Shown: one piece after another, positions 1-64,000 of the stretch
Layout: each line of letters opens with the position of its first letter
Numbering within the stretch: the stretch's first letter is position 1
Source: a virus
DNA: 64,000 bases
Virus record (IMG/VR): IMGVR_UViG_3300007513_000984
Coordinates: 1 to 64,000 of that record
Direction: 5' to 3' (one strand)
Notes under the pieces: generated by a model
Told to the model about the DNA's origin: nothing
Seen by the model: the letters and a program-made list of their open reading frames with translations, nothing else
The model's database searches: none
Made by a program: the position numbers and the translations under genes

Positions 1-1554
1 GTAAATGAGAAAATTCACTACAGTGGAAATTGGATGGAAAGTAATGATGATTTGCCATTTTTTACTCCGCACTATGCTAAGTTTCAATTAGTATTCACTG
101 AGATAAGTAAATCTTATACTGCTACAAACTTTGCAGTTGGTGACTTTGATGGTGATGGTGTTCAAGATATAATAATTGTAACTAATCCTAAACAACCTGG
201 TGTTTCATGGGAATTCGTTGGACCTGGTTGCGATACTTCGGTAGGAGCCTGTTATTCAAAGCAAGGTTCAATTAGTATGTTTTTCATTGACAAAACACCA
301 GCAAAACTGAGAGACGGAGTATACACGGATGCGATGTACCATGCAATTGATGTATCTGGTTTACTCGCAACTGATAATCCTATAGAGATGGATGGAATAG
401 CCACAACTGACACACACGTTGCTGACTTTAATGGTGATGGTAAGTTAGATATATTTGCTACTGACACAGGAACTGTTGATGGTAGTTTTGCAGGTAAGAA
501 TGACCTATACTTTTTATCAAACGAAGGTCCAGGTTGGACAGAGTCCACCCCCACTCATATTACTGGATTTGGAGTTAAGAGAGGATGGGGTTTAATTAAC
601 TTTTCTCACGGCTCAACAATTGGTGATATAGATGGTGACGGTGATATTGATATTGTCGTAACGAGTGTTGACTGGCATCATTCTAAACGTGGTGAAATAT
701 TATGTTACATCAATAATGGTTCTGGTCACATGAAAGTTCGTAAATGTGGTACTCAATGGGGTAAAACTGCCGCACTTGGTGATATGGATGGTGACGGTGA
801 TTTAGACCTAGTATGGGGTTCAGAGACCATGCCTTCAATTAAAATGTGGAACAGATATGATGTCGTGTCAGGTTGTGATAGAGGAAAATCAACTAAGAAA
901 TGTACTGGTGCATTCAATGGTATTCTGTTAAATGATGGTAAGGGCAATTTCAAAGAACGTTATGTTGAATTTGAAGATGCTAAGAGTAGTACAGGTTTTT
1001 ATTATTACTCAGTTCCATCAGCAAGAGTTTCTGACTTAGATGGTGACGGTGACTTAGATGTTGTAAGAATGCACGTTGGTCATGTTTATGCCGGTGCAGG
1101 TATGACTATCGAAGAAAATCTAGGTAACGGAAAATTCAAAACTGCTTATAGTTTAGAGTTTTGTAAGACACCGACATCTAAAGACAGATGGCCAACACAA
1201 GAAGGAAACTTACTCAACTGTTGGGCTAGTGACTTTAAGTTTGGCGATTTCAATAAAGATGGACTAGTTGATATTTACATAGATGGTCATAATGCTAACA
1301 AAAGTGAAGTTGTGAAAGATGGAGCAATTCTTCTTAGTAACGGTAAGTTTAATTATGATATTAAGTTGCCATCACCAGTTAGACATCCTGGCGGTTATGA
1401 TACTATTTCAGAAGACTATCCATTGTCTGAGTTGAAAATTCTTAAGAAGAATTATGCGGCCAAGATGGCATCTTCTAAAACACAAACTCAGGAAGAAGTA
1501 GAAGCCGAGATTGCGGCTTTTGAAGCCGAGTTAGATGCAATGATAGTTAAGTAA
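1..1554 (+). CDS. FG-GAP/VCBS repeat protein, 5' end cut by window edge
   Basis: The reading frame is open from base 1, so the first ATG (34) may be internal and the gene is probably partial. At least six copies of a calcium-binding FG-GAP-type motif occur, such as GDFDGDGVQD, ADFNGDGKLD, GDIDGDGDID, GDMDGDGDLD, SDLDGDGDLD and GDFNKDGLVD. This spacing is typical of a beta-propeller of integrin-alpha/VCBS type. Four cysteine-containing loops and a short charged C-terminal helix (last ~45 residues) follow. Such proteins usually mediate extracellular binding, so an adhesion or virion-decoration role is an inference. A terminator follows directly. No neighbour on this strand is visible upstream. 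Confidence 0.85.
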   Translation, partial: VNEKIHYSGNWMESNDDLPFFTPHYAKFQLVFTEISKSYTATNFAVGDFDGDGVQDIIIVTNPKQPGVSWEFVGPGCDTSVGACYSKQGSISMFFIDKTPAKLRDGVYTDAMYHAIDVSGLLATDNPIEMDGIATTDTHVADFNGDGKLDIFATDTGTVDGSFAGKNDLYFLSNEGPGWTESTPTHITGFGVKRGWGLINFSHGSTIGDIDGDGDIDIVVTSVDWHHSKRGEILCYINNGSGHMKVRKCGTQWGKTAALGDMDGDGDLDLVWGSETMPSIKMWNRYDVVSGCDRGKSTKKCTGAFNGILLNDGKGNFKERYVEFEDAKSSTGFYYYSVPSARVSDLDGDGDLDVVRMHVGHVYAGAGMTIEENLGNGKFKTAYSLEFCKTPTSKDRWPTQEGNLLNCWASDFKFGDFNKDGLVDIYIDGHNANKSEVVKDGAILLSNGKFNYDIKLPSPVRHPGGYDTISEDYPLSELKILKKNYAAKMASSKTQTQEEVEAEIAAFEAELDAMIVK

Positions 1555-1574
1555 TAGTTTCTAACTGTTAAATT

Positions 1575-1600
1575 AAAGCCCTCTTTATGAGGGCTTTTTT
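1575..1600 (+). terminator. Rho-independent terminator after the FG-GAP gene
   Basis: A perfect 9-bp stem (1575-1583 with 1589-1597) closes a 5-base loop and runs into a T tract. It lies 20 bases after the FG-GAP stop codon and abuts the 3' end of the convergent SGNH gene. It may act for both strands, but the T tract is better on the plus strand. Confidence 0.85.
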
Positions 1601-2369
1601 ATTGGTACCAATTAATTGTTTTTGGATATAGTATGTTGTCTACTAGATATTTGTTACCTTCTCTACTCCAGTGTCTATCTGTCTGACTTACATAAAACTC
1701 TTGTTTATCACTTTTTGAGTATTCATCGTGTATTATAAATTTTTCATCTTCTAACTTTTTAATCTCGTTCATTTCTTCATCTGATACACGTTCATGTGTT
1801 GTATAAAAAGACATAACATTAAAGTTGTGAAGTTGACTAAGAGTTTTAAGATGTTGCATAGTATGATTAACTTTTACAATAGTTTGAAATTCTTGAACTG
1901 CAACTAATTTATTTAAACTCTTAGCAAGAAATATTTCATCACCTACTGTGTTTTCTGGCTTTGGAACATTTTCTTTACCAGGTATATAATTATATGTGTG
2001 TTCCTCGTCTATCCAATATTGTACTCTTGCCTTAGATGTTATTCCAAAATAGACTGAATGTATCTTATCACTATACGAGTTACACCATTGTTGTAGAACT
2101 AACAATGAAGAATCAAGACTACCACCTGGTATTCCAATATTAAATATACCATATTCGTCAGACTTTTCTAATTTAGTTCCAAATTGAGAAGACATAGTAT
2201 CGTTGGCGTTAATGCCAGAACCATACACAAAACTGTCTCCTACAAACACTATATGCTTCTTTTGTAGTTCTTCTTTGTTTAATATACTACGAAGTTCAAG
2301 TGGTGTTGGAAAGAATTTGTAGTGGTCTATCAAATCTTGTGCTTTTGCTACTGAACTGTACTTTTTCAT
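1599..2369 (-). CDS. SGNH/GDSL-family hydrolase (esterase-like)
   Basis: This 256-residue protein has the SGNH hallmark blocks. VGDSFVYGSG places the nucleophile at Ser46. A glycine-rich block II (NIGIPGGSLDSS, ~77-88) follows. Near the C-terminus TDRHWSREG supplies Asp231 and His233, in the D-x-H-W form seen in carbohydrate O-acetylesterases/acetyltransferases of the AlgX/AlgJ type. No signal peptide or membrane segment is visible. A likely role is removing or transferring acyl groups on a glycan, which fits the neighbouring sugar-modifying genes, but the substrate cannot be read. The only upstream in-frame start is at 2369, and the late-promoter octamer ends just six bases before it. Confidence 0.75.
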   Translation of the reverse strand: MKKYSSVAKAQDLIDHYKFFPTPLELRSILNKEELQKKHIVFVGDSFVYGSGINANDTMSSQFGTKLEKSDEYGIFNIGIPGGSLDSSLLVLQQWCNSYSDKIHSVYFGITSKARVQYWIDEEHTYNYIPGKENVPKPENTVGDEIFLAKSLNKLVAVQEFQTIVKVNHTMQHLKTLSQLHNFNVMSFYTTHERVSDEEMNEIKKLEDEKFIIHDEYSKSDKQEFYVSQTDRHWSREGNKYLVDNILYPKTINWYQ

Positions 2370-2374
2370 ACATG

Positions 2375-2382
2375 TATTTATA
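2375..2382 (-). promoter_or_regulatory. T4-late-like promoter octamer for the SGNH gene
   Basis: TATAAATA reads on the minus strand, six bases from the start codon at 2369. A start site at the usual distance would give an almost leaderless mRNA. It lies back-to-back with the plus-strand octamer at 2384-2391. Confidence 0.45.
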
Positions 2383-2383
2383 T

Positions 2384-2391
2384 GATAAATA
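2384..2391 (+). promoter_or_regulatory. T4-late-like promoter octamer for the cupin operon
   Basis: GATAAATA reads on the plus strand 37 bases upstream of the cupin start codon. A Shine-Dalgarno-like AAGGTAG lies near 2415. The same octamer recurs before several virion genes in this window. Confidence 0.5.
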
Positions 2392-2427
2392 TAATTATAT
2401 ACAGAGTTAATAAAAGGTAGATATTAT

Positions 2428-2808
2428 ATGCATATTCGTAAACTTGACCCAGAAATCAATCCAATCACACTAAAAGATGGTAGAGGTGGAATATTCACAT
2501 ACTATCCAGAACAAGGTGACCCGATTGTAGAATGGAGTTATATTGTAACACTCAAAGGTTCACAACGTGGACATCACTATCATAAAGAGTTTGATGAATA
2601 CATTATGTTTGTAGATGGCAACGGTGTATACTTAGAGTTACAAGACGATGGCTCTGAGATACCAACGGCTGTTTCTTCGGGTGATTGTGTTTACTTACCA
2701 AAGAATGTTGCACATACATTTATTCCAATGTCAGATTGTAAGATGATTGCTATGATAACAAAGAAGTGGAATGATTGTGACGAACCTATCACTAGAGCAG
2801 GCGAGTAA
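2428..2808 (+). CDS. Cupin-fold protein, sugar isomerase/epimerase-like
   Basis: A 126-residue single-domain cupin. Motif 1 fits G-x5-H-x-H-x4-E-x6-G, with metal-ligand candidates His50, His52 and Glu57. Motif 2 contains GDCVYLPKNVAH with His96. Size and fold fit small sugar-active cupins such as the FdtA/QdtA 3,4-ketoisomerases or phosphomannose-isomerase-like proteins. The exact activity cannot be fixed by eye. The stop overlaps the start of the methyltransferase gene by one base (TAATG), implying translational coupling. It is the first gene of a three-gene plus-strand operon for nucleotide-sugar conversion. Confidence 0.75.
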   Translation: MHIRKLDPEINPITLKDGRGGIFTYYPEQGDPIVEWSYIVTLKGSQRGHHYHKEFDEYIMFVDGNGVYLELQDDGSEIPTAVSSGDCVYLPKNVAHTFIPMSDCKMIAMITKKWNDCDEPITRAGE

Positions 2809-4010
2809 TGATAATTAACATAAGAGATACCTGTAGAGTTTGCGACAGTAAACTTAAACCAGTTGTTGACTTTGGTGAAATATGTATTAACGATTTCCCT
2901 CAATCTAGTCAAGACCCTACTTCATCTGCACCAATGGTGTTAGACCAGTGTGAGAAGTGTGACTTAGTTCAACTTCGTCATACTGTTGACCCAAAAGTTT
3001 TATATGGCGAACACTACTGGTATGAAAGTGGATTAAATCCAAAACTAAAGAACAATCTAATTGACATAGCAAATATTATTAACGAACATACTGATGCTAA
3101 CGATACAGTATTAGACATTGGAGCAAACGATGGCTCTTTGTTAGAGGGAGTATCAGACGATAGAGTTAGAGTTGGTTGTGAACCAGCACCGAACTTATGG
3201 AACAAGTTAAAAGACAATTGTGATATAATGATTCCAGAAATGTGGGACCATAAATATCTTGACCAATATATCTGCACTCATCCGTCAACAGAATATATAA
3301 ACAACAAAGCAAAGGCAATCACCGCTATTGGTATGTTTTATGATATGGATAATCCAAATGATTTCATATCAAGTGTGAAAGAAGCATTAACTCACGATGG
3401 CATTTTTATTGCACAGTTAATGACACTTGCACCTATGTTAAGAATGAGAGATTTAGGCAATGTATGTCACGAACATTTAGAATATTATTCATATGCAAGT
3501 CTTGTAGAATTGTATGAACGAAACGGATTAGAGATATATCACGTTGAAGAAAATGACATACAAGGTGGAAGTTATCAATTGTGGGCAAGACATTTAGACG
3601 GTGGTAGTATTTCATATGATGAAGATATATCAACACTGAAAGATTTCTTCTCAGAGATTGAACACAATGGCAAAGTTCTAAGAGATACACTTGAAACATA
3701 TAACGACAAGAACTGTTATGTATATGGTGCAAGTACAAAAGGCAACACAATGTTACAACTATGGAAATTAGGAAAATACTTTAAGGGTGCGGCAGAAATT
3801 CATCCAGATAAAGTAGGCAGAGTTACAGTTGGAACTAATATTCCAATCGTACACGAAGATGATGCGAAACAAGATGCTGACTTATTCTTTGTTCCTAACT
3901 TTGGATTCAAAGACATGTTTGTAGAAAAAGAAAAAGAATGGATAGATAATGGAGGCACAATGGTATTCGCTATGCCTGATGTAGAAATTATAAGAGGTAA
4001 TAACAAATGA
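2808..4010 (+). CDS. Sugar C-methyltransferase, class I SAM-dependent
   Basis: 400 residues. The N-terminus has a zinc-site pattern (Cys9, Cys12, Cys48, Cys51) typical of the TylCIII/NovU-type nucleotide-sugar C-methyltransferases. A SAM-binding motif VLDIGANDGS lies at ~101-110, a conserved CHEHLEYYS segment in the middle, and a C-terminal segment with YGASTKGNT. This three-part order is characteristic of that family, which methylates a keto-sugar carbon. The gene is translationally coupled on both sides: TAATG with the cupin upstream and a 4-base ATGA overlap with the epimerase downstream. Together the three could make a branched or deoxy sugar. Confidence 0.8.
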   Translation: MIINIRDTCRVCDSKLKPVVDFGEICINDFPQSSQDPTSSAPMVLDQCEKCDLVQLRHTVDPKVLYGEHYWYESGLNPKLKNNLIDIANIINEHTDANDTVLDIGANDGSLLEGVSDDRVRVGCEPAPNLWNKLKDNCDIMIPEMWDHKYLDQYICTHPSTEYINNKAKAITAIGMFYDMDNPNDFISSVKEALTHDGIFIAQLMTLAPMLRMRDLGNVCHEHLEYYSYASLVELYERNGLEIYHVEENDIQGGSYQLWARHLDGGSISYDEDISTLKDFFSEIEHNGKVLRDTLETYNDKNCYVYGASTKGNTMLQLWKLGKYFKGAAEIHPDKVGRVTVGTNIPIVHEDDAKQDADLFFVPNFGFKDMFVEKEKEWIDNGGTMVFAMPDVEIIRGNNK

Positions 4011-4921
4011 AAATAGCAATAACAGGTGGTGCAGGATATGTTGGATGTAGACTTAGTGAACACTTTCTAAAACAAGGTCACGAAGTTATATGTATTGATT
4101 GGATGCGATGGGGAGTTACTCCGATATTGAATATCATAGACCATCCCAACTTTCATCTTCACGTCATGGACATTCGCAACAAAGAAGTTGAGGCTGTAAT
4201 AAAATCAGCAGATGCAGTTATTCATCTAGCAGGCATTGTTGGTTATCCAGCGTGTGATGCCGAGCCAATACTAGCACACTCTATCAATGTTGAAGCAACG
4301 AAACGAGTCATAGATGCAACTGGTGATAAACCATTTGTGTATGCAAGTACAGGCAGTGTATATGGCGCCCTTAATAGTACTTGTACAGAAGACTCAGAAA
4401 CAAATCCAATCAGCAAGTATGCAGAATATAAATTACTGGGTGAAGAATACTCAGGAGACAATTCAGTTATTCTTAGACCAGCAACTGCGTTCGGTGTCAG
4501 TAATAGATTACGAAATGATTTACTCATCAATGACTTTGTTAATCAAGCAGTTAATGTGGGAGAACTAGTATTGTTTGAAGGTCACTTCAAAAGAACATTT
4601 CTAAGTATCAACGATTTAGTTCGAGGCTTTGCTATGGGCATAGAGAAGTATGACGAGATGAAAGGTGAAGTTTGGAACGTTGGTGATGAAACTCTTAATC
4701 ATACAAAGTTAGACATAGCAACTACTATTCAAAAATATATTGACTATGACCTTGAAGTGAACACAACATTAGAACATGATAAGGATGGAAGAAATTACTT
4801 TGTTGATTATTCTAAGATAAAAGAACGTACAGGATTTGTAGCAACAGAAACACTTGACTCTGGTATATTAAATCTTGTTACACTCTATAAGGCCAGTTCT
4901 CACAATCTTACATATAGATAG
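4007..4921 (+). CDS. NAD(P)-dependent sugar epimerase/dehydratase (extended SDR)
   Basis: A 304-residue extended short-chain dehydrogenase. The Rossmann motif is GGAGYVG at residues 7-13, the serine region is YASTGSVYG at ~112-120, and the catalytic pair is Tyr138-x3-Lys142. These fit nucleotide-sugar 4-epimerases, 4,6-dehydratases or 4-reductases. The substrate is not determined. It ends the plus-strand operon, and its last ~54 bases overlap the 3' end of the convergent aminotransferase gene. Confidence 0.8.
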   Translation: MKIAITGGAGYVGCRLSEHFLKQGHEVICIDWMRWGVTPILNIIDHPNFHLHVMDIRNKEVEAVIKSADAVIHLAGIVGYPACDAEPILAHSINVEATKRVIDATGDKPFVYASTGSVYGALNSTCTEDSETNPISKYAEYKLLGEEYSGDNSVILRPATAFGVSNRLRNDLLINDFVNQAVNVGELVLFEGHFKRTFLSINDLVRGFAMGIEKYDEMKGEVWNVGDETLNHTKLDIATTIQKYIDYDLEVNTTLEHDKDGRNYFVDYSKIKERTGFVATETLDSGILNLVTLYKASSHNLTYR

Positions 4922-5953
4922 TACATCTAATCTAGTCAAGTCTGCTTGCCCTGGTAAATGTAATCCCATTTTTGCTATGTAATCAGTATTAGGAGTTGGA
5001 GTTTTCCATTGACTATGAAATGGTTGGTCACATAAACTATAATATACTGCTCTGCATCCTATTCCATTTTCTCTAAGATAATTTGCTAATGCATCTCTGT
5101 TGTCAACTAATATTTCTGGATAAGTTGGCGTTGTATAAAGTAAATCAGTAGAAACAAAATCACAAACATCGTGTAAACCCTCAGTGTACGCATCATAGAT
5201 ATCTTTCTTATGTTCAACAATACTAGGCAACTTTTTCATTTGTGCAACACCGAATGCGGCTTGAATGTCTGTAAACTTAAAGTTCATACCCATTACATTG
5301 TAGACCTCACCCACAGCAACCGTTCTACCAAAGTTCTTTATGGTATGAATTTTCTTACTCAGTTCTTCATCATTGGTGATAATACAACCACCTTGTCCTG
5401 TTGTGATAATCTTCGGAGCACCAAAACTGAATATTCCAAGATGACCCATTGTACCAATATGATTTTCTTTATGCCAACTTCCTAATGCTTGGGCACTATC
5501 TTCAATTACAAATCTTCCTTCACTACGCAACTTTGCTATATGTAACCATGCATCATCTGGATATCTTCCATTGATACTTGTAACAAACACAACACGACAA
5601 TCATCGGGTATACTTTCAAAGTCAATAGTATAAGAAGACTGGTCAACGTCAACTATAACTGGTGTTGCTCCCATTAGAATAGCACCATTAGCCGTAGCGG
5701 CCTGTGTATAGGCACTTACAGCAAATCTTTCATTAGGTTTTATATCAGCAACCATCGAAGCAATTAAAAGTCCAGTTGTAGCACTTGTTACCATGTGTGC
5801 ATATTTGGCGCCAGTGTAATCACATATCATTTGTTCCATCTCTCTGGTTTTGGTGTGTTCCATTATCCACCCACCAGAGGTGATATACTCTGTTACACTT
5901 TCTATTTCTTCTTCCCCATATACTGGGTTCATATGGCTGTTAGGCGTTATCAT
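4868..5953 (-). CDS. DegT/DnrJ/EryC1/StrS-type PLP sugar aminotransferase
   Basis: 361 residues with family hallmarks: the EDSAQALGSW segment (Asp152) and the PLP-lysine region FSFGAPKIITTGQGG with Lys181. These enzymes transfer an amino group to a keto-sugar nucleotide, or in some subfamilies dehydrate it. It is the last gene of the long minus-strand operon. It overlaps the upstream GDP-fucose-synthase-like gene by 14 bases and the convergent epimerase gene by 54 bases at the 3' end. A second start at 5932 is possible, but 5953 matches the dense overlapping style of the operon. Confidence 0.85.
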   Translation of the reverse strand: MITPNSHMNPVYGEEEIESVTEYITSGGWIMEHTKTREMEQMICDYTGAKYAHMVTSATTGLLIASMVADIKPNERFAVSAYTQAATANGAILMGATPVIVDVDQSSYTIDFESIPDDCRVVFVTSINGRYPDDAWLHIAKLRSEGRFVIEDSAQALGSWHKENHIGTMGHLGIFSFGAPKIITTGQGGCIITNDEELSKKIHTIKNFGRTVAVGEVYNVMGMNFKFTDIQAAFGVAQMKKLPSIVEHKKDIYDAYTEGLHDVCDFVSTDLLYTTPTYPEILVDNRDALANYLRENGIGCRAVYYSLCDQPFHSQWKTPTPNTDYIAKMGLHLPGQADLTRLDVLSICKIVRTGLIECNKI

Positions 5954-6848
5954 AATACCATCCGTATGTTTCTGTTAGTGCTTCTTCTAATGTATATTTT
6001 GGTGTCCATCCTAGTTCTTTCAACCTTGAATTATCAATTGCTCTGTTTTTAATTCCTTCTGGTCTATCAGTGTTATACCACAATCTACCTTTGAATCCAC
6101 TTATTGTTTTTAATGTTTCTGCTAAAGTTCTAATAGAAGTTTCAACTCCACTAGCAACGTTAACTGTATCATATTTATTGTTGTTTAGAATTATATCCAT
6201 TGCACTTATGGCATCCTTGATATAAATCAAATCTCTACTTTGATTACCGCTTCCCCATATTTCAATCTCAGTGTGGTCTTCTTTAACTGCTGTAACAAAC
6301 TTTTGCATTAACGCACCAATTACGTGTGCGTGTTCTCCTGTTCTATCATTTGGTCCAAACATATTAGAGTTTATTGCAGTACGCCAATGTGTTCCTGCCT
6401 TTTCATTCTTTGCTCTACACTGATACATGCCCATTAACTTTGGCATTGCTGTTGGTAAATATGTCTTGTGTGGTTCACCTTCCATTAGTTGGTCTTCATT
6501 ATATGGTTGACTTCCCTCTGCTGGATAACTACAAGTGCTTCCTTGTAACAGCACTCTATCTATACCAAACTCAGAACACACATCAAATATATTATTCTGA
6601 ATAGTCAAATTCTTTATCATCAGTTCATAACTTTTATCTAAGTCTTCTTGTAGACCACCAACTGTGGCCGCATTGATGATTACGTGTGTTGGCAATCCAT
6701 ATGTTCTTCCTAATCTCATAAATTCTCTGATTGTACTAGTCAGGTCACTATAGTTAACTGTGTCTGTATTGCCACCTAGAGAATTACTAATTACATTACT
6801 GTAATGTGTTCCTACTAATCCTCTATTTCCTGCTATATAATATTTCAT
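5940..6848 (-). CDS. GDP-L-fucose synthase-like epimerase/reductase with altered active site
   Basis: 302 residues that follow the GDP-4-keto-6-deoxymannose epimerase/reductase (Fcl/WcaG) plan. They include an N-terminal AGNRGLVG dinucleotide motif, GSTCSYP (Ser104, Cys106), a FGPNDR block, AHVIGAL (active-site His) and IWGSGNQSRDLIYI. The catalytic Y-x3-K motif appears as T-A-M-P-K (Thr133, Lys137), so the usual tyrosine seems replaced. It overlaps its upstream neighbour by 4 bases (ATGA). It may be a divergent active enzyme, or it may have lost reductase activity. Family assignment is strong but activity is uncertain. Confidence 0.8.
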   Translation of the reverse strand: MKYYIAGNRGLVGTHYSNVISNSLGGNTDTVNYSDLTSTIREFMRLGRTYGLPTHVIINAATVGGLQEDLDKSYELMIKNLTIQNNIFDVCSEFGIDRVLLQGSTCSYPAEGSQPYNEDQLMEGEPHKTYLPTAMPKLMGMYQCRAKNEKAGTHWRTAINSNMFGPNDRTGEHAHVIGALMQKFVTAVKEDHTEIEIWGSGNQSRDLIYIKDAISAMDIILNNNKYDTVNVASGVETSIRTLAETLKTISGFKGRLWYNTDRPEGIKNRAIDNSRLKELGWTPKYTLEEALTETYGWYYDNA

Positions 6849-7633
6849 TTATTAAACCTATTACTATTTGTTATTACAAAATAATCATATAATGAACGTT
6901 TCTGTGTTACTCCCCAATGACAAATCTTTTGATGCTCTCTCACTAATCTAAGTTCTTCTTTAAATCCTGGCATAGTATATGCAAATGGATACGGTTGCAT
7001 AACTGCCATACCATTTGGAGTAAGATACTTTCTTATATTTTCTATGAAAAATAAAAGTTCTTCAGTGTTATATGGAGAAAAGAATGAATGTGTTTCACCG
7101 TCTTTGTCCATAACCCAAAACTCATTTTCTAAAAGTCCTTTGTGATATCTTATTACTCTGTTTGAATTCCAAAGCATGTTTGTCTGTGTTGCTAAAATCA
7201 AATCATATTTTTTATTTAAAACAAATTCTTCTTTTGGTTTTACATGTAGGTCAATAGGTGCAACTCCCATTTCTTTCCACACAAGTTCTAGTTCATACAA
7301 ATGTTCACTTGCTTCTGTACTAGAGTTTGTACACTCTACATTAGTAAACCCATGCTCTTTAAGAAAATGTGGAATGAATCCGAATTGTGTACCCATATCA
7401 AGAATAGCAAGGTCTTTTGATGCGTCTGAAAGTTTTACATTCTCCATAATCTCTATATGATAATTCCAAAAATCTACATTTAGTTTCTCTTCAAAATTGC
7501 TTCTATGCATCTCTATTCTATTTGAACAGTTTGCTATATTTGGATAATTCTTAGAAAAATTAGTAAGATACTTTTCGAAAGACTCTTGTATATCTAATGA
7601 TAAAATTTTATAATATTTATTCGCTGATTTCAC
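6845..7633 (-). CDS. Class I SAM-dependent methyltransferase
   Basis: 262 residues. A glycine-rich SAM-binding motif, ILDMGTQFGFIP, lies at ~77-88, followed by an acidic strand-2 region and a motif-IV-like YDLILATQTN. The start is GTG at 7633, preceded by GGAG five bases upstream, because no ATG lies near. This overlaps the upstream gene by 17 bases. The substrate is unknown; a sugar or glycan methyl acceptor is suggested only by the neighbours. Confidence 0.65.
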   Translation of the reverse strand: MKSANKYYKILSLDIQESFEKYLTNFSKNYPNIANCSNRIEMHRSNFEEKLNVDFWNYHIEIMENVKLSDASKDLAILDMGTQFGFIPHFLKEHGFTNVECTNSSTEASEHLYELELVWKEMGVAPIDLHVKPKEEFVLNKKYDLILATQTNMLWNSNRVIRYHKGLLENEFWVMDKDGETHSFFSPYNTEELLFFIENIRKYLTPNGMAVMQPYPFAYTMPGFKEELRLVREHQKICHWGVTQKRSLYDYFVITNSNRFNK

Positions 7634-9482
7634 TTTCTCTCCATTTGTGTTGATGCTTATTATAAAACGGTATGTCTTCTTTAAATAACTCGGTAACTAT
7701 TTCTTCTTCTTTATCTGTTAACTTTATATGGTCTTTAAAATTCTCAATCATTGGCATACCCCAGAAATGTTTAATCAGATTCTCAAGTTTCTTTCCAATC
7801 AATAAAATATGTGGTTTGTTTTGTACATGATGACCAAATGTTGTCACTTGATATGCTATTTTATCTAAGTCTACTACACCCACTATTTTTAAGTCTTTAA
7901 CAAAATCACATTGTGATTTTCTATAACCCGAGTCTTTATATTTTTCTATCATTCCATCAAAAGTTAACGAAGTATTATATAATCTATGTTTGAAACGTTC
8001 AAGTGGACTTCTAATTGCCATGTAGGCATCTTTGGTTTCAATATCATTAATATCTTTGCGATTATGTAATTCATATCCTGTCTCAGGAGCAATCATTGTT
8101 TCAAAGTATTTAGAGTCGTTGCCTGGTATTGGCACAAATATACTATCGTCATCTTTATTATACCAAATTTTATCAATCAAGTCAACATGTTTGGCAACAA
8201 GGCTAACATCATCTGACTTACTTACAGACTTCAAAATTCTTTCACCTACTACTTGTGAATATACATCTTTGTAGTGAATGTAATTGTGTTCCAGTATTTC
8301 TTTCATTTCATCATTATATATCCAATTGTTGTGTCCATCTAATTTACAATTAAAGTTTTGTTGAATATCAAGTATAGTAGCACCTAAACTTTTAACTCTT
8401 TCATCACCAGAGCATCTATCATAATCTTCTGACCAGAATTTATCAAATGTTTTGAATCCTAATTTCTTTAAGTAATTCATATATCCCTTGTCACCCATAA
8501 CAACAAATGGTATTTTACTTAATATCGCTAATGATAGTTTTTCACTAATTTGTATGTCATCTTCAGTCGAGGTATATTCTGTAATGATTTCAAATTTTGA
8601 TTTTGCTCGATAGTTAAATAGTTCTGTTACTCTTGATATTTTACTAGAGCCTAACCATTTATCAATATCTTTGTCTTCCATTTCTAATTGTCTTCCATAA
8701 AGGTCATTAACAACTTTAAGAAAGTTACTTTTATTAATTTGATGGTCATCTACTCTTGTGGTTAACAAATCAACGAAATCTATATTATGAGATATGTCTT
8801 CTCCGATTTTCGAAGTTTTATAGTTGCCTATATACGAAAAATGCATATCATCTAAGTCTACATCACGTCTTAAACATTCTAACAATAACTTAGTTCTGTG
8901 TTCTCTTGTACGTCTGTTTAAATATATTGCTGACTTGGTTTCTACTAAATGATTGTGTGTTAGATGTTCGCAAGTGTCATACTTGAATCCTATATATCGA
9001 AGTGTACTTAGTGAAGCCGAAACAATATCTACATCACACTTAGACTTGTCTACGATTTTATATGGCGACTCGTACATTGTCCAGTATACTACATTTTTTG
9101 TACAATCTATATCTTTAAAATGTTGATTTATAATTCCATATATTGAAGTATCATCAGTTGATAATGGAGTAATCTCACTCCCAAAATCAAAAATTAATAA
9201 AGCCTTGCCTGATATTATCTCACTCATAACTTTATGATTTTTAATAGTATCTTCTACTAGTTCTTTCATAATTTCTGGATATGGTCGATTAATAACTACA
9301 TTCATCTGAGAGTCAAAGAACAACATGTCAGAGTTTACAATATAGTATTTGTCATATTGTTTGGGTCGTGGTATATGAGAGAAAATCAAATTGTATACAC
9401 GATTTACATAACGGTCGTTATTAGTTAGAAAGCATATTCTTTCATTTAGTTTCTTATCTGCTATTGCCTTATTATGAAACAC
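7617..9482 (-). CDS. Large glycosyltransferase-like protein with possible sulfotransferase-like C-terminus
   Basis: 621 residues. The start is GTG at 9482 with a GGAG seven bases upstream. A central segment (~335-385) contains KLGFKTFDKFWSEDYD, which resembles a block seen in phage glycosyltransferase-like proteins (lysine/GF-x-TF followed by acidic-YD and a later arginine). The last ~160 residues include AIRSPLERFKH and a terminal acidic/FYN segment reminiscent of carbohydrate sulfotransferases, where R-x-P-x-x-R-F contacts the 3'-phosphate of PAPS. Both calls are motif resemblance only. It overlaps the upstream radical-SAM gene by 11 bases. Confidence 0.45.
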   Translation of the reverse strand: MFHNKAIADKKLNERICFLTNNDRYVNRVYNLIFSHIPRPKQYDKYYIVNSDMLFFDSQMNVVINRPYPEIMKELVEDTIKNHKVMSEIISGKALLIFDFGSEITPLSTDDTSIYGIINQHFKDIDCTKNVVYWTMYESPYKIVDKSKCDVDIVSASLSTLRYIGFKYDTCEHLTHNHLVETKSAIYLNRRTREHRTKLLLECLRRDVDLDDMHFSYIGNYKTSKIGEDISHNIDFVDLLTTRVDDHQINKSNFLKVVNDLYGRQLEMEDKDIDKWLGSSKISRVTELFNYRAKSKFEIITEYTSTEDDIQISEKLSLAILSKIPFVVMGDKGYMNYLKKLGFKTFDKFWSEDYDRCSGDERVKSLGATILDIQQNFNCKLDGHNNWIYNDEMKEILEHNYIHYKDVYSQVVGERILKSVSKSDDVSLVAKHVDLIDKIWYNKDDDSIFVPIPGNDSKYFETMIAPETGYELHNRKDINDIETKDAYMAIRSPLERFKHRLYNTSLTFDGMIEKYKDSGYRKSQCDFVKDLKIVGVVDLDKIAYQVTTFGHHVQNKPHILLIGKKLENLIKHFWGMPMIENFKDHIKLTDKEEEIVTELFKEDIPFYNKHQHKWRESEISE

Positions 9483-10743
9483 TTGGTTGCTCCGACGGTG
9501 GGGCCGTTATACTTCTTTTTGTACTTTTTATTTCGTCATTTATGTTCTTGCCACAAAATGTACTACAAGTAAACAACTTGCCTTCTTTCGTTGTTGGCGT
9601 ATTCCATCTCTTAACGAATCCTTTTTGCATTATATCAGAATGAATTATATTTTTAATGTTATTGTCTTTACTTAATTTTATAGTATCTTCTCCATATGAG
9701 TGTACAAACTCTCTCAACTGATTAGACTCAAATCCATTATTTGCGTAATATTTGCTACCAGTGAAACAACAAGGAAGAACAAGACCAGTAGAATCAACGA
9801 ATATGCCCTGGTATTGATTATCTTTTAATTCGGGTCTAGACAAGTTATACCAAGATAACGAATCGCAAGAAATTTTACAGTCATCTAACTTTTTAATAGA
9901 TTTTTTATTTAGATTATTATAATAATACTCTGAGGGCTTATCTTGCTCAAAATACTTAAACACATCCTCTACATCTCCTTTTTTAGTAACAGATGGTTGT
10001 TCTGTATCTTTCTTAAGCAATGCTTCATTTTTCCATTCATCATCTGGAGAATATATTTTATAATCTAATTTACCATCGTGGTCTAGAACTTGTATTTCTT
10101 TTTGAAAACTATCAATAGCAACACTTTGAAATCCCATTGCCTTCTTTGCATAAAATTCTTCGATGCCAATCTCTTTTGCTAATTCTCTTGCTTCTGCTAT
10201 TTGATGTTGATTGTGTTCAAAAACTAAAAATTCCCAAACTGCTGATGAGTCTGGAACTGACTTGTAAGATAGCATCGCATTCATTACTTTACTCCAGTTC
10301 ACTCCTTTTCTATACAGATGATTAGTATCTTCTAATCCGTCTACACTAAATACCATTCTTCCATTTCTGCCTATAATTTTAGCCATGTCTTTCCAAAATT
10401 GACTATCTCTGCCACCTGCATTAGTGTTCATAGTAATTGAAATTGTTGGATTTAGTTCTCTTACATATTGTAAAATTGGAACTAACTCTGGATTTGTCAT
10501 AGGGTCACCATAATTACCACACAAAGTCAACTGGTCTAGTTGTCCAATAAAACTTCCATAGTGAATTCCATCGTCAAAATCAACAGAAAACCATTGTTTG
10601 AATTCATCTAATGTGATAAATCTTTCTATCATAATTGGATTTTTAGGTCCACCTCTAATACGCCTATTACAAACTGGACACTCTGCATTACATAAACTGC
10701 TTGGCTCTAAATGCATAGTTTTTATTTTATTATAATCATACAT
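9472..10743 (-). CDS. Radical SAM protein with C-terminal SPASM-like cluster
   Basis: 423 residues. The radical-SAM motif C-x3-C-x2-C is Cys18, Cys22, Cys25 near the N-terminus, followed by an LCGNYGDPMTN block in place of the usual GGEP. The C-terminal third holds many cysteines (CKISC, PCCF, TCSTFC), as in SPASM auxiliary 4Fe-4S cluster domains. Unlike the other six radical-SAM proteins here, its auxiliary cysteines are C-terminal. Family members modify peptides, proteins or sugars, and the substrate is not readable. It overlaps neighbours by 8 and 11 bases. Confidence 0.85.
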   Translation of the reverse strand: MYDYNKIKTMHLEPSSLCNAECPVCNRRIRGGPKNPIMIERFITLDEFKQWFSVDFDDGIHYGSFIGQLDQLTLCGNYGDPMTNPELVPILQYVRELNPTISITMNTNAGGRDSQFWKDMAKIIGRNGRMVFSVDGLEDTNHLYRKGVNWSKVMNAMLSYKSVPDSSAVWEFLVFEHNQHQIAEARELAKEIGIEEFYAKKAMGFQSVAIDSFQKEIQVLDHDGKLDYKIYSPDDEWKNEALLKKDTEQPSVTKKGDVEDVFKYFEQDKPSEYYYNNLNKKSIKKLDDCKISCDSLSWYNLSRPELKDNQYQGIFVDSTGLVLPCCFTGSKYYANNGFESNQLREFVHSYGEDTIKLSKDNNIKNIIHSDIMQKGFVKRWNTPTTKEGKLFTCSTFCGKNINDEIKSTKRSITAPPSEQPSVS

Positions 10744-11935
10744 GAGTTATCTTGCCTTTAAATTCTGGTAGAAAATCTTCAATATCTTGTTTTCTTATCT
10801 CGTCTAAGTTACGTGTATATTCTTTTGCTTGTTCCCACTTTTTTGGCATATCTGGACCACTGAACATTTTCTTTAGTTCATTTAATTTCCATTTGTCAAA
10901 TACGTTATCAAATTTTTTATGAATGTCATCTCGCATCTCCTTTGGCAATACAGCAGGAGATAAAACATCTGGGTCATATACATAGTTGTGATGAACCCAA
11001 ATTCCATGCTTATTATAGAACTCATTATAAAAATCACCTAGTGTACTATAGTTCATCCATGATACAGTTTGTGTTACATCTATTTCAAAGTTCTCTTTTT
11101 TTAGACGAAGAAAGTTTTTCTCAACATCGTTCCATTTTGTGGGATAGCGGATGTAGTGGTTTCTATCTCCCAAATCATCAATGCTACAACTTATTTTTAC
11201 ATGGTCAAACTTGCGCCACAAGTCTATAACTTTTTCATTCATTAGTGTCATATTAATATTATACCACAACTTGATATCAGTTTTGCCTAACTCAACAAGT
11301 CGTTCTAAGAATGCAAAGTGTTCTTTGATTAACATCGGTTCGCCACCATTAATGTAAAAAGTTTTAACGTTATCACAATGTTGTAACAAGTCTTCCCAGA
11401 ATCCCTCTCGTTCTGGCCATCTGAATCCTTCTAGTGTGTTGTAATCTGTTAATTGAAATGTAGTTGCATTCTGTAACTTATCATAATCATTTCTCCACTT
11501 ACTACTAGAAGCAGGATTACAAGTACGACATGCAACATTACAAGTATTGCCTAGGCGTAGTTCTACAAATTCTAATTGTACATCTTTCATATAGCCTGTG
11601 CTATCTGTGACTTCTCTCGCAACGTCTACAGTATATTCTGGATAGTTTTTAATTTCTTCTATACGTTTTGAGTTCATACCCTTGGCTTCTTCTGCAAAGC
11701 AACGCAAACATGCTTTTGGTTTTTTGCCATCTAATACTTCTAGTCTTGCTTTCTTATAACTCTCACTGTTCATTGTGTCATGTACAGTGTCACGATTTAG
11801 ATTATAAAATCTATCACCGTCACGTGAACTACTCAATGCATTACGATGGTCAGCAACACAACAATGCGTGACGCCGCCATGTGGATGCGTAGCAAGATGT
11901 TGAAACAATAGTGGGCAAAAAGTATTACTCATCAA
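10736..11935 (-). CDS. Radical SAM protein with N-terminal twitch-like cysteine cluster
   Basis: 399 residues. Auxiliary cysteines come first (Cys7, Cys25-Cys26, Cys76, Cys79), then the radical-SAM triad Cys132-x3-Cys136-x2-Cys139 in NTCNVACRTCN, then a NGGEPML strand. This order, auxiliary cluster before the SAM barrel, matches the 'twitch domain-containing radical SAM' family. The gene lies within the seven-member array and overlaps both neighbours (8 and 11 bases). The reaction is unknown. Confidence 0.85.
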   Translation of the reverse strand: MMSNTFCPLLFQHLATHPHGGVTHCCVADHRNALSSSRDGDRFYNLNRDTVHDTMNSESYKKARLEVLDGKKPKACLRCFAEEAKGMNSKRIEEIKNYPEYTVDVAREVTDSTGYMKDVQLEFVELRLGNTCNVACRTCNPASSSKWRNDYDKLQNATTFQLTDYNTLEGFRWPEREGFWEDLLQHCDNVKTFYINGGEPMLIKEHFAFLERLVELGKTDIKLWYNINMTLMNEKVIDLWRKFDHVKISCSIDDLGDRNHYIRYPTKWNDVEKNFLRLKKENFEIDVTQTVSWMNYSTLGDFYNEFYNKHGIWVHHNYVYDPDVLSPAVLPKEMRDDIHKKFDNVFDKWKLNELKKMFSGPDMPKKWEQAKEYTRNLDEIRKQDIEDFLPEFKGKITHV

Positions 11936-12887
11936 TCAACTCCATATTAGTTATTGCATTGCATTTGTCCAGTTCATTCTGAACTCTTTCTTCTGTTGTG
12001 CCATTCATATCTATTTTACCCAATACAATTCTACCAAGATTGAACATAGGCAAATCTGTATCATAATATTCTTTAAGATTGTTGTCGTCAATCCATTTTC
12101 TATATCCCTGCTCATATTCAACCATTTCTTGTCTAGTTCTCCAATCATTGAACACCATTAAAAAACAAGTATGTATTGTATTTTGTTGTGATAATCCTTT
12201 TGTTTTAACTAGTTCAAAATCATTTGTATTATAACAATGATTTAAATCTTTCCCCACACGAAAGAAATCTAATACCAACGAACCCCATGGTTCGTGAATG
12301 TCGAAATTTCCATAGTCTTCATCAGTCAGTGGTAGTGTAGGAGTAGGCATCATTTTTGGATATTCACTTACACGCATTGAACAATAGAAATCTTTAAAAT
12401 CTATATATCCTCGTTCTGTCGAATGTACAATTTGATTAATGTCTTCCAGTAATTTGTAAACTCCAGGCTCATATTTTTGACCACTTTCTATGATTTTATT
12501 TGACTCATCTTCGAAATATAGATGAAGTGCATTTGTTTTGTCTGACTCTAAATCTAATGATGTAGGGTCTAACATCAATGATGTGTCAATGTTTTTTAAT
12601 GAATCTACATTGTTGTTTATTTCTGTAATAATATTATTCATTTCATGTTTCAATCTGATAAACATATCTACAGTATTCTGCTTATAGATATTGAAATTAC
12701 ATCTAAACCGTTCGTTTACACTTATGTTGTCTTTATATAAACTAATAAATTTATCAGTAGTACTGCAACCCTCGGTCATATTATACGTAATAGTGTACTC
12801 TTTATTTGATGACATTGGCAAAACAAGTTCGTCTGCAATGGCGCATCTGTTAGTTTCTCCTTGTGATAATGTTATTCGCATTTTCAT
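11925..12887 (-). CDS. Hypothetical protein within the radical-SAM array
   Basis: About 320 residues from an ATG at 12887. That start is chosen because it overlaps the upstream stop as ATGA and has GAGG seven bases before it; a longer form from 12926 is less likely. No catalytic motif is recognised. The protein has several cysteines, a short helical stretch (~80-110) and a tryptophan/tyrosine-rich C-terminal half. Its position between two radical-SAM genes in one coupled operon suggests a partner or substrate role, which is inference only. Confidence 0.7.
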   Translation of the reverse strand: MKMRITLSQGETNRCAIADELVLPMSSNKEYTITYNMTEGCSTTDKFISLYKDNISVNERFRCNFNIYKQNTVDMFIRLKHEMNNIITEINNNVDSLKNIDTSLMLDPTSLDLESDKTNALHLYFEDESNKIIESGQKYEPGVYKLLEDINQIVHSTERGYIDFKDFYCSMRVSEYPKMMPTPTLPLTDEDYGNFDIHEPWGSLVLDFFRVGKDLNHCYNTNDFELVKTKGLSQQNTIHTCFLMVFNDWRTRQEMVEYEQGYRKWIDDNNLKEYYDTDLPMFNLGRIVLGKIDMNGTTEERVQNELDKCNAITNMELIDE

Positions 12888-14065
12888 AGTAGTGCCTCTT
12901 CTAATTCTGGCCACAATTTTGTCCAATCTGAATCTCGAATAGTATCAAGATTGTACATATAGTCAGTCATAAGTTCAAAGTCTTTTGATTTGTCAATTTC
13001 ATTCATGTGCCCCAAAGTCGAAGTAATCAGACTTTCACATAATGATTTATACTTCGTGTTTTCTAAAAAACTTTCTAATTTTCTAGTATATATTTTCTTT
13101 ATATTTTTAGGCAATAGATGTGGATTTAGATTGTATGGCCATATCGATAGATTAAAAGAAAAATTATCTTCGTCTGTAAATTTTAACTCATCAATAAAAT
13201 ATGTTAATAGTTCAGGTAAATATCCTATGCTTAATGCTGTAACTGTAATCTGTGGAGATAAACTAACATTAGGTATATCAAATCGAACTGTATGCAAATG
13301 TTCAGATATCTTTTCCCAGTCTGTTCCGTATCGATGATACTCTGCTTGTTTACCTATCATATCTATACTAGCGGCCACTTCAACTGATTTAAAATGTGAC
13401 CAACGTTCAGCAAGGTCAATCGATTTATATTTCAATGTACTTAGGTTTGTATTGTATCGTAGTCTAATGTCTTCTGATATGTTCATTGATATCATTTGGT
13501 CAACTAACTTATAATGATATGGTGTTATCAATGGTTCACCACCTGCAAAATATACTTCTTCAATATCATCACTAATTATACTATTAATAATTTCATCTTC
13601 TGTTTTCTTTGTTATATTGACAAATTTTGTTGGAGTGCTAGTTTTATCAAACAACTCCTTTTCAATATCATACCAGTTACTACTATAAGTAGAGCCACAC
13701 ATAATACATGCCATATTACATAAATTACTACTTCGAATATCTAAATATTTAATTATCATTTTAGGAGTAACATCTTCTGACATTAAATGACCATACTTTG
13801 AATTTAAACCAGTTCGTAGACTTTGTCCTGTGTGTTTTTCTTGTAGATAACAAAACTTGCATCCTGGTTGCTTTTTGCCTTCAAGTAATTCTTTTCGAAA
13901 CTTAATAGTTTCTGAACTATTCCAAATATCTTTAATAGGCGTTGTGTTTGAGTCACCGTACACTATCTCTTGGGTACAACATGGTCGTACTAATCCACCA
14001 GTATCAATATACAAATGAGACCATGGTGCGGCGCAGATTACATCTTTGTTCTTTTCATTAATCAC
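12884..14065 (-). CDS. Radical SAM protein with N-terminal twitch-like cysteine cluster
   Basis: 393 residues. The N-terminal cluster has Cys11 (CAAPWSHLYI), Cys29-Cys30 and Cys69/Cys72. The SAM cluster is Cys116-x3-Cys120-x2-Cys123 in NLCNMACIMC, followed by FAGGEPLI. The CAPW...CC...C-x2-C opening is shared with the 463-residue paralogue at 14602. It overlaps the isochorismatase-fold gene by 8 bases and the hypothetical gene by 4. The substrate is unknown. Confidence 0.87.
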   Translation of the reverse strand: MINEKNKDVICAAPWSHLYIDTGGLVRPCCTQEIVYGDSNTTPIKDIWNSSETIKFRKELLEGKKQPGCKFCYLQEKHTGQSLRTGLNSKYGHLMSEDVTPKMIIKYLDIRSSNLCNMACIMCGSTYSSNWYDIEKELFDKTSTPTKFVNITKKTEDEIINSIISDDIEEVYFAGGEPLITPYHYKLVDQMISMNISEDIRLRYNTNLSTLKYKSIDLAERWSHFKSVEVAASIDMIGKQAEYHRYGTDWEKISEHLHTVRFDIPNVSLSPQITVTALSIGYLPELLTYFIDELKFTDEDNFSFNLSIWPYNLNPHLLPKNIKKIYTRKLESFLENTKYKSLCESLITSTLGHMNEIDKSKDFELMTDYMYNLDTIRDSDWTKLWPELEEALL

Positions 14066-14609
14066 TGTACAACTCCGAACTGTGAATGTATGATAATCCA
14101 GATGCTAATACGTTGTGATAAGTATCATGTATAATATCATATTCTGTATACTTGATACTTAGAGTATTTAATACACAGTCAATAATAACATGACAATTAA
14201 AATTATCTTTCATATTATCTATTCCCAACGGACGACTTCTAACACATCCAGGAAAACTGGTACCAGCAAAATATAAATCTGTAACGTTATGCGAATTTAA
14301 AAACTTTACCACTTCATCTTTATCCCAAGAGACAATGTAATTTGGATTCATAATCTTCTTACGTGGGTCTTCAGTATCAGTATAGTCACGCAATCCATCT
14401 AGTATAGTCTGGTTAGTAGTACTCCATGGATTTGTAGAGTCGGGGGTTGGGTTTGGTGTATTATATGAAGCCACTACTATAGGTATTTTGTCTATTTTAT
14501 ACATCCTACTTTTCAATCTTAACGACATCTGTTCTAATAAACTAGTGAAACGGTCATTTCCTGAATGATACTTATCCCACATATCTATAATTATTAATGC
14601 TTTACTCAT
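14058..14609 (-). CDS. Isochorismatase-fold cysteine hydrolase-like protein
   Basis: 183 residues. The first strand ALIIIDMWDKY supplies the candidate catalytic aspartate (Asp9). The later FAGTSFPGCVRSR carries the candidate nucleophile Cys122, with CHVIIDCVLNT after it. This is the isochorismatase/nicotinamidase pattern. The usual catalytic lysine is not obvious by eye. Family members hydrolyse nicotinamide, carbamoyl groups or isochorismate. It lies between two radical-SAM genes and overlaps each by 8 bases, so it probably acts in the same pathway. Confidence 0.65.
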   Translation of the reverse strand: MSKALIIIDMWDKYHSGNDRFTSLLEQMSLRLKSRMYKIDKIPIVVASYNTPNPTPDSTNPWSTTNQTILDGLRDYTDTEDPRKKIMNPNYIVSWDKDEVVKFLNSHNVTDLYFAGTSFPGCVRSRPLGIDNMKDNFNCHVIIDCVLNTLSIKYTEYDIIHDTYHNVLASGLSYIHSSELYSD

Positions 14610-15993
14610 TGCTTATCCACCATTCATATAGTTCATCATCTGCTTTGTATATGTCAGCGATTGTAATTTTTTCATCTCGAATTTCATCTAGTCTATCTTG
14701 GAATTCTTTGCCATTCTTCTTACCTTGAACAAATTGTTCTGGATATTGTTCTTCAAATGATGGTCGTTTCTTCATTTCGTGTAACGTATTTATTAGTGTA
14801 GATTGTTTGTGTGTTGCACGAGGTTCAATGTACTCAAGCAACTCATCAATCTTTCTAATAAGAATGTGTTTCGGCCAAGCGAATGGTGAGAACACAATGT
14901 CTGGATGAAATGCAAACATAATCTTTGTTTCTATTCTTACATCTAACTCTAAACTCAAATCAAATAAGTCTTTAATACTGAACATACCTGGACCAGTAAT
15001 CGTCAAGTCAAACAACATCTTGTCTTTGCCACCTGGTGCGGCAAGACCTTCTTTGAAGTTTTCTAACCATTGTTCCCATACAATTCCTTTTCGAATGAAC
15101 TCAACAATCTCGCCAGTTCCATCTATACTCGCACACATTAACCAATCTTTAAATTGTGGTAAGTAGTCAAATAGTTTTTTACCTTTTAATTCTGTTCGTG
15201 ATAGATTAGAATTATATCTTAGATAACAGTCCTTTGCAGAGCCATTCTTAATCATTTCTTCTAATGCCCACCAATGTATATCATACATTAATGGTTCACC
15301 CCCAACCCAATATATTTCTTCAACTATACCTTTTGATATTGCTTCTCTGAATTCTGGTTCAACAACTTCAGTTTGAAACGTAGTCATTTTTTTCTTAACA
15401 TCTTTCTGCATGAATGGTTGTTGTTCTACAGTCCACATGTTATTCAATTTCTTCTCTGCTTCCCAAGATGATGATAACTGTTCACCACACATACGACATT
15501 TGAAGTTACATAAGTTAGAATATCTGTAATCAAAAGATATAACTGGCATTGTTGTGTGTCCGTCATCATCTGTGTTGTCGAATGCTTCTTGTATCTTATC
15601 TCTGAATAGTACTCCAGTAAACCATTTACGATATGAAGATACACTTAGAATGTCATCATTACATACATCACATTGTGATATACGTTCTCCTGCCATTAGT
15701 TTCTTGCGAATATCTTTCATGTACGGTGAGTTCCAATGTTCTTCTAAACTGACTGGATTAAAATCATCAGCCAATGTTTTAGATTCTTTTCTTTCTCCAT
15801 ACTTTGAATCGTTAGTCGCATCAATGTACTGTTTTTGGAATGAGTGTTCTTCTCTACTTGCACAACACATTCTTCTTTCACCTTGTGGAGATATATAAGT
15901 GTGTGACCACGGTGCCATACAGAAAGTTTTGTTCTCACTTTCTTCAGCACAACTGCCATCTTTATTCCAAATTGGTACAATCTTTTTAGTCAT
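14602..15993 (-). CDS. Radical SAM protein with N-terminal twitch-like cysteine cluster
   Basis: 463 residues. The auxiliary cluster has Cys25 (CMAPWSHTYI), Cys43-Cys44, Cys108 and Cys111. The radical-SAM triad is Cys162, Cys166, Cys169 in NLCNFKCRMC, followed by WVGGEPLM. It is closest in layout to the 393-residue protein at 12884, with longer insertions between the clusters. Overlaps of 8 bases on both sides show translational coupling within the array. Confidence 0.87.
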   Translation of the reverse strand: MTKKIVPIWNKDGSCAEESENKTFCMAPWSHTYISPQGERRMCCASREEHSFQKQYIDATNDSKYGERKESKTLADDFNPVSLEEHWNSPYMKDIRKKLMAGERISQCDVCNDDILSVSSYRKWFTGVLFRDKIQEAFDNTDDDGHTTMPVISFDYRYSNLCNFKCRMCGEQLSSSWEAEKKLNNMWTVEQQPFMQKDVKKKMTTFQTEVVEPEFREAISKGIVEEIYWVGGEPLMYDIHWWALEEMIKNGSAKDCYLRYNSNLSRTELKGKKLFDYLPQFKDWLMCASIDGTGEIVEFIRKGIVWEQWLENFKEGLAAPGGKDKMLFDLTITGPGMFSIKDLFDLSLELDVRIETKIMFAFHPDIVFSPFAWPKHILIRKIDELLEYIEPRATHKQSTLINTLHEMKKRPSFEEQYPEQFVQGKKNGKEFQDRLDEIRDEKITIADIYKADDELYEWWISNE

Positions 15994-17203
15994 TTAATCC
16001 AATTCCTAAATTAGGATACTCCTTTAAAACTGTGGGTATTGAAAACTTATAATTCCACACATGGTGTCTATTACTTAAAATCTTCTTCTCAATTGATATT
16101 ATCTTCTCAGTCAACTCTTTAATGGAAATTTCACTTATTCTTTTTATTTCTTTACAGTATTCTTTGAATCTTATTTTGGGATTTTCTATTTTGTCAAATG
16201 AGTAATCAAAAATTTCATCATACAATTCAAATCCAAATGTTTTCAAATCAGAATAATATCCTGAATAATTATATTGAAATCCTACTTTTCCAAATAAGTA
16301 AGATTTCCAAGTTTTCTCAGTAATGAATTTAGTACTATAAACTGACTCAGAGTTTGTTTCAATTCCTATATCAATTAAACTATCAGACAAATAATGAAAA
16401 CTAGGAACAGATTCATAATTTCCATTAGTTCTTAAGTCTTCTGGTTCGTAATCTAATATCAATCGTTTAGTGTAATCAAATTGAGCATTTTCGTCATCTG
16501 GCTTTTCATCTAAAACTAAATTATCATTATATCCCACATTCAACCAACTTAGATGACATTTATCAATTACTTTGTCGTTATGCAAATAATTTACTAAATC
16601 AATTCGCTTCACAATTGGATTAGCATTCATACATATAAAGTGTTTTGATGGCGAAGACTTATAATCTGTTATGACATCCTCTTCTTTAAAACTCTTAAGT
16701 TTTGTTTTTGTTCTGTCTAGAATGCTAAAAGGATATGAATAATAATTATCAAATTGGTCTACGTTGCGAAAGGAAGCAGTTTTGCGAGGATTGATATCAG
16801 CATTTACTAAACTAACGGTTGTATTAACAGTCAGTTCTTTACATCTATACATTAATTGCTCTATATATCCTAAGTTTGATTGATTCAAATGTGAACCAAT
16901 TCCTGTATTTGTTTCATATAGGTCTAGTATATAAAGTTCTTTAGGTTCAGGCAAAGAAGACTTATTCAATTCAATTAAGTATTCTTCTGCTAGTTTTATC
17001 ATAAGACGAGTTTTCCACCAATTACAACTAACTATCAAAATGTTCTTATGAGGTCTTATATCTATCATTATTCCGGGGTTCTCATTCATCACTGTTGTGT
17101 ATTCATTGTCAGTTGATATAAGTAAAATATCATTCTGGCGATTTCTCTCATCGATTTCTTTCATCTCGAGGACTCGGTTAATTATATCTTTATAATCAAT
17201 CAT
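15986..17203 (-). CDS. Putative glycosyltransferase-like phage protein
   Basis: About 405 residues from the ATG at 17203, which overlaps the upstream stop by one base (TAATG) and has AGGA five bases before it. The longer frame from 17236 lacks such support. The C-terminal half contains FITEKTWKSYLFGKVGF and then LKTFGFELYDEIFDYSFD. This resembles a T-E-K-T block plus G-F-x-x-(Y/F) and acidic-Y/F-D block seen in phage glycosyltransferase-like proteins and loosely in GT-B fucosyltransferases. It shares the second block with the 621-residue protein at 7617. The activity call is tentative. Confidence 0.5.
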   Translation of the reverse strand: MIDYKDIINRVLEMKEIDERNRQNDILLISTDNEYTTVMNENPGIMIDIRPHKNILIVSCNWWKTRLMIKLAEEYLIELNKSSLPEPKELYILDLYETNTGIGSHLNQSNLGYIEQLMYRCKELTVNTTVSLVNADINPRKTASFRNVDQFDNYYSYPFSILDRTKTKLKSFKEEDVITDYKSSPSKHFICMNANPIVKRIDLVNYLHNDKVIDKCHLSWLNVGYNDNLVLDEKPDDENAQFDYTKRLILDYEPEDLRTNGNYESVPSFHYLSDSLIDIGIETNSESVYSTKFITEKTWKSYLFGKVGFQYNYSGYYSDLKTFGFELYDEIFDYSFDKIENPKIRFKEYCKEIKRISEISIKELTEKIISIEKKILSNRHHVWNYKFSIPTVLKEYPNLGIGLND

Positions 17204-18738
17204 TACTTTCCTAACGCATCGGTGTCTGTATTCCATCCACCAACTGCTTCATGTTCATCGTCTCCGCCATCATATGCTTTGGTTGTTGCAGGGTCGACAA
17301 TGCCGCCAGTAGATTCAAGAACAAATCGTTTTTGTCTAATATCATCTTCACTAGGAACATCTGCTTCTAGTGATTTAAACCATTCTGCTAATGGACCAGG
17401 AAATGTAGACACAAAATCTTTCTCTCTACGTATATCATATTGTGAAAAGAACGACTTGAAATCATTGTATAACTTTGGAATTTCAGCAGTATTCTTATGT
17501 GGAGTCTTTACAATATCTAAGTAGTCAACTAATCTGCGAACACTTTCTTTCTCGCCTTCAGTAAACATTTCTTGTGGACGTTCATTTTTATACCATTCTT
17601 CTAATTTATTTTTATAATGAGTTTTAATTTCTTCTGGTAATATCGCCGCACTTTGAAATGATGGAAAACGCAAAATGTTTAACGTCATTGTAGGCGCACG
17701 TTGTCCATATTCTTCTCGCATATCTAACATTTCGTCCATAAACTCTGTAATAGAATTTAAACATAGAGAGTTAATAGTCATCATCATATGTAATTTTCTT
17801 ACATTTGATTCTTTTAATACTCGATGAATGTTACTCTTCCATTCTTTATATTTTAATCCATCTCGAATATATTCTGCTTGTTGTCCAATTGATTCCATAC
17901 TTGTGTATACTTCAAAGTTAGGAATATACCAAGAGTTTTCAATAAGTTTATTAAGAACTTTAGGAGTTTCAGGACACATATTTGAGTTAATAGCAAAACG
18001 CATATTGCGTCCTCTATCAGGATTCTCTCTAAACCAATCAAACAGTTTCCAAGTTCCCTTATGCATTATAGGTTCACCACCAGTAATTCGTATCTCTTCT
18101 AAACAGTCTGCTAAGTCACTATCCCACCATTTATGAAATGCTTGAATGTATGGATTATCTTCTTGATGTTTAGTTGCTGGTTCAGCCCATGGGGCATTGT
18201 CTATAAAATGTCCTCGCCCATCAGACTGTATATTTTGATATCCACCAAAATCATTAATGTCTTTAACCCATGCTGTACTAAACGCAGGATTACAATAAGA
18301 ACATTTAAAGTTACATGCTCTATCGAATGATATTTCTAATGTACGCAAATTGACATTCTTGTCCCAAGGCATATCAACTGTCTTCGCAATATCTTCATCT
18401 TTATAGATTTCAGTCTTAAATACACGGTCAGATATATGCTGTTTACCCATGTCTTCAACTTTCCAACAGTACTCACACTCAGCAGGTCTTTCACCTTCTT
18501 GCATAAGTTTACGCATTTTCTTTTTATGAATTGTATTATGAATCGCTGACGGATTATCTTTCAGTTCTTCAAGTGGAATCCAATGTCCAGGCGGATGATG
18601 ACAACTTGCAGTTTGTCCATGTCCCAGCCAAATAGTTGCATTGTACCATTTTGCGGCACAATACGATTTACTAATCGGGTCAATGATTCGTTCTTTATAT
18701 TGATGGAGAGTTTCGTCTTCTATATATCTTCTAGCCAT
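17203..18738 (-). CDS. Radical SAM protein, CH-type N-terminal cluster (paralogue 1 of 3)
   Basis: 511 residues. N-terminal cysteines are Cys27, Cys46 (SCHHPP), Cys88 and Cys91 (CEYCW). The SAM triad is Cys142, Cys146, Cys149 in ACNFKCSYC, with RITGGEPIMH after it. It is closely similar along its length to the gene at 18731, sharing YNATIWLGHGQT-like and NPSAIHNTIHKKKMRK blocks, and more distantly to the gene at 20169. In this subgroup the CC pair of the other array members is C-H or C-Y. It overlaps its upstream neighbour by 8 bases. Confidence 0.87.
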   Translation of the reverse strand: MARRYIEDETLHQYKERIIDPISKSYCAAKWYNATIWLGHGQTASCHHPPGHWIPLEELKDNPSAIHNTIHKKKMRKLMQEGERPAECEYCWKVEDMGKQHISDRVFKTEIYKDEDIAKTVDMPWDKNVNLRTLEISFDRACNFKCSYCNPAFSTAWVKDINDFGGYQNIQSDGRGHFIDNAPWAEPATKHQEDNPYIQAFHKWWDSDLADCLEEIRITGGEPIMHKGTWKLFDWFRENPDRGRNMRFAINSNMCPETPKVLNKLIENSWYIPNFEVYTSMESIGQQAEYIRDGLKYKEWKSNIHRVLKESNVRKLHMMMTINSLCLNSITEFMDEMLDMREEYGQRAPTMTLNILRFPSFQSAAILPEEIKTHYKNKLEEWYKNERPQEMFTEGEKESVRRLVDYLDIVKTPHKNTAEIPKLYNDFKSFFSQYDIRREKDFVSTFPGPLAEWFKSLEADVPSEDDIRQKRFVLESTGGIVDPATTKAYDGGDDEHEAVGGWNTDTDALGK

Positions 18739-20191
18739 TTGTTTTCTCTATTTTAAATACTTTATCTGAAGCAGGGTCACCTTTTCTTTCCATTACTTCT
18801 GATTCTTCTACGGTTAAAGTGTCATACCAATCTACAATAATAGGGTCAAATGTCGCCCTAAAATCTTTACCACGTCTTGCATCATATTGTGTGTAAAACG
18901 ATTTGAAATCATTATGTCTCTTTTTTAGAACTTCTTCTGATGGTGGAGTTCGTATTGCTTTATCCATAAACTCAATAACACGAGTTACATGTACGTCTTC
19001 AATAGGACGTAAGTCTCCTTTTCTTCGGTTATACCATGCTTTTAATTTATCATTATAATGTTCTATAATGTAAGTTGGCAAGGTAGGAATACTCTGAAAT
19101 TCAGGATATAATACCAAGTTCAATGATAACATAGGTGAACGTTCTACTCCATATATATCACGCAGTGCTAACAGGTCATCCATGAAATCTGTTACTGTGC
19201 CTAAACATAGTGAGTTGATAGTCATCATTGCATAAAACTTTCGTACCTTAGGTTCATCTAATAATCTCTTAACATTATTTAACCAAACTTCATAATTCAT
19301 TCCATCACGAATATAATTTGATTGTTCTCCAGTTGATTCACAACTTGCGAACATCTCAAAGCCAGGCACATATTGTATTACCTCTAATAATTTGTCAAAC
19401 GTCTTTTCTTTTTCTGGAACAAGATTTGAGTTAATAGCAAATCTCATACTCTTTCCACGTTCTGGATTATTTTTAAACCAATCAAACAATCTCCATACAC
19501 TAGGATGCATAATAGGTTCACCACCAGTTACTCTAATACCTTCAAGTGTATCTGCTAGTCCACCTTCTTCTTCCCACCATTCCCAAAATGCTTGAATGTA
19601 TGGATTATCTTCATCTCTTTTTGTTACACTGGCAGCCCAATCAGCAGTGTCAATGAAGTGTCCTCTGCCATCTGATTGTATATTCTTATATGGTCCGTTG
19701 TCTTTAATATCTTTAACCCACGTAGTACTAAATGCAGGATTACAGTATGAACATGCAAAGTTACAGGCTCTATCAAACGATACCTCAAGTGTTCGTAAGA
19801 ATGTATTGTCATCCCATTTTGCTAAAGGTATGGCATCTAAATCTGTTTCTTCAAACATTAACGTTTTGAATACTCGTTCAGATATTCTATCTGGTCCCTC
19901 GTCTTCTACATTCCAACATTGAAAACATTCGGATGGTCTATCTCCTTCAAGCATCATCTTACGCATCTTCTTCTTATGAATTGTATTATGAATTGCTGAG
20001 GGATTACCTATTAATTCTTCTAATGGAATATCATGCATTGGTGGCTGATGACAACTAGTAGTCTGTCCATGTCCTAGCCAGATAGTTGCGTTATGCCATT
20101 TCGCACCACAAAATGAGTCACTCTTAGTGTCGATAACTCTTGCCTTATATTCGTGGAATGACTCAGAGTCACTCTTTTTCATGTGTGACAT
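18731..20191 (-). CDS. Radical SAM protein, CH-type N-terminal cluster (paralogue 2 of 3)
   Basis: About 486 residues. The start is set at 20191 because GAGGA lies five bases upstream and the length then matches the paralogue at 17203; an open frame to 20233 would extend deep into the upstream gene. Cysteines are Cys28, Cys47, Cys89 and Cys92 for the auxiliary cluster, and Cys143, Cys147, Cys150 in ACNFACSYC for the radical-SAM cluster. A VTGGEPIMH block follows. The close similarity to its neighbour indicates a tandem duplication. Confidence 0.87.
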   Translation of the reverse strand: MSHMKKSDSESFHEYKARVIDTKSDSFCGAKWHNATIWLGHGQTTSCHQPPMHDIPLEELIGNPSAIHNTIHKKKMRKMMLEGDRPSECFQCWNVEDEGPDRISERVFKTLMFEETDLDAIPLAKWDDNTFLRTLEVSFDRACNFACSYCNPAFSTTWVKDIKDNGPYKNIQSDGRGHFIDTADWAASVTKRDEDNPYIQAFWEWWEEEGGLADTLEGIRVTGGEPIMHPSVWRLFDWFKNNPERGKSMRFAINSNLVPEKEKTFDKLLEVIQYVPGFEMFASCESTGEQSNYIRDGMNYEVWLNNVKRLLDEPKVRKFYAMMTINSLCLGTVTDFMDDLLALRDIYGVERSPMLSLNLVLYPEFQSIPTLPTYIIEHYNDKLKAWYNRRKGDLRPIEDVHVTRVIEFMDKAIRTPPSEEVLKKRHNDFKSFYTQYDARRGKDFRATFDPIIVDWYDTLTVEESEVMERKGDPASDKVFKIEKTNG

Positions 20192-21749
20192 ATTGTTCCT
20201 CATATTCTTCTTTTGCTTCATTCCAAAAATCAATCATCTCTGGAAATGTTTCTAAGAAATTTAAGTTTCTACGTTTATCATATTGTGTAAAATATTCATA
20301 GAATTTTATTAATTTATCACTTAGGTCTTTTGAAGACATCTTCTCACCTTCTTTTGCCCATGCTAAATCTCTTTCTAATTTTAATACTTCGTAATTCTTA
20401 AAGCCAGTATACTTTCGACCATACAAATCATTTTCTAAAACATTCTCTTTCATAAAGTCAATGTTCTCTTTCAACATATCTAACATATCACCATCTGCTA
20501 GTTGTATAGCCATCCAATCTGGATATCTAAGATATGGAGTATCAAACCAAATTCTTTGTCTTTTCTTTCGTACAAAAGGTGGATGTTTAAATCCATTTCT
20601 ATCTGGTGGTTGAATAACTTTATCTTCTTGGTTTTCATAACCAAATTCTTCACGCAAGTCTAATATCATTTGTAAGAATCCACGTAGATTAGGAATACTC
20701 AATAAGTTAAACGTGTTGATGAATGATATTTCTGTACCAGAGGTTTCACGTAGAACACGTCTACAGTTCTCGTATAGTTTATCAAAGTCAAGACCATCAC
20801 GCATGTATTCTGCTTGTTTACCTACGCCATCTACACTTACATACAAACTAAAATGTTTACATGCTGGTGCGACATACCAGTAGTTACCACTATCTGGATT
20901 AAACTTAGTCTTGTCTTCCCACACACGAACTTCTTCAATTGCTTTTAACTTATCTATAAACTTATCAAACAACGCATCTTGTGGCGGACACATATTTGAA
21001 GTTATACTTAAATCTAGTGTTGCATTTGGATTTTCATTTACATAATCTAATACCTTAAATGTATTTCTATCCATAAGTGGCTCACCACCAGTCATACGAA
21101 AAACTTTTAAATCTTGATACACATCAGGCCACCATTTCCAAAATGCTTCTACATATGGATTATCTTTACGTGCAACTTCAAGAGGCATAAGTCCAGTCTT
21201 GCGTAGATAGTCTATATCATTATGACCTGTTCCATTTGAGAATCTAAATCCTCCATGTTCTTTGACATCTTCTTCCCATGTAGTAGACAAGTGAGGTGAG
21301 CAATAGGCACATTTAAAGTTACATGCTTGGTTGAAGTTGACTTCGACATATCGTGGAGTAATGTCGTGGTCCCAAGGATTGTTTACAACTTCATCCCATG
21401 CGTCTTTTACCCACCATTCACTTGAGCGATAGTGTCTATCGCTTAATCTACCACCCTCTGGTGGATTCGGAGCATCTTCTACATTCCAACAGTACTGACA
21501 TCCTTCAGGACGAGTACCCTCTTTCATTTGTTTTCGTTCTTGTAATTTGAACTGTGTATTATGTAATGCGTTTGGATTCGCTTTTAGTTCATCTAAGGGA
21601 ATCGCATGTGTTGGCGGATGATAACAACTGTGTGTTCTTCCTTGTGGTAAGTGTAGACTTACTTGAAGCCATTTCGCCATGCACATAGACGGTGACAATG
21701 CATTTAAATTGTCCCGAGTGACAACTGCATCATCGTCATAATTTGACAT
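20169..21749 (-). CDS. Radical SAM protein, CH-type N-terminal cluster (paralogue 3 of 3)
   Basis: 526 residues. Auxiliary cysteines are Cys23, Cys42 (SCYHPPTHAIPL), Cys84 and Cys87 (CQYCWNVED). The radical-SAM triad is Cys143, Cys147, Cys150 in ACNFKCAYC, followed by MTGGEPLMD. It is the most diverged of the three tandem paralogues and has an extra insertion around residues 250-280. Its start overlaps the stop of the glycosyltransferase-like gene by one base (TAATG), and its 3' end overlaps the next paralogue by about 23 bases. Confidence 0.87.
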   Translation of the reverse strand: MSNYDDDAVVTRDNLNALSPSMCMAKWLQVSLHLPQGRTHSCYHPPTHAIPLDELKANPNALHNTQFKLQERKQMKEGTRPEGCQYCWNVEDAPNPPEGGRLSDRHYRSSEWWVKDAWDEVVNNPWDHDITPRYVEVNFNQACNFKCAYCSPHLSTTWEEDVKEHGGFRFSNGTGHNDIDYLRKTGLMPLEVARKDNPYVEAFWKWWPDVYQDLKVFRMTGGEPLMDRNTFKVLDYVNENPNATLDLSITSNMCPPQDALFDKFIDKLKAIEEVRVWEDKTKFNPDSGNYWYVAPACKHFSLYVSVDGVGKQAEYMRDGLDFDKLYENCRRVLRETSGTEISFINTFNLLSIPNLRGFLQMILDLREEFGYENQEDKVIQPPDRNGFKHPPFVRKKRQRIWFDTPYLRYPDWMAIQLADGDMLDMLKENIDFMKENVLENDLYGRKYTGFKNYEVLKLERDLAWAKEGEKMSSKDLSDKLIKFYEYFTQYDKRRNLNFLETFPEMIDFWNEAKEEYEEQYVTHEKE

Positions 21750-22732
21750 TATCTATCCCAACCAGTTTGCTTTTCTGTTGCAAGTGGATTATTAACTCTA
21801 GGTGGATTTGTATAAACTCTCTTAAAGAATCTAGCCAATTCTGCTGTTGGGTCTGCAATCTCCATACCAATCTTATCTGCTAGAATATCTCCGATACGAA
21901 TTGATTCATCATACAGTTTATCATAATCCCATTCTACTCCAGTCTTAGAACATTTTTCACTACCACCAGAAAACATAGGTAAAACATCTTCTTCGAAATA
22001 AGATTTAAACCAATCAAACGATGAAATGCTTTCTAACTTATAATCTTCTACAAAATTAATATCATAACATCCTAGTCTTGCACCAAAGCAAGCCCAAATG
22101 CCATTCTCTACATCAGCACCAACATTACACCATGTTACTAGTCTTTCGTAGTTTTTTGGCCATATTCTCTTTTTAAAATCTTCAATAGGTACAGTTTTAC
22201 CTTCGTCTAAAGACATTTTAACACCTTCACGATATCCTGCACGGAATGCCTGAAATGGTGAGCCTGCGTTGTATACTTCTGAGTAGATGTTGTTCATTTG
22301 GATGTAATTCAAATCCCAACAGAAGTCTACTTTCTTTGTTTCGTCTTCTGCATTCTCGTGTGTTTTCATTTCTAACACCAAGTCTACTGGCCAACATTTG
22401 ATGCCGCCATTTCCGTATACTAATCCGTTTATCATATTCTTAGCACTCCAACTAACAATAGAGTTTGCTAAGTCTGTGTTTTCTGGAAAAGTTATCTCTA
22501 AGTCGAAAAACTTTTCATCAACGATGTTATCACCGTCAATACCAATAAATCTACTGGTTTCACTTTGTCTTGCACATTCTTTATGTGCGTTATCAAATCC
22601 TTTTACTCCATCTACTCTTTTAGCAAATGGGAATTTCATCATTAGGTTAGCCCAATGTTCTTCTTTTGCTGGTTCATCATAACTGATGTAGAATACATCT
22701 AAATCACCTATGACAACTTTTGATTCTTTCAT
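21749..22732 (-). CDS. GT-A-type glycosyltransferase-like phage protein
   Basis: About 327 residues from the ATG at 22732, which overlaps the upstream stop as ATGA and has GGAG six bases before it. The N-terminal half has VFYISYDEP, HWANLMMKFP, RVDGVKGFDNAHKECA and IGIDGDN. The D-G-D (Asp66, Asp68) would be the metal-binding DXD of a GT-A fold. A YGNGGIKCWP segment follows. I recognise this combination from phage glycosyltransferase-like proteins. The sugar and acceptor are unknown. Confidence 0.65.
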   Translation of the reverse strand: MKESKVVIGDLDVFYISYDEPAKEEHWANLMMKFPFAKRVDGVKGFDNAHKECARQSETSRFIGIDGDNIVDEKFFDLEITFPENTDLANSIVSWSAKNMINGLVYGNGGIKCWPVDLVLEMKTHENAEDETKKVDFCWDLNYIQMNNIYSEVYNAGSPFQAFRAGYREGVKMSLDEGKTVPIEDFKKRIWPKNYERLVTWCNVGADVENGIWACFGARLGCYDINFVEDYKLESISSFDWFKSYFEEDVLPMFSGGSEKCSKTGVEWDYDKLYDESIRIGDILADKIGMEIADPTAELARFFKRVYTNPPRVNNPLATEKQTGWDR

Positions 22733-23301
22733 ACTTTTCTCCACGAATACTTGTCAAAATACTTCTGTGTATAGACACTTATATTGTATTTATTAAATGC
22801 TAACTTAACATGTTTTCCAGTGGATAATAGTTCAGAAAATGGTATTTCTACTGTTTTTATTAGAAATTCTGGTCTATCTTTGTGTGTAATAAAGAATACG
22901 TGGTCTGTTTTACCAGCAACACTAACCAATTGATTTGGGTCAATATCAATACTTTCTTTCAATTTGTCGTTTGCTTCAAATACCAATCCGTCATCGTTGA
23001 ATGAAAGTAGTATATCAGCATCTTCTGTTGTTAATATCTTGTGTAGTTGATTGTCTTTATTTCTTCGTTTAATATCAACTTTTGTTTTTATAATCTCGTA
23101 TATGAGTGGATTCTTTGTTCTGCTTACTATATAATCTGAAAACTTATAACGACCATTAAGAAATGGCTCAATCTCTTTAATCTCAAACCATGCAAACAAG
23201 TTTTTTGTGTCTTCTATTTGATTTGTTATCTGTGTAATCTTATTGAAACCATCAAAATATACAGCACGACATGAATCTGTTCTATCTATAACACTTTTCA
23301 T
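22729..23301 (-). CDS. Hypothetical protein in the glycosyltransferase/radical-SAM operon
   Basis: 190 residues with no recognised motif. It is rich in charged residues, and no membrane segment or signal peptide is visible. ATGA overlaps of 4 bases on both sides place it firmly in the operon between two glycosyltransferase-like genes. An accessory role there is inference only. Confidence 0.7.
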   Translation of the reverse strand: MKSVIDRTDSCRAVYFDGFNKITQITNQIEDTKNLFAWFEIKEIEPFLNGRYKFSDYIVSRTKNPLIYEIIKTKVDIKRRNKDNQLHKILTTEDADILLSFNDDGLVFEANDKLKESIDIDPNQLVSVAGKTDHVFFITHKDRPEFLIKTVEIPFSELLSTGKHVKLAFNKYNISVYTQKYFDKYSWRKV

Positions 23302-24155
23302 AGTACTGCATCCTCGAGTTGTTTAATCTTATGGTCATTCATCCAATTCTTCTCTACATAATGTACAGGCAATGTTTGAGTAAAATTGCCAATCTTAACT
23401 TGTAAATCATCTCCCAACTCACTTGTTATACTTTTAGTCCAGTTACTTTCTATCATACTTTCTGGTACATTCTGCACCATACTTTTCATATGAACAAAAG
23501 TAGGAACATCTTTGATATCATAATCACATGTTTCTGCTTCGATATCTAATAGTTGAATTGCTAACGCATATGCAACATCGGCACTCATCCAATTCTGTCC
23601 AACACCAGCAAGAAACTTATCAAAGTATACATTCCAATGAACCATAATTAACTCAATCATTCTAAAGAATTCAAAAGTTAATTCGGATTTATTGAAGTAA
23701 GTGAAGTTACTGTATACGTTTGGTAGATTTAATTGAGTGAACTTCTTTCGATAGTAGTCACTTGTTACATCTTCGTTACGAAACGTTTTAACATTAGTGC
23801 AACACCAAACATCTTTCTTAGCAAGATAATCCCACCAATAGTCTACACTCTCAGTGAATATCATATCACTATCAAGTATAATAGTTTCATCATAAGGAGT
23901 CATATGTGGATATTTCCACTTATTGTGTATCTTCCACTTGTCTCCTTTAGCATCATCATTCCAAGGAATATCAACGATGGCATCAAATACTTTTTTATGT
24001 TTGTCAGTTATTAGTTTCTTCGTTTCTTCATCTACACATACACATAGATTGTTATTCTCTTGTGTTGCTTTTAAACTGAGAGCAAGAGCATACGACATTT
24101 CTAAGTAATCAATATCTTCACTATTTTGAGCAATGGTTATATATCCTCTGCTCAT
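23298..24155 (-). CDS. Glycosyltransferase-like protein (GT-A fold, DXD)
   Basis: 285 residues. The N-terminus GYITIAQNSEDIDYLEMSYA and the later TIILDSDMIF give a nucleotide-diphospho-sugar transferase layout, with Asp95-x-Asp97 as the DXD metal site. It resembles GT8-like or phage 'glycosyltransferase' proteins. It is a paralogue of the next upstream gene (24152), sharing the AQN opening and the PYDET(I/L)(I/V)(L/I)D block. The overlap is 4 bases on each side. Confidence 0.65.
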   Translation of the reverse strand: MSRGYITIAQNSEDIDYLEMSYALALSLKATQENNNLCVCVDEETKKLITDKHKKVFDAIVDIPWNDDAKGDKWKIHNKWKYPHMTPYDETIILDSDMIFTESVDYWWDYLAKKDVWCCTNVKTFRNEDVTSDYYRKKFTQLNLPNVYSNFTYFNKSELTFEFFRMIELIMVHWNVYFDKFLAGVGQNWMSADVAYALAIQLLDIEAETCDYDIKDVPTFVHMKSMVQNVPESMIESNWTKSITSELGDDLQVKIGNFTQTLPVHYVEKNWMNDHKIKQLEDAVL

Positions 24156-25021
24156 ACTTTCTCTCCGTTTGTTAAGAAGTCATCAATGAATCGTCCTATT
24201 GCTTTCTTATTCATAATATGTATGTCCATATTTTTAAATCTTGACAGAAGGTGATTTGTAATTCGTTCAGCATCAGCACAATACATAATAATATCATTAT
24301 GTGAATTAACTCTGTAAATATCATCAAGGTCAAAACTGTTATTCAGATAATTAAATGGTAATGATGGTACATCAAATGCAACACTTCCGTTTAATATATG
24401 TAATGCCATTGAAAATGCAAAGTCATTTCTGAATAGATTGCCACTACAATTATATAGGTAATAGTAATACTTGTAATTATATTTTATATGGCTTATGAGT
24501 GTAAACAGATTTTCAGCAAAATCAGATTTTTTAAAATAAAAAACTGTTGCCCAATACATGGGAATACTAAAGTTATCAAGATATTCTATGTTCTCTTTAT
24601 GACGTTCTGATACATCTCTGTATTTACAGTTAATCATCACATCATTTTCACTATCCCATACTTGGTCTAGCACATTGTTCATAATGAAATAATCAGCATC
24701 TATAACCAACGTTTCGTCATATGGTGATAAGTCATAAACTTCACTTCTACCCATATTCTTAAATGGGGCATATTCAGTTATATGTGTGGTATCTTTGAAT
24801 AATCGTACATTGTCTGGTTGAAAACTATCACTAACAATTACTTTATCAAAATACTTGTTAATTAGTTTCTTATTTGGTTTTAAAGTTTCGGTATTGGTAA
24901 TTAGACATATTTCATCGAATAATGAAAGATTCTTTCTGGCATATCCAGCACAGGCACAAGCCTGTTCAGCATAATTAACATACTCATTGTTCTGAGCAAA
25001 TATTATGATGCCTTTACTCAT
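24152..25021 (-). CDS. Glycosyltransferase-like protein (paralogue of 23298 gene)
   Basis: 289 residues. The N-terminal GIIIFAQNNEYVNYAEQA and PYDETLVIDADYFIMN mirror the adjacent paralogue, with Asp108-x-Asp110 as the DXD candidate. The order and spacing of blocks indicate duplication followed by divergence. It lies one base downstream of the 127-residue first gene of the operon. The donor and acceptor sugars cannot be read. Confidence 0.63.
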   Translation of the reverse strand: MSKGIIIFAQNNEYVNYAEQACACAGYARKNLSLFDEICLITNTETLKPNKKLINKYFDKVIVSDSFQPDNVRLFKDTTHITEYAPFKNMGRSEVYDLSPYDETLVIDADYFIMNNVLDQVWDSENDVMINCKYRDVSERHKENIEYLDNFSIPMYWATVFYFKKSDFAENLFTLISHIKYNYKYYYYLYNCSGNLFRNDFAFSMALHILNGSVAFDVPSLPFNYLNNSFDLDDIYRVNSHNDIIMYCADAERITNHLLSRFKNMDIHIMNKKAIGRFIDDFLTNGEKV

Positions 25022-25022
25022 A

Positions 25023-25406
25023 TTAAATTTCTAATACTTTTTCTATTTTACGGGAACTTCTCAATTTTTGATATTCGTTATAATAGTCATTTACTACTTC
25101 AAAGTATAGACTCGATATTTCGTCAAGGAATTTCTCAGTATCTTCAATACGAATAGGTATATCGTTCTTATCAAGTAGTGATATTTCTGTTTTGCCACTT
25201 GAAACAACGAAATTCATAAAAGATATTAGTGATTGATTGACTGCGAACGAACCACCAGCCGTGCTGTAACTTAATAAGTTTTGTGTTTTGACTTTTAGAT
25301 TGTTTTTGTTTAGATTGAAAGTCTTCATTGTATTAGAAAAGTCTAATGCTTTCTCTAATCTTTCTAAGTCTTTCTCTGATGCTACATCTTTAATACTATC
25401 GGCCAT
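25023..25406 (-). CDS. Hypothetical protein, first gene of the long minus-strand operon
   Basis: 127 residues, predicted mostly helical and highly charged at both ends, with a small glycine/serine-rich middle. No catalytic motif is recognised. GGAG sits a few bases before the start at 25406. A sigma-70-like promoter lies directly upstream. Being first in the operon it might be a regulator or structural protein, but nothing in the sequence decides this. Confidence 0.75.
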   Translation of the reverse strand: MADSIKDVASEKDLERLEKALDFSNTMKTFNLNKNNLKVKTQNLLSYSTAGGSFAVNQSLISFMNFVVSSGKTEISLLDKNDIPIRIEDTEKFLDEISSLYFEVVNDYYNEYQKLRSSRKIEKVLEI

Positions 25407-25431
25407 AAATTTATTCTCCTATATTACTACA

Positions 25432-25460
25432 ATAATACAGTAAAATCAACCAAAAGTCAA
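25432..25460 (-). promoter_or_regulatory. Sigma-70-like promoter for the glycosyltransferase/radical-SAM operon
   Basis: On the minus strand TTGACT (25460-25455), a 17-base spacer and TATTAT (25437-25432). It lies immediately upstream of the 25406 gene and could drive the whole 20-kb co-oriented block. Downstream internal promoters cannot be excluded. Confidence 0.65.
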
Positions 25461-25463
25461 TAC

Positions 25464-26438
25464 TTAAAGTTCAGAAATATGGGAATAAATCGGTGATGAA
25501 AGCGTTACGCCATTTGGTGAATCAACTGGTCTAAGTTCATCTAATGTAACTGTTAGTATTCCTGCTACGTAGTCTGTTCCTGTCCAGGTTCCAGAAGTAC
25601 CATGCTGAGATTCAGACCAAGTGCCTGTATCAGATGGATGAACATCATCAAATGCCATCTTAATATCAATACCAGCAGTTCCTGATAGTTTTGCGTATAT
25701 GTTTATTTGGTTTCCAGCATAATCACCTGTTCCACCTTTTGTGTAAATTAGTTGATACGTGCCAGTTAAATTATTAAATCCATTGCCTGGAGTACCTACA
25801 CTTGCTGAACTTTCAGTAAGAGAATGTGATAATTTAACTGTAGCAATTGCACTTAACATTGTTTGCCAGTCAACACTTTGGGCATGTGCCGCATCAACGC
25901 CAGTTAATGTTGCGTCAAATCTAAGTTCTCCACCAGAATTAAAGAAGTGTCTGCGATTGTCTTCATCTGTGAAGGTAACTTTCGCTTCATAAAATACCTG
26001 ATTTGCACTAGTCCAAATAGGAGTACCAGGACTACCTGTTGGGTCAAAGTATTCTTTTGCTGAAGATATTAGATTTGCTGTTGCAGTCATGTATGATACA
26101 TCACTGTTTAGTTTGTTTCCTACTATGTTTGCTATATCTGTAGTTATAGTAGGAAAAATTAAATCTAGGTCGTGTTGGGGTGGCCAACTAGCATCTGAAG
26201 TGCTAGTCGGCGAATTTAATGTTGTTCCTTGATGTCTGCCTGCATAGAACATCGAGGTCAAAAGTTCATCCCACAATGGTGTTGTTACTCTATCTAGTGC
26301 CTTAGCAACAACGAGATGACTTTGACCGTATCCCGAATCGTTTGCACCAATACCGACTATATCATTGATATCGTCTGCAAATGAGTTAAAATCTGCAACG
26401 TGTAATTTCCATCTATTTAGATAGTAACTCTGTGGCAT
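25464..26438 (-). CDS. Putative tail/virion structural protein (paralogue A)
   Basis: 324 residues, rich in Ser, Thr, Gly and Asp, of the kind seen in tail-fibre or baseplate-decorating proteins. The N-terminus (NRWKLHVADFNSFADDIND and a GYGQSH block) and a middle block (NSGGELRFDATL...DWQTML) recur in the neighbouring gene at 26461. The two are therefore paralogues. It is the last gene of the late operon that begins near 28051. A receptor-binding or fibre role is inference. Confidence 0.6.
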   Translation of the reverse strand: MPQSYYLNRWKLHVADFNSFADDINDIVGIGANDSGYGQSHLVVAKALDRVTTPLWDELLTSMFYAGRHQGTTLNSPTSTSDASWPPQHDLDLIFPTITTDIANIVGNKLNSDVSYMTATANLISSAKEYFDPTGSPGTPIWTSANQVFYEAKVTFTDEDNRRHFFNSGGELRFDATLTGVDAAHAQSVDWQTMLSAIATVKLSHSLTESSASVGTPGNGFNNLTGTYQLIYTKGGTGDYAGNQINIYAKLSGTAGIDIKMAFDDVHPSDTGTWSESQHGTSGTWTGTDYVAGILTVTLDELRPVDSPNGVTLSSPIYSHISEL

Positions 26439-26460
26439 TTACATCGTCCCATAACTTAGG

Positions 26461-27372
26461 TTACAGAGCGTCAGTAACAGTAGCCGTTGGATTCGTTAAG
26501 TTAACTGAATCAGCCGGATTTGTTAATTTCTTCGATGCAATAGTAACTACTGAATCACCTGGTACATTATCTGCACCAGTCCATGACCATCCACCACCAT
26601 AGCCAGAGCCACTGCCTGTACGGGCAACGTGAGCATCTGCTAAGTCAGTCTGTATATAAAGGTCACCACCATCTGTTTTTGCTGAAACTTGTATATAGTT
26701 TGCACTATAGTCAGAATCATCTGCATATTCTTTCTTATGAACAACATAAGAAGTTGTGATATCACCATGCTTGTATCTTGTACGTGTATCAACTGAACTT
26801 GTATCTTCTGGTCTTACTGAGTAAGTGAATGTTCCCATTTCAGCCGCAAGTTGTTCCCAAGAAGTACCTTGTTGGTTTGAACTTGTGTCATTGTGTGATG
26901 CTGAAACTCTAAGTTCGCCACCTGCGGCAAACCAAGCATTCATATTATCTGCTGAACCGAATGCAAATTTAACAATTTGAGTTCTAGTTCCGTTCCAGTC
27001 TGATGCTGTTTCTTGTGTTTCGTTCTGTACGCTTGTGTCCCAGTCTGTGTAAGACCAAGGTGCGTCAAAACGTGCAGTGATGGCTGAGTTGAACGCAACT
27101 GCAACTGCACCATAATGGTCCCAGTCGATTGTTGTGCCTGCATCTACTGCCGTAAATGTATTTGTAATGTTGTAGTAGTTTGCTATCTTTGCCGCCGCAC
27201 TATGTAATGAATCATGATATGAATCATCAATAGTATCACCAGTTGCCGGATTTGCCGCCACAGTATGAGATTGATTATAACCACCGTGGACACCAGTTCC
27301 ATTTAAGATAGTATTCATTTGGTCACGCAAACTACTTAAGTCGTTGTATGTAATTGTTGAGCCTGAAGCCAT
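26461..27372 (-). CDS. Putative tail/virion structural protein (paralogue B)
   Basis: 303 residues with the same plan as the 25464 gene: a short helical N-terminus (YNDLSSLRDQMNTILNG), a GGYNQSH block, a central AAGGELRVSASH...SWEQLAAEMG block and a beta-rich C-terminus. The likely location is the phage particle, as a fibre or adhesin component. It follows the 219-residue virion gene by about 20 bases. Confidence 0.6.
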   Translation of the reverse strand: MASGSTITYNDLSSLRDQMNTILNGTGVHGGYNQSHTVAANPATGDTIDDSYHDSLHSAAAKIANYYNITNTFTAVDAGTTIDWDHYGAVAVAFNSAITARFDAPWSYTDWDTSVQNETQETASDWNGTRTQIVKFAFGSADNMNAWFAAGGELRVSASHNDTSSNQQGTSWEQLAAEMGTFTYSVRPEDTSSVDTRTRYKHGDITTSYVVHKKEYADDSDYSANYIQVSAKTDGGDLYIQTDLADAHVARTGSGSGYGGGWSWTGADNVPGDSVVTIASKKLTNPADSVNLTNPTATVTDAL

Positions 27373-27391
27373 TGTTATACTCCTCTAAAAT

Positions 27392-28051
27392 TTAACTAAT
27401 TTGTATTGTAACTGTATAGTCAATTACAATAGTTCTATTTGCCGCCAGTAACACGGGATGGAATGTTACGTGTGTCAGCATTAAGGTTTTTGTTTTATCT
27501 AGGGCACCACTATCGGTAACCCCAGCCATGAGACCGATTTCATCAAAAGTAAATGCTTCGACCTGACTTGCAGATGCAGAACTATCACTTGATGGAATTG
27601 ATTCTCCCACAGCCGTGGCGTAGTCTGCGTGTGTTAAATCCACACTGAACTTCACTTTGGATGTGTTATTTGGTACTATTTCTCCAGCCCCCATGTCCTC
27701 ACCTGGATAATACACGGTATTTGTAGTCAACTGTTCATATTTTGGTACGTACAGTGATGAATTACTAGCCGTTATGGCTAGTTGGTCATATGTTGGGTAA
27801 ACTCTCGGAGACCGATACGAAAGTGTAGTAGTTGAGGTACTACCACCACTACCAAATTGCATCCAATTAATCAATGGTGCATTTCCTGATGAGTTTACAC
27901 TCGTTGGTTTGCCTGCCATGGCCGAAGCCATAACATATGCCATATTTCCTGGATGAATTGCGTTTTTCTTCTGTACAAGCACATCGCCACTCTCTCTATC
28001 ATAGATTTTAAGTGTGCCAATTACTTGTGATTGTATTGTGTCATTAAACAT
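27392..28051 (-). CDS. Putative virion structural protein
   Basis: 219 residues, mostly beta, rich in Ser/Thr/Val. The segment GTLKIYDRESGDVLVQKKNAI and a C-terminal ANRTIVIDYTVTIQI strand suggest a small tail or baseplate protein, as found next to fibre genes in T4-type marine phages. Two ATAAATA-type octamers directly upstream support late expression. The precise role is unknown. Confidence 0.6.
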   Translation of the reverse strand: MFNDTIQSQVIGTLKIYDRESGDVLVQKKNAIHPGNMAYVMASAMAGKPTSVNSSGNAPLINWMQFGSGGSTSTTTLSYRSPRVYPTYDQLAITASNSSLYVPKYEQLTTNTVYYPGEDMGAGEIVPNNTSKVKFSVDLTHADYATAVGESIPSSDSSASASQVEAFTFDEIGLMAGVTDSGALDKTKTLMLTHVTFHPVLLAANRTIVIDYTVTIQIS

Positions 28052-28080
28052 GTTGTATCCGTCTCTTAGATTGTTTCTTA

Positions 28081-28104
28081 TATTTATCTACTAATGTATT
28101 TATG
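28081..28104 (-). promoter_or_regulatory. Late-like promoter octamers upstream of virion genes
   Basis: On the minus strand CATAAATA (28104-28097) and GATAAATA (28088-28081) occur 30-50 bases before the 28051 start codon. The repeat of two octamers at a similar spacing also occurs upstream of gp25. Confidence 0.55.
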
Positions 28105-28138
28105 CAAACAGTCATTTTAGATATACTATCACTCTATT

Positions 28139-31100
28139 TTACACTAAGTCCTGTAAAACCAATTGTAAAGGAGTTTCAAGTACATATACTAAGTCATTAT
28201 TAGCAAATGAATGCCCTAGACCTGTATATAATACTCTGTTACTAATAGTAAGTGATGTACTTGCTTTCTTATTGTACATCATAAATTCTACATCAGAAGT
28301 CCCTGCCTTTTGTACTGCTATTAATTTTTTATTATTTTTAGAGGCAGTATCAAACAATGATGCGTTATTTACCTCTAAAGTTGTTCCATCAAATGATGAT
28401 ATTGTACCTGAAGATTTAACTCCAATATTGTAACCTCTACCATACATATCATACACATAAAATTCTGTTTTATCAACGGTCTCAGAGCCAATTCCACCAG
28501 TAATATCGCCTGTGTATGTCTGCAATCTTACTATCGATGTCTCTAATGCTTTTGAGTCTACTAAGCCAGTGTCAAATCCACCCTCTTCTGCTGTTGGTGT
28601 GAATCTATTTCGCAAGAACTGTCCCTGCTCATATTCTCCATCAGCAATATCATCAAATGAACTTGGCGTTGAAGTCGCATAATCACCACCGTCTAACGTA
28701 GAGTCTAAGTATCTACTGTTATTACCAAAGTCTAAAGTAAGAGCCAACTTCTCATCAATTGTAGTAGTTGCTGTCATTGAATCAGTTGTCGAGTTTATTC
28801 TTTTGATTTCTCTTATCTTCGCATGATATGGCTTTGCTTCTCTAACATACTCTAACACATCTTCTTCACTATCTCTTTGATAAACGGTATATTGTTTCAA
28901 CTCTCTGTTATGTAAATCTAAATCAAAATAACTTGTTTTGAATAACCATGAAGGATATGTTTTTTCTGTGTAAAGATATTTAATCATAGAAAAGAATATA
29001 TCATTAATAAATGAAGTATTTGGATAATCTCTGATTAAATTCATCAACTCATGTACTTGAATTCCCACTGCATTATTATAATATGTTGTATATCCTGTCT
29101 CTGGTATTGTTGTCATATCGAAAGATACATTCAATGCACTCTTAGTTCTGTGAACTAATTGTAGTTTACCCTCATGCTCAAAGTAATATTCATCATGTGT
29201 TGGTAGTTTTAATTTAAATGACTTTATACCATTTTCATATTGTTCAATCATATCGAACTCTCTAGTAGTTGATAGATACGAGAACGAATTAATCGTTTTA
29301 TAACTGTCATCTATGTACCAATTACCTAGACTGAAAAGAATATCATCAGTATCTATGTATTGAGCATACTTAGAATACGCAGTCTGTAACATTTTATTAC
29401 TCATATTGGTGTTTATCACTGAAGCAAAGTTGTTATGAGTTTTTGAAGTATTAGTAAACCAATTGTTCTTTGTTCCTTCTACTGAGTAAACTCTTAACAC
29501 ATCTCCTACTACCATTGTGTGGTCTTTTTTAATCTTTAGATTATTGCCGTCAATACTTAGATAACTTGCTTTTACTGTTCCTGAGTTTGTAGTAACAACA
29601 ATATTATCAGTTGTTAGTCCACTCATAAAGTTGTTTCCGTATTTGTCTGTTGGTGTCGCAATTGCAAAGTTAACATCAACTAAATGAGATGCTTCTAATT
29701 CAATAGCATAAGATTTCAGTATAGTAACGTTAGAAATAGAATTTGTCAAATCATCTAAGAATCTGTTAGGTATAACAGACTTTGAATCTTCTAGTAACAT
29801 TTCCCAGTCTGAGTGTTCCTTGACCAGATGTGGTTTTTGTTGATACTCTAACGATGCACTCACAGTTTGACTATTATATGTCTTCGCATTATTACTAATG
29901 ACTATCCTTGATGTTGAAACTGGGAAGAATCTGTTCTTAGGTCCACCAGAACCAATCAACATTTTTAATTCTGTTGTATCATCATCTTCTGCCCAATAGA
30001 AATAATCAGTAACAATTTTACCAGCATTATCATCATAGTACTTTTTAGTATTATATGTCAATATAGTCTCTGGTAATGTTCTAGATTTTGTCCACTTCTT
30101 CACAACTATAGTTGAACTTGGTACTATTCCGCCCCAATACTTTCTTACGTAATCAATATCTAAATTTCCATTAGCATCACCATAATCGTTGTAACGATAG
30201 AAACGTGCTAAGTCTGTATCCCACCAAAGTTCATCAAGTCTTTCATCTAACCAAATATCATTACTTGTAGTTGTATCATATTTTGCTGGGTCTGTCCACA
30301 TAATATAATCTAATTTAGACATGATAGTGCCAGGTAGTTTTAAATTAAGTGGGTCATATACTTGATGAATTGTAGATTGTTCTCCATCTTGAATTATTAA
30401 TCTCTTTGTTAAATCTGTATCTATAACTTTTGTCTGTTTAGCATGAATTGTAAATCCACCAACTGGGTCATAGTTTAAAACTGCCCAACCAGATGAATCA
30501 TATTCATCTATCCATAACTTACTTGCACTGTTTAGTCCTAGACTAGTATTGAATTCTGTAAGTGTAGCACCGTTAACTCCGATTGTATGTCTCATTGATT
30601 TCCAAATCATTGCTTTGAAATTAGCACTTGATGTGACATTAGAATATATCAATGAGAGTCCTATCTTAGTCAACATTGCAGTAGAAGTTCCAGAGAATGT
30701 CATCTGTACACTATCGTTAGTGAATATCATTCTACCATCACTTGATACACCAACCTCAATATCAGATGCAGTATTGATTTGACTTGCAAACTCTAGTGCT
30801 GTTGGACTTGATGATTCTGTATTACTATATGTACCTGCTGTCATGCCCATATCGGCAAGAGGGTCACCAGAAAGATTACTTGTGACTATACTCTTTTCTG
30901 AACTTGTTATTTTTACTTTGTAGTCAGACTTGGTTGCGGCAACTGTTGAGCCCGAAAATACTTGAGTGTTTAAGTCAGATACTATTGTGTCTGTGGCATC
31001 AATTGCAACTGTAGTTGTTGCAAATCCTAGTCTGCTCATAGCACCCGATGTCACTTCAACTATATCTAAATTATGATTTGTACTTGATATCTTAATTGTG

Positions 31101-34100
31101 CCTGTGACAACTTCAGCAGTAACACCTAAAATAGCCATTGCGTTTATCTGTTGAACAACACTTGTCTGTGTTGGATTAGAATTAGAAAGATAAGTTCCTG
31201 CTGTTATTCCTAATTCACTTAATGCTGTTCCAGAAATAATCATTTGACTTCCTGAACTTGCTATAGTCATACGATTGTTTGTATCAACTGTAGCAGTAAT
31301 ATCAGTTATTGTAGTTAAGTCTGTTGCTAAGTTATCTAGTTTTGAATCTGTATATGAATTAGTAGTTGAAAGTCCTAAATCAATCAATGAACCACCTGTC
31401 ATGGTTAGTTGCGGAACTGATGTTGTCAGAACCAATTGATTTGATGATTGTGATGCTACTACTTCACTTGTTCCTGTGTTAATCGCAATTATAATTGCGG
31501 CTAAATCATCTGCATTATTTAATGTAATTGTATCACCATTAATTGTTAGTGGCTTCGTAGATGTCATCACTGGTGATGTAACTGTGCCTGTGACTGTTAA
31601 ATCTGCAACTGTCTTTGTAGTACCATCGATAACAACAGTGTTTCCTGTCGTTAATGTTGAACTTCTTGTTGCTGTTGTAGTTTGTGATATACTATCAGTT
31701 GAACTATAATCAACAGTCAATGATGTACCGTCAATTGTTATTTCGTCACCTTGATTTGAACTAAATGCGCCTGTTGTTTTTGCAACAGTTCCAGAGAATG
31801 TGACTGTTGTGTTTGTGCCGTTTTCAACTAGACCAGCATCATTATAAACAACAAATCTTGCTTGTTCACCTTCAGATATAATTGGGTTTACAACTGTTCC
31901 TAGTATTGTTATTCCAGTACTAGTAGTTCCAGACGGTGCGTAAGTAAACGTGTCACCATCGATTGAAATCGAATCGCCACTAGAAAACACTGGATTACTT
32001 ACTGAGCCTATTGCTTCAACACCAGAATCTGCATTAGTTGGTACAAATACACTGTTAGTAGTTGTTGAATCTATCTCAATAATTAGAGGTTCAAAATCTT
32101 CTTCAAATACTAGATACTCATGTACTGTTGTTCCATTTACTGTTTTTGTTCCGTTAGCAGATAGAAGATAATATCCACCTATTGTTGGACTTATCTCGTC
32201 AGCAGAGATTTTTAAATAAATTGGCTTATTAGTAAATTCATCAGCAATTGCATTTGCAGTTCCAACATACAATTGATTGTCTGATGTTTCTCCTACATAA
32301 CTTATTTCTGCTACTTCACTTAATCGTACAACATCCCAATCTCTATCTGTGTCTGCTTGTATCCAAGAAATATCTCCCTCGTACAATGTGCTATCTGTTA
32401 GATTAACTAGTGAATCATGAGTCGAAGTGACATAGTTTACATCTGCTTCGTCCACATATCCTGTTGTTTTTAATGCTATGTTCTTTTTATCAGAAACTTC
32501 TAAAAGTTGTTTAGTTGGGTCTGCATAATCTATTAGATATGGGTCTTTAATCATATCAGATACCGTAATATCCTTTGTCATTGTAAACTTATTAGACTCG
32601 TGACCATAGTCACTTAGTTTAACTGCCCAAACATCAGCATGTGTGATATTCTTAAAGTTACTATTGTTATTAACAATCTTGTCAATACTAGAGTTAGTTC
32701 CTTTATGAGATAAAAATCCTTTATAAAATTCTAATTGTGATTCTCTTTCAACACCATGATTTGTTAGATATGCTCTTGTAGTATATCCATAATGATTTGA
32801 TTTTAACTTATTAATAACTGAAAGACCTTGGTCAACAAGAGTATCTCTATAATAACGTGTGTCTTCAATCATTGTATCGAAGTTTGGTATTAATTGATTA
32901 TCGTTAACGATGTAACCATCTACTGCCATAGTTCCATCCCAATCAATAGTTCTATTACAGTCTATTTGCATTCTAAGATTTCTAGTATGTGTATGTGGGT
33001 CGTATATGATATCTCCATAACTGTCAGTTCTGTCAACGACAAATGCATGTTCAATATCTCTGATATCCATTTTCATTCCGTAAATAGGAACAGTGCTTTT
33101 GAATATTAATTTAGAGCCGTCTGTACGAAAACTAAGTTCAGAATTTGGTATAAGTCTACCTGCTGAATCTATTACACGATAATAATTTTTAAATGTTTCA
33201 GTAGTCGCACTTGCAACACCATAGGTTGCATCGAAACTACCACCTGTTAATAGTGGAGTAAGAGTGATAAAATCACCAATCTCGTGTATTTCTGATTGCC
33301 ATTCTAGGAACTTATATAATAGATTTTCCCAATCTATCACATCACCAAATTCACCAGAATCTGTGAATTCCCATCCTACTAATTTAAGATAATGTTGATA
33401 ACCTAATATCAAGTGAGCAACATCGTCTACTGATTCTAAAATGTCACCGTAGTTATAATTCTTTACTGTGTCATCTACTAATTCTTTATATCCAACTGCC
33501 TGAACTTTATTAACTCTAGGCCATTCTGTTACTGACTTCCAATCTTTAATGTTATCATCAAATATTGAAGTAGATGTATGATTTGTAAGACAAACATACG
33601 GAGTATCATTCCACAATATATATGAATCCATTCTATAGTATTCACCAGGTTGCCACTGTTGTAGTGTAAGTTTGTCACCTGATGTTGAGAATGCTTTTTC
33701 TCCACTTGCTTTGTCCCATCCCATTGAATAGAATGTAGGATTAATCTCATCATATCCGTGTACTCTAAAACCAAACTTATTGGTTTTGGGTTGTGATACT
33801 AATGTCCAGCCACTATAGTCAAAGAATGTTCCACTAGGAGGTGATTGCTCGTTTGTTGTTAATGATGATACTTTTCTTTTATAATATTTGCCATCATTCA
33901 AGTTCAGAACAATATCGCCCTTTATGTAAGTTGATATATCTGCAAAAGAATATGTTGGATGTTTAACGTCTAGTGATACTTTTTCTAATACAATAGCACT
34001 AAAGAATTCACTTCTATTTGGTACACCAGCATGAACAAACAAATCAAAGTTGTCTTCTGGCAGTTCAGTAAATCTACTATTTGATAATGAGTTGTTTTCT

Positions 34101-37054
34101 GTTTGTAATTTAAAGTTATTAACAAAGCCACCTAGTTTTGAACCCAACTTAAATGAATAATTGTCTTTGTCTGCGATTACTAAATCAGTATCAATGTCTT
34201 CATTTTTATTTGAGTATTCTATAATGTTTTTCATCTCAGTACGATAATCGTACATAACTTGAAATGGTTTTGTTAATAACATTAATATAAATTCAGCAAA
34301 AGCAAATTCACTACTTCTTGTCCATGCAAGTTCAACTGGAGAGTTATCTCCATATTCCCATACTTGGTCCATCAACGCAATCTCGGCCGAAGTTATTGAG
34401 TTACCGAAAAATAAAGAATTAGGAGTTTTTAAATTTCCTAAAGCATCAACTGGATTAGGAATAGTTAATGATTCTTGATTTATAAGATTATCCCACCAAT
34501 CTGATGACGTGTAACCTAATGTACCATATTTTGTATCGAAACCTGCAGGCTTTTGTGAATATTTTAGTACTTTCCATGGCTCTTGTGTTGGTCTATCTGT
34601 GCCATACGTGTGTATTAATTGTCCTCTCCAATAACCACTTGTGTTCTCGTCTTTTGCTCTGTAATTCCAAGTCTTATAATCATTTGCATCAAAATCATCA
34701 TTGTTTAGATTGTCAATGTTATTACGCATCATCCATTTCTTAAAGAACGGATACATAATATATTTCTTTTCGGCATTCGTATAATCACTGGAAGCACTAT
34801 CGTATATTCCATAATTCATGCTATCAACTTTAGAACTTGTATTGTCTGTTAAATTATTAAATATTAAAGTTTCAAATGCAAGGAGTATATTGTCAACTCT
34901 TGTTCCATATGCTGGAATTAATGAGCCATCGTGGCCTCTAATAAAGTTTACTGAACTACTGTAATTCGCATCTGTGATTGATTGTGGTTGATATGCTGGA
35001 GCAATATCCAACTTAGTTGCACTTGGTGGTATATAAGTTTCTTTTATGTTACTATAATGTCTAACAGTTATTACATCACCTGTTGACCTCGCTGTTGTAA
35101 AGTTTATTTCTGTTGCACCAGAAGATAATGTATAATCTACATTTAATCTTTGAACAACATTGTCTAAAATAACAGTTATGTCCTTATCATTTAATATTGA
35201 GTTAGTAAACGTTGGCATAACTTGTTCAGTTGCGCCATCAATAACAGAGACAGCAAGTGACTGATAGTGGGCATTTGCTTCACCAAAGTTCACCATATTA
35301 CTGTCTCTAAAGATACTTACACTCTTATGTTTTCCAAGAGAAATAGTAGTAATTGCTTCTTCTAGTATCTCTAAATCTGTCTTGCTTTCACTTGAAGTTG
35401 AATCTATAATAGATTGAACTGTTGTGAGTAATTTATTTTTATAACCATTATATGCACCTGATAAGAATTCGGTTGCTTTAATTGGATTATAATCTTCTCG
35501 TGTTAATGCAAAGTATGCCTCTTTAATATCTATTGAGTTTCTAATAAGAACACTACCTTTATCAGCAAATCTTAATTTAGCATCATTGGCATCACTTCCA
35601 ACACTAGTCGTTCTATAATTGTTGGCCGCATTTGCACTTCCTGTTAAACCCGATACAGTTTCAATTATACGAACACAGTGTTCATAAACAAGAGAATATG
35701 GCATTTCTGTATTATAATATGTTGTGTTATCTACATTATATTCTAATGATGGATTAAGTCTTTGAAACACTGTTTGTCCATCAAAAACTACTGGAGTATC
35801 AGTACAGTAATCTACATATATGTTTCCAGAAACTGCTTCTGTTAATATGATTTTCTTTGTAGTAGTGTTGTATACATAATTTCCTATTTGCTTATCACCA
35901 TCTACATATAAATCTATTCCGTTTGCGTTCTTTGGTGATTGAAGTAGTTCGATTTCTGAAATTGATATTTTATCACCTATTTCTTGTCTTAGATTTCGAT
36001 AGTCAAATGTTGAAGTTATCATCAACTTTTTATAATCTGTATTATATTTGTATGCTGATGATTCATCTAAGTCAATATTAAATACAAATTCACTCTGGTA
36101 GTCGCCTGCTTTTAGTTTAGGTTTAAATCCTAATTCTGTGTCTGTTGTATAATTAGCACCAATTACGTAATGAAATATGTTTATATCTTTTACATATGTG
36201 TTATCTGAATTGTATGATTTGAATGTTGGTATTTCTCCTTCTTTAGCCCATGCAGTACCAGTTCCAACAGGACCAGGTATTACTGCTGTAAATGTATCGC
36301 CAACTGCGTAAGTAGGCAATGGATTAATTGAATGGGTTCCTGCTATACTATTCCATTCGTTGTTCGTTGTTGTTCCGAGAGATGATATTATATATTCTGT
36401 ACCAACTACAAATGCTCCTGCAGTTACATCTACACCAACTGCGACTGCCTTATCACTCAACTCAATATCTTTGTCGAATTCAATAATTGGTCTTAGTGCT
36501 TGTGATATTTTTGTAAAGTTTGAATCTGTAATTAGTGATTTGATATCATCATAATGATACCAAGAGTTATTACTTCCCCACCATGAACCTACACCTTTGT
36601 CTATTGTGACATAATGTTTGTTGATTGAGCCAGTAATTGAAGCATCAAATCCAGGAGATACCCAATAGTACATACTGAAGTTAACAAATTTGTCTAAGTC
36701 TATTGGTAGAGAAACAGTGTCTAAAGTACTTTTAAATAATCGTCTATGGTCATTTGTTAATGCACCTTTATTATAAGTCGCATTCAGTAGGTCGTCATAG
36801 TATATGCTGTCAGTTGCATCTCTGTTTGTGAATGTTGGTTCTAAACCGTAATTATCTCTTGCATATGATTCTGATGGAAAAGAAAGATATATATCACTAG
36901 TTTTGTATATTCCTTTTTCTTTTCTACCAACAAACGCTTTTGTTTTCTCCATCTCACCAGAAGAGAAGGCGCGGTCAAGTGTTGTGTCAAATATTGTTTC
37001 TAACTCGCTATTCTTCAGGTGCCCTGGTAAAAAGTCATAAATCTTCTTTGCCAT
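28139..37054 (-). CDS. Giant baseplate/tail protein (gp7 position), 2,971 residues
   Basis: One uninterrupted frame of 2,971 residues, starting one base after the gp6 stop. This is the place of gp7 in T4-type baseplate operons, although gp7 of T4 is only about a third as long. The N-terminal ~1,500 residues are mixed alpha/beta with many Trp/Tyr. Residues ~1670-2150 are a Ser/Thr-rich repetitive region. The C-terminus has VREAKPYHAKIREI, which resembles a segment in long baseplate proteins of T4-type marine phages. A wedge or peripheral baseplate role is inferred from position. Confidence 0.6.
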   Translation of the reverse strand: MAKKIYDFLPGHLKNSELETIFDTTLDRAFSSGEMEKTKAFVGRKEKGIYKTSDIYLSFPSESYARDNYGLEPTFTNRDATDSIYYDDLLNATYNKGALTNDHRRLFKSTLDTVSLPIDLDKFVNFSMYYWVSPGFDASITGSINKHYVTIDKGVGSWWGSNNSWYHYDDIKSLITDSNFTKISQALRPIIEFDKDIELSDKAVAVGVDVTAGAFVVGTEYIISSLGTTTNNEWNSIAGTHSINPLPTYAVGDTFTAVIPGPVGTGTAWAKEGEIPTFKSYNSDNTYVKDINIFHYVIGANYTTDTELGFKPKLKAGDYQSEFVFNIDLDESSAYKYNTDYKKLMITSTFDYRNLRQEIGDKISISEIELLQSPKNANGIDLYVDGDKQIGNYVYNTTTKKIILTEAVSGNIYVDYCTDTPVVFDGQTVFQRLNPSLEYNVDNTTYYNTEMPYSLVYEHCVRIIETVSGLTGSANAANNYRTTSVGSDANDAKLRFADKGSVLIRNSIDIKEAYFALTREDYNPIKATEFLSGAYNGYKNKLLTTVQSIIDSTSSESKTDLEILEEAITTISLGKHKSVSIFRDSNMVNFGEANAHYQSLAVSVIDGATEQVMPTFTNSILNDKDITVILDNVVQRLNVDYTLSSGATEINFTTARSTGDVITVRHYSNIKETYIPPSATKLDIAPAYQPQSITDANYSSSVNFIRGHDGSLIPAYGTRVDNILLAFETLIFNNLTDNTSSKVDSMNYGIYDSASSDYTNAEKKYIMYPFFKKWMMRNNIDNLNNDDFDANDYKTWNYRAKDENTSGYWRGQLIHTYGTDRPTQEPWKVLKYSQKPAGFDTKYGTLGYTSSDWWDNLINQESLTIPNPVDALGNLKTPNSLFFGNSITSAEIALMDQVWEYGDNSPVELAWTRSSEFAFAEFILMLLTKPFQVMYDYRTEMKNIIEYSNKNEDIDTDLVIADKDNYSFKLGSKLGGFVNNFKLQTENNSLSNSRFTELPEDNFDLFVHAGVPNRSEFFSAIVLEKVSLDVKHPTYSFADISTYIKGDIVLNLNDGKYYKRKVSSLTTNEQSPPSGTFFDYSGWTLVSQPKTNKFGFRVHGYDEINPTFYSMGWDKASGEKAFSTSGDKLTLQQWQPGEYYRMDSYILWNDTPYVCLTNHTSTSIFDDNIKDWKSVTEWPRVNKVQAVGYKELVDDTVKNYNYGDILESVDDVAHLILGYQHYLKLVGWEFTDSGEFGDVIDWENLLYKFLEWQSEIHEIGDFITLTPLLTGGSFDATYGVASATTETFKNYYRVIDSAGRLIPNSELSFRTDGSKLIFKSTVPIYGMKMDIRDIEHAFVVDRTDSYGDIIYDPHTHTRNLRMQIDCNRTIDWDGTMAVDGYIVNDNQLIPNFDTMIEDTRYYRDTLVDQGLSVINKLKSNHYGYTTRAYLTNHGVERESQLEFYKGFLSHKGTNSSIDKIVNNNSNFKNITHADVWAVKLSDYGHESNKFTMTKDITVSDMIKDPYLIDYADPTKQLLEVSDKKNIALKTTGYVDEADVNYVTSTHDSLVNLTDSTLYEGDISWIQADTDRDWDVVRLSEVAEISYVGETSDNQLYVGTANAIADEFTNKPIYLKISADEISPTIGGYYLLSANGTKTVNGTTVHEYLVFEEDFEPLIIEIDSTTTNSVFVPTNADSGVEAIGSVSNPVFSSGDSISIDGDTFTYAPSGTTSTGITILGTVVNPIISEGEQARFVVYNDAGLVENGTNTTVTFSGTVAKTTGAFSSNQGDEITIDGTSLTVDYSSTDSISQTTTATRSSTLTTGNTVVIDGTTKTVADLTVTGTVTSPVMTSTKPLTINGDTITLNNADDLAAIIIAINTGTSEVVASQSSNQLVLTTSVPQLTMTGGSLIDLGLSTTNSYTDSKLDNLATDLTTITDITATVDTNNRMTIASSGSQMIISGTALSELGITAGTYLSNSNPTQTSVVQQINAMAILGVTAEVVTGTIKISSTNHNLDIVEVTSGAMSRLGFATTTVAIDATDTIVSDLNTQVFSGSTVAATKSDYKVKITSSEKSIVTSNLSGDPLADMGMTAGTYSNTESSSPTALEFASQINTASDIEVGVSSDGRMIFTNDSVQMTFSGTSTAMLTKIGLSLIYSNVTSSANFKAMIWKSMRHTIGVNGATLTEFNTSLGLNSASKLWIDEYDSSGWAVLNYDPVGGFTIHAKQTKVIDTDLTKRLIIQDGEQSTIHQVYDPLNLKLPGTIMSKLDYIMWTDPAKYDTTTSNDIWLDERLDELWWDTDLARFYRYNDYGDANGNLDIDYVRKYWGGIVPSSTIVVKKWTKSRTLPETILTYNTKKYYDDNAGKIVTDYFYWAEDDDTTELKMLIGSGGPKNRFFPVSTSRIVISNNAKTYNSQTVSASLEYQQKPHLVKEHSDWEMLLEDSKSVIPNRFLDDLTNSISNVTILKSYAIELEASHLVDVNFAIATPTDKYGNNFMSGLTTDNIVVTTNSGTVKASYLSIDGNNLKIKKDHTMVVGDVLRVYSVEGTKNNWFTNTSKTHNNFASVINTNMSNKMLQTAYSKYAQYIDTDDILFSLGNWYIDDSYKTINSFSYLSTTREFDMIEQYENGIKSFKLKLPTHDEYYFEHEGKLQLVHRTKSALNVSFDMTTIPETGYTTYYNNAVGIQVHELMNLIRDYPNTSFINDIFFSMIKYLYTEKTYPSWLFKTSYFDLDLHNRELKQYTVYQRDSEEDVLEYVREAKPYHAKIREIKRINSTTDSMTATTTIDEKLALTLDFGNNSRYLDSTLDGGDYATSTPSSFDDIADGEYEQGQFLRNRFTPTAEEGGFDTGLVDSKALETSIVRLQTYTGDITGGIGSETVDKTEFYVYDMYGRGYNIGVKSSGTISSFDGTTLEVNNASLFDTASKNNKKLIAVQKAGTSDVEFMMYNKKASTSLTISNRVLYTGLGHSFANNDLVYVLETPLQLVLQDLV
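30610..32050 (-). repeat. Degenerate protein repeats inside the giant tail protein
   Basis: The frame here encodes repeated units with blocks like LSELGITAGTY, LADMGMTAGTY, IDLGLSTTN and MSRLGFATT, each followed by a helical QINA/AAIIIAIN segment and strands ending in I-(T/S)-S/L-V-L-T. The pattern resembles flagellin/hook 'IN'-type and adhesin repeats. Boundaries are approximate. Confidence 0.5.
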
Positions 37055-37055
37055 G

Positions 37056-40000
37056 TTATTCGCCCACTAATTCAGATTGTGCCAATTGTGTAATTATTTT
37101 TACATCGTTTGATGTTGTCACTGCCATAAACACTTCGTTTAAGGCACATGAGATGCTTAATAAGTTTGTAAATTCATTTGAAGAATATTTTGGTGTAATT
37201 ACTACACTTGAAATATAATCTCCTAGTTCTTTATGTAAGTATGCCGCAAGTTCTGAGAAGTAGAATGTAGCACCGAAGTCCCAGTTATCAATTGCAAAAT
37301 ATTCATTTACTTTTTTAGATACTTCTGTTTTTATTTCACTATCAGTATAACCTACACCTAATCTTTTAATAACTTTAAATATTGCTTGATTCTCGTCTTC
37401 AGCATATGAACCGAACAAGTATTTAAACTCTACTGGAATATAAGCAACGTGGTCAGCGATGGCTGCCTTAGGCTCAATTGTGTCCATTATTTTTGATAAT
37501 TCAAAGTTATTAGGAGCAACTGGCATAGAAGTTGTAAAGTTGTTTGCTATCCATTTTTCTACGTTTCTTACGTAATCTGAAGTTAATACATACATGTCAA
37601 CAATGTTACTTGTACTAGGGTCTATTCGTTTGTCTACATCTGCATAATGTTCCCATCTGAAACTTGCAAAGTTATCTTCAACGAAAGTTATTCCTTCTTT
37701 TACTGAGTAAGTAACTGTGTTATATACTATATCATCACCACCTGCACTTGTATATGTGAAACTTGAATTCCAAACACCACCTATACGTTTATACCATGTA
37801 CTATTTGTTGAGTTAAACCACAATGTAGCAGTTGATGGTACTGATTCATCTGGGACTGTTGGTCCAGAATCTTGTGCGGCCGCTATTGCAACCTTTGATG
37901 CTCTTTCGTATGTTATGTTATTTTCTATATAACTTTCTAATACAATCTTCTGACTAGCAGTAATATCCAGAATACTATATGGATGGTCATCAACATTTGA
38001 TGCGAATAGTTTAACTTTTGTATTATCTTTATAACCAGCACCTGTCAAGTAATCATCATATACATATGATGCCATAGACTTATATATTGCTGTTGTTGTA
38101 TTTGTTTGTGTTGCTAAATCAAATGATGCTTTAACTCTCACTGAGTAATCTGCAATATCAGTTAATGTTGTCGGCGTACCAACAAACACGTCAATTAGGT
38201 CGCCAACTGAAATTGCATATGTCCAGAAAATAACTTTATATGTATTGCCTGAAGTATTTGTAACTGTAGTGTGGGCGGCATCAATAAATGCTCCAGTTTC
38301 CGTTCTAAGTAGTATATTACTAGTTGTAAGTGCAGTTGCACTTGTTATTGAGAATTCTCCATAAGCATACTGTTTGAAATCTATGTCATCGTCAAGTGTG
38401 TTGATTTGGAATGTTGTTTGCCAAGGTAACACAAATGTATATTCTGATATTCCTGATGCATAAGTTACTACCATATCATTTTGTTCTGCGGCATCAGAGT
38501 TGTCTCTAAAAACCCAATTGCTAGTTGCAGAAGCCGTGTTAAAATAATCTAAAGATATTTTTCCTTTAAAGCCAAAAGTAGTAAGGTCACTAGTACTGAT
38601 AGTTGTAAAAGAACTGTCTGCGTTTGCTAAAGTTTTTATATCTCCAGGTTCACCTTCATAATTTATAGTAATATTTGTCAGAGAAGTATTAGTTTCTGAA
38701 GATGCTGTAACTGGACTGTCTAATCCTATAGTACTGGATAAGGACGTTATTGTTGACAAGTCATCAATTCTTAATTGAAGTTTGTCTATGCCGTCTCCTA
38801 AATCTGTAGCATCGCCAATAATTTTACCTGATGCTGACGTTGGCGCAATTATGTGTGATGCTAGTAATGGATATTCTAATCCATCTGGCGATATCAAAGA
38901 ATGAGTATATGCTGTGCCTGAAACTCCAACTGCTGAATTTTCTGCAAACTCATATGATTCTCTTGCTCCAGTGTATTGAAACTCAGCATCAAATTCTGCA
39001 CCAACTGTATTATATACTGATGAGTTCGTTACTGGTGCTTGTCCTACAGTAATTGCGTCACCTGTTGTGGTACCAAAACCAGAACTAGTTCCACCAGTTG
39101 TTAGATAGTTTAGATATATTGCATCTCTCGTTGATAAGTTAGTTTCATTATCAATTACGTCTGTGGTGTTACCATAGAAGAACTTGACTTGGTCTCTACT
39201 TTCAAATGCTATTTTTTTACCTGTGAATGTTGCTACATATTCTGATTCATTGTCTCTAATACCAGAACTGTAGTTAAACACTACATGGCATTCTGTTGGA
39301 GTTCCTGATATCGTATGTAATTGCCATTCCCATAAATTTGTTTCACCTGTTTTTATTGCATATTTTATTGTAAATGTTTCTTCACTAACACTATCGACTT
39401 TAGTTTTTATTGATGTTATTTCTGCTTCTGTAAATTTAGTTCTCAATCCTCTTACTACGTTTACAATAGTTCCATTTTCTTGGATTGCTTTGTTTAGTGT
39501 ATAAGTAGTTCCTGAGACTTCCATAACTTTTGCCCATGTGGTTTTTCCTGATGCTGATAATAATTCAAAAATATCACCTTCATTTACAACGTTTGCAACT
39601 GTTGGTGCTAAAATCTTCATCTGATTACTAGTATCGTATGTATAGTTCCTTGCTAAAGGAACTAAAATACTAACATCTCCTCTATATTTGTGAAAAAAGG
39701 AATTTAAAAAACTTGGATGTTTTATTGCTTTAGTAAGTTCGTTTCTTATAAAGTTATCACTGTTACCTTGTAATTTATTATAACTTAATGGAATCTTTAT
39801 GGTTTCATCTTCGACAAATAATGAGCCGTCTGAACCAGTAACACTTAAGTTTGAGTGATGTCCGAGAACATCATCCATCTCATAAAAACGAGAGTTGCCT
39901 GCAAAAGAAGTATTTACCGATTTAACTTTTCTAACAATATTAGTTCCAAGAGATAATGGATATACGTTATAATCTTGTGCATTGACCATTCTATCTTGTG

Positions 40001-41282
40001 AGTAGTAACTTCTTGGAGCAGTTCTGCGTATACTTCCGTAAGTTTCGCCAGAATAGTTCTCAGTGAAATCTATAGTACTTGTTAGTGTTAAAGTTAATCT
40101 ATATGTTCTGTTGTCACTTCCTGTATATGGAATTGTTATGACTTGATTTGTAATATCATTTGCGTTTACAGTAAAGTTTTCATTGTCTACTGTTCTGTAC
40201 CATGTTCTATATACACCAGTTGCGGCATTACCAAACACACCATCTGGATATTGTAGTTCAATTCCGTTGTTCTCTATTGAGTTGACACTTACAAGGTCTC
40301 CAGAGCCAGTTCGTAAAGCATTATAAATTGCAGTTTCACGTGTATCATTATCTACTTTTACTACACTTGAAGCGTAGTCTCTTTGTGAATCTAGTTTTTG
40401 TATCCATACATCAGAGTTTGATATATTAATATCTCTAATCGATTGTGTTCTGTTTGAGATTGTTGTAGTGTAATTTTCATCTTTAGAATTTAATACTCCA
40501 GCAACTGCAAAGACAAAGAAGCCTGTTCTGTCACTAGCAGAGCCCAGATTATCATTACGATTTATAATTGTAAAATTGTTGCTTAGATTTGGTTCATCTT
40601 CATAAATCGTTGAAGATGCCACATCAATCTTTACACGAACCGCTTCGAAGTCTCTAGTTTTTCCACCTACATTAGGAGAAAATGGATAGTTTATATTTTT
40701 TGAATTTGCATCTTCGTTAATTTCATACAAAGAATGTTCTACATCTGCGATTGTTAATTTAGATGTAGGATTTTGAATTTTGGTAGTTCCAGAGAAAGAA
40801 GAATTTAAGATACTGATAAAGTTTTCATACCAGTCTATATTGTTGCTGTCGTTCCAATTAATAACTTTTCCAGCAAGAGTGACTCCTTCATTGTCTAATA
40901 CATCTTCGGTAGTTGTGACACTTGAAATCTTCATAAAGCCCTTTGCGTTAATTGGGCGTGTCTTATTATATCCTAAAGTTTTAGCCATCTGAAGAATACT
41001 TGCTCTACGTTCAGCAGTATCCATAAAGTTTTCTCTAGTGTTCATGTCTAGTCTAAATGCTAAACTGTGTCCTAGATATGCAACTAAATCTAAAATTGCA
41101 ATGAATTCTGAACTTGCTATAAAGTCATTGAATTTGTCGGGATAGGTCTTTGATGTGTATTCTAGTAAGGCCGCTCTAATCGTATCAAAGTCATATGCCT
41201 TAAGACTAACGTTAGTGAAAGCAGTATAAACTGTTGTCCAACTCTCACTTGCGAATAAATTGTCTGTACGTTCTTGGCTCAT
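37056..41282 (-). CDS. gp6: Baseplate wedge protein gp6-like
   Basis: 1,408 residues. The first ~130 residues match the gp6/J-like wedge pattern: YDFDTIRAALLEYTSKTYPDKF, then an ASSEFIAILDLVAYLG helix, RLDMNTRENFMDTA, and RASILQMAKTLGY. The remainder is longer than in T4 gp6 (~660) and contains large beta-rich insertions. The C-terminal ~150 residues regain conserved helices (YFSELAAYLHKELG). It lies directly after gp25 and before the giant protein, as in T4-type baseplate operons. Gp6 forms the inner wedge ring of the baseplate. Confidence 0.85.
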   Translation of the reverse strand: MSQERTDNLFASESWTTVYTAFTNVSLKAYDFDTIRAALLEYTSKTYPDKFNDFIASSEFIAILDLVAYLGHSLAFRLDMNTRENFMDTAERRASILQMAKTLGYNKTRPINAKGFMKISSVTTTEDVLDNEGVTLAGKVINWNDSNNIDWYENFISILNSSFSGTTKIQNPTSKLTIADVEHSLYEINEDANSKNINYPFSPNVGGKTRDFEAVRVKIDVASSTIYEDEPNLSNNFTIINRNDNLGSASDRTGFFVFAVAGVLNSKDENYTTTISNRTQSIRDINISNSDVWIQKLDSQRDYASSVVKVDNDTRETAIYNALRTGSGDLVSVNSIENNGIELQYPDGVFGNAATGVYRTWYRTVDNENFTVNANDITNQVITIPYTGSDNRTYRLTLTLTSTIDFTENYSGETYGSIRRTAPRSYYSQDRMVNAQDYNVYPLSLGTNIVRKVKSVNTSFAGNSRFYEMDDVLGHHSNLSVTGSDGSLFVEDETIKIPLSYNKLQGNSDNFIRNELTKAIKHPSFLNSFFHKYRGDVSILVPLARNYTYDTSNQMKILAPTVANVVNEGDIFELLSASGKTTWAKVMEVSGTTYTLNKAIQENGTIVNVVRGLRTKFTEAEITSIKTKVDSVSEETFTIKYAIKTGETNLWEWQLHTISGTPTECHVVFNYSSGIRDNESEYVATFTGKKIAFESRDQVKFFYGNTTDVIDNETNLSTRDAIYLNYLTTGGTSSGFGTTTGDAITVGQAPVTNSSVYNTVGAEFDAEFQYTGARESYEFAENSAVGVSGTAYTHSLISPDGLEYPLLASHIIAPTSASGKIIGDATDLGDGIDKLQLRIDDLSTITSLSSTIGLDSPVTASSETNTSLTNITINYEGEPGDIKTLANADSSFTTISTSDLTTFGFKGKISLDYFNTASATSNWVFRDNSDAAEQNDMVVTYASGISEYTFVLPWQTTFQINTLDDDIDFKQYAYGEFSITSATALTTSNILLRTETGAFIDAAHTTVTNTSGNTYKVIFWTYAISVGDLIDVFVGTPTTLTDIADYSVRVKASFDLATQTNTTTAIYKSMASYVYDDYLTGAGYKDNTKVKLFASNVDDHPYSILDITASQKIVLESYIENNITYERASKVAIAAAQDSGPTVPDESVPSTATLWFNSTNSTWYKRIGGVWNSSFTYTSAGGDDIVYNTVTYSVKEGITFVEDNFASFRWEHYADVDKRIDPSTSNIVDMYVLTSDYVRNVEKWIANNFTTSMPVAPNNFELSKIMDTIEPKAAIADHVAYIPVEFKYLFGSYAEDENQAIFKVIKRLGVGYTDSEIKTEVSKKVNEYFAIDNWDFGATFYFSELAAYLHKELGDYISSVVITPKYSSNEFTNLLSISCALNEVFMAVTTSNDVKIITQLAQSELVGE

Positions 41283-41295
41283 AATATTCTCTCTG

Positions 41296-41652
41296 TTATT
41301 CTCTTGCTAAGTCTATACTCAACTCTATTGGCTCATTTGATGGCAATATTTTAAGTCGTAACATAGCATTTACTGTGTGGTCCGAGTCAGTAATGTCTAC
41401 GCTAACAAAACTACATCTCGGGTCATCATTTATAATGTCTGTTAAATCTTCTTCAATCAACTCAGTTGTTTCTTCAGTTAGCGGCTCAAACATCATATCG
41501 TGAATAATTGACCCATAAGTAGGCAACATCACTCGTTCGCCTTTTCGGGTCATGATATGATTCATAAGGTCCTCAATCACCAAGTCCTTATCATGCAACT
41601 CGTGATTTATCGCATTTGTATTTTTGGTACTAAAACCTGTGAATAGTGGCAT
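41296..41652 (-). CDS. gp25: Baseplate wedge protein gp25-like
   Basis: 118 residues, the usual length for gp25. Recognisable blocks are IEDLMNHIMTRKGERVMLPTYGS and IEEDLTDIINDDPR. This fold joins gp6 to the sheath in T4 and is related to the T6SS protein TssE. It is the first gene of the gp25-gp6-giant-protein block. Late-type promoter octamers lie immediately upstream. Confidence 0.9.
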   Translation of the reverse strand: MPLFTGFSTKNTNAINHELHDKDLVIEDLMNHIMTRKGERVMLPTYGSIIHDMMFEPLTEETTELIEEDLTDIINDDPRCSFVSVDITDSDHTVNAMLRLKILPSNEPIELSIDLARE

Positions 41653-41673
41653 AACTTTATTTTCTCTGTAGTT

Positions 41674-41693
41674 TATTTATAAATGTATTTATC
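41674..41693 (-). promoter_or_regulatory. Tandem late-like promoter octamers for gp25
   Basis: On the minus strand GATAAATA (41693-41686) and TATAAATA (41681-41674) stand 22-41 bases before the gp25 start codon. TATAAATA is the T4 late promoter consensus recognised by gp55. Confidence 0.65.
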
Positions 41694-41718
41694 TCCTCTT
41701 AATATTCGTAGTTTTAGA

Positions 41719-41747
41719 TTGACAAATGGATGCAATTCTGTTATTAT
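41719..41747 (+). promoter_or_regulatory. Sigma-70-like promoter for clpP
   Basis: TTGACA (41719-41724), a 17-base spacer ending in TGT, and TATTAT (41742-41747). The TG gives an extended -10. A GGATAA-type ribosome site follows before the start at 41791. Confidence 0.75.
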
Positions 41748-41790
41748 AGTACTAAATAATACTATTAATTATACTAAAGGATAATAATTT

Positions 41791-42381
41791 ATGCCAAATC
41801 TAGTACCAATGGTCGTAGACCAATCAACTAATGGAGAACGTAGTTACGATATTTTCTCTCGTTTATTAAAAGAAAGAGTCTTATTTTTGACTAATGATAT
41901 CAATGACTATCAGGCAGACTTAATCTGTGCCCAGTTATTATTCTTAGAAGCAGAAAACCAAGACAAAGATATACATTTTTACATCAATTCACCGGGTGGT
42001 GCAGTGACCTCTGGCATGGCAATTTACGATACAATGCAGTTTATTAAGTGTCCGGTAGCAACTACTGTGATGGGTCAAGCATGTTCAATGGGTTCATTAC
42101 TTGCTCAGGCTGGTGCTAAAGGAAAACGACATGTATTGCCAAACAGTCGCACTATGATACATCAACCAAGTGGTGGTGCAGGTGGACAAGCAACAGATAT
42201 GAAGATTCAAGTTGATGAGATTATGAAAATGAAGAAAAGATTAACTCAAATCTATGTAACTCATAATACTGCTGGAAAGAAATTCGATGAATTGACTGCG
42301 GCGATGGAACGTGATAATTACTTGGATGCTGAAGAAACAGTAGCATTTGGTCTAGCAGATAAAGTTATATCAAGTCGTTAA
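41791..42381 (+). CDS. clpP: ClpP-type ATP-dependent serine protease subunit
   Basis: 196 residues, a normal ClpP length. All catalytic blocks are intact: [11 protein letters not shown], the nucleophile Ser99 in MGQACSMGS, His124 in [15 protein letters not shown], and Asp175 in [11 protein letters not shown]. ClpP forms a tetradecameric chamber and needs an unfoldase such as ClpX or ClpA, none of which is encoded here, so the host would supply it. The gene sits alone on the plus strand inside the minus-strand baseplate block, with its own promoter, and overlaps the lysozyme-like gene by 4 bases tail to tail. Confidence 0.95.
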
Positions 42382-43010
42382 AATCCCGGAACAAAACTAA
42401 ACAATTTAGCAGTTTTTATTTTTTGACTTGCTAGTGTTTCGTTTACTTTTCCGTTCTCTTTTATATTCTTTTGAATTTCGTCTGTTATTGAGTACCAGTC
42501 TTGTGCATTTATAAGTGCAACAATCGAACTATTTTCTATAGTGTCAATCCCCTCATTAAAGAAATGATACAATAATGCATCATAATGTGGTTGTGAAATT
42601 TTTACTTTAACGAATCTCTCTAATACATTACCAATATTTCTTAATTGTTTCTCTAAGATAAAATCTGCCATTCCTTTTGTTATCTTATTGGTTGTGATAT
42701 CTATTCTTGTAGACGAAACAGTAATATAACCATAATTTATCTCAGTATCAGATATTTTATAATTATATCCAACTATGTTATCTTTAACTGTGAGTGTGGG
42801 TTTATTATCTAATATAATTGCATCTTTGCTCATTGACGAGAATGTCAAATCTTTTATATCTACCATGTCTACTTTTACATGCGATAGTATATATGTAGGA
42901 TTACCATTCGTATGATATCCTGTTCCCAAAAATGTACCATTCTCAGTTATAACATGCAATGGTAACTGAATGTAATTTAGTAATGAACCTTTTCGTTTAT
43001 CATATATCAT
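42378..43010 (-). CDS. Lysozyme-like (GH24-related) protein next to gp5
   Basis: 210 residues. The C-terminal half has features of phage lysozyme helices: [14 protein letters not shown], then [19 protein letters not shown], then [15 protein letters not shown]. The usual catalytic segment (E-x8-D-x5-T with G-x-T-I-G-x-G-H) is not clear; only a degenerate INYGYITV remains. It lies 12 bases after the gp5-like gene, which itself lacks a lysozyme domain. In T4 the lysozyme domain is part of gp5. The protein may be a split-off, possibly inactive, hub lysozyme. This is inference. Confidence 0.55.
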
Positions 43011-43022
43011 AGTCTAATATTC

Positions 43023-44306
43023 CTATCGATGTGGATTTCCAGAAGAACTTCTGGGCATCCCTGCTCTTGCTAAGCCGTTATCACTAGCAGAATCTATTGC
43101 AAATTGGCTTGTTGATAATTTTTTAGAATGAGGTCTAACAAAAGGTTCGTGTGTTGGCATTTCAGATACAATAGTATCTTTAACTATTGTACATGCTAAA
43201 TCTTGCATATCTGGATGTTCTGTAACTAGAATAAGTTCTGATTCTGGTGCAGTTGGACCATTCAAGTGCAATTTACCACCAGTTGTTACAATACCATTAA
43301 CTCCAACATTCACATTAAGAGTTGATTCAGTCTGTAACATTGTATTGCCTTTACTTCGTAAATGTATTTCTTTATCTGAATTAACTTTAGTATTTCCTTC
43401 GATGCTCTTAATATTGACGTTTTCTTTTGCTTCAAGATTTATATTTTTATCGGCTCGAACATTGAAGTCTTTCTCGGTTCTCATATTTAACGAGCCTTCT
43501 GCATATACCATAACTTCGCCACTTGCCCCAATCTCTACCCATCCAGAACCAGAACTGTTAACAACGTAAATAAAATCATTTCCGCCATCTAATATAACTC
43601 CAGCACCCGAAGAAGTTACTATTCTTATTTGCTCAGGATGAATTGTTCCATCTTCACCGACACTTCCATCATCTATAGAAAAAGAAGACCCACCTGATGA
43701 TTTAATTCCCATAACTTTAGAATGCTGTGTTCTGTCATATGCGGCATCTCTACGAGGAGTTGTAGTTGTTGTTCCTCTTAGAGTATCACTAAATGTTCCT
43801 TGGTCAGCAATTATCTTATTTGTTGGACTGTTTGGTAATGTTTCGGCATCCAGTTCTACATCGTGTTGGTCTTCTGGTGATTTCATTGTTGGTGTGTCAG
43901 CAAAAAGACCTTCACCCAAGCCACTTCCATCAACTTTACCTTTTCCAGAAGCACCACCACTAACTATGTCAACTATATCGGTTGATGTTGCGAACCAAAA
44001 TCCCTCTGTTAAGTTACCATTATCAGCGAAGAACACAAGAATTGTAGTGCCTGTTTTGTCTGGAACATTAAACAATGCACCTGTTTGTGCATGTCTAAAA
44101 TATCTTGGCTCGTCTGGACTATCTCCTAGTGCAGGAACATATGCGGCTATAATGCCTTGTCCTGTAGGGTCAATAAATTTCTCACCAAGTGAGTTTTCCG
44201 TAATAACAACAGCCTTGTATACTCCATTTCCTAGATGGCCAAGAACTTTTGATGAGTTCTTCTCTTTGTTAAGTGCATTTACTAATGAATTTCCTCTACC
44301 TGACAT
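43023..44306 (-). CDS. gp5: Baseplate hub/central spike protein gp5-like without lysozyme domain
   Basis: 427 residues. The N-terminal ~120 residues form an OB-fold-like domain as in gp5/VgrG (GVYKAVVITEN...GIIAAYVPALG...GALFNVPDKTGTTILVFF). After a Ser/Gly-rich linker comes IRIVTSSGAGVILD, then a repetitive beta-helix region (GSLNMRTEKDFNVRADKNINLEAKE split over ~50 residues), as in the trimeric needle of gp5. The lysozyme domain that T4 gp5 carries between these parts is absent. The tip pierces the outer membrane. Confidence 0.85.
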   Translation of the reverse strand: MSGRGNSLVNALNKEKNSSKVLGHLGNGVYKAVVITENSLGEKFIDPTGQGIIAAYVPALGDSPDEPRYFRHAQTGALFNVPDKTGTTILVFFADNGNLTEGFWFATSTDIVDIVSGGASGKGKVDGSGLGEGLFADTPTMKSPEDQHDVELDAETLPNSPTNKIIADQGTFSDTLRGTTTTTPRRDAAYDRTQHSKVMGIKSSGGSSFSIDDGSVGEDGTIHPEQIRIVTSSGAGVILDGGNDFIYVVNSSGSGWVEIGASGEVMVYAEGSLNMRTEKDFNVRADKNINLEAKENVNIKSIEGNTKVNSDKEIHLRSKGNTMLQTESTLNVNVGVNGIVTTGGKLHLNGPTAPESELILVTEHPDMQDLACTIVKDTIVSEMPTHEPFVRPHSKKLSTSQFAIDSASDNGLARAGMPRSSSGNPHR

Positions 44307-44320
44307 ATTTTTCTCCTTTA

Positions 44321-47300
44321 TTACTTGTCGATATAAAATTTATCACCTGTTAATGTTAACATAAGCGACCCATCATTATCTTTAGGAAGTTTACCATCTA
44401 TAAGTTGGCTCTTTTGTCCTGATATGATATCTGGAAATAAATCTGCAACTTTTCCCATTAAAACATTATAGTCTTTTGCATATGATGGATTTATATCATT
44501 GTATGTAGTCGTATGTATGCCAAAATATGCACTAGGATTACTAATTGTTTGTGAGACTCCATTTGCATCAGTGTATGTAATTGGTCCAATGTTACTAAAG
44601 TCTTTAACTTGAATATTCTGTCCCAAATCGTCAGTCACAGTAGTCATGTCTCCATAATCACTACTAACTAATATTTGGTATATCTTTTTAGCCTCTCTAT
44701 ATTGGTCAACCTTATCAGGATTCTGCATTGCATATCGCCAACCAACACCTCCTACATAATCCTTGGAAAATCTTGAGTTTGTTAAACTTCCCGGTAATAT
44801 AATATCCGCAGTGTTAATGTCTGTTTTCACCAAGATTGGTGCTTGGTCGACCTCAATTTGGTCAACTGGATTTTTTATTGGAATATAAGTTGTATCTCCA
44901 TTAGAATCTACCATAGTTGCCACATTAGTCATATTTTCTGCTGGTAGAGTAAGGTCCTTTATTGCCATCTGTAATTCAAGTTCTTCTAGATTTTTAATTT
45001 CTACATCTCGATGTGTACTATCAAAATAATATCCATCTAGATTTGTGTTGGATAGAGTTGCGTCTGCTGATAAGGTCGCTAATTCATGTTGAAGTTTACC
45101 AACATGTACAGCCGAAGTCAAGTCACTACGATGACTTCCATCTGTTGCTGATGAATTGATAGCATTGATATCGTTAACTAAACCAGTGGCTTTTTGATAC
45201 TCGTCATCAGTAAGTCCATCTAACATTACAGAAGAATTAATTTTGTCCGCTAACGCATTTTTTATTAAAACCTTATCTGTAACATTAAGAACTAATTCTT
45301 TAATATCTAACTGATTATTAAGCATTTCATTTGCATTATCTGTCCATAGATATTGTTCCGCAAGTAATTCGGGTATTAATCCAGCACCATGCTGGTCTCT
45401 TAATGAGCCGGCAAATATAATCTCATCAAGTTCATCAACTTTAGAATTTATTGCACTTACTTCATCATCAGTTAGAGTACCTTCTTTAATTCCTGTACAT
45501 TCTAGTCTTCTTGTATCTGGATTAAATTTTTCTTTAGGACAAGACTCGTCTGTTATTTCATTAACTTTTTCTTTAAACCAATAAGTATTTTTCCAATCGT
45601 TGTTTGAATTTGGATATCTTATTTGGTCGTCATATGCTTTTTTCTCATCCCACGTTTTAGCATCTGTATTAATATTTACATCTTCTGTTTCTTCGACATT
45701 AAGTAGCGATTCGCCAGACAAAATAGCATTGTCTAGACTTGCTCCCAATGGTAGAGAACTAAAATGATACGTTGGTGTTCTTTCGTTTGTATAATCTCTG
45801 ATTATTCGTTCTATATCTTCTGGGTCATGTCCTGTAATGTTAAGAGGAATTCCAGCAGTATGTTGCAACATTGCAACTTCATATTGACTTACGACTGCCC
45901 CACCGGCTATTGCATTATTAATCGCATTGTTCATTGTCGTTGCTGTTGATAACTTTCCTATATCATCCGTGGTTAGTCCAAACGGTGCTAATATATCATT
46001 CTTAGAATTTTCTAATTGGTCACAAACACTTTGATTTCCGCCTTCGCATTGTTTTTTTATCCCTTTAACTTTTTCCATATAATGCGCCGCCTCTGCTTGT
46101 CTAATAATTCCATCGTTAGTGTAGTTAATTACTGGAGGATTTCCTGCAACCATATTGGTGGTATTGGTTTTAATACTCTCTGTTTTGTTATCTAACTTTT
46201 CATTTTCTTTTTCAATTTGCGCCGCTCTCATTTCTCCTAATGATTTTATGATATAATCTTTAATCTTCACTATTACCGGTTCGCCACTGTGCAACCCAAT
46301 ATGTTCGTTAATTATTTTGTTCGTTTCTACGATTTCTATAGGACCGGTTGCTTCTGAATCAATGATAGGCTCTCCGTCGTGTATATTAGGATAGTTCCTA
46401 TCATCTACTTCATGCACTTTAACTTTGGTAGTCTCAGATGGAAAATGTTCTGCTTCAGGAACTTTTACCAGATGTAATGACTGTTGAAACACACCGTTGC
46501 TAAAAGTACTTGTTATTGTGGTGACTATGTATAAACTAAAAACCATAGTTCTAGTCATCATGTTTTCATTTTCGTCAACACCCTTTGCTATTCCAGATTT
46601 CAGTATTAGATGTGGGAACCCATTTATGTTAGTTACCTCATGAAACTCTTTCGAGGAACCGTTATTACCAAAAATCTTTTTCTTGCTTTGTGGTGGCGAG
46701 TTTCCTTCTAACCAAAAAGGGTCACCCTTAATAGTCATGTCTGCTTTGTTCATACTCAGTCTTCCACCTTTTGCTTCGTAATATTTCTCTCTTGCCATTG
46801 TAATATGTGCCTTATCTTCGGATGTTGTGCTAGAGGTCAAAGTTACTTGGCTTTTATTAGTGACATTATCAGCAGTATTTCCAACTAATCTTCTAAATGT
46901 AATTGGATTGCTTGCCTGTGATGCAAGTATAGTTTCGAAATCTCCATTAGATAGTTTACTAATGAAGTCTCTATCTAGATTTTCTGCAAGTATCAAGTTT
47001 TTTCCATTAGATATAACTGTCTTCATCTTAATATTCTCAAATACTGCTTGTCCTGCCTGGCTAAGTCCTGATTCAATCTTGTTATTGATTTTCGTAGCCA
47101 TTATATCATTAAGTTGGTCTGTATATTCACTTCTGCTCTCATTGAATGCAGTATCGCTTTTTTTCTGTTTTTCAGCCAACTCTGCAATCGTATCTTTCAG
47201 GCTTTCTCTATCCTTCAGCCTTGCTCCATAATTAATCTCTTTCTTCACGTCACTAAATGGGTCGGCTGCCTCTGCCTCTAGTCTGGCATTCTTTGCATCT

Positions 47301-49009
47301 CTTTCACGATTTATAACAGCCCTAGGATGTTGTGATAATTTTTTAGATTTTGTTACAACTACATCATCAATTGGGTCACCAATATATTTTAGAAGTTGGT
47401 CCAACGTCATATTTTCAACTTTTTGAGCCTCAAATCTATTCCCTTTACCAATAGCATTGATGATATCAAGCCTTAATGATTCTTCTGCATTTTTAAGGTT
47501 AGCAATAGCACTCTTACTATTATTTGAGTCTCTTTGAAATATCTCATGGTCATCTTTAAGTTCTTTCCCAACAGCATCCATCATTTTCTTTTCTTCTTCA
47601 TTTAGATTTAAGCCTTCCAATCCTCCTTTTTTGAAATATTCATAGGCATACAAATCTTCTGGTTCTGAGTATATTTTTGTTAACTCAGCATCTAGTGAGA
47701 TATTAAAATCTAATATTTGGTCATTATTTCCAGTGAATAGATAATCATATTTTTTATTTACATGTCCAGTATCAAATATTCCTTGGACTATATCCTTTGC
47801 GTTTCTCATCTTGTTGAATTTATCTGCCATGTTATGATACACTAGTTTCTTTTCATAGTCTATATAAAATAAAACATCATATGCTTGTGTTCCTTTTACT
47901 GGATTATATCCTCCAATTTTCATAGCCAAATGTGGAGTAATTTTAGGAAGTTTTGACATACTTGGCTTATTTTCTCTTGCTTCTTTTTTAAGACCCTCAG
48001 AATGAAAACATATTTCTTCTAATATCGTGTAGATATGACTACCGGCCACATTGCCCCCTACATGTCTACCTGCTTCGAATTTTGTATTTATTTTTGCCTT
48101 ATCTGTATCTGCTTTTTCAAGGTTTGCTACTCTTGATTCTATAGTTCCAACACTAGTTTTCTTATCATCCTTGGTTTTGGTGGTTTTAATATAATAAAGT
48201 CCTTCACCTTTCATACTACCTGCAGTTAATCCATCTTTTTTCATCTGTTCAGAAAATTCATAACTATATGTGTGTTTCATTTCTGATTTAAGCATTGTAT
48301 TTTTATCACCAATCTGTTTGTTTAATGCCGTAAAGAAGTTGTTTAAAGTATCCTCTAGAGTATCACCAATGGGATATTCAAAGGGATGCTCAATGAGTGA
48401 AACATCACTATCCATTACAACTTTATCAGCAGGTACTTGACCACTAAGTACTGTAGTTGTTCCTCTTGCGTCTGAAGTGGTGTTTAATTGTTGATAGTCT
48501 ATAAGTTTAAATGGTATAACTTTTGTTTGGTTGATTTTTGTTTCTACGCCATCTGCATTATGACCTACGAAATTGATTTTAATAAAATACTCAGCATTAC
48601 CAATTCCAGTAAATCCACATAGTGCAACTACGTTTTGCAAACTATCTGATAGACTTGTGTTTCCAACTTGTGTTACAGTGAAATTTACTCTGTATGCCGT
48701 TCCAGCAATCTTGCTGTAATCGCCATTGCCCACACCTACAGAATCTACTGTTAAGTCAGTTATATTGAACTCAGTGGTAACTCCAGTTTTTGCTATTGTT
48801 ATATAGTTGTCACTATCTCCTGGCCAAGCATTTGTAATAATGTCACTCATGTCAAAGGCTTCACCTAAAGAGAATTTTCTCGTTGCTTCACGGTCACATA
48901 CAAACCACTCTAAGGTGTAGGTGTAGGAATCAAATACATCAAGGGGGTTTTCAATGAATGTGTGACTATCTACGAGGTCTTTTAGGTAAGTCGTTGCAGT
49001 ATTATCCAT
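44321..49009 (-). CDS. Large baseplate/tail-associated protein, 1,562 residues
   Basis: The N-terminus (FIENPLDVFDSYTYTLEWFV) resembles the opening of hub-type proteins in T4-like marine phages, where an N-P-L-x-x-(F/Y)-x-S-Y-x-Y motif is common. The first ~170 residues look beta-rich. Residues ~480-680 are strongly helical and charged (coiled-coil-like), and the rest is mixed. It lies between the gp5-like and gp53-like genes, gaps 14 and 4 bases. A baseplate hub or structural linker role is likely from position, but no T4 equivalent is assigned. Confidence 0.55.
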   Translation of the reverse strand: MDNTATTYLKDLVDSHTFIENPLDVFDSYTYTLEWFVCDREATRKFSLGEAFDMSDIITNAWPGDSDNYITIAKTGVTTEFNITDLTVDSVGVGNGDYSKIAGTAYRVNFTVTQVGNTSLSDSLQNVVALCGFTGIGNAEYFIKINFVGHNADGVETKINQTKVIPFKLIDYQQLNTTSDARGTTTVLSGQVPADKVVMDSDVSLIEHPFEYPIGDTLEDTLNNFFTALNKQIGDKNTMLKSEMKHTYSYEFSEQMKKDGLTAGSMKGEGLYYIKTTKTKDDKKTSVGTIESRVANLEKADTDKAKINTKFEAGRHVGGNVAGSHIYTILEEICFHSEGLKKEARENKPSMSKLPKITPHLAMKIGGYNPVKGTQAYDVLFYIDYEKKLVYHNMADKFNKMRNAKDIVQGIFDTGHVNKKYDYLFTGNNDQILDFNISLDAELTKIYSEPEDLYAYEYFKKGGLEGLNLNEEEKKMMDAVGKELKDDHEIFQRDSNNSKSAIANLKNAEESLRLDIINAIGKGNRFEAQKVENMTLDQLLKYIGDPIDDVVVTKSKKLSQHPRAVINRERDAKNARLEAEAADPFSDVKKEINYGARLKDRESLKDTIAELAEKQKKSDTAFNESRSEYTDQLNDIMATKINNKIESGLSQAGQAVFENIKMKTVISNGKNLILAENLDRDFISKLSNGDFETILASQASNPITFRRLVGNTADNVTNKSQVTLTSSTTSEDKAHITMAREKYYEAKGGRLSMNKADMTIKGDPFWLEGNSPPQSKKKIFGNNGSSKEFHEVTNINGFPHLILKSGIAKGVDENENMMTRTMVFSLYIVTTITSTFSNGVFQQSLHLVKVPEAEHFPSETTKVKVHEVDDRNYPNIHDGEPIIDSEATGPIEIVETNKIINEHIGLHSGEPVIVKIKDYIIKSLGEMRAAQIEKENEKLDNKTESIKTNTTNMVAGNPPVINYTNDGIIRQAEAAHYMEKVKGIKKQCEGGNQSVCDQLENSKNDILAPFGLTTDDIGKLSTATTMNNAINNAIAGGAVVSQYEVAMLQHTAGIPLNITGHDPEDIERIIRDYTNERTPTYHFSSLPLGASLDNAILSGESLLNVEETEDVNINTDAKTWDEKKAYDDQIRYPNSNNDWKNTYWFKEKVNEITDESCPKEKFNPDTRRLECTGIKEGTLTDDEVSAINSKVDELDEIIFAGSLRDQHGAGLIPELLAEQYLWTDNANEMLNNQLDIKELVLNVTDKVLIKNALADKINSSVMLDGLTDDEYQKATGLVNDINAINSSATDGSHRSDLTSAVHVGKLQHELATLSADATLSNTNLDGYYFDSTHRDVEIKNLEELELQMAIKDLTLPAENMTNVATMVDSNGDTTYIPIKNPVDQIEVDQAPILVKTDINTADIILPGSLTNSRFSKDYVGGVGWRYAMQNPDKVDQYREAKKIYQILVSSDYGDMTTVTDDLGQNIQVKDFSNIGPITYTDANGVSQTISNPSAYFGIHTTTYNDINPSYAKDYNVLMGKVADLFPDIISGQKSQLIDGKLPKDNDGSLMLTLTGDKFYIDK

Positions 49010-49013
49010 TGTT

Positions 49014-49304
49014 TTACGCCATGTTACTAATATTATCTTTGCTTGGAATTTTTATTATTTTTCCTGCAGAAAAATCTCTAATAGGGTCAATTATAATGTC
49101 TGGATTTCTAGTAGCAAATACCCACCAATACTTTGCAGTATCATACATCTCATAACTGCACAAGTCTGGACGTTCGTCAAATTCTTGAGGTATAGTGTAA
49201 CTTTCATCGTATGGGTCTCTATAGATAAACCTCTTTTTCATTATATCTAGTACAGTATCGTCTATGATTGCTGTTCTATTCCATGGTGATTCTTCTTTAT
49301 ACAT
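49014..49304 (-). CDS. gp53: Baseplate wedge protein gp53-like
   Basis: 96 residues. The pattern YDESYTIPQEFDERPDLCSY, then AKYWWVFATRNPDIIIDPI, then FSAGKIIKIPS, matches gp53-type wedge proteins, which end in a LysM-like module. It is shorter than T4 gp53 (~196), as is common in marine T4-type phages. It lies between the gp48-like gene and the 1,562-residue gene. Confidence 0.75.
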   Translation of the reverse strand: MYKEESPWNRTAIIDDTVLDIMKKRFIYRDPYDESYTIPQEFDERPDLCSYEMYDTAKYWWVFATRNPDIIIDPIRDFSAGKIIKIPSKDNISNMA

Positions 49305-49318
49305 ATCTTTAGTCCTTT

Positions 49319-50035
49319 TTATACATAACCTTTATTCTTTAAGTTACCCTTAAGATAATCTTTAACACTAAAGTGTTCTCTTATACTCTTAGGTGAGTGT
49401 GTGACTTGTAATGTCAGTACAAACATATTCGTAACTGGTACTCTTATTATTTTTAATTTCTTCAGAAATTGTCCTCTTTCATCTTTAGGATTAAACCAAA
49501 ATGGTGTCGGGTCTGGTATTTCTAGATAATCTATATCTGAATCTAGGTTCCAAGTAAAGTCACGAATAACACAAGGTACATCTTCATATATTCCGTGTGC
49601 GTTAAATCGCAATATCGGTGGTGGCATACCAGGATTATCGTCTTTCAACCAGGACATTTTCATTGTACTTCTAATCCACACTGATGCTCTGTATACATAT
49701 TCGGCTTCTGCAATATCTCTCACAATCATTGGTGCGGTTATGTTGATTTCCATATTTGTATGGCTCTCAAAGGCACGTTGTTGAAAGTTACTATGAGTCA
49801 TGACATACTCTCCATAGTTTGCACTATTGATTATAGAAGTAGTGGGCGTATACGGAAAATTAAGTCTTGTTTTTCTCAACTTCTTCTTTGCTTCTTGAGT
49901 AGTATATCTACCTTGGGGACCTTCATAATCTTCGAACTTGTCTAGACGTTCTTCTGCATACGGTAAGATATTGTCGAATCTACCACTAGGGTCTTCTAAG
50001 TATACTGGTTGTTTTGTATAATATGGACTTGCCAT
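49319..50035 (-). CDS. gp48: Baseplate tube-cap protein gp48-like
   Basis: 238 residues. The blocks LNFPYTPTTSIINSANY, MTHSNFQQRAFESHTN, AEAEYVYRASVWIRS, GMPPPILRFNAHG and DYLEIPDPTPFWF follow the gp48 layout. Gp48 caps the hub and starts tail-tube polymerisation in T4. First gene of a minus-strand late operon (gp48, gp53, large protein, gp5, lysozyme-like) with an upstream late octamer. Confidence 0.75.
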   Translation of the reverse strand: MASPYYTKQPVYLEDPSGRFDNILPYAEERLDKFEDYEGPQGRYTTQEAKKKLRKTRLNFPYTPTTSIINSANYGEYVMTHSNFQQRAFESHTNMEINITAPMIVRDIAEAEYVYRASVWIRSTMKMSWLKDDNPGMPPPILRFNAHGIYEDVPCVIRDFTWNLDSDIDYLEIPDPTPFWFNPKDERGQFLKKLKIIRVPVTNMFVLTLQVTHSPKSIREHFSVKDYLKGNLKNKGYV

Positions 50036-50063
50036 GTCTTTTACTCCTAAATCATTATAACAG

Positions 50064-50071
50064 TATTTATC
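50064..50071 (-). promoter_or_regulatory. Late-like promoter octamer for the gp48 operon
   Basis: GATAAATA on the minus strand, 28 bases before the gp48 start codon, with a TAGGAG ribosome site between. It shares a 152-base divergent gap with the gp55 promoter. Confidence 0.6.
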
Positions 50072-50132
50072 GTTGTATTATATGCGAAGTTTCTGGTCCA
50101 GTAACTTTTTACTATATATAGTGTTTATATGC

Positions 50133-50162
50133 TTGACAACCGTCAAGTTTTTATGTTATAAT
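50133..50162 (+). promoter_or_regulatory. Sigma-70-like promoter for gp55-gp47-gp46
   Basis: TTGACA (50133-50138), an 18-base spacer ending in TGT, and TATAAT (50157-50162). The consensus -10 with TG extension makes this the strongest-looking promoter in the window. A TTAGGAGA ribosome site precedes the start at 50188. Confidence 0.8.
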
Positions 50163-50187
50163 TGTTGTAAGATTAGGAGAATAAACT

Positions 50188-51057
50188 ATGGCAAGACGAC
50201 AAAACTACTTAAATAACAAGGATATGTTGAAACAGATACATATCTCTAAGTCAAACTATTGTTGGTTTGAAGATAGAGATAAACATCACCAGCATGATAT
50301 GATACTGTATTCAACTAACGAAATCCCTGATGCGGTAGAACAAGCAAGACAAAATAAAGCAAAACGTTTACAGAAATTGGCTTGGGATGCTAATGAGGAT
50401 AGAAAGAAGAAACAGGTAGATTTTGAAGTTGACCCTGCTTCTTTCACGGAAGACGAGATTATATTTCGTGTAATGGGATTCGACCACATACCCGATGAAC
50501 CAGGTCGTAAAGCAAACCCAAAGACACCAGCAGACCATAAGGTAAAATTACCATTTCCTGCATTCAAACACTATACTTATGCAGACGAGAAAATCAATGA
50601 AGTGGGGATTTCACATTACAACAAAGAGAAAGAATTTGATTTAAGTGCTGGTAAAATCACAGCCGTATTGGCAACGATGTATATCAAACTAGTAGAAAGA
50701 TACTCTCAGAGGTCAAACTGGCGAGGATACACATATATTGATGAAATGAGAGGACAAGCATTGCTCCAATTAGCACAAATTGGACTACAATTTAACGAAG
50801 ACAAGAGTGATAATCCATTTGCTTACTACACAACGGTAGTAAACAATTCGTTCACTCGTGTACTTAATATAGAAAAGAAAAATCAAGGCATTCGTGATGA
50901 CTTGCTGGAAAAAGCAGGCCAGGCACCAAGTTGGACAAGACAACTTGCACACGAAATGAAATCTCAGGAGCGTTGGCAGAAAGTCGTAAAAACAAAAATT
51001 ACAGACGATGCTATTCCAACAGAAACCATTAAAGAGATTTATGCCGACAATGACTAA
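50188..51057 (+). CDS. gp55: Late-transcription sigma factor gp55-like
   Basis: 289 residues, longer than T4 gp55 (185). The C-terminal half carries the family core: YTYIDEMRGQALLQLAQIGL, FNEDKSDNPFAYYTTVVNN and the IRDDLLEKAGQAPSWTRQ segment. Gp55 replaces the host sigma factor and directs RNA polymerase to TATAAATA late promoters, which occur upstream of virion genes here. The last ~17 bases overlap the start of gp47. Driven by its own sigma-70-like promoter. Confidence 0.9.
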   Translation: MARRQNYLNNKDMLKQIHISKSNYCWFEDRDKHHQHDMILYSTNEIPDAVEQARQNKAKRLQKLAWDANEDRKKKQVDFEVDPASFTEDEIIFRVMGFDHIPDEPGRKANPKTPADHKVKLPFPAFKHYTYADEKINEVGISHYNKEKEFDLSAGKITAVLATMYIKLVERYSQRSNWRGYTYIDEMRGQALLQLAQIGLQFNEDKSDNPFAYYTTVVNNSFTRVLNIEKKNQGIRDDLLEKAGQAPSWTRQLAHEMKSQERWQKVVKTKITDDAIPTETIKEIYADND

Positions 51058-52069
51058 TAACCTATTTAAGAAAGCCGCTTGTTTTACAGATATCCATTGG
51101 GGTATGAAGAACAACGCAAAACAACATAATGAGGATTGTTTAGATTTCATTGATTGGTTTATCGAGGACGCAAAGAAAAGAGATTGTGAAACTTGTATAT
51201 TCTTAGGCGATTGGCACCACAACAGGTCAAGTCTAAACATATCAACGATGAAATATAGTCTTGCTGGTCTACGTAGACTAAGCAAAGCATTCAATAAAGT
51301 TTATGTCATCTTGGGCAATCACGACCTATTCTACCGTGAAACACGTGATGTGAATTCTATGGAATTCATTGACGACCTTCCTAATGTGGTCTTAGTCAGA
51401 GATACACTAGTCGAGGGTAATGTTGGTATTGTTCCATGGTTAGTCGGTGACGAATGGAAGAAAATTCCCAGATTAGAATCAAAATACATCTTTGCTCATT
51501 TAGAGTTACCTACATTTCAACTCAATGCAATGATAGAAATGCCAGACACCGGTGGGTTAAAAGGCAATATGTTCAAGAATCAAGATTATGTATTCACTGG
51601 ACACTTTCATAAACGTCAAGTAAAAGATAACGTAATTTATATTGGTAATGCGTTTCCTCACAACTTCTCAGACAACTGGGATGATGATAGAGGATGGATG
51701 TACTTAGAGTGGGATAAAGAACCAGAGTTCTTCACTTGGAAAGATGCACCAAAGTACAGAACAATAGCACTATCAACGTTATTAGATGCACCAGATGAAT
51801 ATCTATTACCTAAAACAAATGTAAAGATAACACTAGATATTGATATTTCTTACGAAGAAGCAAATTTTATTAAGGATACATTTGTAGAAACATACAAGTT
51901 ACGAGATGTAACATTAGTACCACTCAAAAGCAATGAACACGAAAACGATACTGGTGCTGAAATACATTTTGAAACAATAGATGAAATTGTCGTTTCGCAG
52001 TTAGCATCATTAGATGATAATGGTAGTTTTGACAAAAATGTACTTATTGAGATTTATAATAATTTATGA
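51041..52069 (+). CDS. gp47: Recombination nuclease subunit gp47-like (Mre11/SbcD family)
   Basis: About 342 residues from the ATG at 51041; 51050 and 51008 are other possible starts, all inside the gp55 3' end. Metallophosphoesterase motifs are present in order: FTDIHWG, FLGDWHHNR, ILGNHD and FTGHFHKRQ. With gp46 it forms the Mre11-Rad50-like complex that resects DNA ends for recombination-dependent replication. In most T4-type genomes gp47 and gp46 are close; here a dehydrogenase gene lies between them, joined by a 4-base overlap. Confidence 0.93.
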   Translation: MPTMTNNLFKKAACFTDIHWGMKNNAKQHNEDCLDFIDWFIEDAKKRDCETCIFLGDWHHNRSSLNISTMKYSLAGLRRLSKAFNKVYVILGNHDLFYRETRDVNSMEFIDDLPNVVLVRDTLVEGNVGIVPWLVGDEWKKIPRLESKYIFAHLELPTFQLNAMIEMPDTGGLKGNMFKNQDYVFTGHFHKRQVKDNVIYIGNAFPHNFSDNWDDDRGWMYLEWDKEPEFFTWKDAPKYRTIALSTLLDAPDEYLLPKTNVKITLDIDISYEEANFIKDTFVETYKLRDVTLVPLKSNEHENDTGAEIHFETIDEIVVSQLASLDDNGSFDKNVLIEIYNNL

Positions 52070-52662
52070 AGAAGATACTAATTACAGGAAGTCGTAAGTA
52101 CGGCTTGTGTGAGGCTATGTGCAATCTGTTTGACACAATGCCTGACATCGAGTACGAAACTGCAAGTAGAAGTAATGGCTATCAGTTAGATACCAACGAT
52201 GGACAACACAAATTAGCAGAGTATTATATCAATGAAAACTTTGATGTCTTTATAAACAACTCTGCAATATGGAAATTCCAGCAAGTTATGATTGCTGAGA
52301 GCATTTTTAATGCAATGGAATTAGCAGAAAGAAAGGGACATATTATAAACATAGGGTCAACTGCTGACACTGGAGTAAAGGGAAGAAGTTGGAGATATCC
52401 AACAGAAAAGAAAGCACTCAAAGCCTATAATAGAGATTTGACTTATAAAGCAATGGGTGGTAGTAATATAAAAACAACACTAATTTCGCCAGGAAGTTTA
52501 ACAACATCAAGTGTGATGAAGAAACATCCTGACAGAAAACTGATTGATGTCGAATACATTGCAGAGTTAGTAGTATGGGCAATCAATCAACCAGAGTATA
52601 TCAATGTCAACGAATTGTCGATTGACCCGATACAACATGGAACATACGCAAGAGAGGTATAA
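52066..52662 (+). CDS. Short-chain dehydrogenase/reductase between gp47 and gp46
   Basis: 198 residues, short for the SDR family (~250). ILITGSRKYGLCEAM is a Rossmann motif with a variant glycine pattern, FINNSAIW matches the N-N-A-(G/S) strand, INIGSTAD supplies the serine and WRYPTEKKAL the Y-x3-K pair. It is translationally coupled to gp47 (ATGA overlap) and ends three bases before the TTG start of gp46. The substrate is unknown. Its place inside a recombination operon is unusual. Confidence 0.8.
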   Translation: MKKILITGSRKYGLCEAMCNLFDTMPDIEYETASRSNGYQLDTNDGQHKLAEYYINENFDVFINNSAIWKFQQVMIAESIFNAMELAERKGHIINIGSTADTGVKGRSWRYPTEKKALKAYNRDLTYKAMGGSNIKTTLISPGSLTTSSVMKKHPDRKLIDVEYIAELVVWAINQPEYINVNELSIDPIQHGTYAREV

Positions 52663-52664
52663 GT

Positions 52665-54446
52665 TTGCTAATAATTAAGAATATAACAATAAGAAATTTT
52701 ATGAGTGTGGGCAACGTAACCCAGGCTGTAACATTAAACCAAAATGAACTAACTTTAGTTTTGGGTAATAATGTTGATTTAGGTAGTGATGGTGCAAGAA
52801 ACGGAACTGGTAAGACCACTTTAATCAATGCGTTATCGTACGGTTTATATGGCAAAGCACTTACAAATATTAAACAGAACAATCTAATCAACAAAACCAA
52901 TGGTAAAGGTATGATGGTTACTGTTGATTTCACATACAACGGAAATGAATATAGAATTGAACGTGGTCGTTCTCCTAATGTATTTCATTTTATGCGTGAT
53001 GGTATGGAACTCGGTGATAATAACGTAGAGAATGCAGGTCAAGGAGAGATGCGATTGACTCAAGTTGAAGTTGAGAGCATTATTGGTCTTTCTCATGCAA
53101 TGTTCAAACATATTATTGCATTGAATACTTATACCGAGCCGTTCCTGGCATTACGTGCTGGTGACCAACGTGAACTTATCGAAGAACTTCTAGGAATTAC
53201 AGAACTCTCTCGTAAAGCAGAAGCACTCAAAGAGATTTCAAAGAACACAAGAGAGCAAATAAAAGAAGAAGAATACTCACTCAAAGGCAAAGAAGATACG
53301 AATGCTCGTATTCTTAAAAGCATCAAAGACATTGAACGTAGACAGAAAGTTTGGACAAATAAACAAACAACAGATTTAGTAACATTACAAACCGAACTAT
53401 CTTCATTAACACATTTAGATATAGAATCTGAACTAAAGAACCATGCTTTGTTAGTTACATATAATGAAAATATGACGGCAAAATCTACAGCAACTTCTTG
53501 GATTGATAGCATCGAGTCTGACAACTCAAAACAAAATAAACTAATAGAAAGATTAGATAACGAAATAAAATTAATTGAAGAACACAAATGTCATGCTTGT
53601 GGTCAAGAAATTCATGATGAGAAACAAGGCGAGATACTGACAAATAAAAATACACTGAGGAAGGAAGCAGTAGACCAACTTACCGTAAATCAAACTTCAT
53701 GGACTGAACACAATACTTTAATCGAGGGTATCGGAGATATTGGCGAGAAACCTGTTACTTTCTATCAGACATTATCTGATGCTTACGAACATCAAACTTC
53801 TGTAGAGAAATTAGCAGAACAAATAGAACTAAACAAGAACACTGAGGACCCATACGCAGAACAAATAGCAGATATGCGTGATAGTGCCTTAGAAGAAGTA
53901 GACTATGGACACATGAATTCATTGGTTTCTTTGCAGGAACACCAAGAATTCTTATTAAAATTACTAACTAACAAAGACAGTTTTATACGTAAAAAGATTA
54001 TAGACCAGAATTTAAGTTATTTAAATCAACGTCTAGCAAGGTACTTAGACCGACTAGGATTACCACATGATGTTGTATTCCAAAGCGATTTAACAGTAGA
54101 AATCACTGAAATGGGTCGTGATTTAGACTTTGATAACTTATCTAGAGGTGAAAGGAATCGACTTATACTAGGTTTAAGTTGGAGTTTCCGTGACATATTT
54201 GAGTCATTATACAGCACAATTAACGTGTTATTTGTTGATGAATTGATAGATAGCGGATTAGACACCAATGGTGTTGAGTCCTCACTTGCTGTTCTTAAGA
54301 AGATGGCAAGAGATGGAAATAGAAGTGTGTATTTGATATCACACAAAGACGAATTGCAAGGGCGTGTACAAAGCGTTCTAAATGTAATAAAAGAGAATGG
54401 TTTTACAAGTTTTTCTCATGAAGAGGAAACTACCACTACAATATAG
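52665..54446 (+). CDS. gp46: Recombination nuclease subunit gp46-like (Rad50/SbcC family)
   Basis: 593 residues. The start is TTG at 52665, supported by AGAGAGG upstream; the first ATG (residue 13) lies inside the conserved N-terminus. Walker A is GARNGTGKTT (~43-52), the zinc hook is Cys309-His-Ala-Cys312 between two coiled-coil arms, the ABC signature is LSRGERNRL (~492) and Walker B is LFVDE (~522). It is the ATPase partner of gp47. Last large gene of the operon. Confidence 0.94.
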   Translation: MLIIKNITIRNFMSVGNVTQAVTLNQNELTLVLGNNVDLGSDGARNGTGKTTLINALSYGLYGKALTNIKQNNLINKTNGKGMMVTVDFTYNGNEYRIERGRSPNVFHFMRDGMELGDNNVENAGQGEMRLTQVEVESIIGLSHAMFKHIIALNTYTEPFLALRAGDQRELIEELLGITELSRKAEALKEISKNTREQIKEEEYSLKGKEDTNARILKSIKDIERRQKVWTNKQTTDLVTLQTELSSLTHLDIESELKNHALLVTYNENMTAKSTATSWIDSIESDNSKQNKLIERLDNEIKLIEEHKCHACGQEIHDEKQGEILTNKNTLRKEAVDQLTVNQTSWTEHNTLIEGIGDIGEKPVTFYQTLSDAYEHQTSVEKLAEQIELNKNTEDPYAEQIADMRDSALEEVDYGHMNSLVSLQEHQEFLLKLLTNKDSFIRKKIIDQNLSYLNQRLARYLDRLGLPHDVVFQSDLTVEITEMGRDLDFDNLSRGERNRLILGLSWSFRDIFESLYSTINVLFVDELIDSGLDTNGVESSLAVLKKMARDGNRSVYLISHKDELQGRVQSVLNVIKENGFTSFSHEEETTTTI

Positions 54447-54455
54447 GAGAAATAT

Positions 54456-54632
54456 ATGAGTACAAATGCAGAAATTATGGAAGCAGTTGAAACTTACCAG
54501 GCAGAAAATGCTAAGTTTGAAGAAAAGGGTGTAAAAGCCTCAGCCGCTCGTGCCAGAAAGGCATTAGGTAATCTTGGCAAACTTACAAAGGTACGTAGAA
54601 AAGAAATCCAAGAAAAAAAGAATAATATGTAA
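54456..54632 (+). CDS. Small basic protein resembling histone H1-like Hc1
   Basis: 58 residues, too short for the usual 60-residue cut-off. The start at 54456 follows a TAGGAG ribosome site, nine bases after the gp46 stop. The sequence is an acidic helix followed by KGVKASAARARKALGNLGKL and a basic tail ending in lysines and asparagine. The K-G-x-K-A-x-x-(T/A)-R-A-R-K-A-L pattern is that of bacterial histone H1-like (Hc1) proteins, suggesting DNA binding. The CDS is well supported; the function is by resemblance. Confidence 0.75.
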   Translation: MSTNAEIMEAVETYQAENAKFEEKGVKASAARARKALGNLGKLTKVRRKEIQEKKNNM

Positions 54633-54650
54633 AAAAAATACTAAAACCAC

Positions 54651-54679
54651 TTGACTTTGATGGTCCAGTATGTTAGTAT
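54651..54679 (+). promoter_or_regulatory. Sigma-70-like promoter for the small RNA
   Basis: TTGACT (54651-54656), a 17-base spacer ending in TGT, and TAGTAT (54674-54679), an extended -10. No open frame with a ribosome site follows before the terminator. Confidence 0.7.
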
Positions 54680-54685
54680 TATATA

Positions 54686-54816
54686 ATCAACGGAAGCCTA
54701 TGTCTCCTCTAAACCTCTCTCATCGACACTGGCCTCTAGTTGATACTCTATCAGAACGATAGAGGAGTTCGACAAAAGGCCCGGTACCAGAAATGGTATC
54801 GGGTTTTTTCTTTTTT
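54686..54816 (+). ncRNA. Candidate stand-alone small RNA (~130 nt)
   Basis: The segment runs from a promoter to an intrinsic terminator without a plausible reading frame. It can fold: ATCGAC/GTTGAT (54722-54727 with 54739-54744), a 7-bp hairpin with an AGAAC loop (54746-54752 with 54758-54764), and the 10-bp terminator. An alternative pairing of 54704-54711 with 54760-54767 would compete with the second hairpin, so two states are possible. No tRNA cloverleaf fits. Its target or role is unknown. Confidence 0.6.
54780..54816 (+). terminator. Strong rho-independent terminator
   Basis: A 10-bp stem (54780-54789 with 54794-54803, one G-T pair) capped by a GAAA tetraloop and followed by TTTTTTCTTTTTT. 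It would end the small RNA and any gp46 read-through. Confidence 0.92.
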
Positions 54817-54855
54817 GTCTAAATACATCAACGTATCTTTATGAGAGAAATCCCA

Positions 54856-55107
54856 ATGACTAGTAAAAACTATGAAAATTTGAAATGGTTTGCGACATTT
54901 ATGTTTGTTCTTGCTGGAGTATTGATATCTCTGAATATAGAACAATCTAAATGGGCTTTTCCATTATTCGCAACAGGACATATGACTGTGCTGTTCGTAT
55001 TTTTAAGATTAAAGGATAAGCCAATGATTTTTCAGAATAGTTTCTTCTTGGCTATTGATTTCTTAGGAATATATCAGTGGTTATTGGCGCCTATATTTTT
55101 TGTTTAA
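54856..55107 (+). CDS. Small hydrophobic membrane protein
   Basis: 83 residues from the ATG at 54856, chosen because GAGAG lies eight bases upstream; the ATG at 54841 lacks a ribosome site. Three hydrophobic segments are visible: FATFMFVLAGVLISL, WAFPLFATGHMTVLFVFL and FFLAIDFLGIYQWLLAPIFF. The likely location is the inner membrane, with a function that cannot be named. The 3' end overlaps the convergent GIY-YIG gene by 17 bases. Confidence 0.7.
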   Translation: MTSKNYENLKWFATFMFVLAGVLISLNIEQSKWAFPLFATGHMTVLFVFLRLKDKPMIFQNSFFLAIDFLGIYQWLLAPIFFV

Positions 55108-55528
55108 GGCTTTTTAGATACTCAGTAAGAATTTTTGAACTTCCCACTCGTACATTGATAATACCATTATAGTATTCATCTGTTTCTAAGACTCTTCGGT
55201 CAAATTGTTCTTTTGCTTCTAGGTAACTCATTGCACCACGACTAGGACAGTAGTGGAGTATTTCACGTGTAAATTTATCTTGGCCTAATTTTTTTACATC
55301 GGCATTTAAATAGTCAGAAGAACCCCAATAAGTTCTCCAATCACTTTCTTTATATCCACGTCTTTTGTTCTTTCTGCCTTTAAGAGGTGGTTTTGTTGTT
55401 TTAAATCGTGATAACTTCTTACCAATGTACTTACGATTATCTACAAGATTTGTAATTATATACACAAATCCCTCAACATTCTCAGGTAATTCATCTACAA
55501 CTTTATTTTTATATGTCCATTCACTCAT
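55091..55528 (-). CDS. GIY-YIG-type nuclease, Seg/homing-endonuclease-like
   Basis: 145 residues. GFVYIITNLVDNRKYIGKK is a GIY-YIG motif (VYI, 11 residues, YIG). WRTYWGSSDYL, a helix, SYLEAKEQ (candidate metal-binding Glu) and EYYNGII follow, as in SegA-E and related phage endonucleases. A basic stretch (KGRKNKRRG) could contact DNA. No separate DNA-binding domain is seen. It lies directly downstream of the structured RNA candidate on the same strand and has a late-like octamer upstream. Confidence 0.75.
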   Translation of the reverse strand: MSEWTYKNKVVDELPENVEGFVYIITNLVDNRKYIGKKLSRFKTTKPPLKGRKNKRRGYKESDWRTYWGSSDYLNADVKKLGQDKFTREILHYCPSRGAMSYLEAKEQFDRRVLETDEYYNGIINVRVGSSKILTEYLKSLKQKI

Positions 55529-55560
55529 GGTGTTCTCATTCTAATAGGTCTAAAGACCTA

Positions 55561-55602
55561 ATATCTTCGGAAATCTTCGATTTCCTCGATATTTCTTTTT
55601 TC
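55561..55602 (+). terminator. Hairpin with T tract, plus-strand terminator
   Basis: AATATC and GGAAATC pair with GATTTCC and GATATT around small loops (13 bp in two blocks, 55561-55594), then a TTTCTTTTTT tract on the plus strand. It would stop plus-strand transcripts that have run antisense through the GIY-YIG gene. On the minus strand no T tract follows. Confidence 0.6.
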
Positions 55603-55613
55603 AATTCAATATT

Positions 55614-55621
55614 ATTTATCC
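55614..55621 (-). promoter_or_regulatory. Late-like promoter octamer for the GIY-YIG gene
   Basis: GATAAATA on the minus strand immediately after the last structured helix of the RNA candidate and 86 bases before the nuclease start codon. It suggests the nuclease is transcribed separately and late. Confidence 0.45.
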
Positions 55622-56098
55622 GCTTGTCAGTTCGGAAGACACAATTGCCCATCCGACTGGGCAACTGCTGAGATACTTGTCAAGTTCATCAGACTCTATG
55701 TCTAAGTTAGCCACTAGCAATGGCGAGGTCGGTTGGCGATTCCCTCGTAACTTAGTATTGCGTCTTTCGACCCAACGGCACTTTGAATAATCCACATAGA
55801 ATAAAATATCATCAAAGTTGGTAGTGTTTTTAACCTACCTGCGGTTTGTACATTTCTGTACGGTAAATACTAGTCATTCAATACCTTTAGAGTATTGAAT
55901 GTTTTGATACAAACAATTTTGTGGTTAACGAGAAGCAGTGTCGGAGTTCACCCAACTTATCCGAACGTATGTAAAATATACGCCCTCAATCCCGAGTCGG
56001 CATCCCGACTAACAGTTCCACTATGTAATGCCGTATTAGTTCTTTATTAGTTCTTTGGGGATTTGTATTAGATTTGAATCGATTTATATTAGTTATGT
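55622..56098 (-). ncRNA. Candidate large structured non-coding RNA (~480 nt)
   Basis: Noncoding in all frames and richer in G+C than its surroundings. Starting from a sigma-70-like promoter, the minus-strand transcript can form: 6 bp at 56011-55996; ~6 bp at 55984-55966; 5 bp 55965-55943 region (TCGGA with TCCGA); a perfect 10-bp hairpin 55902-55876; a GAAA tetraloop hairpin 55862-55849; 5 bp 55840-55821; 8 bp 55756-55749 with 55710-55703 enclosing CGAGG/CCTCG; a 7-bp hairpin 55665-55646. Two pseudoknots are possible: GCAAT (55762-55758) with ATTGC (55722-55718), and loop TCGGA (55657-55653) with TCCGA (55637-55633). No known family was assigned. Confidence 0.65.
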
Positions 56099-56104
56099 TG
56101 AACA

Positions 56105-56133
56105 TACTAACACAAAGGAAAAGGGATGTCAAC
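56105..56133 (-). promoter_or_regulatory. Sigma-70-like promoter for the large RNA
   Basis: On the minus strand TTGACA (56133-56128), a 17-base spacer ending in TGT, and TAGTAT (56110-56105). The same TGTTAGTAT block occurs in the small-RNA promoter at 54671-54679. Confidence 0.78.
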
Positions 56134-56159
56134 CCTTTTTGTAACTTTTTTGTATTTTT

Positions 56160-56441
56160 TTATAAAATAGGTACGCCAGCCTTCTTACTCATCTCAAAAT
56201 TCTCAGAAACTATATCATTTAGATACGTTATATGATTAATAGGCATATCATGGAGTTCAGATATACTGACGCCACCACGCATATACCAAGTTAGTTTATA
56301 CAAGGATTTGTGTAGAGATTCAAGTGATTTCTTATAAGACTCTTGTTTCTCTATTACTTCAGTGTCGCTGGCAGTCTTTAACCAGCCGAGGAAAAATTTA
56401 CAGGATTTAGTTGGAAAGTAACTTTCTCCTTGCTTTTGCAT
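56160..56441 (-). CDS. -1 frame extension of gp26 (gp51-/assembly-chaperone-like tail)
   Basis: An open frame offset -1 from gp26 that overlaps its 3' end by 64 bases. It lacks a usable start: the only ATG (56441) has GAGG one base away, too close for initiation. Read from the slippery site, its 77 residues begin FLGWLK, continue through a charged helix, and end in LTWYMRGGVSISELHDM and a C-terminal KKAGVPIL. That W-Y-M-R-G-G-(V)-S block is familiar from small proteins following gp26 in T4-type marine phages. It is most likely translated only as a fusion with gp26 (total ~355 residues). Confidence 0.7.
   Translation of the reverse strand: MQKQGESYFPTKSCKFFLGWLKTASDTEVIEKQESYKKSLESLHKSLYKLTWYMRGGVSISELHDMPINHITYLNDIVSENFEMSKKAGVPIL
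56367..56399 (-). promoter_or_regulatory. Programmed -1 ribosomal frameshift signal in gp26
   Basis: In the gp26 frame the codons GTA AAT TTT create the slippery heptamer A-AAT-TTT (56399-56393). Six bases later a hairpin pairs GCTGG (56386-56382) with CCAGC (56371-56367), extendable to 7 bp with a bulge. The 0-frame stop lies at 56380-56378. Confidence 0.72.
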
Positions 56442-57226
56442 GCCTCACAAGCAAATTCAAACGTTGATATGTCTTGTAAATTTGGAGATGCAACACTTAC
56501 CGCCTTGTTTACATCGTTTACGACCTTACTTGGAACATTTTCCATAAATTCTTCAATCATTGTATTGTCAGTAACAACTTGGTCAGGTGTTTCAATTCTG
56601 TCGATAGAACTTATTAATAGGTCTATGTTCTGTTTTGATACTTTTCTGAAACTGAGAGCAAATTGTTTTGCCATAGCAATTTCATCGCTATCATCACTTT
56701 CTCCTGTTTCTTTGATTTTGTTTAATATGCGAGATTGTTCAACTTCCATTAGAGCCAGTGTTGTTAGACTGTCTAATTTTGGCGGAGTTATAAATATTTT
56801 TAAATCTTCATGTTCAATTGGAGGAATTTCAGTTATTTCTGGAAACTTTTCAAGAATATGATTGATATCTATATTGTAATCTGCCTTTTCTTTACACTCA
56901 GAGCAAGTGTGGGTATGTTGAACGTTTTTGCCATACGTTGCATATTTGATTGCTAGATATATCATTTCTGCATCAACATTGCATAAATTCCTTGGATTTG
57001 GAATCACCGGAACACAACTTTTGATGAGATTTATGAGTGCCTCGCCGTTAAGTAGTTCATCGGGATTCTGCATTGATATTTCATCAATAGCAGTCATCGG
57101 AAGTATAGGTAACTCGTCCAATACAGTTTTTTCTATTTCTGGATTAAATCTGCCACCGGTTGGAATTTGTACATATATTCCCGGTTTACGGAAATATTTT
57201 GATAATGGGTTCTCATTGGTGTTCAT
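56378..57226 (-). CDS. gp26: Baseplate hub assembly protein gp26-like
   Basis: 282 residues in the 0 frame. The N-terminus (PLSKYFRKPGIYVQIPTGGRF, LPILPMTAIDEISMQNPDELLNG, LAIKYATYGK) matches gp26 of T4-type phages. Two CxxC pairs (Cys108/Cys111 and Cys260/Cys263) look like zinc ribbons. The 0-frame ends NPVNFSSAG; a -1 slip at the end gives NPVNFF, closer to the C-terminal F-F pattern I recall in relatives. The start follows an AAAAGGA ribosome site. Expected to act in tail/baseplate assembly in the cytoplasm. Confidence 0.82.
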   Translation of the reverse strand: MNTNENPLSKYFRKPGIYVQIPTGGRFNPEIEKTVLDELPILPMTAIDEISMQNPDELLNGEALINLIKSCVPVIPNPRNLCNVDAEMIYLAIKYATYGKNVQHTHTCSECKEKADYNIDINHILEKFPEITEIPPIEHEDLKIFITPPKLDSLTTLALMEVEQSRILNKIKETGESDDSDEIAMAKQFALSFRKVSKQNIDLLISSIDRIETPDQVVTDNTMIEEFMENVPSKVVNDVNKAVSVASPNLQDISTFEFACEACKSKEKVTFQLNPVNFSSAG

Positions 57227-57239
57227 TGTTTGTCCTTTT

Positions 57240-57247
57240 GATAAATA
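57240..57247 (+). promoter_or_regulatory. Late-like octamer for the tape-measure candidate
   Basis: GATAAATA on the plus strand, about 100 bases before the 57348 start. It lies downstream of the opposing minus-strand octamer, so the two transcripts would overlap. Confidence 0.5.
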
Positions 57248-57292
57248 CAGTATAATAAGTTAATAATTAAGTATAGACATAACTATCATAAT

Positions 57293-57300
57293 TATTTATC
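57293..57300 (-). promoter_or_regulatory. Late-like octamer for gp26
   Basis: GATAAATA on the minus strand, 67 bases before the gp26 start codon. It faces the plus-strand octamer at 57240. Confidence 0.5.
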
Positions 57301-57347
57301 TTTGAGAATAACTACGTAGTTTTATAACACAATTTAGAGGGTTTTCA

Positions 57348-59378
57348 ATGGCAGACGAACAAGATGTTTTTATTACCGGTATAAGCGGCAGTCTTCAGCA
57401 ATGGTCTACTGAGGCTACAGCAACGAAAATTGCAGGAACATTAAGACAAATTTCAACACAAAACACGTCAATACTCAATTTACTCAATGCAGTAAAGGGT
57501 GGCGAACAGTTATCTGCAAAAGAACTTGCCGCAATTAAGGCTGAACTTCGTACAAATAATAGGACTGAAAGCACAAGTGCAAAATCAGAATCAACTGCAC
57601 GTGGTCAAACTCAAACTTACAGACAAAAGTTCCTTGGTGGATTACAAAGCATGGCAATGAGCGATAAAGAAGTCGCTGACCAACTGCTTAAAAATCAAAA
57701 ACAACACACTATACATACTAAAAAAATAGAAAATCTTTTGGCAGCCGGAATGTCTAGAGATGAAGCAGAAAAAGCCGTAGACGGCGAAGAGAAAAAAGCA
57801 AACTGGAAGAAAATGTCTGCTGTAGCCGCCACCGCTCTGGCGAGTATTGGCGCAGTAAAAGAAGCATCTCAAGTTGGATTTGAACAAAGATTTGATATGG
57901 CATCAGAATTACGTCAAACAGGTTTGATGGATGGAATAGGTGGCATGAATGAGGGATTCATCTCAATAGCAAAAACAATTAGTAGTACTGGATTTACCTT
58001 TGGTATGGCGGCAGAAATGACTAAAGATTTTGCAAAAACTGTTGGTATAGTGGGAGTAAAGAGTACTTTAGATTTTGTTGACAGCATGGCCAGAGGTCCA
58101 GAGGGATTAATGGATAGATTTGCTTTAGAATTTGGTCAAGTAGTTGGTATATCTGGAGAATATCTAGACTCGTTACGACTTTCAGGACAACTTCGAGGTA
58201 GGTCAGATGCAGATTTAGCCAGAGGAATGGAAAGTTTCATGTCTAACGTACAGGCAACTTCAAATGTATTAAAAGTTTCAATGGAAGAAGCGGCAACGAT
58301 ATTGAAGAACAGTCTTAGTGACGTTGAAAAAGGTATGTTATTAACTCTTCCAAAAGCAATGCAAGATTCACTGAGGGGGGCGATGTCTTTTGCAGGTGGT
58401 ATGAATAATCCGATAGGAGATTTATTAGCGGCAAGAATGGGAGCAGGTTCTGAATCGATGTTCCAACAGACTGCAATATTTCAGCAAATGTCGGGAAATG
58501 CATTAGGACAACAACTAATACAATTTGTTAATGAAGCCGCTGGACAGTTTACCCAAGGCGGAGATGCACAGTTTCAAAGTTTCATGGCAAATAATTTGCC
58601 TGGTGTTGTTCAAGGTTATATGGAACAATATGGGCAAGGCTCTTCAAGAAGTCTCGCATTTGCTAATGATGGTGAAATCTTACAATTATTGGCACAGATA
58701 AATCCTATGGCACAAAATATGGCAGAAGTCGCTCAAGGAATCAGTGGCGGCACTCGTGAAGACAAAGCAGTGGTAAACTTTAGAGACGAATTGATACAAG
58801 CACTAGCACGAGGCGAAGGTGCGATGAACTCTGTTATGGAAGGATATATTACAAATTTAGAAGCATTAACTGAATCTAATCGAGTAACATCCATTGTTCA
58901 TGCAGATACTATCGTTGCCAATGCAAATTTGATAGACGGTGCCAATAATATGGCTATAACGGTGGAGAGGGCTGGCAACATTTGGTCTAGAGGAGTATAT
59001 CAATTCGGTACCATAATGGCCAATATGTTACCTGGCAACAACGAAAACGTAGATTTCATGTCTATTGCTGGTTACACTGAAAGAGTTGACGGAAGTCTAG
59101 TGGCAGACCGAAGCGTTCATAGGTCTTTTGCGAAAGATAGTTTAAATTTAGCAGAATCTTTATATGAGCAGAAAGATAAAGGAACATTAACGAAAGATTT
59201 CCTTCAAAAGGCAACTGCTGACTATGAAATGTTAGCCAAACAATTATTAGGTACCACGAAGACCGAGTCTTGGTCTCCATGGGGTAAGAATGCTGAAGAA
59301 CAAAATGCGGCACTTCAAGCAACAATGAACAAGACAATGGCAACATTAAACGCTTTACTCGCCGAGTTTAAACAATAG
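57348..59378 (+). CDS. Putative tail tape-measure protein
   Basis: 676 residues, largely helical, Ala/Gln/Met-rich, with a hydrophobic stretch around 155-175 (MSAVAATALASIGAV) and further small-residue-rich helices. Such length and composition fit a tape measure: T4 gp29 has 590 residues for a ~100-nm tail. It is divergently placed from gp26, and tape-measure genes often lie close to tail assembly chaperone genes. No sequence motif proves it. A TAGAGGG ribosome site precedes the start. A scaffold or injected internal protein is an alternative. Confidence 0.5.
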   Translation: MADEQDVFITGISGSLQQWSTEATATKIAGTLRQISTQNTSILNLLNAVKGGEQLSAKELAAIKAELRTNNRTESTSAKSESTARGQTQTYRQKFLGGLQSMAMSDKEVADQLLKNQKQHTIHTKKIENLLAAGMSRDEAEKAVDGEEKKANWKKMSAVAATALASIGAVKEASQVGFEQRFDMASELRQTGLMDGIGGMNEGFISIAKTISSTGFTFGMAAEMTKDFAKTVGIVGVKSTLDFVDSMARGPEGLMDRFALEFGQVVGISGEYLDSLRLSGQLRGRSDADLARGMESFMSNVQATSNVLKVSMEEAATILKNSLSDVEKGMLLTLPKAMQDSLRGAMSFAGGMNNPIGDLLAARMGAGSESMFQQTAIFQQMSGNALGQQLIQFVNEAAGQFTQGGDAQFQSFMANNLPGVVQGYMEQYGQGSSRSLAFANDGEILQLLAQINPMAQNMAEVAQGISGGTREDKAVVNFRDELIQALARGEGAMNSVMEGYITNLEALTESNRVTSIVHADTIVANANLIDGANNMAITVERAGNIWSRGVYQFGTIMANMLPGNNENVDFMSIAGYTERVDGSLVADRSVHRSFAKDSLNLAESLYEQKDKGTLTKDFLQKATADYEMLAKQLLGTTKTESWSPWGKNAEEQNAALQATMNKTMATLNALLAEFKQ

Positions 59379-59388
59379 TAGGATAGGG

Positions 59389-59422
59389 TTGACAATGAAC
59401 ATGGGATATGTTAATATAAATA
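59389..59422 (+). promoter_or_regulatory. Combined sigma-70-like and late-like promoter for gp20
   Basis: TTGACA (59389-59394), 17-base spacer ending TGT, and TAATAT (59412-59417) overlap a TATAAATA octamer (59415-59422). The portal gene may thus be read both early and late. From the octamer the leader before the 59439 start would be only about ten bases. Confidence 0.65.
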
Positions 59423-59438
59423 GAATTAGGATAAAATT

Positions 59439-61142
59439 ATGACTTGGAAAAAGTACTTTAAAACATATGATGGTGTTCCACGCCCATCTGTAGATTCTGG
59501 ACCTGCATCAAACAATGCATCCAGTTCAAAATATAGCAGTTGGCTACCAGAAGTCTATATGGGACAACCCAATAGAGCCCAAAGATATGGTCAATATGAC
59601 CAAATGGACATGGATTCAGAGGTTAATGCGGCGTTAGATACTATCGCAGAATTTTCTACCTTGTTTAGTGAAACTACTAAACTACCATTTAACATTCAAT
59701 ACAATGATGACCCATCGTTTACTGAGAACGAAGTTCTTCAGAAATCACTACGTCAATGGTGTTCAATGAATAAAATGAACCAACGTATTTTTAGAATTTT
59801 TAGAAATACAGTCAAATATGGTGACCAATTATTCGTTAGAGACCCAGAAACATATAAACTATATTGGGTAAATCCAGCAAAAGTTGAAAAAGTTGTTGTA
59901 AATGAAGGTAAAGGTAAGAAAATTGAAGCCTATTATATCAAAGATTTAGACATCAATATGCAAAGTCTTAACATCACAGCAGACACAGTTAAATTAGCAC
60001 AGACAGGCCATCAAAAGATGGGTATTCCAAGTTCTACTGCTGGTATGCAACAAAGTTATTCTTCTGGTGCTCCAGAAGGTTCACGTTTCGCACATGATGT
60101 TACTACAACGGCGATTGATGCCAAGCATGTTATTCATGTATCTTTAAGTGAAGGTATAGACCAATACTGGCCATTTGGTACAAGTATGCTCGAACCTGTA
60201 TTTAAAGTATATAAACAAAAAGAATTATTAGAAGACTCAATTATTATCTATCGTGTACAACGTGCGCCAGAACGTAGAGTATTTTACATTGATGTTGGTG
60301 ATATGCCAACTCATAAAGCACGTCAACACTTAGAACGTATTAAGAATGAAATTCATCAACGAAGAATTCCATCTAAAACAGGTGGTGGTGCTAACGTTGT
60401 TGATAGTGCGTACAATCCACTATCAATTATGGAAGATTATTTCTTTGCTCAAACAGCCGAAGGTCGTGGTTCTAAAGTTGAAACACTGCCAGGTGGTGAA
60501 AACTTAGGTGAAATTGATGACTTGAAGTTCTTTAATGATAAACTATTAAGAGGTTTGCGTGTCCCACCAAGTTACTTGGGTGGTATGGATGCAAACGGTT
60601 CTGCATTTAACGATGGCAGAACTGGTACTGCAATGATACAAGAGTTTAGATTTACAAAATATTGTGAAAGACTACAACAACTTATTGTTGAAGAATTAGA
60701 TAAAGAATTCAAGATGTTCTTAAAACATCGTGGTGTTTTAATTGAAAGCAGTTCTTTCGACTTATCATTTAATGTTGTTCAGAACTTCGGTAAGTATCGT
60801 CAAGCAGAAGTAGACCAAGTAGCAATGAACGTCTTTACGAGTGTAGAAGCGGCTGATTATATCAGTAAACGTTTTGCAATGAAACGTTTCTTAGGATTAT
60901 CTGAAGAAGAAATCTTAGAAAATGAAGCGATGTGGAAAGAAGAACGTAATGTTGATAATCCACTTCAAGGAAGCGAAGATGGACTTAAAGGTGTTGGAGC
61001 ATCTCCAGGACCAACAGGTGGCGATTTTGATGGAGGCGATTTTGATGCAGATGACTTAGAAGAACCAGATGAAGAAGGTTCTGTTATTTCTGGTGCCGAA
61101 AATGCCGAAGCAGAAACCGAAACAGAAGACGAGAACGCATAA
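59439..61142 (+). CDS. gp20: Portal vertex protein gp20-like
   Basis: 567 residues, similar in length to T4 gp20 (524). Conserved blocks include the EVNAALDTIAEFSTLF start of the wing, VKYGDQLFVRD, YIDVGDMPTHKARQHLERIKNEI, the NPLSIMEDYFFAQTAEGRGS segment and LRVPPSYLGGM. The C-terminal ~50 residues are a Glu/Asp/Gly-rich tail that is poorly conserved. Gp20 forms the dodecameric portal for DNA packaging. AGGA lies seven bases before the start. Confidence 0.95.
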   Translation: MTWKKYFKTYDGVPRPSVDSGPASNNASSSKYSSWLPEVYMGQPNRAQRYGQYDQMDMDSEVNAALDTIAEFSTLFSETTKLPFNIQYNDDPSFTENEVLQKSLRQWCSMNKMNQRIFRIFRNTVKYGDQLFVRDPETYKLYWVNPAKVEKVVVNEGKGKKIEAYYIKDLDINMQSLNITADTVKLAQTGHQKMGIPSSTAGMQQSYSSGAPEGSRFAHDVTTTAIDAKHVIHVSLSEGIDQYWPFGTSMLEPVFKVYKQKELLEDSIIIYRVQRAPERRVFYIDVGDMPTHKARQHLERIKNEIHQRRIPSKTGGGANVVDSAYNPLSIMEDYFFAQTAEGRGSKVETLPGGENLGEIDDLKFFNDKLLRGLRVPPSYLGGMDANGSAFNDGRTGTAMIQEFRFTKYCERLQQLIVEELDKEFKMFLKHRGVLIESSSFDLSFNVVQNFGKYRQAEVDQVAMNVFTSVEAADYISKRFAMKRFLGLSEEEILENEAMWKEERNVDNPLQGSEDGLKGVGASPGPTGGDFDGGDFDADDLEEPDEEGSVISGAENAEAETETEDENA

Positions 61143-61150
61143 ATACTATT

Positions 61151-61384
61151 ATGAAATACGTAGACATAAATGAAAATTATAATCCTGAAGATGATGATTT
61201 CACGGCTATCGATTTAGAAGATACTCGTCAAACTCGATTGACTCTTGCCCATCTTTCTAAACTAAGAAAGATTAGAGAATATAGAAAGTTTCAGAAAGCA
61301 TCAGAAGATGCACAGGTCAAAAAACAATATGGACCTAAAGAGGGCTCATCATCAGGTGGTGGTGGCGGAGAATTAGAGTTATAA
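61151..61384 (+). CDS. Small prohead-core-region protein after portal
   Basis: 77 residues in the place of gp67 of T4-type head operons, between portal and protease. An acidic N-terminus (MKYVDINENYNPEDDDF) is followed by a conserved-looking RLTLAHLSKLRKIREYRK helix and a Gly/Ser-rich C-terminus. I recall similar small proteins after gp20 in marine T4-type phages. A core or portal-adaptor role is inferred from position. Confidence 0.65.
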   Translation: MKYVDINENYNPEDDDFTAIDLEDTRQTRLTLAHLSKLRKIREYRKFQKASEDAQVKKQYGPKEGSSSGGGGGELEL

Positions 61385-61514
61385 TACTACAAATTTCATT
61401 ATATTAAGTATAGTTTTAAAAGATACAAAAACTAACTAAATATCTTATATTCGGCGAAAAAACCGAAAAAACTACTCATTTTACCGTATATTTCCTATAT
61501 ACGACCATAATCCC

Positions 61515-61522
61515 TATAAATA
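61515..61522 (+). promoter_or_regulatory. Late-like octamer for the prohead-core gene
   Basis: TATAAATA, about 110 bases before the 61634 start. The 249-base gap 61385-61633 also holds three small hairpins (near 61486-61504, 61549-61570 and 61586-61602), so the leader may be structured. Confidence 0.55.
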
Positions 61523-61633
61523 CTTGTGTATGAAACCATCTTTTGCTACAATCCGTAGTATTAGATTGTTCGTTTCTATAACCCTGCCGCAATTGTAGTG
61601 GCTATGAAGAAAATATTATTAAGGAGACTTATA

Positions 61634-62488
61634 ATGTCAAGAAGTACACTAGAACAAGTGCTAGAATTGTTAATCAACGAGGAAACTGCTAAAGCCGAGT
61701 CGCTTTTACATGACTTTGTTGTTGAACAAGCACGACAAATCCATGAGGATTCTCTTAACGAAAGCGACAGCGTTGTAGAAGAAGAACTTGATGAGATTGA
61801 TGAAACAGAAGAAGTCGAATCTTTAGAAGATGATGTTCAAGAAGATTCTGACGAGATTGAAAAAGAAGAAATCTTTGATGACGAAGATGACGTTTCTGAC
61901 GAAGAGGCTATTGATGACTTAGAAATGAGTGATGAAGAAGCACCTGCTGAAGAAATTGAAGATAGAGTTGAAGATTTAGAATCAGCATTATCTGACCTAG
62001 AAGCAGAATTTGAAAAAATTATGTCTGGCGAAGAAGACGATGCTACAGATGAAGATGAAGAAGGCGAAGAAGGCGATGAAGGTGATGAAGCACCAATCGA
62101 CTTAGAGTTGGAAACTAAAGAAGAAGTTGCTCCTGAAGTTTCTGAAACTGAAGAACCAGTTGAAGAAGCAAAAGAAACAGTCGAAGAGGTTGTTGAAGAA
62201 GCAGATGATTCTGAAGAGGAAGTAAAAGAGACTTCATCTGAAGATTTAGACGAAGAATCAGAAGAAAAATTGGAAGAGTATACAATCAAAGCAACTGCTA
62301 AGCCTGGCGCAGATGGTGATAAAGATTCACCAGTTGCAAAAGACGGTGGCGCTGACGAAAAAGATGCAAAACCAGTTGGACAAGTAGATGGTAACACATC
62401 TGGTGGTTCAGCAAAAGCAGAAGATATGAAAACGGGTAATGTTAACACAGTTGGTAATAAGAAAGCACCAGCACCTAGCAAAGCCTAA
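61634..62488 (+). CDS. Acidic prohead core protein (gp67/gp68-like)
   Basis: 284 residues from the ATG at 61634, which has AAGGAGA upstream; a longer frame from 61598 lacks a ribosome site. The N-terminus LEQVLELLINEETAKAESLLHDFVVEQARQIHE is split across two helices and resembles the prohead core protein of T4-type marine phages. The remaining ~200 residues are extremely rich in Glu and Asp. A role in the internal scaffold, cleaved by the gp21-type protease, is likely from position and composition. Confidence 0.7.
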   Translation: MSRSTLEQVLELLINEETAKAESLLHDFVVEQARQIHEDSLNESDSVVEEELDEIDETEEVESLEDDVQEDSDEIEKEEIFDDEDDVSDEEAIDDLEMSDEEAPAEEIEDRVEDLESALSDLEAEFEKIMSGEEDDATDEDEEGEEGDEGDEAPIDLELETKEEVAPEVSETEEPVEEAKETVEEVVEEADDSEEEVKETSSEDLDEESEEKLEEYTIKATAKPGADGDKDSPVAKDGGADEKDAKPVGQVDGNTSGGSAKAEDMKTGNVNTVGNKKAPAPSKA

Positions 62489-62513
62489 GTAACAACTCTT
62501 TTTGGAGAAACCA

Positions 62514-63143
62514 ATGACCGTTCTTATTGAAAGATTATCACATAATCAAGCAAATGTAAAATCACGTATCGTTGAAAGCGATGATGGTAGCAAGAGTATG
62601 TTCATGGAAGGCATTTTCGTCCAAGGTGACGTTAAGAATGCTAACGAACGAGTATACCCGGTGAGTGAAATCAAAAGAGCCGTGGAATCAGTCCAAGCGA
62701 AAATCAAGGAAGGATTTCCAGTTCTAGGCGAGTGCGACCACCCACCTGAATTGACAGTAAACGTTGACCGTGTTTCACATATAATTGAAAACATGTGGAT
62801 GGATGGTCCGAATGGCTTTGGTAAACTCAAAATTGTTCCTACGCCAATGGGTAACATTATCAGAACACTAATCGAGTCGGGTGCCACTTTAGGTGTCTCA
62901 TCTCGTGGTTCTGGTGAAGTTGACCACGCTGGTAAAGTGAGTAATTATGAGATTATTACAGTCGATATTGTGGCACAGCCAAGTGCCCCGGAAGCATATC
63001 CAAAAGCAATATACGAAGGATTAATGAACATGCAAGGTGGATATGATACATGGAAACTTGCACAAAATGTTCAAAACGACAAATACGCACAAAAATATTT
63101 GTCAAAAGAAATAGTTAAGTTCATTAGAGAACTTAAACTTTAA
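62514..63143 (+). CDS. gp21: Prohead core protease gp21-like
   Basis: 209 residues from the ATG at 62514 with GGAG six bases before it; a TTG at 62502 is less likely. Family motifs are ANERVYP, LGECDHP (catalytic His76), LGVSSRGSG (candidate nucleophile Ser129/Ser130) and VDIVAQPSAPEAYP (Asp151). The serine protease of the U9/herpes-assemblin fold matures the prohead by cleaving core and capsid proteins. It lies between the acidic core protein and gp22, as in T4. Confidence 0.93.
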   Translation: MTVLIERLSHNQANVKSRIVESDDGSKSMFMEGIFVQGDVKNANERVYPVSEIKRAVESVQAKIKEGFPVLGECDHPPELTVNVDRVSHIIENMWMDGPNGFGKLKIVPTPMGNIIRTLIESGATLGVSSRGSGEVDHAGKVSNYEIITVDIVAQPSAPEAYPKAIYEGLMNMQGGYDTWKLAQNVQNDKYAQKYLSKEIVKFIRELKL

Positions 63144-63162
63144 TAAAGAAGGAGAAGTAACA

Positions 63163-64000
63163 ATGGCAAAAAATGAAATCCTTGCTGGGCTACTTGAGTC
63201 AGATGTTTTAAGTGAAGAAGTTTCACAACAAATATCAGAGGCTTGGGAAGCACAAATAAATGAAGCAAGAGAGGAGATAACAGCCGAGTTGCGTGAGGAG
63301 TTCGCACAGAAGTTTGAACACGACAAATCAGTTATTGTAGAAGCAATGGATAACATGCTTAATACTGCAATCAAAACTGAAATGGATGAGTTCAAAGCAG
63401 ACCGTGAGGCTTTAATCGCAGAACGTGTTGCATATAAGAAAGCAATTTCTGAACATGCAAAACTTCTTGAAAGATTCATTACTTCTCAACTAGCAAAAGA
63501 AGTTAAGGAACTGAGAGCCGACCGTGCAAAAGTTAACGAACATTTAGACAGAACTAAAGAGTTTGTTGTTAAACAACTTTCACGTGAACTAGCAGAATTC
63601 CATAACGATAAACGTGATTTAGTAGAAACTAAAGTACGTATGGTAACCGAAGGTAAAGAGATTCTTAATAAAACTAAGGATTCATTTATCAAACGTTCAG
63701 CAGAATTGGTTGAAAAGACAATCAATAAGGCTTTACGTTCTGAATTGGGTGTTCTTAAAGATGACATTCAATCGGCTAAAGAAAACGAGTTTGGCCGTAA
63801 AATTTTTGAAACATTCGCAGGCGAATTCATGACTTCACAATTGAGTGAAGGAACTGAAGTTGCTAAGATTACTAAGAAATTAGAAGATTCGGCTACTAAG
63901 ATTGCGAAGTTGGAAGAAACTATTACTGCAAAAGAAGAAGCCATTACAAGCGCCGAAACTGCACAGAAAGTACTAGAAGACAGAATGGACCGTAAAGAGG
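63163..64000 (+). CDS. gp22: Prohead scaffold core protein gp22-like, 3' end cut by window edge
   Basis: An open frame of 279 residues from the ATG at 63163, preceded by AAGGAGAAG, and running off the window with no stop. Highly helical and charged. Diagnostic blocks are SEHAKLLERFI, REDLAEFHND-like RELAEFHNDKRDLVETKV, and the GRKIFETFAGEFMTSQL segment. Gp22 is the major scaffold around which the capsid gp23 assembles and is degraded by gp21. Confidence 0.92.
   Translation, partial: MAKNEILAGLLESDVLSEEVSQQISEAWEAQINEAREEITAELREEFAQKFEHDKSVIVEAMDNMLNTAIKTEMDEFKADREALIAERVAYKKAISEHAKLLERFITSQLAKEVKELRADRAKVNEHLDRTKEFVVKQLSRELAEFHNDKRDLVETKVRMVTEGKEILNKTKDSFIKRSAELVEKTINKALRSELGVLKDDIQSAKENEFGRKIFETFAGEFMTSQLSEGTEVAKITKKLEDSATKIAKLEETITAKEEAITSAETAQKVLEDRMDRKE

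Follow-up and report, generated by a model that had tools for sequence, protein, structure and literature searches.

The family nearest to the enzymes described here is N_Twi_rSAM (NF033640), a sequence family named for its domain, whose model description states no function. An array of several paralogues with a glycosyltransferase partner lies outside its definition. The closest comparison for the auxiliary domain is BtrN, the 2-deoxy-scyllo-inosamine dehydrogenase of butirosin biosynthesis (PDB 4M7T/4M7S), in which a four-cysteine auxiliary cluster accompanies a two-electron oxidation; the twitch/SPASM auxiliary domain has been defined as a C-terminal extension (PMC9012708). Many SPASM/twitch enzymes have peptides as substrates, and sequence clusters in this subfamily come with a warning that they are no guide to function (PMC6231123).

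In viruses, radical-SAM genes recur without a role in lists of marine viral auxiliary genes (PMC7150976), and one such gene from a Baikal phage was tied to PQQ synthesis (PMC7678222). Radical SAM cassettes of the pelagimyophage host recognition cluster occupy the same kind of setting as the array reported here: a hypervariable island that contains GT8 genes and adjoins tail genes, in T4-like phages of aquatic bacteria. The parts of that report concerned with the cassettes name them in passing, without family, orthologous groups or bacterial counterpart, and the likeness is one of setting alone (PMC7029224). The Vibrio jumbo phages K566 and QD01 (L088, L089) also carry several N_Twi-like genes close together in large T4-like genomes. 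However, these genes are only 21 to 25% identical to ours, and neither the GT-A partner nor the core groups were found there; their neighbours include a nicotinamide phosphoribosyltransferase gene and, in QD01, an LPS heptosyltransferase-like gene. Phage genes that modify the O antigen (gtr operons) resemble the array in its proposed outcome, a host surface glycan changed by phage genes. The gtr systems consist of a flippase and glucosyltransferases and are not known to use radical chemistry.

Gene content and distribution of the phage array

The window (the whole stretch analyzed, 64,000 nucleotides, positions 1 to 64,000 of IMG/VR record IMGVR_UViG_3300007513_000984) carries seven intact radical-SAM genes, rS1 to rS7, in one tightly overlapping operon on the minus strand (Table 1). 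All seven are open frames with C-x3-C-x2-C, as the earlier note had described. Neighbouring genes overlap mostly by 8 nt. The overlaps of 1 to 23 bases given in that note are recovered once internal ATG starts are used, which reduces mechanical overlaps of 34 to 65 nt to about 1 to 23 nt; rS6 probably starts at such an internal ATG. The same note had listed an isochorismatase-fold protein, a hypothetical protein and glycosyltransferase-like genes as interleaved with the enzymes. The first two were confirmed, but the third label is unproven for 15986-17236 because no Pfam, PHROG or NCBIfam model matched it.

Table 1. Features of the operon and of flanking genes in the window
Feature	Position	Strand	Basis
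rS7, group A N-terminal-twitch radical SAM enzyme, first of the array	20169-21749	-	NF033640 307 bits; AlphaFold pLDDT 87.8
rS6, group B N_Twi radical SAM enzyme, duplicate of rS5	18731-20233	-	NF033640 281 bits; tree
rS5, group B N_Twi radical SAM enzyme	17203-18738	-	NF033640 313 bits; bacterial orthologues 44-51% identical
Variable slot, no family match	15986-17236	-	No Pfam, PHROG, NCBIfam match
rS4, group C N_Twi radical SAM enzyme	14602-15993	-	NF033640 325 bits; bacterial orthologues 44-49%, clade support 100
Isochorismatase-fold cysteine hydrolase	14058-14609	-	PF00857 29.0 bits (gathering cut-off 27)
rS3, group D N_Twi radical SAM enzyme, variable member	12884-14065	-	NF033640 339 bits
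Hypothetical protein (P0003, family f12)	11925-12926	-	Recurrent accessory of phage arrays, 12 loci; alignment A4
rS2, group E N_Twi radical SAM enzyme	10736-11935	-	NF033640 357 bits; bacterial orthologues 37-42%, clade support 100
rS1, radical SAM enzyme, C-terminal auxiliary cluster	9472-10743	-	NF033640 only 46.8 bits; cysteine pattern
Putative GT-A-fold glycosyltransferase, conserved N_Twi partner in phages and bacteria	21749-22744	-	AlphaFold pLDDT 85.8; Foldseek; linkage
Conserved small protein, same operon	22729-23301	-	41 loci; alignment A5
GT8 (glycogenin-like) glycosyltransferase	23298-24155	-	Profile A3 vs glycogenin-1, E 3e-6
Second GT8 (glycogenin-like) glycosyltransferase	24152-25021	-	Same profile A3
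Variable gene downstream of array	7617-9482	-	No Pfam/PHROG match of note; 11-nt overlap with rS1
Putative methyltransferase-like protein, weak	6845-7633	-	Methyltransf_12 E 0.06 only
NAD-dependent sugar epimerase/dehydratase family protein	5940-6848	-	PF01370 105 bits
DegT/DnrJ/EryC1/StrS sugar aminotransferase	4868-5953	-	PF01041 232 bits
Cupin, sugar C-methyltransferase (Methyltransf_13/14), sugar epimerase; further glycan genes	2428-4921	+	PF07883, PF08484/PF08421, PF01370

The slot between rS5 and rS4 is swapped among relatives, its product being only 35 to 37% identical to same-slot proteins of relatives whose rS7 and rS4 are more than 90% identical. The isochorismatase-like gene is an accessory, missing in the close relatives L003 and L006. 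For the hypothetical protein P0003, no PDB match and no structural relative was found. The tree places both rS5 and rS6 in group B as products of a recent duplication.

PHROG matches to baseplate wedge, portal, head protease and major head protein identified the virus as a T4-like phage. Its gp23 is 66 to 69% identical to that of jumbo T4-like phages, and its capsid protein is nearest to theirs. Judged by this capsid likeness, the marine virus would be closest to a jumbo-type phage; the record itself is an 89.7-kb fragment, and array-bearing relatives include contigs of 342.6 and 246.0 kb.

In IMG/VR, 564 related stretches encode rS7. Loci from other metagenomes share the order of tail genes, two GT8-like genes, GT-A, rS7, rS5, rS4 and rS2, and this identical order in independent contigs rules out an assembly artefact. 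Nor were the genes common and unlinked, the other outcome that would have spoken against the array: relatives keep them linked, and cultured phages, with distant homologues only, almost lack them. In 54 phage loci the sequence continues for 9 kb or more downstream of group A; of these, 43 have group B, 34 group C and 25 all four groups. The GT-A partner was found in 68 of 80 phage loci. A group B query found no match in plasmids.

Cysteines and fold of the radical-SAM enzymes

Six of the seven enzymes, rS2 to rS7, matched NF033640 over the full profile at 281 to 357 bits, above its curated cut-off of 170 bits, in agreement with the six N-terminal auxiliary cysteine clusters noticed earlier. 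The exception, rS1, has no N-terminal twitch, and its low score is due to the C-terminal position of its auxiliary cysteines (C293, C325/C326, C393 and C397). The invariant cysteines of rS1 are C18, C22 and C25 together with C293, C326, C393 and C397; those of rS7 are C23, C42, C84, C87, C143, C147 and C150. The three radical-SAM cysteines were present in 361/361 viral homologues, in which GGEP is nearly invariant, and the seven catalytic and auxiliary cysteines were retained in 350/361 viral and 68/69 bacterial homologues. Close pairs of enzymes gave dN/dS values of 0.045 to 0.11, indicating strong purifying selection. Since the cysteines are retained and dN/dS is low, the motifs are not due to chance. 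The AlphaFold model of rS7 matched radical SAM folds, its structural neighbours including SuiB.

The BtrN twitch aligns with the array enzymes at all four cluster cysteines, and in rS3 the N-terminal domain aligns to it with the four cysteines included. In BtrN, however, the twitch follows the radical SAM barrel, whereas in rS2 to rS7 it precedes the barrel and thus departs from the published definition of a C-terminal extension. This alignment makes the N-terminal domain a permuted twitch of the BtrN type, whose four cysteines would allow a fully ligated [4Fe-4S] cluster, as predicted from their twitch positions.

By profile, the closest relatives of solved structure include BlsE and the BtrN twitch domain, whose substrates are cyclitols or glycosides. 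The best match in the PDB, 8vpo, has no stated function. The profile also matched peptide enzymes (SkfB and SuiB) and nucleotide enzymes (MoaA and viperin), which counts against a glycan substrate. PQQ synthesis was not supported, as the enzymes belong to NF033640 and no PqqE model matched. Matches to QueE or viperin-type nucleotide chemistry were weak and short.

Glycosyltransferase partners and bacterial counterparts

The product of 21749-22744 is a putative GT-A glycosyltransferase. Foldseek matched its model to GT-A enzymes at E 5e-4, with low TM-scores near 0.3; the best matches were the WrtF fucosyltransferase, GalNAc-T and SunS. D70 and D72 are invariant in its DGDN sequence, a DxD-type metal motif. 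For the two GT8-like genes no Pfam model matched, and the glycogenin-1 match covers about the first 113 positions.

Chromosomes of Bacteriovoracales/Bdellovibrionales MAGs carry orthologues of groups A, B, C and E in tandem. Each of these groups forms a mixed clade of phage and bacterial sequences (SH-aLRT 99 to 100). A search of bacteria with the group E alignment, in which the query held only two short patterns, returned four MAGs. The GT-A partner occurs in 6 of 114 Bdellovibrionota genomes, all six N_Twi positive (hypergeometric p 2e-4), and 10 of its 15 bacterial matches have an N_Twi gene no more than 3.3 kb away. Homologues of rS1 adjoin N_Twi genes in three bacterial loci (L102, L103 and L105). 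Outside Bdellovibrionota, none of 14 control genomes scored above the cut-off. Bacterial array neighbours include ABC-2 exporters and GT2 enzymes, the latter in 7/134 genes compared to at most 1/134 control genes, an enrichment that is weak alone (p 0.014 with zero control GT2, 0.066 with one). Many viral radical-SAM genes fall into a single ordered module of several enzymes, which has a constant glycosyltransferase partner and is also present in Bdellovibrionota chromosomes, and a testable pathway replaces a vague annotation.

Candidate substrates of the pathway

The earlier note had proposed a multi-step modification of a glycan, peptide or lipid. The multi-step element agrees with orthologous enzyme groups being kept together across phages and bacteria. 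Of the targets, a glycan is the best supported, with two GT8-like genes and one GT-A gene in the operon and GT2 and ABC-2 exporters beside the bacterial arrays; a peptide is less supported. We therefore favor, at a probability of about 0.5, a glycan pathway of several steps. Sugars assembled by the glycosyltransferases would be altered by BtrN-like radical oxidations, with a probable change to the surface of the infected cell. According to this model, the two GT8-like enzymes and the GT-A enzyme would build or extend a glycan. The paralogous radical-SAM enzymes, with their BtrN-type auxiliary cluster moved to the N terminus, would act in turn by radical chemistry, most likely oxidizing different positions of a sugar or cyclitol by two electrons each. 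The sugars would be completed by tailoring enzymes, among them an aminotransferase, a methyltransferase and an epimerase.

The sugar epimerase, DegT and C-methyltransferase genes within the window count in favor of this glycan pathway, and purifying selection on the enzymes together with the swapped rS5-rS4 slot is as expected for glycan diversification. Three bacterial arrays (L090, L091 and L092) have no adjoining glycosyltransferase, which counts against it. Because the same enzyme set stands beside the same sugar-transferase in Bdellovibrio-related chromosomes, the products would most likely be unusual sugars for a surface glycan. In the phage, such a product would most likely alter the surface glycan of the infected cell, for example, blocking competing phages or avoiding adsorption to debris, with decoration of virion proteins as the second choice. 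No evidence found supports the defence role that had also been suggested; scores with the viperin model were 15 to 24, far below its cut-off of 180.

A broader claim is possible but doubtful: that aquatic phages share with Bdellovibrio-type bacteria an undescribed glycan biosynthesis, in which a battery of permuted-twitch radical-SAM enzymes acts on sugars by one radical reaction after another, and that strong selection maintains this pathway in the host-recognition island of the phages, where it would serve to remodel the cell surface in the course of infection. Should sugars prove to be the substrates, the enzymes would make up a new and large family of radical enzymes that modify sugars, and would give phages a new route to cell-surface change.

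The virion genes (25023-28051 in the window) and a large structural gene directly precede the array in most phage loci. This position raises the alternative of a protein substrate, most likely a virion protein that is associated with the tail or baseplate and whose gene lies immediately upstream; the glycosyltransferases would glycosylate it as well. The peptide substrates of many SPASM/twitch enzymes (PMC6231123), the structural likeness of rS7 to SuiB, and that of the GT-A partner to the peptide glycosyltransferases SunS and GalNAc-T point the same way. We consider it unlikely, since the bacterial arrays contain no virion genes, the upstream virion families of the phage are unmatched in bacterial loci, and two phage arrays (L057 and L066) lie apart from the tail block.

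A RiPP-type or small-molecule pathway leading to an antimicrobial or signalling compound is rather less probable again. Several radical-SAM maturases are typical for RiPPs, and B12-binding radical SAM enzymes are found among the bacterial neighbours. Yet of 507 gaps adjacent to radical-SAM genes across related loci, 391 were zero or negative and 478 were at most 30 nt, and the few longer ones contained no conserved small ORF. The search for small peptide genes advised earlier thus found neither room for one nor a conserved candidate, which rules out a RiPP with its precursor inside the array. The annotated neighbours in the window include no RRE, peptidase or dedicated peptide transporter family.

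A loose set of independent, host-derived paralogues, spread by duplication in a hypervariable island and not cooperating, would fit the recent rS5/rS6 duplication and a copy number that ranges from 1 to 8 at a locus and reaches 15 on a contig. This reading is improbable, however, because A, B, C and E are ancient and separate groups that are repeatedly found together, in phages as in bacteria, and share one GT-A partner in both.

The operon and its enzymes

The IMG/VR record is incomplete at 89,669 bases, the first 64,000 of which are covered by the window. The phage is T4-like: its baseplate wedge, portal, head protease and major head proteins were all recognised. The capsid protein shares 66 to 69% identity with its counterparts in jumbo T4-like phages, e.g., PA5oct, GAP32 and Vibrio phage 2.275.O. 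No tRNA genes were found within the window. All seven radical-SAM genes named in the earlier note (rS7, first in the array, to rS1, last) were present and intact in a single minus-strand operon, which continues in both directions (see the table). Start codons were assigned mechanically. A ClpP-type protease gene (41791-42381, plus strand; PF00574, 254 bits) stands alone on the opposite strand within the baseplate gene block, and an FG-GAP repeat protein, possibly surface or adhesin-like, is encoded at the contig end (34-1554, plus strand).

Coordinates of operon continuations (window positions) and of tandem fusions
Feature	Position	Strand	Remark
GT-A gene	21749-22744	-	upstream continuation of operon
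Small conserved gene	22729-23301	-	upstream continuation of operon
Two GT8-like genes	23298-25021	-	upstream continuation of operon; virion genes further upstream
Sugar genes	4868-9482	-	downstream continuation of operon
Tandem NF033640 fusion, phage	G120:C1:103882-106740		contig of locus L054
Tandem NF033640 fusion, bacterial	G076:C28:4820-7672		

The N-terminal twitch radical-SAM family suspected earlier was borne out by profile search: rS2 to rS7 all score as full members of NF033640 (281 to 357 bits; membership cut-off, 170). rS1 lies outside the family, and the C-terminal location of its four auxiliary cysteines gives it the usual domain order. When diverse members are aligned, C7, C26, C76 and C79, then C132, C136 and C139, and a GGEP motif are retained (numbered on sequence P0002). 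Of the viral sequences, 350 of 361 have all seven cysteines, as do 68 of 69 bacterial ones; the losses are nearly all alignment gaps. One phage contig and one bacterial genome encode tandem fusions, in which a single open frame of roughly 1,000 amino acids holds two NF033640 domains.

The IMG/VR scan returned 564 stretches related to rS7, the best 93% identical. Comparison of gene neighbourhoods in 80 of these, which the earlier note had proposed, revealed a recurrent order across phage loci: a large structural gene, genes 27392, 26461, 25464, 25023, 24152, 23298, 22729 and 21749, rS7, rS5, and then a variable stretch that usually includes rS4 and rS2. For rS2, rS4, rS5, rS6 and rS7, dN/dS was 0.045 to 0.11 in close pairs. 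Chance or artefact as the origin of the array is ruled out by the relatives, the recurrent order and the low dN/dS. In phages that are >90% identical in rS7 and rS4, the gene between rS5 and rS4 (15986-17236) is only 35 to 37% identical, so this slot is exchanged. Among cultured phages (INPHARED), rS7 and the GT-A partner had no match and rS3 had only five, all distant. The large Vibrio phages K566 and QD01 carry several distant N_Twi-like genes near a nicotinamide phosphoribosyltransferase gene; QD01 has a cultured host, and the two could provide a cultivable test system.

Enzyme groups in phages and bacteria

In a tree of 116 phage representatives, the window enzymes fell into separate groups: A (rS7), B (rS5 and rS6, the only pair sharing a group), C (rS4), D (rS3) and E (rS2). 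Where at least 9 kb follow group A, B was present in 43, C in 34 and E in 29 of 54 phage loci, and A, B, C and E were all present in 25. Since the groups co-occur, unrelated paralogues are a disfavoured explanation; by its sequences, the array appears to be a pathway rather than a pile of copies. Long phage contigs hold 4 to 15 NF033640 genes. One phage locus (L084:342-17436) combines eight of this type with further radical-SAM genes and a gene reading like a fatty-acid desaturase, which makes a lipid substrate possible for some variants.

A single scan of bacterial genomes with group E as the query yielded four metagenome-assembled genomes, three of them Bacteriovoracaceae or Bdellovibrionales. 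Gene order was B, C, E, two further members, A, B in locus L093 and B, E, C, B in L091; L090 and L092 held C and E. The flanks, read from the sequences and partly from Pfam, are chromosomal (e.g., leucyl-tRNA synthetase, Obg, ATP synthase and peptide deformylase). NF033640 genes exceeded the cut-off in 30 of 114 genomes from the one phylum sampled (Bdellovibrionota, for L093), with up to 12 per genome, and in 0 of 14 control genomes. In a joint tree, phage sequences were mixed with bacterial ones in each of groups A and B (support 99 for both) and C and E (support 100 for both), and at least 12 changes of the phage/bacterium label are required. The groups thus predate the present split of phage and bacterial copies. 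Homologues of rS1 adjoin the family's genes in three bacterial loci (L102, L103 and L105). Two bacterial arrays contain a neighbour reading like an amidinotransferase (L110:14533-15648 and L113:5715-6785), the first without a Pfam match.

Glycosyltransferase partner and proposed chemistry

The gene directly upstream of rS7 had no match in Pfam or PHROG. Its predicted model (pLDDT 85.8) resembles GT-A glycosyltransferases, namely, WrtF fucosyltransferase, GalNAc-T and SunS (E 5e-4 to 1e-2; TM-scores about 0.3), and the aspartates of its family's DGD motif are invariant. Six of the 114 bacterial genomes encode the partner, and all six belong to the 30 with NF033640 genes (p 2e-4). Of its 15 bacterial matches, 10 have an NF033640 gene no more than 3.3 kb away. 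The partner is therefore linked to these enzymes in phage and bacterial genomes alike, which are very different settings. The two GT8-like genes before the partner match glycogenin by profile (E 3e-6). Against hand-chosen control regions on the same contigs, bacterial neighbours included more GT2 enzymes (7 of 134 proteins versus at most 1 of 134; p 0.014 to 0.066) and more of other radical-SAM enzymes (14 versus 2; p 0.003); ABC-2 exporters were also present. In other phage arrays, putative carbamoyltransferase-, sulfotransferase- and SGNH-type genes were noted by eye.

A profile of diverse members matched the solved structures 8vpo, BlsE, SkfB and BtrN, the last over its C-terminal twitch domain. 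As a single sequence, rS3 already gave a weak match to this twitch (E 0.016) in which the four cysteines all line up. By these matches, the N-terminal domain is a BtrN-type twitch in a permuted position; BtrN carries it C-terminally, whereas rS2 to rS7 carry it N-terminally. In BtrN, a fully ligated auxiliary cluster accompanies a reaction that removes two electrons from a cyclitol alcohol (PMC9012708), so the most economical guess is that the NF033640 enzymes would oxidise a sugar position. Caution is warranted, as function does not track sequence grouping among such enzymes (PMC6231123). The predicted model of rS7 (pLDDT 87.8) matches SuiB, BlsE and viperin at low TM-scores, which do not decide the substrate.

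Proposed role

The sequence family and twitch domains are already known. Radical-SAM cassettes in pelagimyophages are mentioned in passing in one paper (PMC7029224), and viral contigs from the Tasman Sea were reported to be enriched in radical-SAM genes (PMC7150976). The open-access literature searched contained neither the ordered multi-group module nor its GT-A partner nor the module's occurrence in Bdellovibrionota.

The simplest reading of the array is a multi-step glycan pathway: glycosyltransferases would assemble a glycan, several radical enzymes would modify different positions and tailoring genes would complete the product. Islands of this kind carry host-recognition genes in pelagimyophages (PMC7029224), and for the phage the likeliest use would be altering the cell surface. 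A rival is that the enzymes modify virion proteins. A RiPP-like product is disfavoured; the search for a small peptide gene encoded with the array, as the earlier note had envisaged, found no precursor gene. On freshwater-type contigs, CsgF-, CsgG- and curlin-like genes were seen by eye upstream of the radical-SAM array (L066:1169-3212; also L075 and L078), and a curli operon in pelagimyophages is described in PMC7029224.
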